A stretch of DNA of 25,647 nt from a virus, in the IMG/VR virus record IMGVR_UViG_3300045115_000268, positions 1 through 25,647 of that record; one strand, given 5' to 3'. Under the pieces are notes generated by a model that saw only the letters and a program-made list of their open reading frames with translations, searched no databases and was not told where the DNA came from. Position 1 is the first letter of the stretch, and each line of letters opens with the position of its first letter. A program made the position numbers and the translations under genes. This document shows positions 1 through 25,647 of this stretch, piece after piece.

Positions 1-579
1 CTATCGAGAGAAGTGACCGGATCTGCCAACGCGCCGCCTCCTCTTCCGCAAGCCGAACGTATCTTCCGCCGCCATGTCGGAGGCGGCCCGGCCGGAGGAG
101 TGCAGTTCGGCGATGGCGAGCACCCCGTAGACCGCGATCCCCGTTGAGAGAGGCGGGAAGGCCGCCGCGAAGCCGAGCGCCAACGCCAGCCAGAACGCGA
201 AGCCTGCAACGCAGCCAATGGTGCGCACCAGCGAGGTTTCCCGCCCGCGGCGGCCATTCACCCACAAGGCCAGGATGCGGCACAAGCCGAAGCCGATCGA
301 GATGCTGCCGGCCATGCGCTCGCTGACGAAGGCCGCGATCACCCGCCACTGTGGGCCGACGAAGGTGGGCTCGGGATAGAGCAGCACGATCCCGAACGTG
401 ACCATGATGAGAGACAGCCACACCTCAGCCCACCGGGTCTGTCCGTAGCGGACGGCGCGCCGGATGCGCTCGTTGATGGCGGGATCTGGGTCGTACTGGA
501 TCATGGCGCGTCCATGCCAAGGAGCGACGAACGCCAGCCAACAGCGCCCCACATTCGGACGCCGGATATTGGTCGGCAT
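1..579 (-). CDS. Small phage membrane protein with four predicted helices (holin candidate)
   Basis: A 192-residue integral membrane protein ending on the TAG that forms the first three bases of the window. Hydrophobic segments lie near residues 52-68, 84-106, 119-141 and 144-158. The C-terminus is basic (a run of Arg/Lys near 178-183). I chose the ATG at 577-579 because GGAGG sits 5 nt upstream (585-589). A GTG at 660 and an ATG at 504 (removing 25 residues) are alternatives; the first strong membrane helix starts after all three. The pattern of a helix followed by LLYPEPTF, then LALWVNG and STGIAVYGVLAIAEL, resembles short phage membrane proteins I recall from Rhizobiales prophages, but I cannot name a family with certainty. 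Its place right after the endolysin makes a holin or other lysis role plausible. That is inference from context and topology, not from a recognised holin motif. Confidence 0.72.
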   Translation of the reverse strand: MPTNIRRPNVGRCWLAFVAPWHGRAMIQYDPDPAINERIRRAVRYGQTRWAEVWLSLIMVTFGIVLLYPEPTFVGPQWRVIAAFVSERMAGSISIGFGLCRILALWVNGRRGRETSLVRTIGCVAGFAFWLALALGFAAAFPPLSTGIAVYGVLAIAELHSSGRAASDMAAEDTFGLRKRRRRVGRSGHFSR

Positions 580-584
580 CGGCG

Positions 585-589
585 CCTCC
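585..589 (-). promoter_or_regulatory. Shine-Dalgarno GGAGG for the membrane protein
   Basis: The minus strand reads GGAGG-CGCCG-ATG, a full Shine-Dalgarno core 5 nt from the ATG at 577-579. Neither the upstream GTG (660) nor the downstream ATG (504) has a comparable site, so it decides the start in favour of 579. Confidence 0.6.
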
Positions 590-648
590 GGGAGCAATGA
601 CAAGGCGAGGGGGCGATGGATTTCTGACGTCCGTGGGCGTGGCCCTGG

Positions 649-685
649 AACGCTCCTCACCTGAGCGTTGCGGGGTCAGGCCCCG
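649..685 (-). other. Two small hairpins in the gap between the lysis genes
   Basis: Positions 649-655 and 663-669 form a perfect 7-bp inverted repeat (AACGCTC/GAGCGTT) with a 7-nt loop. Positions 671-675 and 681-685 form a second 5-bp G/C stem. No T-tract follows on either strand, so these do not look like an intrinsic terminator. They could be chance in GC-rich DNA or could modulate translation of the downstream membrane protein. The rest of the 580-749 gap shows nothing clear. Confidence 0.3.
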
Positions 686-749
686 GTCGGCGTGTCCGCG
701 CCGGTCGGGTTCACGCGTGATCATTCGGCGGCGTAGATCCGGGCGGGGA

Positions 750-2000
750 TCACGTCCGCCGTCCGAATAGCATGCCGAGGATGCCGCCGATTGGCGGGCC
801 GTCGGGCGCCTGGGTCACGGGCGGGGAGGGCGCCGGGTCGGGCTCGCCGTTGTGCAGGCCCGTCCGCTCGGCCACGACCCGGGCCCGGACGATGCCTTGA
901 GCCGCCAGGGCGTTGTAGAGGTTGAACCCCACGATCAGCACGGGCGCGACCCACGGCGGCAGGAAGCCCAGGAAGGCGCTCGCCGGCCCGAGGCCGGTCA
1001 GGTCGGTCGACCAGTTCTGGGCGAGGTACTGGAGCAGCCCCAGGCCCACGAGCACGATCTGCCAGACCGACGCCCAGGTGACCCGGTGCCCCTCGATCGC
1101 GATCGTCGAGCCCTGGTTGCGCAGGTCCGCGGCCGTGGTCTTCGCGCGTGCCTCCGGGATCGCGCGCCGGTTCGCGTCGTTGTCGAGCGCGGCCTTGGTC
1201 TCGGGGCCCCAGTGGCCGTCAACCGTGATGCCGGCCTGCGTCTGCAGCGCGATGATCGCGCCGGCCGTGGCCGGGCCCCAGCCCCCATCCACCTTGCCGA
1301 CCATGAAGTAGCCGAGGTTGCGAAGGCGCTTCTGGATGGCCTCGACCTCGTACCTGGCGAGCAACTGCTCGGCCCACTTCTCGTTGGAGACGGACATGCG
1401 GTCACCCTTCGGCTTGGTGGCGGGCGTGGCGGCCGGGGAGGGGGCGGTGACACCCAACGCCGCCTTGGCCCGCTTCAGGGCCGCCTTGCGGTCTGCCAGG
1501 CCATTCGTGCCGCCGTTGATCTTCCTGGTGACCGCCACGACGTCGTCGGCGTCGGCGAGCCGATTGATCCCGCGGGTCTCCCAGTACCAGAAGGCCCCGA
1601 GGAGGGCCCACGGGAACTCCTCGAGCTTCTGGGGCTCAGCCTCGAAGTCGGGCGCATCGTTGAGCCGCCCGCGGATCCAGTCGGTGAACTCGCGGTAGTT
1701 GGCCCGGCCGGTGACCTGCATGGGCCCGCGACCGCGGTACCGGCTCCCGTCGCCCGGCTGGGTGTTGCCGAGATCCTGGCGGCCCTCGTAGCGCTTCTGC
1801 GCCGCCGTCGGGCCCCAGATCTCCTTCGCGAACTGGAAGCCACCGCTCTCGTGGGACAGCTGCGCGAAGAAGTGCGCCTGCCGGAGCGGCGTGTTGATCT
1901 CGAAGGCGTTCGCCAGGGGGTTGAAGGTCTCTGCGATCTTCGCGGCGAGCGGCGCGCGGCCGCCACCGATCGTCCGCAGCTGCGCGGCCGTGATGGTCAT
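750..2000 (-). CDS. Modular endolysin: GH19 chitinase-type lysozyme, peptidoglycan-binding domain, C-terminal membrane segments
   Basis: A 416-residue cell-wall hydrolase expected to cut the glycan backbone of peptidoglycan at the end of the lytic cycle. Residues 1-183 match the GH19 phage endolysin pattern: HESGGFQFAKEIWG carries the two expected catalytic glutamates, E51 and E60, followed by RYRGRGPMQVTGRANY (87-102) and WYWETRGINRLAD (138-150). A Pro/Ala linker (184-200) leads to a PG_binding_1-type domain (about 213-272) with the DGGWGPAT and DGHWGPETKAAL repeats. Residues 311-330 and 350-368 are strongly hydrophobic and look like two membrane helices, followed by a Pro-rich tail. Membrane helices on the C-terminal side of an endolysin are uncommon. 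The ATG at 2000 begins a typical GH19 N-terminus; its Shine-Dalgarno is weak. It lies 29 nt after the preceding gene. Confidence 0.93.
   Translation of the reverse strand: MTITAAQLRTIGGGRAPLAAKIAETFNPLANAFEINTPLRQAHFFAQLSHESGGFQFAKEIWGPTAAQKRYEGRQDLGNTQPGDGSRYRGRGPMQVTGRANYREFTDWIRGRLNDAPDFEAEPQKLEEFPWALLGAFWYWETRGINRLADADDVVAVTRKINGGTNGLADRKAALKRAKAALGVTAPSPAATPATKPKGDRMSVSNEKWAEQLLARYEVEAIQKRLRNLGYFMVGKVDGGWGPATAGAIIALQTQAGITVDGHWGPETKAALDNDANRRAIPEARAKTTAADLRNQGSTIAIEGHRVTWASVWQIVLVGLGLLQYLAQNWSTDLTGLGPASAFLGFLPPWVAPVLIVGFNLYNALAAQGIVRARVVAERTGLHNGEPDPAPSPPVTQAPDGPPIGGILGMLFGRRT
1395..1410 (-). promoter_or_regulatory. Possible internal translation start inside the endolysin
   Basis: In-frame codon 202 is ATG (1395-1397), preceded by a purine-rich GAAGGGTGA (1402-1410) at a workable spacing. 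It falls exactly at the end of the Pro/Ala linker, so initiation here would give a 215-residue product with only the peptidoglycan-binding domain and the two membrane helices. Internal starts that release a binding-domain-only chain are known for some other endolysins. Whether it is used here is inference. Confidence 0.35.
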
Positions 2001-2029
2001 GTCTGTTCTCGCTGTGTGGGAGGGAGCTG

Positions 2030-2395
2030 CTAGGCGAGCAGCGAGACCTCGAGGCCGAACTCGTCGAGGACCGCGACGATGCCGGCCTCGTCCTCTGCCG
2101 TGTCGATCCGCACATTGGTCTGCATGCGCGCGAGTTCGAGCTGCGCGTTCTGCTCCGCCATGGCGACGATGACCTGCGCCATCTGCTCGGGCGTGATCCC
2201 GCGGATCTGGGCCTCGCCGGAGACCAGGTCGGAGGGCGTTCCCGCGAGCACGCCGCGGGCCTCCTGGAGCTTCAGGACGTACATCGCGCGCAACGTCGGC
2301 TGCGTGCCGTCGCTCTCGGCGATGCCGACGAAGTGGCGCTGCACGACCGCCTTTGCGGCCTCGCGCAGCTTGTCGAGGGGGTACTCATGGATCAC
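2030..2395 (-). CDS. Small hypothetical phage protein downstream of the tail fibre
   Basis: A 121-residue, mostly helical acidic protein that I cannot assign to a family. The GTG start at 2393-2395 overlaps the stop of the upstream gene as GTGA (2392-2395), which supports that start and translational coupling. The central part (about residues 34-85, including LRAMYVLKLQEARGVLAG and ITPEQMAQVIVAMAEQN) has the layout seen in small helical proteins encoded next to phage tail fibres. A role as a fibre chaperone or accessory protein is therefore possible but unproven. It is 29 nt upstream of the endolysin and closes the tail part of the operon. No signal peptide, membrane helix or catalytic motif is visible. 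Confidence 0.75.
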   Translation of the reverse strand: MIHEYPLDKLREAAKAVVQRHFVGIAESDGTQPTLRAMYVLKLQEARGVLAGTPSDLVSGEAQIRGITPEQMAQVIVAMAEQNAQLELARMQTNVRIDTAEDEAGIVAVLDEFGLEVSLLA

Positions 2396-2934
2396 AGCAG
2401 GCTGACCTTCAGCTCGATGCTGATCGACCGGTAAGGCCAGGGCTCGGCGGTGATCCGGTAGGTGCCGGGCACGCGGAATCCGATCAGCGCGTCGCCGAGC
2501 GCGCCGTGCTGCTGCTCGCCCTTGAGCGGCCCGGTGAACGACAGCTTGCAGGGCGGCAGCCCGGGGATCACCGCCTCGACCCCGGGCTTGACCTTCAGGG
2601 TGGTCGGCACCTCGGTGAGGGTGGGCCGCTCCGTCAGCGTCGGTGCACCGTCCGCATCATCGACATAGTGGGTGTCCTCCTTGCCCACGCCGTCGCCCTC
2701 AATGATCCGGGTCCCCTGGATCTTCTCGCCCCGGATGAAGGCGACCCCCTGCTGGCCGGTGCCGGTGATCCGGCCGTTCTCGTCGTAGCGCACGAACTTC
2801 CGCACGTCGAAGAACTCCGGCGGCAGGGCGGTCGCCGGGTCGGGACCCGGGACCGGCACGATGACCGGCTCCTGGGACATATTCGGCTGCTTGATGGGCG
2901 GCGGCCAGACGGGTTCTGCGGGCTCGGTGCTCAT
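2392..2934 (-). CDS. Hypothetical tail-associated protein next to gpJ
   Basis: A 180-residue protein starting at an ATG that overlaps the gpJ stop as ATGA (2931-2934). The first 40 residues are Pro-rich and probably flexible. Then comes VRYDENGRITGTG (48-60), a YDxxGRI-type motif that I recall in small proteins encoded after phage tail fibres, and a likely beta-rich C-terminal domain (about 113-180) ending VPGTYRITAEPWPY followed by alternating hydrophobic residues. The combination suggests a small beta-sandwich domain. I recognise no enzyme motif. Its position directly after the receptor-binding protein and before another small protein suggests a fibre accessory, cap or chaperone. The function is inferred only from synteny and fold impression. 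Confidence 0.82.
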   Translation of the reverse strand: MSTEPAEPVWPPPIKQPNMSQEPVIVPVPGPDPATALPPEFFDVRKFVRYDENGRITGTGQQGVAFIRGEKIQGTRIIEGDGVGKEDTHYVDDADGAPTLTERPTLTEVPTTLKVKPGVEAVIPGLPPCKLSFTGPLKGEQQHGALGDALIGFRVPGTYRITAEPWPYRSISIELKVSLL

Positions 2935-5900
2935 TTGGACAGCTCCGTGACTTCGATGTAGACGCCGCCCAACCCGATGTTGTTGTCGTCGGCGATGGTA
3001 TAGAAGTAGCTGCCTGCTCCGATCTCCTCCGTGATCTGCAAATTGTGCCCGAGCGGGTACTTGTATGAGCCGCCGGCCCCCTGGTCCCAGCGAAACATGT
3101 AGTTGGCCGGGATGGCGAAGATCTCGATGTTGTTGCGAGAGACCCGCAGGTTGCCGGTGTTGAAGTTGGCCCCGACCTGCTGACCCGGGTTGCCGTGCCG
3201 GCCCGCCTTGACCAGCACCTTGCCGGTGCCCCGGACGTAGATGCTGACCCCGGCGTTGTTGCCGCTGCTCGACGCGCTCACCACTGTGGAGACGGCGTTG
3301 TTGACGAGGCGCAGGTTGCCGATCGTGGCCTCGCCGATCTGGGCCTCGGCGACGATCAGCCGGCCGCCCGACAGCTCGCTCGCCGTGATCGCGTTGGCGC
3401 CGATCCGATCGGCCGAGATGGTGCGCGCCCACAGCGCGCCGCCGTGGAAGCCGCCCCCGTTCATGATGAGGGTGCCCCACTGGTCCCACATCGCGAGCCC
3501 GTAGGGCTGCATGCGGTCACCGTAGGCCACGTCGGAGATCTTGCCGAGGACGACGCGGGTCTGGCCGTTGTCGTCCTTGAGGATCAGCCGGCGGTTGGAG
3601 GCGTTGCTGTCGAGCTGGAAGTTCGCGTTGCCGATGCTGATGAGGCCGGTGTTGAGCGTGCCGGCGCCGATTTTGTCGGCCGTGACGTTGCCAGCGGCGA
3701 TCTTGTCGGCCGTGATCTGCCCTGCACCGATGTGGTCCGCGTTGATGGCGCCGACCGCGATCTGGGCCGCCTGGATCGAGCGGGTGACAATGCGGTCGCC
3801 GTCGATGATCGTGTTGCCGTAGAACGCGATCAGGCCGGCGCTCGACCCGTAGCCCGAGTAGTAGGCCAGCGGGACGAAATCGGGGTTACCGTACTGGGCC
3901 GACCAGTTCCCGTTGGTTTCGTCGTAGACCCGCAGGTAGCCTTCCCCAGGAAACCACCCGATCGTGGTGTGGCCGTGGCACTGACGCCCGCCCCCTTCGA
4001 CCCATTGAGCCTGGGTGTAGCCGTTGCTGTCGACGTAGGTGATGTAGCCGCCGCCCCACGACACGTAGCGGTCGCTCTTGCGCACCTGAATGGCCAGATC
4101 GATGATGCCGATCCCGCGCTGCGAGGCCCGCAGATGCTTGGCCTCGATCGCGTTCACCGCGATCTTGTCAGCTGTCACGTTGCCCGCCGCAATGTGCTCG
4201 GCCCAGACCTGCCCCGCCTGGATGTGCCCGGCGGTGATATTTCGACCCGCGATATGCTGCGCCCAGATCTGACCGCTCGCGATCCTGTCCGCCGTGATCG
4301 AGTACGCCGTGAGGCGGTTCGCATGCAGGCTGTCGGTGGCGATGAAGCCGCCATCGATCACGGTGAGGGACTGCGGCTGCCAAGGCGAGCACGTCTGCTG
4401 ACCCGCCTGGGCCACCGCGAGGTAGGGGCACAGGAAGAAGCAGTAGGGGTCGGCCTGACCCTTCCAGATCGCGCGGAAGATCGCGTAGATGTAGGTCGCA
4501 CCGGGCGGCGCATTGACGACCAGCGTCATCCGCGGCCACCCGTCGAGGCTGGTGCGGCCCTGCCAGTCGTCAATCACGTTCGAGTAGTCGTCCCGAATGC
4601 TGTTCCCGTTGCCGTCGAGCCACGAGATGATGAGCTGCGACTTGCAGCGGTGCGTGCTGGCGTAGGCCGAGAACTCGTAACGCTGGTAGGGCTGGCACGG
4701 ATACTTGTGATCCCAGCCAGTCGTGAGACGCCGCTTCAGCGTGTAGTCGGCGACGACGTTGTTGCCCGGCGTGTCGGTGCGGTGGATGCGGGCCGAGAAG
4801 GTGCCCGGGATGCACCAGTAACCGTCCTGGCCGAAGTCCTGCGGCGCGATGCCGTCCGAGAACCAGCCCGCCTGGAAGCCGTCGATGCCGTTGGTGAAGT
4901 CGGAGTTGTGCAGCATGTTGCCCGAGTTGAGCCCCACGCCGATCTTGTCCGCGGTGATCGCCCCGGCGGCGAGCTGCGAGGTGCCGACCGCGCCGGCCGA
5001 GATTTTCGCCGCGGTGATCGCATTCGCGGCGATCTTGTCGGCCTCGACGGCGCCCGCGCTGATCTTGGAGGCGATGATGGCGCCGTCCACGATCATCATC
5101 GCGTTGGCGGCCTTGCGGGCCTGGACCTTGCCCCAGTAGGCCCAGTTGCCGCCGTCAGACGGCTTGTCGATCTGGAGCAGCACCTGGAACTTGTGGATGC
5201 CCTCCGGGATCGTGACCTGTCCGGAGAGGTCGGTCCAGGCATTCTTGACGTCGGTGTAGGCCGCACCCGGGTAGCCGGCATTGCCGCCGGCCCCGTCCGC
5301 CCAGATCATCATCAGGTTGGCGCGCTGGGTGTTGGTGTTGTAGACGCGCGCCGACAGGTTGATGGCGTCGCCCGGCCGGACCATGATCCATTCCGAGTAG
5401 GCGCAGTCCCGCTTGTTGGACTTGCAGCGGTGGTAGCCGCCGCTGTCGCCGCCATTGGCCGTGTCGACCTCCGTCGTCCCGCCAGGACTGACGTACCAGT
5501 TGTCGAGGGACGCAGCGTTGGTGGACGGGTTCTGGAAGTCCCCGTTCGACAGCATGTTGGAGCTGTCGGTCAGCACCAGCCGCGAGGCGAGGATCGAGCC
5601 GGCCACGATCTCGCGGGAGGTGATGACCCCGGCGCTGATGTGCGTGGCCGTGATCGCATTGGTGGCGATCTCGCTGGCGGTGATGGCGCCCGCGGCGATC
5701 TCAGTCGCCGTGATGGTGTCGACCGCGATGTGTCCTGCGCCGATGGTGCGGGCGATGATGTGGCTGCCGCTGATCTGGTTGCCGGCGATGTGCTCCGCCC
5801 AGATCTGTCCGGCGACGACGTGCCCGGCGGAGATCTGTCGGGCCGCGATCTTGTCTCCGGTGATGGTGCTGCCGGCGATCTCGCGAGCCGTGATGACCCC

Positions 5901-8900
5901 GGCCGAGATCTTCTCAGCGGTGACCGCATTGGCCGCCAGCTCGCTGGTGGAGACCGCTCCCGCCGCGATCTGGGACGCGGTGACGCTGTCGGCCGCGAGC
6001 TGGCCCGAGGTGATCGAGTTCGCGACGATGCGGTCCGCCGAGATGGTGCCGGCGGTGATCCGGCTGCCGTGCAGGCTGTTGGTGACGATGTTGCCCCCGT
6101 CGATCGTGGTGACGCCCGGGTCGACGTAGGGCGAGGTCTGGGTCGCTCCGGTGAAGGCCGGCGCGTACATCATCGCCGCGAAGAAGCAGTAGGCGTCGTT
6201 CGCGTTGATCTGGTAGGCGCGCAGGATGATGAAGAACTGCGTTGTGCCCACCGGGGCCGCGGCGACCACGGTGGCCTTGCTGAAGTTCTTGTAGGGCGTC
6301 TCCCCGCTCTGGCTGGTGGTGACCTCGTTGCTCTGCGTATAGGTGATGACCGCGCCGCTGCTGTTGAGCCACGCCACGTAGAACGTGCCCTTGCAGCGGT
6401 GGGCCGACATGCAGACCGAGAACTCATAGGTGACCCCGGCCGTGGCCGGGTAGTTAGCCAAGCTGCCGTCCGTGAGCACGCGCTGGTGAACCACGTCCCC
6501 GTAGGTGGAGCCGATCGTCGCGGCGGTGGCGGAGTTGCGCAGGGCCACGGCCCGGAAGCCGGTTGGCGCCCACGTGCCTGGGTTCTCCAGGTACATGCTG
6601 GACGTGCCCATTGGCCACGTCCCACCCATCGAGAAGCCGCGCAGGTTCTGATCCCCGCGCGGGTTGTAGGCCATGTTGGCCGAGGCGATGGCGAGCTTGG
6701 ACGCCACCACGCTGTTGGCGGCGAGCCGGTCGGTGGTGATGGCCCCGTCCACGATCATCTGGGCCGAGGCCGCGCGGCGGGCGCTCACCCGGCCCCAGTA
6801 GGTGGACAGAGTGCTGTCCTGCGAGGTGCGCTCGCACTGGAGCAGGACCCGGAACCTCGAAGTGCCGGCGGGGAGGGTGTAGCGCCCCTCGATTCGCACC
6901 CACGCGCTCTTGACGTCGGTCCAAGCGACGACGTCGAAGGTGATACCGGCCCCGCTGCCGTTGACCGTCTGGAGGATGGCGTTGGCCCGTCCCGCGTGCT
7001 GGTTGTGAACCGTCGCCGAGAAGTAGATGACGTCGCCTTCCTGGCCCGCGACGTAGTTCGTCCAGGCCATGTCGCGGGCGTTGGACCTCAGCCGGTAGGC
7101 ACCGCCCGGGTCGCCGCCACCAATGAACTCCACACCCCCGACGCTGCCGGGGTTGACCGAGCCCCAGCCGTCAAAGTTCCCCGTAGCGAAGTCGCCGTTG
7201 AGGATCATGTTGGAGATGTCGGAGAGGGTCAGCTTCGAGGCGACGATGGCCCCGGCGGCGATCTCCCGCGCCGTGATCGCCCCAGCGTCGATCTTGCCGG
7301 CGGTCACCGCATTGGCCGCGATCTTGTCGGAGGTGACGTTGCCCGCCGCGATGTGCTCGGCCCAGATCTGGCCGGCCTGAACGTGCCCGGCGGCGATCTG
7401 TCGGGCCGCGATCTTGTCGCCCGTGATGGTGTTGCCGGTGATCCGGTTCCCGTGCAGCGAGTTGGTGAGGATGCTGCTGCCCTCGATAATAGTCGTGCCC
7501 GGGTCGACGTAATCCGAGACCTCGGTGGCCCCGGTGACGGTCGCGGCGACCATCAGCGCCGACCAGAAGACGTAGGGTCCGTCTCCGGCGTAGGGGGCCT
7601 CCGCGCGCAGGATGATGTAGAACCCGGTCGTCGCGGCTGGCGCCACACCGATCGCCTTGGATTTACCGAAGTCCCGATAGGCATAGTTGTTGTTGTGCTG
7701 GTTGTTGACGATCTGGTTGCCCGTGACGTAGCTGATGACGCTACCGTCCGCCCGGGTCCAGGCGATGAACAGGCGGGCGGCGCAGCGGTGGGCCGAGACG
7801 CAAGCCGAGACCTCGTAGGTGACGCCAGCCGTGGCCGGGTACATCCGCGTGGTGCCCGCCGCGTCGATCAGGTAGGCGTTGAAGTCGGTATAGGTGCTCC
7901 CGATCTGCGCGACGGTCGCAGGGGTGTTGCTGGCCAGCGACTTGAACCCGGACGGCGCCCACTCGTTGTTGACATACATGCCGGTGTGGTTGGGCCACCC
8001 TTGCGCGTGCACGAACCCGCGCGTTCCCTGGTCGTAGCGCGGGTTGTAGGCCATGTTGCTGCTGGCAATGGCCAGCTTCGAGGCCGCGATCGACCCGGCG
8101 GCGATCTCGCGTGCCTGGATGGTGCCGGCGACGAGGTTCGAGCCCTGGATCGTGTTGGCGGCGATCTTCGCGCCCGTGATGGTCGAGCCGGCGATCTCGT
8201 TCGCCGTGATGGTGCCGGCGGCGAGGTTGCCGGCGGTGATGGTCTGGCCGGCGATCTTGTTGCCGGTGATGGTGTTGGCCGCGATCTTGTCGGCCGTGAT
8301 AGCACCATCGACGATCAACTGGGCCGAAGCCGCGCGGCGGCACTGCACCCGGCCCCAGTAGGTGAGGTTGCCCCCTTCTCCGGGGCGCTCGGTCTGGAGC
8401 AGGACGCGGACCTTCTGCGTCCCGGCCGGGACCTTGATGCGCCCCTCCAGGCGCACCCACTGGTTCTTCAAGGTCGTTGAGGCAACGGTATAGTACCCGC
8501 CGATCGCGTTGTCGGCGTAAGCCGTCGCGATCATCAGGTTGGCCGTGCTGGTGTCGGTGTTGTAGCACCACGCCGAGAGGTAGAGGTCGTCCTCCGAGTT
8601 CACCCCGATGTAGTTCGACCACGCCTGATCGCGGAAGTTGGAGCGCAGCCGAAACCTGCCGGGAGGGTCGCCATTGCCCTGCGGCCCTTCGATGTAGGAC
8701 ACCCCGTTACCGGGGACGTAGGTCCAGCCTGCGGTGGAGGCCGCGTCGTTCTCGGTGAACTCCCCGTTGAGCACCATGTTGCTGATGTCTGTGACGGTCA
8801 GCTTCGAGGCCGTGATCGCTCCGGCCGCGATGGCGCCCGCGGTGACGGAGCCCGCCGCGAGCTTCGCGGTCGAGATCGCCCCATCGGTGATCTGGGTGCC

Positions 8901-11900
8901 GGTGATCTGGCCGGCGAGCTTCGCGGCCTGGAGCCCGGCGATCTGGGCATCGGTGAGCTGCCCCGTGACCTTGGTCGCCGCGAGCCCTGCGATCTGGGCG
9001 TCGGTGAGCGTGCCGGTGATGTCGGTGGAAGGCACCGACGCCACGAAGGCGGTGCCGGTGTAGCGGTAGACCTTGCCGTCCGTGGTGTTCATCACCAGCC
9101 GCGGACCGGTGTAGCCGGTCGCCGAGGGCAGGGTCGTGACGATCGAGGCCGGCTGAATGTTGCTGGCGAACAGGGCCGCCGTGATCGCCCCGGCCGTGAT
9201 CTGGTTGGTGTTGATTGTGCCGATCAGCTTGGACGCATCCATGCCGGCGATCTGGGTGTTCGCCAGCTGGCCCGTCACCTTCGCGGCGTCGATCGCCGCG
9301 AGTTGGGCGTTGGTCAGCTGCCCCGAGATCTTCGTGGCCGCCAGGGCGGCGATCTGGGTGTCCGAAAGCTGGCCGGTGATCTTGGTCGCCGCGAGGTCCG
9401 CGATCTGGGCGTTGGTCAGCGTGCCGGTGATCTGGGTGGCGCCGATCGTGTCGACCTGGGCCGCCACCACCTTGCCGATCAGCTTGCCTGCCGATATCCC
9501 GGCGAGCTGGGTGTCGCTCAGCGTCCCCGCCACCTTCGCGGCGTCGAGCGAGGCGATCTGCGACGAGGTGAGCTGGGTTGAGATCTGGAGGTTGGTGATG
9601 CTCTCGATCTGCGACGCCACCACCTTGCCGACGAGCTTCGCCGACGAGATGGCCGCGAGCTGCGCATCGGTGAGCTGGCCCGACACCTTGGTGGCGGCGA
9701 GCGCCGCGATCTGGGCATCCGTGATCTGGCCCGAGATGTTCGCGGCTGGCGTGAACTTCGTGTAGGCGCTCGCGGTCGCGTCCCAGCGGTAGAGGAACCC
9801 GTCCGACGAGAGGGTGACGAACTGCCCCGTCTTCGTCGCCGGTAGGGTCGCCACCACCCGCGGGACTTCGAGCGACGTCGCGATCTTGGTCGCGTCGATG
9901 ATGTTGTTGGCGATCATCGCCGCGGTGATCGAGGCCGACGTCGCGGTGACGGCTGCGGTGTAGTCGCCCAGCGTGCCCGAGCTGTTGACCGGGCGCGCCC
10001 AATATTTGCGCGAGCCGCCGGCCGCGCGCAGGCCGCTGTCCACGTAGAAGGTCAGCGGCACCGGCACCTTCGCCAGCAGCGTGGTCGGAGTGGTAGCGGC
10101 GGTGGCGCCGTACCAGATCTCGACGTAGGCGAGGTCCGCGTCGGTCGGGTTGGTCCACGAGATGGACGCGCTCTCCACCGCGGCGACCGCGGTGAGGCTG
10201 GTGACGGCGCCGGGCTTGGTCAGGTTCTTGGCGGCGACGATCTGGACGACGGGGGACCAGCCCGAGTAGGCGCCTCGGGTGGCGTTCACCGACCGGACCC
10301 TGACGGCGTAGTTCACGCCGGGCTTCAGGTTGCGCCACGTGTGGCGGGTGCTGTTCAGGAACTGGCGGTTGGTCCAGAACGTGAGCGCGTTGAGGGGATC
10401 GCCCTCCAGGATCTCCGCCTCGTAGAAGCCGAAGTTGCTGTTGCTGACCAGGCTCCAGGTCGCCGTGATCTCGGCTGCACTGCCCCCCGTCGCGGTGGTC
10501 ACCAGCGCGGTCGAGAGGGCCAGGTTGGTCGGGATGTCCGGCGCCTGGGTGTCGATCGGGAAGGTGTTCGTGCGGACCGAGATCTCGCCCGAGATGTTGA
10601 GCCCGGCGGGGTCCTTGCCCAAGGCGTCGTAGCAGGCGAGCCGGATGTAGTAGGTGGTGTCCGGGTCGGCCTTCAGCAGCGTGAAGGTGACCAAGCCGTC
10701 GAAGACGGGCGCGGTGGTGAGCGGGTTGAAGCTGGACGTCTTCGACAGCCAGATCAGGCAGCCGCTGAAATCCGGGTCGGCGGGCGCGGTGTAGCTGACG
10801 CCGATGCTCTCGGACGTCCACACGGCCGTCGGGATGACCGCTGCCGGTGCCGGGTTCGACACCACCACGGCGCTGGACACACCCTCGCGGCCGATCGCGT
10901 CCCTGGCCGAGACCGCCACCCGGAAGCGGCGCCGCGGCCCGCCGTTGTTCCGGTTCAGCTCGTACTCGTAGGTGTAGGTCTCCTCGGTGACGGTCTCCTG
11001 GTGCAGCAGCGCGAGGGTGTCGGCGTCGGTGATGCGCACCACGAACGTGAGCGGGTACGGCGCGAGCTGGTTGGGCCAGGAGACGTCCCATTCCAGGGTC
11101 GCGGCCCTGCCGGCGAAGGTGGTACCGCCGCCCTTGATCTGCAGCCCCGTGATGGTCGGGATCTGCTGGCCTTCCCACCCGGTGACCGTGAACACCAGCT
11201 GCGAGGTGTCCGAGAGCGCGCCGTTCACGCCCTCCGCCTGGACGATGAAGGTCCACTCGCCCGGGGTGGCGTCCAGGAACTCCACGGACGTGCTGGTGGT
11301 CCGCGGCAAGGTCACCACGCTGCCCGAGGCGCGGATCGCCGTCACGAAGTAGGCCACGCTGTTGAAGGGCTGGCCCGCGGTCCAGGAGAAGATCACCGAC
11401 TGGCGCGGGATGCCGTTCTCGAAGTAGGTGCTCTGGCGCGCGGTGAGGTTCGTCGGCGCCAGGACGACGCGCGGGAACTCCGACACCTCCAAGGGCACGA
11501 AGGGCGCGCCGTCGTCGACCGCCGGGAAGATCGAGGGCTCGTGCTGCAGGCCCGTGATCTCGAAGATGTGCGGCTCCACCTGCTTCCGGCTCACCACCGT
11601 GAACAGCTGGCTGACGATGTCGCCCTCGATCTGCCACACGGCGGCTGGGTCCGGCACCGACGGCAGGGCGGTCGCGAGCGCGAGGACGGCCAGGTCCGCG
11701 CCGCGGGTGGTGATCGCCCGCTCCACCGGCTTGCCGTCCGGCATCAGGACGGTGATCGAGTAGCTGGTCCCGCTGTTGAGGGTGACCGGCTTGTCGAGCA
11801 CGAGGCTGCTCGCCGTGCTGCTGGCCTCCAGGCGACCGCCCATCTCGATGTTGGCGATCGAGGGGTCCTGGATGGCGATCAGGTCCCCCGGGCGCACGCG

Positions 11901-13466
11901 CGCGTGATCGAAGCCGGCCCGGTAGGTGACGATCTGGGTCGCGTAGAGCTCGGTGAGGAGCGTCCAGAGGCCGTGCCGGTGCGCCTGCCCGCGCGAGGTG
12001 CAGCCCAGCAGGTCGATCTTGGTCGGGTTGTAGCCGTAGCGGGCGATGCCCTGCGCGTCTTCGATGACCTCGATCGTCTGCTTGTAGAGGTTGTCCGGGT
12101 CGTTCCAGGCCACCATCGCCACGGTGTGGCGCGCCTTCTGGCCCGAGCTGCTGTAGCTGAACTCGCCGTCGATGACGTTCTCGGGGACGACGATCATCTC
12201 GACGTCGCGCGGCCGGTCCTGGCTGGCGGTGACCGTGCCCGAGCTCCAGTAGGCCATGCCGCGGAAGATCTGCGCGACCAGCTGCAGCACGTCGTAGGCG
12301 TCCTGCTGGGACGCGATGACCCCGTTGAAGCGGAAGCGCGGCTCCTGCCCGCCGCGGCCGTCCGAGACCATCACGTCGCAGTAGCGACCGATCTCGTAGA
12401 GGGTCCATTTGTCGATCGCATCGGGCGTGATGTACTCGCCGAGGCCGAAGCGGTCGTTCTCCAGCAGCAGGTAGAAGACCCACGCCGGGTTGTCGCACAC
12501 CTCCTCCTTGAAGGTACCGTCCCAGAGGCCCGTGTAGGTGCGGGTGCCCACGTTGTAGTTCGTGGGCACCTTCATCTTGATCCCGTCGACCAGATAGGTG
12601 CGCGCGGGAACGCTGGAGCCGAACGAGCTCGCGTCCGCGGTCAGGCCCACCAGGGCCGACCACGGATAGGAGAACTTGCTGTCGTTGAGCCGGGTCAGCG
12701 AGTGGAAGATCAGGTCGCTCTGGACCGTCCACTGCTGCTGGCTGTTGTTGAAGCCGTCGGTGTCCTGGGTGAGCCGGGTGATCCGCACCTGCCAGGGCGC
12801 CGAGCTGCCGCTGGGGTTGCGCGGCAGCGTGATCTCGTGGGAGCGGAAGTACGGCGAGGTGTTCTTGCCGTTGATGGTCTGGTCGCCGATCTCGTTGACC
12901 CACGGACCGCCGCTGTAGCGGGCCTCCACCCGGTACTGCAGGATGTTGGCCCGCACCGACCCGTCGCTCTTGGCGATGTAGAGGGCCGGGATCTGGATCG
13001 TGACGCGCGCGCGGTCGGTCTCGGGTTCGGCGATCGAGGCGGAGACCGGCGTGGCCTGATTGACCTTGATCCCAACGTCCTGGTGCGCCTGCACGCCCGG
13101 GTAGCCGGGCATGTAGGTCTGGTCGGGGGTGCCGACCCGGAACTCCGCCGTGATCCCCTTGAAGTTGAAGGTGTTGTCGGGGTTCTGGACCGGGACGTCG
13201 TTGAAGTAGATGCCTTTGAGACCACCCACGACGCCGACGATCTCGCCCTCGCCGAGCAGGTCGATGATCGAGACCTTCGCCGTCGAGAAGAGGGTGTCCG
13301 GCGAGCCCGAAGCCGCGCCGCCCGACTTGCCGCCGGAGCTCTTGGCGCCGCGGATCCTGGTCGCGACCAGGTCGCCTCGATCGGGGCCAGCGACGGGCTC
13401 CGCCCAGTCGTCCAGGCGTGCGTCATCCTCCGGTGACCCGGATCCGAAATCGGTCTTGTCGGTCAT
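2931..13466 (-). CDS. J: Giant gpJ-like tail tip / host-specificity protein, 3511 residues
   Basis: The lambda gpJ counterpart, forming the tail tip and central fibre and probably the main receptor-binding protein. It is about three times the length of lambda J. Residues 1-660 are the conserved tip part (TLFSTAKVSIIDLLGEGEIVG near 58; FYLLLENDRFGLGEY near 330). About 669-1180 looks like five fibronectin-III-type domains (starts near 669, 769, 872, 975, 1082). Then follow ten tandem 17-residue repeats (1246-1415) between two short LYRW-type modules, and three copies of a two-domain beta-rich cassette, A then B (1563-1989, 2086-2450, 2637-3036), joined by 10-residue repeats. An extra domain (3114-3226), more decads and a distinct C-terminal domain (about 3398-3511) finish it. 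Start ATG 13464-13466 lies 7 nt after gpI; the stop overlaps the next gene. The DNA stays open in other frames as well, but only this frame is coherent. Confidence 0.95.
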   Translation of the reverse strand: MTDKTDFGSGSPEDDARLDDWAEPVAGPDRGDLVATRIRGAKSSGGKSGGAASGSPDTLFSTAKVSIIDLLGEGEIVGVVGGLKGIYFNDVPVQNPDNTFNFKGITAEFRVGTPDQTYMPGYPGVQAHQDVGIKVNQATPVSASIAEPETDRARVTIQIPALYIAKSDGSVRANILQYRVEARYSGGPWVNEIGDQTINGKNTSPYFRSHEITLPRNPSGSSAPWQVRITRLTQDTDGFNNSQQQWTVQSDLIFHSLTRLNDSKFSYPWSALVGLTADASSFGSSVPARTYLVDGIKMKVPTNYNVGTRTYTGLWDGTFKEEVCDNPAWVFYLLLENDRFGLGEYITPDAIDKWTLYEIGRYCDVMVSDGRGGQEPRFRFNGVIASQQDAYDVLQLVAQIFRGMAYWSSGTVTASQDRPRDVEMIVVPENVIDGEFSYSSSGQKARHTVAMVAWNDPDNLYKQTIEVIEDAQGIARYGYNPTKIDLLGCTSRGQAHRHGLWTLLTELYATQIVTYRAGFDHARVRPGDLIAIQDPSIANIEMGGRLEASSTASSLVLDKPVTLNSGTSYSITVLMPDGKPVERAITTRGADLAVLALATALPSVPDPAAVWQIEGDIVSQLFTVVSRKQVEPHIFEITGLQHEPSIFPAVDDGAPFVPLEVSEFPRVVLAPTNLTARQSTYFENGIPRQSVIFSWTAGQPFNSVAYFVTAIRASGSVVTLPRTTSTSVEFLDATPGEWTFIVQAEGVNGALSDTSQLVFTVTGWEGQQIPTITGLQIKGGGTTFAGRAATLEWDVSWPNQLAPYPLTFVVRITDADTLALLHQETVTEETYTYEYELNRNNGGPRRRFRVAVSARDAIGREGVSSAVVVSNPAPAAVIPTAVWTSESIGVSYTAPADPDFSGCLIWLSKTSSFNPLTTAPVFDGLVTFTLLKADPDTTYYIRLACYDALGKDPAGLNISGEISVRTNTFPIDTQAPDIPTNLALSTALVTTATGGSAAEITATWSLVSNSNFGFYEAEILEGDPLNALTFWTNRQFLNSTRHTWRNLKPGVNYAVRVRSVNATRGAYSGWSPVVQIVAAKNLTKPGAVTSLTAVAAVESASISWTNPTDADLAYVEIWYGATAATTPTTLLAKVPVPLTFYVDSGLRAAGGSRKYWARPVNSSGTLGDYTAAVTATSASITAAMIANNIIDATKIATSLEVPRVVATLPATKTGQFVTLSSDGFLYRWDATASAYTKFTPAANISGQITDAQIAALAATKVSGQLTDAQLAAISSAKLVGKVVASQIESITNLQISTQLTSSQIASLDAAKVAGTLSDTQLAGISAGKLIGKVVAAQVDTIGATQITGTLTNAQIADLAATKITGQLSDTQIAALAATKISGQLTNAQLAAIDAAKVTGQLANTQIAGMDASKLIGTINTNQITAGAITAALFASNIQPASIVTTLPSATGYTGPRLVMNTTDGKVYRYTGTAFVASVPSTDITGTLTDAQIAGLAATKVTGQLTDAQIAGLQAAKLAGQITGTQITDGAISTAKLAAGSVTAGAIAAGAITASKLTVTDISNMVLNGEFTENDAASTAGWTYVPGNGVSYIEGPQGNGDPPGRFRLRSNFRDQAWSNYIGVNSEDDLYLSAWCYNTDTSTANLMIATAYADNAIGGYYTVASTTLKNQWVRLEGRIKVPAGTQKVRVLLQTERPGEGGNLTYWGRVQCRRAASAQLIVDGAITADKIAANTITGNKIAGQTITAGNLAAGTITANEIAGSTITGAKIAANTIQGSNLVAGTIQAREIAAGSIAASKLAIASSNMAYNPRYDQGTRGFVHAQGWPNHTGMYVNNEWAPSGFKSLASNTPATVAQIGSTYTDFNAYLIDAAGTTRMYPATAGVTYEVSACVSAHRCAARLFIAWTRADGSVISYVTGNQIVNNQHNNNYAYRDFGKSKAIGVAPAATTGFYIILRAEAPYAGDGPYVFWSALMVAATVTGATEVSDYVDPGTTIIEGSSILTNSLHGNRITGNTITGDKIAARQIAAGHVQAGQIWAEHIAAGNVTSDKIAANAVTAGKIDAGAITAREIAAGAIVASKLTLSDISNMILNGDFATGNFDGWGSVNPGSVGGVEFIGGGDPGGAYRLRSNARDMAWTNYVAGQEGDVIYFSATVHNQHAGRANAILQTVNGSGAGITFDVVAWTDVKSAWVRIEGRYTLPAGTSRFRVLLQCERTSQDSTLSTYWGRVSARRAASAQMIVDGAITTDRLAANSVVASKLAIASANMAYNPRGDQNLRGFSMGGTWPMGTSSMYLENPGTWAPTGFRAVALRNSATAATIGSTYGDVVHQRVLTDGSLANYPATAGVTYEFSVCMSAHRCKGTFYVAWLNSSGAVITYTQSNEVTTSQSGETPYKNFSKATVVAAAPVGTTQFFIILRAYQINANDAYCFFAAMMYAPAFTGATQTSPYVDPGVTTIDGGNIVTNSLHGSRITAGTISADRIVANSITSGQLAADSVTASQIAAGAVSTSELAANAVTAEKISAGVITAREIAGSTITGDKIAARQISAGHVVAGQIWAEHIAGNQISGSHIIARTIGAGHIAVDTITATEIAAGAITASEIATNAITATHISAGVITSREIVAGSILASRLVLTDSSNMLSNGDFQNPSTNAASLDNWYVSPGGTTEVDTANGGDSGGYHRCKSNKRDCAYSEWIMVRPGDAINLSARVYNTNTQRANLMMIWADGAGGNAGYPGAAYTDVKNAWTDLSGQVTIPEGIHKFQVLLQIDKPSDGGNWAYWGKVQARKAANAMMIVDGAIIASKISAGAVEADKIAANAITAAKISAGAVGTSQLAAGAITADKIGVGLNSGNMLHNSDFTNGIDGFQAGWFSDGIAPQDFGQDGYWCIPGTFSARIHRTDTPGNNVVADYTLKRRLTTGWDHKYPCQPYQRYEFSAYASTHRCKSQLIISWLDGNGNSIRDDYSNVIDDWQGRTSLDGWPRMTLVVNAPPGATYIYAIFRAIWKGQADPYCFFLCPYLAVAQAGQQTCSPWQPQSLTVIDGGFIATDSLHANRLTAYSITADRIASGQIWAQHIAGRNITAGHIQAGQVWAEHIAAGNVTADKIAVNAIEAKHLRASQRGIGIIDLAIQVRKSDRYVSWGGGYITYVDSNGYTQAQWVEGGGRQCHGHTTIGWFPGEGYLRVYDETNGNWSAQYGNPDFVPLAYYSGYGSSAGLIAFYGNTIIDGDRIVTRSIQAAQIAVGAINADHIGAGQITADKIAAGNVTADKIGAGTLNTGLISIGNANFQLDSNASNRRLILKDDNGQTRVVLGKISDVAYGDRMQPYGLAMWDQWGTLIMNGGGFHGGALWARTISADRIGANAITASELSGGRLIVAEAQIGEATIGNLRLVNNAVSTVVSASSSGNNAGVSIYVRGTGKVLVKAGRHGNPGQQVGANFNTGNLRVSRNNIEIFAIPANYMFRWDQGAGGSYKYPLGHNLQITEEIGAGSYFYTIADDNNIGLGGVYIEVTELSK
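4360..5558 (-). repeat. gpJ cassette copy 3 (A3 + B3)
   Basis: A3 covers residues 2637-2797, opening NMLSNGDF and closing YWGKVQARKAANAMMIVDGA. B3 covers about 2850-3036, opening NMLHNSDF and containing RYEFSAYASTHRCKSQLIIS. The two are joined by about five decads. B3 is the most diverged B copy but keeps the xAxxHRC core and the Tyr/Phe-rich end. The opening NGDF...W pattern and beta-strand-like alternation suggest a carbohydrate-binding jelly-roll fold, which is inference. Confidence 0.75.
5571..6050 (-). repeat. Run of 16 in-phase 10-residue shaft repeats in gpJ
   Basis: Residues 2473-2632 read as 16 consecutive decads of pattern x-x-[I/V]-[T/S]-A-x-[K/E/H/Q/R]-I-A-A, for example NAVTAEKISA and STITGDKIAA, without an insertion. 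Shorter runs of the same repeat occur near residues 1724-1800, 1995-2084, 2245-2263, 2798-2848 and 3040-3112. Such low-complexity periodic stretches in tail fibres usually form a trimeric beta-structured shaft; that structural role is inferred. Confidence 0.85.
6115..7211 (-). repeat. gpJ cassette copy 2 (A2 + B2)
   Basis: A2 covers residues 2086-2243 (opens NMILNGDF, closes YWGRVSARRAASAQMIVDGA). B2 covers about 2264-2450 (opens NMAYNPRGDQ, contains YPATAGVTYEFSVCMSAHRC, closes SPYVDPG). A2 and B2 are separated by only about two decads, against about eight in copy 1, so the linker length differs between copies. Confidence 0.8.
7500..8780 (-). repeat. gpJ cassette copy 1 (A1 + B1)
   Basis: A1 covers residues 1563-1723 (opens NMVLNGEF, closes YWGRVQCRRAASAQLIVDGA). 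B1 covers 1804-1989 (opens NMAYNPRYDQ, contains YPATAGVTYEVSACVSAHRC, closes SDYVDPG). B1 and B2 share openings, the AHRC core and the VDPG closing, so the cassette was duplicated as a unit within the gene. Confidence 0.8.
9222..9731 (-). repeat. Ten tandem 17-residue (51-nt) repeats in gpJ
   Basis: Residues 1246-1415 read as ten uninterrupted units of 17 residues with consensus G-Q-L-T-D-A-Q-I-A-A-L-x-A-x-K-[V/I]-x, for example GQLTDAQLAAISSAKLV and GQLSDTQIAALAATKIS. Two more units occur just after the second LYRW module (about residues 1476-1515). The period differs from the decads that follow. Likely a helical or beta-structured fibre segment. Confidence 0.88.
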
Positions 13467-13473
13467 GAGGCCC

Positions 13474-14037
13474 TTACGGGGTGGGGAGGCCGTTGCTGTC
13501 GGACGTGGTGACCCCGGCGGAGATCGTCTTCGGGTTCACCATGCAGCGGCCGATGATGAGCGGGACGCAGTCCCCCTCGTTGATCGTGTTGTCGGCGCCG
13601 TTGAACATGTAGCTGCGGCGCTGCTGCTCGTTCTTCTTCTTCGGGGTGAGGAGCGAACTCACCCCCTGGAGCGCGATCGAGGCGCCGATGCCGATCACCC
13701 AGCCCGGCCCGCCCATCCACCACGTGGCCGCGGCGATCACCGTGCCGACCAGGATCTTGCCCAGCGACGCCCCGCGCCCGCCGCGGCCACGCACCACCGG
13801 CACGATGTGCAGGTCGCCGGCCGGCAGCCCGAAGGTGATCAGGCTCTCGTCGAGATTCCACCCGCGCTGCGGGCTCTTGCCGAGCGTGATGCGGAAGCGC
13901 CCCTCGGTGATCGCGCGCCGGAAGCCCGGCAGCTGCACGCCGAGCGCGTGGCAGGCCTCGCTGATCGAGCGAACGTCGAGCCGGAATTCGCTGCCGAATT
14001 CCTGCGCGAGCGAGCCGTAGAGCCTGATCGTCCTCAC
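13474..14037 (-). CDS. I: Tail assembly protein I-like
   Basis: A 187-residue counterpart of lambda gpI, needed for assembly of the tail tip around gpJ. The N-terminal part (about 1-85, RTIRLYGSLAQEFG then ITLG and LPAGDLHIVPVV) has the ubiquitin-like layout of the lambda tail I family. A glycine-rich hydrophobic stretch (about 91-130, ILVGTVIAAATWWMGGPGWV) follows, typical of this family. The C-terminus ends with a Cys-containing segment (GDCVPLIIGRCMVNP, 156-170). The start is GTG at 14035-14037, overlapping the gpK stop as GTGA. The same frame stays open further upstream (to 14769), but those codons lie antisense-like within gpK in another frame and do not resemble protein I. gpJ starts 7 nt downstream. 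Confidence 0.88.
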   Translation of the reverse strand: MRTIRLYGSLAQEFGSEFRLDVRSISEACHALGVQLPGFRRAITEGRFRITLGKSPQRGWNLDESLITFGLPAGDLHIVPVVRGRGGRGASLGKILVGTVIAAATWWMGGPGWVIGIGASIALQGVSSLLTPKKKNEQQRRSYMFNGADNTINEGDCVPLIIGRCMVNPKTISAGVTTSDSNGLPTP

Positions 14038-14855
14038 GGCGCCCAGTCCTCCGGCAAATCCTTGTGGCGGACGATGAAATTCAGCTTCGGCTTCCACAGC
14101 GAGGCGGGGTCGCGCTTCGAGGGGCAGTCCATCAGGTGGTGCAGGATCAGCCCGTCGCCGATGTAGATGCCGGCGTGGTTGAAGACGGGGCTGCGGATCT
14201 TGCAGATGAAGCAGTCGCCCGGCAGCAGCAGGCCGCGCGAGACCCGCTCGGGATCCGCCGACGCGAACCCGGCCCTGGCGAACCCGTCCATGTAGAGGTC
14301 GGCCTGCGGCTCCCCAGGGCGCGGCTCCCACCATTCGACGTCGCGCACGAAATCCGGGAGCTCGATCCCGGCCACATCCCGGTGCCAGTCCTGGATGAGC
14401 GAGTAGCAGTCGTCGATCCCGTGCCGGAACTCGCGGCCGACCAGCGGCGGGCGCGGCACGCCCCGGCCCCACCAGAACGGGTCGGTGGCGCCGGTCGACA
14501 GGCAGAGCGAGATGCCCCACGGCACGCCCGTGTCGAGCTGACCCTGCATGTCGGCGCCCGAGGGGCAGTCGAGCGGCGGCTGGTCGCGCCCGGTCTCCGG
14601 GTCCTTCACCGAGGTGTGCGAGTGCAGCACCGCCGCGTAGGCCTGTCCCGAGACCGCGTGCACCTCGTCGGGGTCCAGCTCGAATTCCATCAGCGGGTCG
14701 TCGGCGATGTTGCGGCAGGCCGCGTAGCTGCCGTCCTCGAGCACCAGGCCGCCGGCCTCGCGCGGCCACTCGCGGGCGGCGTGCGCCTTGTGGGCGTCGA
14801 CCGCGGCGCGGAAGCGCGCGTTCATGCCGTCGTCAAACGCGAACAGAGCCGACAC
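14034..14855 (-). CDS. K: Tail protein K-like: JAMM metalloprotease plus NlpC/P60 peptidase
   Basis: A 273-residue two-domain protein matching lambda gpK. The N-terminal JAB/JAMM domain shows E33 (REAGGLV), the zinc-binding HSH at 78-80 and PSGAD with S99 and D102. The usual spacing between HxH and S-x-x-D is about seven residues, but here it is 18, so there is an extra loop (about residues 82-96). The C-terminal NlpC/P60 domain has C150 (DDCYSLIQDW) and H227 (NHAGIYIGDG) as likely catalytic residues. The domains may help tail-tip assembly or cut cell-wall peptides at infection. I chose the GTG at 14853-14855 because of a perfect GGAGG upstream; this makes a 23-nt overlap with gpL. An ATG at 14825 is the alternative, with no good ribosome site. 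Confidence 0.92.
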   Translation of the reverse strand: MSALFAFDDGMNARFRAAVDAHKAHAAREWPREAGGLVLEDGSYAACRNIADDPLMEFELDPDEVHAVSGQAYAAVLHSHTSVKDPETGRDQPPLDCPSGADMQGQLDTGVPWGISLCLSTGATDPFWWGRGVPRPPLVGREFRHGIDDCYSLIQDWHRDVAGIELPDFVRDVEWWEPRPGEPQADLYMDGFARAGFASADPERVSRGLLLPGDCFICKIRSPVFNHAGIYIGDGLILHHLMDCPSKRDPASLWKPKLNFIVRHKDLPEDWAP

Positions 14856-15564
14856 CGGGAAATCCTCCGAAGGGGAGCTGCGCGTGCTGGCCGAAGCGCA
14901 CCTTGCAGCAGGTCTCCACGTGGCGGCTCGGGAAGTCGTTCTCCGGCGTCGTGGGGTTGCCGTCGCTGTCGTAGCTCTGGCCGCCGGTGTAGGGGCACTT
15001 GACCCGGTCGTAGACGAAGACCCTCGCCGTGGCGTCCCAGCGCCTGTAGCGCCACGTGCACACGGTCTTGATGATCTCCCGGGCCGGCAGCTCCCGGCCC
15101 TCCTGGTCCATGTCTGAGGCCAGCGTCCACTCGATCACCCTCTTGGTGTGGCGGGTCTTCTGGTCGAAGCGGTAGACGTCCTCCGCCCAGGCGGCCTCGG
15201 CGGAAGCCGACGGCGCACCGTCAAGGAACTGGGCGAAGGTGGTGATGCGGCGCAGCCGCGCGCGCACGAGATCCTGGTAGAGCCGGGACGCCGAGGACAT
15301 CAGGCGAGTGGCATTCGTGACCGTAATCCGCGGCCGCGGCATGGCGCCCTGGCCGGTCAGCTCGAAGCCCTCCGCCTTCACGTCGAGCGGCGTGTAGGTG
15401 ATGCCCCGGAACTGCACCGGCCCGCGCGCCTTGTCGGCCTCTGCCGTGAACGCGAACTGCTGGTTCACGCCGATCGGAGTGAGGTCGATGATGTAGAGGG
15501 CGACGAGGTCGCCCGGGGTGAGGCTCTGGCCAGCGCGGATGATCGCTGCGTTCGGCGCCGTCAC
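14833..15564 (-). CDS. L: Minor tail protein L-like (probable iron-sulfur protein)
   Basis: A 243-residue counterpart of lambda gpL, a tail-tip component. The N-terminal half has the family pattern (LVALYIIDLTPIG near 20-32; FRGITYTPLDVKAEGFELTG near 52-71; PRPRITVTN near 76-84). The only four cysteines are C169, C190, C219 and C220, all in the C-terminal third, in TVCTWRY, VKCPYTG and ETCCKVRFG. Lambda gpL is known to bind a 4Fe-4S cluster through four C-terminal cysteines, so the same is expected here. The start is GTG at 15562-15564, overlapping the gpM stop as GTGA. It overlaps gpK by 23 nt at the other end. Confidence 0.92.
   Translation of the reverse strand: MTAPNAAIIRAGQSLTPGDLVALYIIDLTPIGVNQQFAFTAEADKARGPVQFRGITYTPLDVKAEGFELTGQGAMPRPRITVTNATRLMSSASRLYQDLVRARLRRITTFAQFLDGAPSASAEAAWAEDVYRFDQKTRHTKRVIEWTLASDMDQEGRELPAREIIKTVCTWRYRRWDATARVFVYDRVKCPYTGGQSYDSDGNPTTPENDFPSRHVETCCKVRFGQHAQLPFGGFPGVGSVRV
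14864..14868 (-). promoter_or_regulatory. Shine-Dalgarno GGAGG for gpK
   Basis: GGAGG lies 8 nt upstream of the GTG at 14853-14855, inside the end of the gpL gene. It favours the longer gpK over an ATG 30 nt downstream that has no such site. Confidence 0.65.
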
Positions 15565-15929
15565 GGGTCGAAGTTCTCCTCGAAGAGACCGGAGATCGTG
15601 GAGTGCAGCCGCTCGGGGTGCTCAACCGACCATTCCGAGCAGATGAACTGCCGAGCCACGGTCTCGTAGGGCAGGAGATAGGTGAAGGGCAGGTAACCCT
15701 TCCGGCTCAGCAGGAAGTCATCCAGGATCTTCAGCTTGTCGGCCGGCAGCAGGATGGTCCTGTACTGGAAGTTGCGGGCGACGGGGTTGACCCCATCGCC
15801 CGACCGCTGGCTGTAGCGTCCGCCGAAGTTGGCGGTCAGGACGGCCGCCTTGGTCGGCTTCACGACGCCGGGTGCGATCGGCCCGTAGGGACCGATCGAG
15901 AGGGTCGGGAACGCCGGGAAGTTGGGCAT
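15561..15929 (-). CDS. M: Minor tail protein M-like
   Basis: A 122-residue protein at the position and with the size of lambda gpM (Phage_min_tail family), a tail-tip subunit that joins after gpH. The family features are a beta-rich middle (TANFGGRYSQRSGDGVNP, 33-50), LLPADKLKILDDFLLSRKG (60-78), and a C-terminal part with FICSEWSVEHPERLHSTISG (94-113) followed by an acidic end. The ATG at 15927-15929 overlaps the previous stop as TGATG, and its own stop overlaps the gpL start as GTGA, so it is tightly coupled on both sides. Confidence 0.9.
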   Translation of the reverse strand: MPNFPAFPTLSIGPYGPIAPGVVKPTKAAVLTANFGGRYSQRSGDGVNPVARNFQYRTILLPADKLKILDDFLLSRKGYLPFTYLLPYETVARQFICSEWSVEHPERLHSTISGLFEENFDP

Positions 15930-16330
15930 CAGCCCTGCGGCGCCGCCGGCATCATCATGGGTGCGGGCTGGTTGCGCAGCACCACCATCACGACGGTGTA
16001 GGGCGTGAGCGGGTGCAGCGCCTTCGGGTCGTTCTCGTCCTCCAGCGCGTCGAACAGCGCCGCCTCCGGGTTGTAGTAGCCCGGCACCGCCGCGGCGGCG
16101 GGCGCCACGTAGATGGCGTTGCCCATGAACCGCTGCGCGAGGTTGAAGAGCTTGCCCACCTCGGTGGCCACGATGGACCCCTCGGCGGTGCTGCCGTCGG
16201 CCCCCGTGAGGGTGATGTCGCCCCGCATCTCGTAGGCGTCGAAGCCGCGCTGGAATACCGCGACCGGCGTCCCGCGCGTAGCGGTGTTGAGGTTCACGTT
16301 CGGCAGGTGGAGCCGGTTGTCGCGTGCCAT
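15929..16330 (-). CDS. Hypothetical phage tail-region protein
   Basis: A 133-residue protein I do not recognise. It starts at ATG 16328-16330 after a clear AAGGAG ribosome site located in the 13-nt gap behind the preceding gene. The N-terminus is Asn/Thr-rich (NRLHLPNVNLNTATRGTP, 5-22). The middle (about 24-70) includes FDAYEMRGDITLTG, and the end is rich in Met, Pro and Ala. No membrane helix or enzyme motif is seen. It lies where lambda has no gene, between the tape measure protein and gpM, and may be a minor tail component specific to this phage group. Confidence 0.8.
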   Translation of the reverse strand: MARDNRLHLPNVNLNTATRGTPVAVFQRGFDAYEMRGDITLTGADGSTAEGSIVATEVGKLFNLAQRFMGNAIYVAPAAAAVPGYYNPEAALFDALEDENDPKALHPLTPYTVVMVVLRNQPAPMMMPAAPQG

Positions 16331-16343
16331 GTGGGTGGTCTCC

Positions 16344-16706
16344 TTACTGGGTGACCAGCGGCTTCAGATACCGCTGGGCGACGTCCGACAGTTGTTCGTG
16401 CCGGTGCGCCGGGAGGGGGACGTTGCGGAGCGCGCCCTTCTCCACCTGGACCGGGCTGTTAGTCAGGTGGATGACGTACATGAGGGCGATCTCGAAGACG
16501 CTCGCCGCGTCGATGCCGGCTTCGGGCCGGAACACGAACGGGGCGTCGTTCTCGATCGTGGGCATCGGCACCAGGCCCTCTGCCGGGGCGGCCGGAGCGG
16601 TCGGTGCCGACATCTGCGGGTGTGCGCCGGCACCGTTGGCCGGCACGCCCACCACGGGCTGCAGATCCACGGCGCCAGCGCGGTCGATCTTCTTGTTGCG
16701 GGTCAT
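16344..16706 (-). CDS. Hypothetical phage tail-region protein
   Basis: A 120-residue protein of unknown function. It starts at ATG 16704-16706 with a good AGGAG upstream. Residues 1-50 are Ala/Pro-rich and probably disordered; residues 56-120 look folded (PFVFRPEAGIDAASVFEIAL, then VIHLTNSPVQVEKGALRNVP, then a helical end QLSDVAQRYLKPLV). It sits between the tape measure gene and another unknown small gene, both inserted into the lambda-like H-to-M interval. No motif suggests an enzyme. The coding call rests on the ribosome site, codon bias and tight packing. Confidence 0.8.
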   Translation of the reverse strand: MTRNKKIDRAGAVDLQPVVGVPANGAGAHPQMSAPTAPAAPAEGLVPMPTIENDAPFVFRPEAGIDAASVFEIALMYVIHLTNSPVQVEKGALRNVPLPAHRHEQLSDVAQRYLKPLVTQ

Positions 16707-16752
16707 TGGGTGCTCCTGGGTTGTGGCGCTACGCGCCGAAGCTGAGGGCGCC

Positions 16753-16778
16753 CAGCAGGCAGTCCCAGCAGGCAGTCC
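16753..16778. repeat. Perfect 13-bp tandem duplication
   Basis: The 13-mer cagcaggcagtcc occurs twice back to back (16753-16765 and 16766-16778) in the 90-nt gap between the tape measure gene and the next gene. It is not a multiple of three, so it would shift any reading frame across it. It looks like a recent slippage event. Confidence 0.85.
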
Positions 16779-16796
16779 TCAGGGTCGAAGGGGGGA

Positions 16797-19700
16797 TCAG
16801 CGGGCGCGGCGCGCACCCGCTTGGTGCAGCATGCCGCCAGGCGACATTTCCCGATTGGCCCAGGCGGCCATCATGCTCTCGCTCTCGGCGCGCCAGAGCT
16901 TCACGGCTTCCTCGGCCATGCGGTGGTCGGCTTCCGCGTTGCCGCTCGCCTGCATGACGATCTGGGCGTTGAACTGCGGGCCGCCGACGTTCGTATTGGC
17001 GGCCGGCGGCGGCGCGCTGGCGTTCGGTGGGAGATCGGCGGCCGTGACATAGCCGCCGTCCGCGTAGCCCTTCAGCTGCGCGCGCATGGCGTCCAGGGCC
17101 GACACGCCGATCTTCGAGACGGTGGGCGCGTCGAAGACATACTCGCCGCGGTGGACCACGCCGGCCGGCTCGTAGCGGCCGCCGGCTCCGGTGTAGCCGC
17201 CGTTGGCGAAGCCGAGCGCGCCGCCGATGCTGGAGAAGAAGCTGCCGATCCCACCCCCGCTGCCCATGCCCTTGGCGCCCATGTCGAAGAGCGACGAGAC
17301 CAGGCTGTCGATGCCCTTGTTGAGGAGCCGGTCGATGATCCGGTTCATCACGTTCGACAGGGCCTCGGCGGCGGACACGCCGCGCCGCAGGTCGCCCGCG
17401 ATGCCGCTGAAGGCCTCCTTGGTCAGATCCTTGGCCTCCTTGAGCGCGTCGTTCACGCGCAGCATCTCGGCCTCGGCGCTGTCCATCCCGAGCCCGGTGC
17501 CGCGCAGGCGCGTGGCGATCCGGCCCTCGCCCTCGCTCATGCCGATCAGCTTGCGGTCGAAGGCCGCTTCCTGGACGATCCGGGCGTTGGTCGCCGCCTG
17601 GGTCACGTTCCCGTAGCCGCGCGCGACGTCCATCAGCGCGGAGTACTGGGCGCGCTGCGTCTCGGTCATCTTCGAGGTGTCGGCGTTCAGCAGCTCCTGC
17701 CCCGTGCGGTAGGCCTGCCCCAGCTCCGTCCCGCGCTGGATGTGGTCGTTCAGGAGCTCCTGGACCTTCGACCGCTCCGCCTCCGCCCGCGCGGTGCGCT
17801 CGGTGGTCGACACCTCCGACCCCAGCTGCTCGTTCTGGAGCCGCTGCTGGGCCACGCCGGGCATCTTGCGCTCGATCGTCCGGCCCGCCCAGTCGATGAC
17901 CTGCTGCGCCGTCCGGCCCGGGATCACGGTCGGGTTTGCGGCGGTGGCCCGCGGCCCCAGGATCGCCGAGGCGGTGCCCTCGGGGTTGCGCAGCAGGTCG
18001 ATCGCGCCCTGCGCGCCCGCGAAGTGGGCGAGATAGAGGTTCCGGTTGCTGGTGGCGAAGCCGGCCCGCTCCAGCGCGCGGCGGTTGTCCTCGGTCAGCG
18101 CCCGCATGAGCGCCATCTGGTCGTCGCGGTTCGCGCGCTGCGCCAGGATGGTGTCCCGGTCCATGTTCTGGGCGCGCGCCGGGAACTCGCGGCGGAACAG
18201 CCGCTCCCAGGTGCTGTCGATGAACTGGAACAGGCCGGTGGCTGACGAGGCGCGGTTCCGGGCGTTCGGGTCGCCGCTGCTCTCGGCGCCCATCACCGCC
18301 CGGATGTAGTCGCTCGAGACCGCGGTGCGGCGCGCCTCCACCTCGGCCTGCTTGTTGATCCGGTCGATGTCGATGTTCATCGCGGTGGTCAGGGCCTCGC
18401 GGCTCGCCACCTCTCGCAGCCGGACCGCGCGCTCGGCCTCCAGCGCCTGCAGCTGGGGCGCCTCCAGGCCGGGCTCCTGCGCGCGGCGCTGGAATTCCGC
18501 GTTGATCTGCTCCCGGCTCCGCCCGAGCGGCGTCAGGTTCGCATCGCGCAGCTGGCGCTCGTATTCCTGCCGGCGCTCGGCGACCTGACGCTCGAAGGGG
18601 TTCAGCTCGACGTTCGCATTCGCGTTGGCGGCCGAGCGCACCATGTTCGCGTTGGCCACCGAGCCGTACCGCTCGATATCCTCGCGGGTGTTGCGGATGA
18701 GGTTCTGCAGCCGGGTGAAGGCTGCCTCCACCTCCGCCAGCTGGCCCAGATCGAGCCCGAACTTCACGGGGTCGGCGATGGCCTTGCGCAGCCGCTCGGT
18801 CTGGTTCTGCAGCGACGACAGCTCCCGGCCGGCGGGGTCCAGCCCGCGCGCGAGTTCCATGATCTCGCGGTTGTTCCGGGCCGTGATAACCGTGTTGTCG
18901 CCCGCGCGCTGGCTCTGCTGCTGCGCCCGCAGGCGCGTCAGCTCGGCCCGCAGTGCCCTCTCGCGCGCGTCCGCGTCGGCGCCGGAGATCCCGAAGATCG
19001 AGTTGCGCTGCCGCGCCACCTCTGCCAGGGCGGCCTCCGCCGTCCTGATCTGGGTCTCCAGGCTGCCGCCCGTGACCACCCGGTCGACGACGCTGCCGAG
19101 CCGGTCCCAGAGGTTGGAGACCGTGTTGCCGATGCTCTCCATGGTCCGGCCCCAGCCAGACATCAGGCGCTCGGACCGCTCGACGTTGTCGTTGAGGGCG
19201 TTGAACAGGACCTGCTGCGCCCCGAGCGCGTCGCCCTGGTCCTTCAGCCGGCGAACCGTCTCGATCGTGCGGTCGTTGAAGCCCCCGAGCTTGCCATTCA
19301 GGATGTCGACGCCGCGCGACGGGTCCGCGAAGGCCTGCGCGAGTTCCTTAGAGGCGTCGGCCATGTCCTGGCCGGTCGTCTTCGCATAGTCGTTGGCGCG
19401 CTGGATCAGCCCGTCGAACATGGCCACGCCGATGCGCCCGGTCGCCGCGAATTCCGAGGCCATGGACCGCGCCTCGCGCCGCGAGACGTCGCCGCTCTCG
19501 CTGGCCGTCTCGGCGACCCGGTTGATGTCGTCCACGGTGGCGCCGGAGCCCCGGCCGATGCCCGAGACCGAGCGCGCGGAGTCGCGCTGGGTGGCCTCGT
19601 ACTGGCGCCACGCCACCAGGGCGGCGAGCGTCGCGGTCGCGGTGCCACCGAAGGCCACGCCCAGCGCCCCGACCCGCGTGATCGCGGACCCCACCACGTC

Positions 19701-20987
19701 GGCGATGCCCTTGAGGGCGCCCCTCACGCCGCCGGCCGAGCCGGCCAGGATCTGATAGATCTGGCCGCCCTGCTGGGCGAAGGTCTGCATGGGGGAGATG
19801 CCGGCGGCCAGCGAACTCGCGACGTCGTTGACCTGGTAGCTCAGGTTCTGGAGCTCGTACCCTGTCAGGCGACTGCCCTTCGCCAGCCGCTCCTGCTCCT
19901 CGGCCTGTCGCTTGAGCTGGTGGGTGAGGGCCGCGTGCGAGCCCTGCGCGGCGTTCGTGGAGCGCGTGTACTGCTCCTGCGAGAGGTAGCCGGCGGCCCG
20001 GAGCCGGTTGATCTTCTCCAGCTGTGCGGCCAGCGCCGCGTCGGCGGCCGCCATTGGGTCGACGGACTGGACCTGCGCGCGGATCGCCGCGTCGTCCAGG
20101 ACCGTGCCGCGGGTGTTGCTGAGGCTGCCGAGGCGGGCCGAGGCCTGGGCATTCGCATAGGTGCCCTGGCCGAGCGACCGCCATCCCTGGGCGGCGCGCT
20201 GCGCGGCCGTGGCGCGGGCGTCCTCCGCCTCCTTCGCCGCCGTGGCGGCGCGGGCCGCTTCCTCGGTGGCCCGGGTGTGCAGGCCCTGCGCGGTGGCGCT
20301 CTCGAGGAAGGCCTCGCGCACGCGCGCAACCGCGGCGCTGTACTCCGTGAACGACATGGTGCCGTTCAGGAGCAGGCTGCGCAGATCGGCGAGGCTGGCC
20401 TTGTACCGCTGGTGGGCGGAGAACAGGGGATCGTAGGCGGCGCGCAGGCGCTCGGCATCACGGATGGCAGCCTCGAAGTCGCTGCCGGCCTGCTCGGTCT
20501 GGGCGGAGCCGGGCCGCGCGCGCGCGCCGAGCCGGGCGTTGAGAGCGCGCACGGTCGCCTGGGCGGCGCGCTCCTGCGCGTCGGCGGCCTCGATCGCCGC
20601 GCGCGCCATCTGCCGCTGGGCCGTGGTGAGGCCTGCGGTCATGCGGATCTGGTTGTCGTAGATGAGGTTCAGGCGCGCCACCTGGACTGCCACACGGTCC
20701 GCCTCGTCGGCGTTCTGGGCCAGATGCAGGTTCGCGGTGCGCAGGCCGCGCTCGAGATTCGCCGAGGCGCGGGCCGCCGCATCCAGCGACATCTCCATCT
20801 GCCGGAACCGAGCGCCGACGGACGCCGTCCGTCGCGCGCTGTCCTCTGAGACCACGGCGAGGTTGCCCATGGCCTTGGCGGCGCCCGCGACGGCGGCGGT
20901 CGTCTGGTTCAAGTCCCGGCGGGCGGCGTCGCCCCCTTCCGTGACCTGACGGATGGTGACCCTGCGCAGGGTGTCGAAGGTCGGCAT
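16797..20987 (-). CDS. H: Tail tape measure protein with embedded lytic transglycosylase domain
   Basis: A 1396-residue tape measure protein that sets tail length and is probably ejected with the DNA. Residues 1-360 are Ala/Arg-rich and helical. About 370-600 matches the prophage tape measure domain (YQVNDVASSLAAGISPMQTF near 376, then a hydrophobic segment near 420-450). Residues about 890-1010 form an SLT-type lytic transglycosylase: ESSGDPNARN with the probable catalytic E902, then TGLFQFIDSTW and LYLAHFAGAQGA. This domain would open the cell wall during DNA entry. The lambda-type C-terminus includes VMNRIIDRLLNKGIDSLVSS and the characteristic Gly-rich GYTGAGGRYEPAGVVHRGEY (near 1265). The ATG at 20985-20987 overlaps the gpGT stop as TGATG. 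Confidence 0.96.
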   Translation of the reverse strand: MPTFDTLRRVTIRQVTEGGDAARRDLNQTTAAVAGAAKAMGNLAVVSEDSARRTASVGARFRQMEMSLDAAARASANLERGLRTANLHLAQNADEADRVAVQVARLNLIYDNQIRMTAGLTTAQRQMARAAIEAADAQERAAQATVRALNARLGARARPGSAQTEQAGSDFEAAIRDAERLRAAYDPLFSAHQRYKASLADLRSLLLNGTMSFTEYSAAVARVREAFLESATAQGLHTRATEEAARAATAAKEAEDARATAAQRAAQGWRSLGQGTYANAQASARLGSLSNTRGTVLDDAAIRAQVQSVDPMAAADAALAAQLEKINRLRAAGYLSQEQYTRSTNAAQGSHAALTHQLKRQAEEQERLAKGSRLTGYELQNLSYQVNDVASSLAAGISPMQTFAQQGGQIYQILAGSAGGVRGALKGIADVVGSAITRVGALGVAFGGTATATLAALVAWRQYEATQRDSARSVSGIGRGSGATVDDINRVAETASESGDVSRREARSMASEFAATGRIGVAMFDGLIQRANDYAKTTGQDMADASKELAQAFADPSRGVDILNGKLGGFNDRTIETVRRLKDQGDALGAQQVLFNALNDNVERSERLMSGWGRTMESIGNTVSNLWDRLGSVVDRVVTGGSLETQIRTAEAALAEVARQRNSIFGISGADADARERALRAELTRLRAQQQSQRAGDNTVITARNNREIMELARGLDPAGRELSSLQNQTERLRKAIADPVKFGLDLGQLAEVEAAFTRLQNLIRNTREDIERYGSVANANMVRSAANANANVELNPFERQVAERRQEYERQLRDANLTPLGRSREQINAEFQRRAQEPGLEAPQLQALEAERAVRLREVASREALTTAMNIDIDRINKQAEVEARRTAVSSDYIRAVMGAESSGDPNARNRASSATGLFQFIDSTWERLFRREFPARAQNMDRDTILAQRANRDDQMALMRALTEDNRRALERAGFATSNRNLYLAHFAGAQGAIDLLRNPEGTASAILGPRATAANPTVIPGRTAQQVIDWAGRTIERKMPGVAQQRLQNEQLGSEVSTTERTARAEAERSKVQELLNDHIQRGTELGQAYRTGQELLNADTSKMTETQRAQYSALMDVARGYGNVTQAATNARIVQEAAFDRKLIGMSEGEGRIATRLRGTGLGMDSAEAEMLRVNDALKEAKDLTKEAFSGIAGDLRRGVSAAEALSNVMNRIIDRLLNKGIDSLVSSLFDMGAKGMGSGGGIGSFFSSIGGALGFANGGYTGAGGRYEPAGVVHRGEYVFDAPTVSKIGVSALDAMRAQLKGYADGGYVTAADLPPNASAPPPAANTNVGGPQFNAQIVMQASGNAEADHRMAEEAVKLWRAESESMMAAWANREMSPGGMLHQAGARRAR

Positions 20988-21762
20988 CAGCCCTTGTCAG
21001 TTGCGCCGGCCGGCGGTGCCGGCGGCGTGGTTCGGCTCTTCTCGACCCAGATGCGATCGAGGACCTGCACCAACCTCTTGAAGCGGTCGAACAGATCGGG
21101 GTGCAGGCCCGACCGCTCGAACCAGCGGTCGACCGCGAGGAACGAGATCCGCCCGATGGACCCGAAGCCCAGCTGGCGGTCGCCGATCAGGTCCCAGAAC
21201 GCGGCGTAGGCCCGCTCCGCCAGCCCCTCGAGTTCGGGCTTGCGGAGGAGCGCCGCCGGGGGCGGGCGCCCCTCGGCGGCGTTCTCCTCGGCGAGCTGCA
21301 GGAGCCATTCCAGGCTCTCAGCCCACGCGAGGTGCCACGTCAGGGCGTCGGCGAGTTTCCCTCCGCCACCTTCTGATCGGCGGCGTTCTCTTCCGACACC
21401 AGGGCCGCGGCCCACACCACGGCGCCGCGGAATCGGGCCAAGTCGGGGTCCTCGATCATCTGGCGGGCCAGATCCTTGCTGAAGGGGACCGGGGTCTTGT
21501 CGTCGTCCGTCACGTTGTCCCAGCCGAGCAGCACGGTCTCGATCAGGCATTCGTTCTGGATCCGGTCCCGGTCCTCCGGCAGGAGGCCGCGCAGCCGGCG
21601 CTCCCGCGGGATGGTCTCGATCAACCGGGTCTGCAGCGCCCGGTAGTCACGGTTGTCGATGCCCCGGACGTGGAGGCGCAGGTCTTCCATGTCCGGAATG
21701 TCGTCGACCCAGCGTCCTGCTTCGATAGCCGCTGAGTTGACCTTCATGCTCTTGAGCTTCAC
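20987..21762 (-). CDS. GT: Tail assembly chaperone fusion gpGT, made by -1 frameshift
   Basis: Predicted 258-residue product: residues 1-136 in the gpG frame (21762-21355), then a -1 shift and 122 residues in the other frame (21355-20987). In lambda, a minority of ribosomes shift to make gpGT; the T part recruits the tube protein while G coats the tape measure protein. The T part begins LADALTWHLAWAESLEWLLQ and has no credible start codon of its own near the junction; codons upstream of the slip site in that frame look like antisense noise. The stop overlaps the tape measure start by one base. The junction, gene order and sizes all match the lambda arrangement. The coordinate range is the whole spliced-frame span. 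Confidence 0.88.
21340..21762 (-). CDS. G: Tail assembly chaperone gpG-like
   Basis: A 140-residue protein equal in size to lambda gpG. It is acidic and helical (MEDLRLHVRGIDNRDYRALQ near 25-44; a C-terminal VVWAAALVSEENAADQ) and belongs to the tape-measure-coating chaperones that act before tube polymerisation and are absent from the finished virion. The GTG start at 21760-21762 overlaps the previous stop as GTGA; an ATG five codons later (21747) is an alternative. The last residues after codon 136 are only made by ribosomes that do not shift at the slippery site. Confidence 0.9.
   Translation of the reverse strand: MKLKSMKVNSAAIEAGRWVDDIPDMEDLRLHVRGIDNRDYRALQTRLIETIPRERRLRGLLPEDRDRIQNECLIETVLLGWDNVTDDDKTPVPFSKDLARQMIEDPDLARFRGAVVWAAALVSEENAADQKVAEGNSPTP
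21355..21361 (-). other. Slippery site GGGAAAC for -1 frameshifting
   Basis: In the gpG frame the sequence reads GAG GGA AAC, giving the heptamer G GGA AAC of the X-XXY-YYZ type. Lambda uses G GGA AAG at the same place. It lies five codons before the gpG stop, and the -1 frame opens at once into the T part. Confidence 0.9.
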
Positions 21763-21947
21763 TCGCTGCTGCCCTTCTCTTCGCGAGGTGCGGCGCGGCG
21801 CGTCGGCACCTCCTTCGCCAACCCCTTCTCGATCGCCAGATCGGCGAACTCCTTGGGGACCTCGGCCTCCTCGTTCTTCTGGAAGGTCCGAAGCGTCCTG
21901 CCGTCCGGGTAGCCCTCGAAGCCCTCAGAGATCTTGATCGTCTTCAT
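21759..21947 (-). CDS. Small hypothetical protein between tube and chaperone genes
   Basis: A 62-residue charged protein. The ATG at 21945-21947 overlaps the tube protein stop as ATGA; its stop overlaps the gpG GTG. A longer form from 21977 is possible but would add only noise-like residues. The sequence (KISEGFEGYPDGRTLRTFQK, then AEVPKEFADLAIEKGLAKEV) resembles small beta-plus-helix proteins often found in phage head-tail regions. No function is known to me. The coupling on both sides makes it a real gene. Confidence 0.82.
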   Translation of the reverse strand: MKTIKISEGFEGYPDGRTLRTFQKNEEAEVPKEFADLAIEKGLAKEVPTRRAAPREEKGSSE

Positions 21948-22876
21948 GCGACGGCCCTCGTGATCTTGATGCTGCACAGCTCCGTCAGGTCGTAGACCGC
22001 CCGGAACGGGATGGTCACCATCACGTCGTCGTTGTTACTGCTGGGGCGGCGCTCGCCGTTCGTGAAGATGATCTTGGGCAGCAAGACCGTGTACTTCTTG
22101 TTCGCGGTCTCGCCGACGTTGAAGGTGAGCGGCGCCGAGCCGTGGTCGAGCACCTTCTGGTAGAGCTCGTTGGTCTCGAAGTAGGCCTCGAGGCTGCCCG
22201 TGACCTCGCATCGGCCGTAGCCGAAGCTCTCGGTGAACAGCGAGCCGATCAGGGGGCGGGTGCGCAGGTTGTTCGCGATCGAGAGGTTCAGCGAGCGCAC
22301 CTTCGGCTGGGTGGTGAGGCCCGTGAGCCCCAGCGCCGCCACGCCCGTGGAGCCGTTCTGCACCGGCTCCGTGTTGGCGGTGGCGTAGGTGGCCCCCGTG
22401 ACGATGGCGCTGGCCAGCACCTCCTTCTGCGCCATCAGGTCGATGGAGCCGGTGGTGAGCGCGCGCGAGGCCAGCGCGAGGTTGAAGGTGTTCACCATCG
22501 TGCCGGTGAAGCGGCTGAACGAGCTGACGCCGCCGCCGAGGTCCACCGTCTCCTCGAAGGTGAAGCTCTTGGGCGTGATGCCGTTCTTGAGCACGTTGGT
22601 GGTCCACGTGCCGAACAGCGCACCCTCGAGCATGTCGTCGAAGGTGCCGTAGGAGAACTCGAAGTTGTAGGTGCCCGCTACGTCCTGGCCGGTCTGGGGC
22701 TCGTCGCGCACGTTGCGATCCAGCTGGATCTCGTCCGAGACGACGGTGGTCTTGTTGGTCCGCAGGGAGCCACCGGTCACGCGCAGGTTCTTCAAGGACG
22801 GGGTCGCCGGCGTCACGCCCAGCGTCGCCTCGGCGACGTAGGCGGTGCGGCGGGCGCTGCCAGAGGCGATCGGCAT
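21944..22876 (-). CDS. Major tail tube protein
   Basis: A 310-residue protein at the lambda gpV position, expected to polymerise into the non-contractile tail tube. It fits the Phage_tube-type family seen in many Proteobacteria: N-terminal RRTAYVAEATLGVTPATPSL (9-28), then SDEIQLDRNVRDEPQTGQDV near 47-66 and FEFSYGTFDDMLEGALFGTW near 72-91, then alternating beta strands and a C-terminal VTIPFRAVYD. The ATG at 22874-22876 follows a good AGGAGA site. The gene is 18 nt from the terminator gene. Its longer size than lambda gpV suggests an additional surface domain, but that is inference. Confidence 0.92.
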   Translation of the reverse strand: MPIASGSARRTAYVAEATLGVTPATPSLKNLRVTGGSLRTNKTTVVSDEIQLDRNVRDEPQTGQDVAGTYNFEFSYGTFDDMLEGALFGTWTTNVLKNGITPKSFTFEETVDLGGGVSSFSRFTGTMVNTFNLALASRALTTGSIDLMAQKEVLASAIVTGATYATANTEPVQNGSTGVAALGLTGLTTQPKVRSLNLSIANNLRTRPLIGSLFTESFGYGRCEVTGSLEAYFETNELYQKVLDHGSAPLTFNVGETANKKYTVLLPKIIFTNGERRPSSNNDDVMVTIPFRAVYDLTELCSIKITRAVA

Positions 22877-22894
22877 TCCAAGCTCTCCTGAAGT

Positions 22895-23311
22895 TTATCC
22901 GAAGTAATCAGCCTGATAGGGGACCGCGATCGAGAGGATGAAGTAGACACCATCCTCGTTGCGATCATCGAGTGCTGGCGATGTCGGTCCCCAACACTGG
23001 ACACCGTCGAACCCCTTCCCGCGGAAGAGGTCGGCGAGTTCGGCCATCCACACGCGCGCGTCGGCGGTCCCCTCGCCGCGGCGCGCGAACAGCGCGAGCC
23101 GGAAGGCCCCATTCTCGCGCCAGAGGTTGTTGCCCGGGTCGCCGACGGTGATCTGGGTGTTGTTGGCGGCCGGGTAGGAGACCTGCAGGAACGCGCTGCC
23201 GTCCTGCGGCGGCTCGCTCTCGGCGGCAAGGTTGAAGCCGAACACCGTGCAGCGCGTGAAGTTCGCGGCCAAGCGCGCCTCCACGGCGTCGATCACCTTG
23301 TTGATCGCCAT
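22895..23311 (-). CDS. Tail terminator protein (DUF4128 type)
   Basis: A 138-residue protein at the lambda gpU position. It resembles the phage tail terminator family formerly called DUF4128: an N-terminal helix INKVIDAVEARLAANF (3-18), a beta strand AFLQVSYPAANNTQITVGDP (40-59), RLALFARRGEGTADARVW (71-88) and a C-terminal beta strand FILSIAVPYQADYFG. Terminators cap the tube and attach it to the head. The ATG at 23309-23311 lies 3 nt after the previous stop. The family assignment comes from pattern memory plus position. Confidence 0.82.
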   Translation of the reverse strand: MAINKVIDAVEARLAANFTRCTVFGFNLAAESEPPQDGSAFLQVSYPAANNTQITVGDPGNNLWRENGAFRLALFARRGEGTADARVWMAELADLFRGKGFDGVQCWGPTSPALDDRNEDGVYFILSIAVPYQADYFG

Positions 23312-23314
23312 GCC

Positions 23315-24007
23315 TTACTTGCCCGGGTCGATGATGATGGCCGGCTGGCGGGTGAGCCAGTCGGTGTGCGTGCGCGGGTTGCCGCCGCGGATCTCGCGCG
23401 CCATGCGGCGGGCGCTACCGGTGGCGGCCCACCGGCCGATCCCGCCCTCGTTGAAGGAGCGCCAGCCGAAGCCGATGTAGGCGATGTTGCCGAAGCGGGC
23501 CTTGGCCATGCCGGCCACTGCCTCGTACACGCCGCCCGGCGCCTGTTTGGACCACCCGCGCTCGATGCGCCGCGCGTAGGGCTGCGCGTTCAGGACCATG
23601 TACTGCTCCGCCGGGGGCGGGTTCATGGGGTCCATCTCGATGTCGTCGGCGAACCACACGTGCTGCTCGGAGTACCGGTTGCCCGGCTCCTTCGGCCCGG
23701 GGCCGACCGGCGAGTGCGTGAGCAGCTGCTGGTGGACCCACTCGATCACGTCGGTGAGCAGCTGGAACTCGAAGGTCACCGTACTGCCAGGGCGGACGCC
23801 AGCGAGCCCCTGGGCGAGGGCGCCGTCCACGAAGGTCACGTGCTCGGGCACGTAGCCCAGCGCGCGCTGGTTCTGGTCCTGCGCCTCGAGCAGGGCCTGC
23901 GCCGCCTCCTGGCGCAGGATCTCCGCCACGGCGTCTGCCCCGAGCGTCTCGTCGAGCAGCAGGGCGACGTCGCGGTCGATCGGGTCGATCTTGGCGGAGA
24001 TACGCAT
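23315..24007 (-). CDS. Putative tail completion / neck protein (lambda Z position)
   Basis: A 230-residue protein between the head-closure candidate and the tail terminator, the place of lambda gpZ. The N-terminus is helical (AVAEILRQEAAQALLEAQDQNQ within 26-48), the middle has EFQLLTDVIEWVHQQLLTHS (80-99), and YARRIERGWSKQAPGGVYEA (148-167) is a conserved-looking motif that I associate with phage neck and minor tail proteins. The C-terminus is basic and ends PAIIIDPGK. The ATG at 24005-24007 overlaps the previous stop as TGATG. No enzyme motif. The assignment is mainly by synteny. Confidence 0.75.
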   Translation of the reverse strand: MRISAKIDPIDRDVALLLDETLGADAVAEILRQEAAQALLEAQDQNQRALGYVPEHVTFVDGALAQGLAGVRPGSTVTFEFQLLTDVIEWVHQQLLTHSPVGPGPKEPGNRYSEQHVWFADDIEMDPMNPPPAEQYMVLNAQPYARRIERGWSKQAPGGVYEAVAGMAKARFGNIAYIGFGWRSFNEGGIGRWAATGSARRMAREIRGGNPRTHTDWLTRQPAIIIDPGK

Positions 24008-24327
24008 CAGCCGCGGATCAGCACGTCCCAGCGCACCACCGTGTCGCCGATCAGCGTTGGAGTCGCGTACTCCACTATTCGCGCCCTGGCGCCGACCTCC
24101 AGGCGATCAAGGCGCTTGATCTCCACCAAGCCGTGCCGGGCGAGTTCGCTCGGAGACAGGACCACAAGGCTGTCGCCCTGTTGCACGCCGTTCCCGAGTT
24201 CGCTCGGCTGGTAGCCGCGAACGAAGGCACGCAACGTGCGCTCCTGGCTGCCCTGCCTCAGCTTCACGGTCTGGCCGCTCTCCCTGATCCGGGAGTCCAG
24301 CGACGCGATTGCCTCGTCGGGCGTCAC
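24007..24327 (-). CDS. Putative head-tail joining protein (lambda FII position)
   Basis: A 106-residue protein with a short helical N-terminus (PDEAIASLDSRIRESGQ, 3-19) and a beta-rich remainder (TLRAFVRGY, DSLVVLSPSELA, GDTVVRWDVLIRG), a layout expected for head-closure or joining proteins that extend the portal and connector. The GTG start at 24325-24327 overlaps the connector stop as GTGA. It may also be a general neck protein; I have no residue-level signature that fixes the family. Confidence 0.68.
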   Translation of the reverse strand: MTPDEAIASLDSRIRESGQTVKLRQGSQERTLRAFVRGYQPSELGNGVQQGDSLVVLSPSELARHGLVEIKRLDRLEVGARARIVEYATPTLIGDTVVRWDVLIRG

Positions 24328-24965
24328 GCGAAGGTCACCCGGCGGTATGGGCGAAGCGCCTCCTCGGCCTCCGGCAGCGGCATGGCGGCGTTCTGGCCCT
24401 GGACATAGTAGTCCCGCTGCCCGATGCCCTCGACCCGGTCGCTCTTCAGCATCGGATCGCGACGGCTTGTCGATAGGGCGGCCCCCACCAAGAGGATCAC
24501 CGCGCGCTCGATGTCCGCCGGCAGCGGCTCAGCCCCGGCGGGCGCGTCACCGGTATCCTGGCCCGGCAGGACGTAGCCGGCGTCGTAGGCCACGTGGAGG
24601 ATGCTCCCGCTCCACGCGCTGCGCGTGCCGGCCGACAGCATATAGACGGACAGCCCGTCAGCCTCGTACTGCGATGGGTCGAGCACCCGCCCGTCCATCA
24701 TGATGCTGACGATCTGCGCGATCGGTCCTCGGCTGAGCGTGATGCTCTCTCCGCGGCCGTGCGGCGGCAGTGCGATCCGCTCCCGGACCGCGTGCAGCCC
24801 GAACTCGCGATTGCAGTAGCGCGCCGCGCGCCCGGACTGCGCATCGATGTGCCGGAGGATCTGCGCGTCGAGGGGAGTGTCCGCCGGCAGGCCGAGGTCC
24901 TGCCGCACGTTCTCGACCGTGGTCAGGCGCCGCGAGGCCGGCGGGGTGATGACGATGACGCTCAT
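24324..24965 (-). CDS. Head-tail connector protein (gp6 / phiE125 gp8 type)
   Basis: A 213-residue adaptor that binds below the portal after DNA packaging. The N-terminal helical part has the family pattern: TTVENVRQDLGLPADTP (15-31), LDAQILRHIDAQSGRAARYC (32-51), then beta strands with SITLSRGPIAQIVSIMMDGR and ILHVAYDAGY, and a C-terminal helix PADIERAVILLVGAALSTSR with a basic end. The ATG at 24963-24965 lies 7 nt after the collagen-like gene. The reading frame is open further upstream to 25082, but that part overlaps the collagen-like gene and looks like noise. Confidence 0.88.
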   Translation of the reverse strand: MSVIVITPPASRRLTTVENVRQDLGLPADTPLDAQILRHIDAQSGRAARYCNREFGLHAVRERIALPPHGRGESITLSRGPIAQIVSIMMDGRVLDPSQYEADGLSVYMLSAGTRSAWSGSILHVAYDAGYVLPGQDTGDAPAGAEPLPADIERAVILLVGAALSTSRRDPMLKSDRVEGIGQRDYYVQGQNAAMPLPEAEEALRPYRRVTFA

Positions 24966-24972
24966 GCGCTCG

Positions 24973-25647
24973 TCACCACTTCGTCCCATCGAGGCCCATC
25001 TGGGTGAGGTCGCGCCCGCGTGGGCCTTCCTTACCCTGCTCCCCCGGCGCGCCGTCCTTCCCGTCCTTGCCGTCGCGCCCACGCTTCACCGCGAGCCGCC
25101 AGCCGCCGTCCGGGGCGTCCGGCTTCGCGGAGGTGTCCTTCTGGGCGATCCAGAACGAGCCGGCCCACGTGACGCCATCGCCGCGCTGATAGGACTCGTC
25201 CGCCCGATACACGCCGCGGTCGATCACCGTGGGTACGTGGAAGGTGAACTCCTTCACCGCGTCGCCGCGGCGGTAGCGCCGCGTGACGGTGCGTCCGTCG
25301 GCGGAGAGTTCCTCTTCCATGTCCTCGAAGCCGAGGCCATCGACGCCACGCTCCCCGCGGTCGCCGTTCTCCCCACGGTCGCCGGGCGCGCCATCAGCGC
25401 CGCACTCGCCTTTGTCGCCGGGCGGGCCACGCTCTCCTGGCTCACCCTTCTCACCCCGTTCACCGGCCGCGCCGCGCTCGCCATCGGCGCCGCGCTCGCC
25501 ATCGGCGCCGCGCTCGCCCTGCTCGCCGGGCGGGCCACGCTCTCCTGGCTCACCCTTCTCACCCCGTTCACCGGCCGCGCCGCGCTCGCCATCGGCGCCG
25601 CGCTCGCCATCGGCGCCGCGCTCGCCCTGCTCGCCGGGCGGGCCACG
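24973..25647 (-). CDS. Collagen-like phage protein, start lies outside the window
   Basis: Partial gene; 224 residues are visible and the N-terminus is cut off. About the first 100 visible residues are Gly-X-Y triplets (GERGEKGEPGERGPPG type), rich in Glu, Arg and Asp. A short beta-rich domain follows (about 110-175), with RGDGVTWAGSFWIAQKDTSA and DGGWRLAV, which resembles the small aromatic chitin-binding folds of the CBM5/12 type. A second short Gly-X-Y run (GRDGKDGKDGAPGEQGKEG) precedes the C-terminus. It ends 7 nt before the head-tail connector, so it belongs to the head module and may be a capsid or neck surface fibre. An ATG at 25320 is only an internal Met. Confidence 0.85.
   Translation of the reverse strand, partial: RGPPGEQGERGADGERGADGERGAAGERGEKGEPGERGPPGEQGERGADGERGADGERGAAGERGEKGEPGERGPPGDKGECGADGAPGDRGENGDRGERGVDGLGFEDMEEELSADGRTVTRRYRRGDAVKEFTFHVPTVIDRGVYRADESYQRGDGVTWAGSFWIAQKDTSAKPDAPDGGWRLAVKRGRDGKDGKDGAPGEQGKEGPRGRDLTQMGLDGTKW
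25432..25647 (-). repeat. Two perfect 108-bp tandem repeats in the collagen-like gene
   Basis: 25540-25647 and 25432-25539 encode the same 36 residues (12 Gly-X-Y triplets) with identical nucleotides as far as I can compare. The next bases (25431 down) begin a third copy that diverges after RGPPG. The window ends exactly on a unit boundary, so more copies may lie beyond it. Confidence 0.92.

Follow-up and report, generated by a model that had tools for sequence, protein, structure and literature searches.

A lambda-gpJ-type central tail fibre with a distal array of six CBM-type domains that probably changes one domain at a time

The tip attachment protein J of phage lambda (gpJ; PDB 8iyk, 1132 aa) binds LamB through its C-terminal residues (PMC7291167), with no CBM-type array reported between its core and its tip. 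In lactococcal and streptococcal phages, evolved Dit/Tal and BppA proteins bear CBM insertions on the tail-tip protein (PMC7291167). The central fibre of mycobacteriophage Douge, gp20 (PDB 8zdo, 8zdp and 8zdq), also has more than one CBM-fold domain, and its N-terminal domain (CFP-NTD, residues 165-321), when expressed alone, binds M. smegmatis and its glycans (PMC13033339). Recent domain exchange has been described for phage receptor-binding and tail proteins (PMC10684548). Here we describe a lambda-gpJ-type fibre for which the most probable reading is a distal array of six CBM-type domains that changes singly via its linkers and serves to grip host polysaccharide.

The window, by which we mean the whole 25,647-nt stretch of viral DNA analysed, contains a single large ORF whose product (hereafter gpJ; Table 1) matches the PHROG profile central tail fiber J (phrog_31, E 4e-244) and, in a PDB profile search, the F2-pyocin fibre 25vf (E 3e-126) and lambda J (8iyk, E 3e-116), the latter with an N-terminal core homologous over residues 45-762. 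The Pfam assignments of the core agree with this, as does the genomic setting: like lambda gpJ, the gene is preceded by tape measure, minor tail and gpI-like genes. A further fn3 lies at residues 992-1069, and the repeat zone upstream of the array, which is broken by a second 45-aa module, has a repeat different from those of the linkers between the A and B domains. At three times the length of lambda gpJ, gpJ differs from it in the array between core and tip. It differs from Douge gp20 as well, which is an 878-aa protein of a phage with a mycobacterial host, has two CBM-fold domains (NTD and CTD) plus a stem and tip, and is neither a gpJ nor a repetitive-linker array. Evolved Dit/Tal proteins carry one or two inserted CBMs, in contrast to the long in-line array of gpJ.

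Table 1. Features of gpJ and its tail module; positions are those of the window, and residue i of gpJ begins at base 13466-3(i-1)
Feature	gpJ residues	Position (nt)	Strand	Basis or remark
Tape measure gene		16797-20987		precedes gpJ in tail module
Minor tail genes		14833-15564 and 15561-15929		precede gpJ in tail module
Tail assembly protein		within 13474-14769		precedes gpJ
gpJ-type central tail fibre gene		2931..13466	(-)	3511 aa, one ORF; PHROG and PDB profile matches
Conserved gpJ core	36-872	10851..13361	(-)	Pfam FNIII-A_GpJ and Phage-tail_3
Upstream repeat zone		8787..9749	(-)	~17-aa (51-nt) units of type ITGQLTDAQIAALAATK; periods 51, 102, 153; family D3
A1 domain	1562-1725	8292..8783	(-)	predicted CBM_4_9-type beta-sandwich; PF02018 27.9 bits (cut-off 25.9); HMM
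Linker A1-B1, 74 aa		8070..8291	(-)	5-residue-period repeats, ITADKIAANT type
B1 domain	1800-1997	7476..8069	(-)	alignment, HMM, tree
Linker B1-A2, 87 aa		7215..7475	(-)	sequence
A2 domain	2085-2245	6732..7214	(-)	PF02018 26.6 bits; predicted fold
Linker A2-B2, 14 aa		6690..6731	(-)	low pLDDT, about residues 150-180 of the A2B2 model
B2 domain	2260-2458	6093..6689	(-)	no Pfam match; predicted fold
Linker B2-A3, 177 aa		5562..6092	(-)	sequence, repeat families
A3 domain	2636-2799	5070..5561	(-)	PF02018 25.2 bits, just below cut-off
Linker A3-B3, 46 aa		4932..5069	(-)	sequence
B3 domain	2846-3040	4347..4931	(-)	last B ahead of C region
Linker B3-C, 67 aa		4146..4346	(-)	repeat family D5
C domain	3108-3225	3792..4145	(-)	common to several relatives; moderate-confidence predicted beta domain
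C-terminal tip	about 3392-3511	2931..3293	(-)	predicted TNF-like jelly-roll knob

The three A and three B copies that the initial annotation had placed in gpJ are borne out by full-length local alignments, whose scores (125-460, z 20-60) lie far above those of shuffled sequences (at most 67). The A copies open with NMVLNGEF, NMILNGDF and NMLSNGDF (A1, A2 and A3, at bases 8780, 7211 and 5558) and close with YWGRV, YWGRV and YWGKV, with VDGAI in all three; the core of the B copies reads AHRC, AHRC and THRC. These motifs had been pointed out before, as had the unequal divergence of the copies and the varying length of the linkers. Identities are 52-53% for A1-A2, 46% for A1-A3 and 45% for A2-A3, and 48% for B1-B2, 29% for B1-B3 and 32% for B2-B3 (ranges across comparisons 43-53% for A and 26-48% for B), B3 being far more distant than the other B copies. 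Since A and B domains align end to end, similarity confined to the linkers is ruled out. In B, YE.S is conserved as well as HRC; a fourth HRC, at residue 2679 within A3, looks like a chance occurrence.

On the whole of gpJ, Pfam CBM_4_9 (PF02018) scores 50.4 bits (E 4e-13) over three stretches, and A1 and A2 each pass its cut-off individually. The A profile matches the CBM22 of Xyn10C (E 7e-9) and residues 216-320 of Douge gp20 (E 2e-8), a match that falls inside the glycan-binding CFP-NTD. A single-chain AlphaFold2 model of A2B2 (mean pLDDT 88) predicts two separate, confident beta-sandwiches joined by a loose linker, and its top Foldseek match spanning both domains is the tandem CBM22 4xup (E 9e-13). 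Together with relatives bearing only A or only B, this rules out that the two are not independent domains. Modelled A2 has the jelly-roll fold of CBM4, CBM16 and CBM22 (Z ~16 to CBM16, 15 to CBM4 and 14 to CBM22), so that the A domains are, by sequence profile and model, modules of the CBM4_9/CBM16/CBM22 type with putative carbohydrate binding. Modelled B2 has the same broad fold (Z 15.6 to the C-terminal domain of CBA120 TSP4, 13.4 to HpiC1). The comparison with carbohydrate-binding jelly rolls proposed in the initial annotation thus comes out positive at the level of predicted fold. At the sequence level the searches linked B to none of the known CBM families: B2 and B3 have no Pfam match at E 10, B1 matches only DUF4438 (E 0.19), the best E in a PDB profile search was 0.05, and tblastn of B2 against 50,697 phage records gave nothing at E 1e-3. 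The likeness is one of fold, and non-lectins have this fold too, the enzyme HpiC1 among them; B is therefore CBM-like at most. The A and B families are distantly alike (hhalign probability 91%). As an iterated A profile started gathering B domains, all counts were made with clean profiles of seven and fifteen sequences. A search of phage records with A1 returned 18 distant records, including a Rhizobium phage J and an Acinetobacter phage J. The best viral structural matches across A2 and B2 are BFVD models of the host specificity protein J of bacteriophage DSS3_VP1 and of an uncultured Caudovirales protein (E 3e-20 and 4e-24, at only 18-19% identity).

The linkers joining these domains consist of 30-nt repeats. 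Outside linker A1-B1, their aliphatic residues show a 3.4-fold autocorrelation at lag 5, and linkers B3-C and B1-A2 have in common a 105-nt stretch that is 83% identical (family D5). One linker compared with solved structures matched only orf16 of 9eg4 (E 0.011), an uninformative result. Beyond the array, the C-terminal 471 aa are poorly modelled (mean pLDDT 65), with the gpJ-LamB fibre 8xcj as top Foldseek match. The tip is present in L004, L012 and L017 among the relatives and missing in L005, L006 and L013; its TNF-like match is weak (Z ~9, with many matches tied) and was not used as evidence of function.

How such arrays change is apparent from one Methylobacterium-group genome, which contains seven gpJ genes differing by replacement, insertion or loss of a single domain. 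Written as domain versions within that genome, the arrays are B0-B1-B2-B3, B0-B1-B4-B3 (twice), B0-B1-B2-B5 (in two frames), B9-B0-B1-B2-B5, B0-A6-B10-B7-B8 and B0-A6-B1-B7-B8. Changes touch one or two slots each time, and the unit of change is one domain. L097 and L098 have 53% identity in their third domain (dS 0.80), while the domains beside it are 92-98% identical (dS 0.08-0.10). Because dS is raised along with dN, replacement is favoured over fast selection; the version found in L098 has a counterpart in the second domain of L099 (92% identity). Across the two swaps that were mapped, the linkers flanking the swapped domain mostly keep a DNA identity of 0.8-1.0, against ~0.5-0.7 within it; patches of 0.7-0.8 inside the domain and a single linker patch of 0.56 blur the linker boundaries. 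These two cases suggest exchange at the linkers. What sets this exchange apart from the shuffling described previously (PMC10684548) is that it affects individual slots of a single array, between gpJ genes residing in the same host genome, and that the linkers form conserved joints. Seven prophages in a single host could draw on a recent common pool, so rates elsewhere may be lower.

These swaps bear on whether the domains bind anything. Binding could instead be the task of the C-terminal tip, by analogy with lambda gpJ and its LamB-binding C-terminal residues (PMC7291167), the domains being mainly spacers or stiffeners that lengthen and shield the fibre. The conserved C region and tip jelly roll after the array would suit such an arrangement, and fold alone says nothing of function. 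However, very different domain versions replace one another between linkers that remain alike, a pattern that fits diversity in binding better than a spacer, and the closest solved phage relative, Douge gp20, binds glycans. We therefore regard a chiefly structural role as unlikely. A multivalent glycan-binding fibre is the better reading because gpJ combines an N-terminus homologous to lambda gpJ with an A profile that matches within the glycan-binding domain of Douge.

That the fibre is a multivalent adhesin had been proposed in the initial annotation, and this part remains the preferred reading; its origin by two duplications of an A-B cassette within gpJ does not, and we consider it improbable. 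The perfect ABABAB order speaks for it, although, given three copies of each kind, strict A-first alternation would arise by chance once in 20 times, as do the long similar stretches common to the linkers, the closeness of A1 and A2 in identity and the sister relationship of B1 and B2 (support 100/98), the only clear sisters in the trees. However, copies within the protein are not mutual closest relatives: AU tests rejected a clade of the three A copies (p-AU 0.008) and of the three B copies (p-AU 0.019). A3 groups with the A of L005 and L006 (support 98/97), to which it is 63% identical, and B3 falls within a weakly supported group containing the last B of other arrays. Additionally, the relatives do not hold the cassette in varying counts, but differ from gpJ in how many A and B domains they have and in how these are arranged (ABBBAB, BABBB, BBBABB, BBBBB and BBBB). 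Together with the one- or two-slot changes in the seven-gpJ genome, these results rule out A-B as a fixed cassette. Duplication is thus largely refuted for A3B3 and possible for A1B1/A2B2, where the pairing of A1 with A2 has a low support of 45/28, the deep A branches being poorly supported too. Still less likely is an array that binds a target other than the bacterial host, for instance polysaccharide of plants or of an extracellular matrix, and thereby keeps the phage in the habitat of its hosts: the closest folds belong to CBMs for plant polysaccharides (CBM4, 16 and 22) and relatives are found in genomes of Rhizobium and Methylobacterium, which are plant-associated, but a ligand is not predictable from fold similarity and a central fibre normally touches the host cell.

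Taken as a host-gripping array, the distal half of gpJ would consist of six single-domain jelly rolls of a common predicted fold, carried on repetitive linkers and ending in the conserved C region and the jelly-roll tip. The six domains are real and probably aid the grip on the host, with putative ligands: each would most likely bind host-surface polysaccharide weakly, so that the fibre may hold by avidity while the tip seeks its final receptor. If gpJ is a trimer like lambda gpJ, as we assume, the 18 domains per fibre calculated in the initial annotation are a fair upper figure. The 30-nt-repeat linkers, well conserved between the prophages compared, would act as sites of homologous exchange at which a single domain is replaced, inserted or removed with the frame kept. 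The ABABAB of gpJ would then be one state of the array, in which B1/B2, perhaps with A1/A2, is a lineage-specific duplicate and A3 and B3 are older, with counterparts in other phages. More tentatively, and with less confidence than in the array itself, the repetitive linkers could be a dedicated exchange platform through which co-resident prophages trade single glycan-binding domains, drawing on a shared pool of slots to generate a combinatorial set of central fibres.

Such a central fibre would be able to gain, lose or swap one putative binding domain without loss of frame. B may represent an unnamed CBM-like family worth a Pfam entry, and a bacterial genome with seven versions of gpJ would provide a natural experiment on how domains relate to host range.

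The gpJ gene, an uninterrupted frame of 3511 codons in a virus record of 25,647 bases (G000), is preceded by tape-measure, minor-tail and gpI-like genes. Its lambda-gpJ core (residues 1 to ~870) is followed by fibronectin-type domains, a separate zone built of 17-aa units, the A/B array, a C region and the tip. The initial annotation had proposed three A and three B copies, and every motif claimed for them was found in place. Alignment within each set runs end to end (identity 43-53% between A copies and 26-48% between B copies; z-scores 20-60 against shuffled sequences), and the likeness is thus not limited to linkers. Since DNA identity between copies is only 46-65%, these duplications are old. 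A second duplicated module of ~45 aa (LP..TG....DGK.YR) lies outside the A/B arrays; by eye, the related gpJ proteins L005 and L006 contain three and two copies. The predicted jelly-roll tip is present in the relatives L004, L012 and L017 and missing from L005, L006 and L013, a patchiness that marks it as another optional module. The open frame of 1761 codons that lies antisense to gpJ is most likely no gene and owes its length to the repeats and the high G+C content. Elsewhere in the window, a 416-aa protein after gpJ has hits to chitinase and endolysin families of PHROG (E 8e-65 and 6e-63), and the tape measure protein has further matches to transglycosylase and baseplate-hub PHROGs, so that it may carry a wall-degrading domain.

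Coordinates of gpJ features and neighbours in the window, and domain order of gpJ proteins in genome G035 (types clustered at 70% identity)
Feature	Window (strand)	gpJ residues	Detail
gpJ gene	13466..2931 (minus)		
A copies (n=3)		1562-1725, 2085-2245, 2636-2799	
B copies (n=3)		1800-1997, 2260-2458, 2846-3040	
17-aa repeat zone, upstream of A1	8787-9749 (minus)		periods 51 nt, also 102 and 153
~45-aa module	9006-9149, 9729-9860 (minus)	~1203-1246, ~1440-1487	
C-terminal tip (predicted)	2931-3293 (minus)		
416-aa protein	750-2000 (minus)		
Tape measure protein	16797-20987 (minus)		
Antisense frame	3195-8480 (plus)		
G035, 3026 aa			B0-B1-B2-B3
G035, 2913 aa and 2914 aa			B0-B1-B4-B3
G035, split			B0-B1-B2, then B5 in second frame
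G035, 3252 aa			B9-B0-B1-B2-B5
G035, 3535 aa			B0-A6-B10-B7-B8
G035, 3300 aa			B0-A6-B1-B7-B8

The A copies match Pfam CBM_4_9. Their profile also picks up Xyn10C through its CBM22 pair (E 7e-9), as well as gp20, which forms the central fibre in mycobacteriophage Douge (E 2e-8). B had no match in Pfam and no convincing one among PDB sequences. An AlphaFold2 model of A2-B2 (48 sequences; mean pLDDT 88) comprises two beta-sandwiches with a low-confidence linker between them. A and B are thus predicted to be independent domains, and neither of the two refutations named in the initial annotation came about. The predicted A fold resembles CBM16, CBM4 and CBM22 structures (Z 14-16), and the predicted B fold the C-terminal domain of phage CBA120 tailspike TSP4 (Z 15.6) and HpiC1 (Z 13.4). 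Matches to the tandem CBM22 structure 4xup and to the deposited J protein of DSS3_VP1 span both A and B. Because their profiles align at 91% probability, A and B may be distant relatives.

The proposed three-fold duplication of an A-B cassette fared less well. Single clades of the three A copies (p-AU 0.008) and of the three B copies (p 0.019) were both rejected. A3 clusters with the A domains of L005 and L006 (support 98/97; 63% identity, versus 44-46% to A1 and A2), and B3 falls, with weak support (82/90), in an 11-row group holding the last B of other arrays; the AU test does leave room for ten last-B domains as one clade (p 0.09). The window array is therefore not a triplicated cassette. 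B1 and B2 are sisters (100/98) and the A1/A2 grouping is unresolved (45/28), which would allow, at most, a duplicated pair of A1B1 and A2B2. Nor did related gpJ proteins, collected from viral contigs and genomes, show a fixed A-B unit: the window reads ABABAB, L004 ABBBAB, L005 and L006 BABBB, L017 BBBABB, L012 BBBBB and L013 BBBB, while the L020-L039 group is mostly B, then A towards the end (e.g. ABA or BBA).

The B family occurs in 11 of 111 genomes searched in the Methylobacterium gnaphalii genus group. One of these, G035 (8.8 Mb), contains seven gpJ genes, one in two frames; three of the lengths (3535, 3300 and 2914 aa) equal those in L005, L006 and L013. Near neighbours among its arrays differ by one or two slots. 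For the 3535/3300-aa pair, the third domains share 53% identity (dS 0.80) and the flanking domains 92-98% (dS 0.08-0.10); at the DNA level, the linkers on either side mostly show identities of 0.8-1.0 and the domain itself ~0.5-0.7, rising to near 0.8 in some patches of its second half. The pattern recurs around the third domain of the 2914/3026-aa pair, where identity inside a linker drops to 0.56 in a single patch. Linkers carry an aliphatic residue at every fifth position (excess 3.4-fold at lag 5 and 3.3-fold at lag 10) and their DNA is built of 30-nt repeats, which could, we infer, serve as homology for single-domain exchange. In the split gene, L095 (G035:C7:6334000-6344500), an in-frame TAG between B domains three and four separates a frame of 2160 aa from one of 753 aa; the prophage is probably decaying.

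When the equivalent domain of the Douge central fibre is produced by itself, it attaches to the surface of the host and to the host's glycans (PMC13033339). By analogy, each A domain most likely binds host polysaccharide weakly, and B probably does likewise. Alternatively, the array might bind a non-host polysaccharide, or A and B might be spacers, with binding done by the tip. Beyond known systems, the additions are the length of the array, a B family that has no name yet and, among the gpJ genes of one host genome, exchange of one slot at a time at conserved linkers. If the domains do bind host polysaccharide, and if lambda's known trimer applies, 18 A/B domains along the fibre would provide avidity, and swapping one slot could change specificity.
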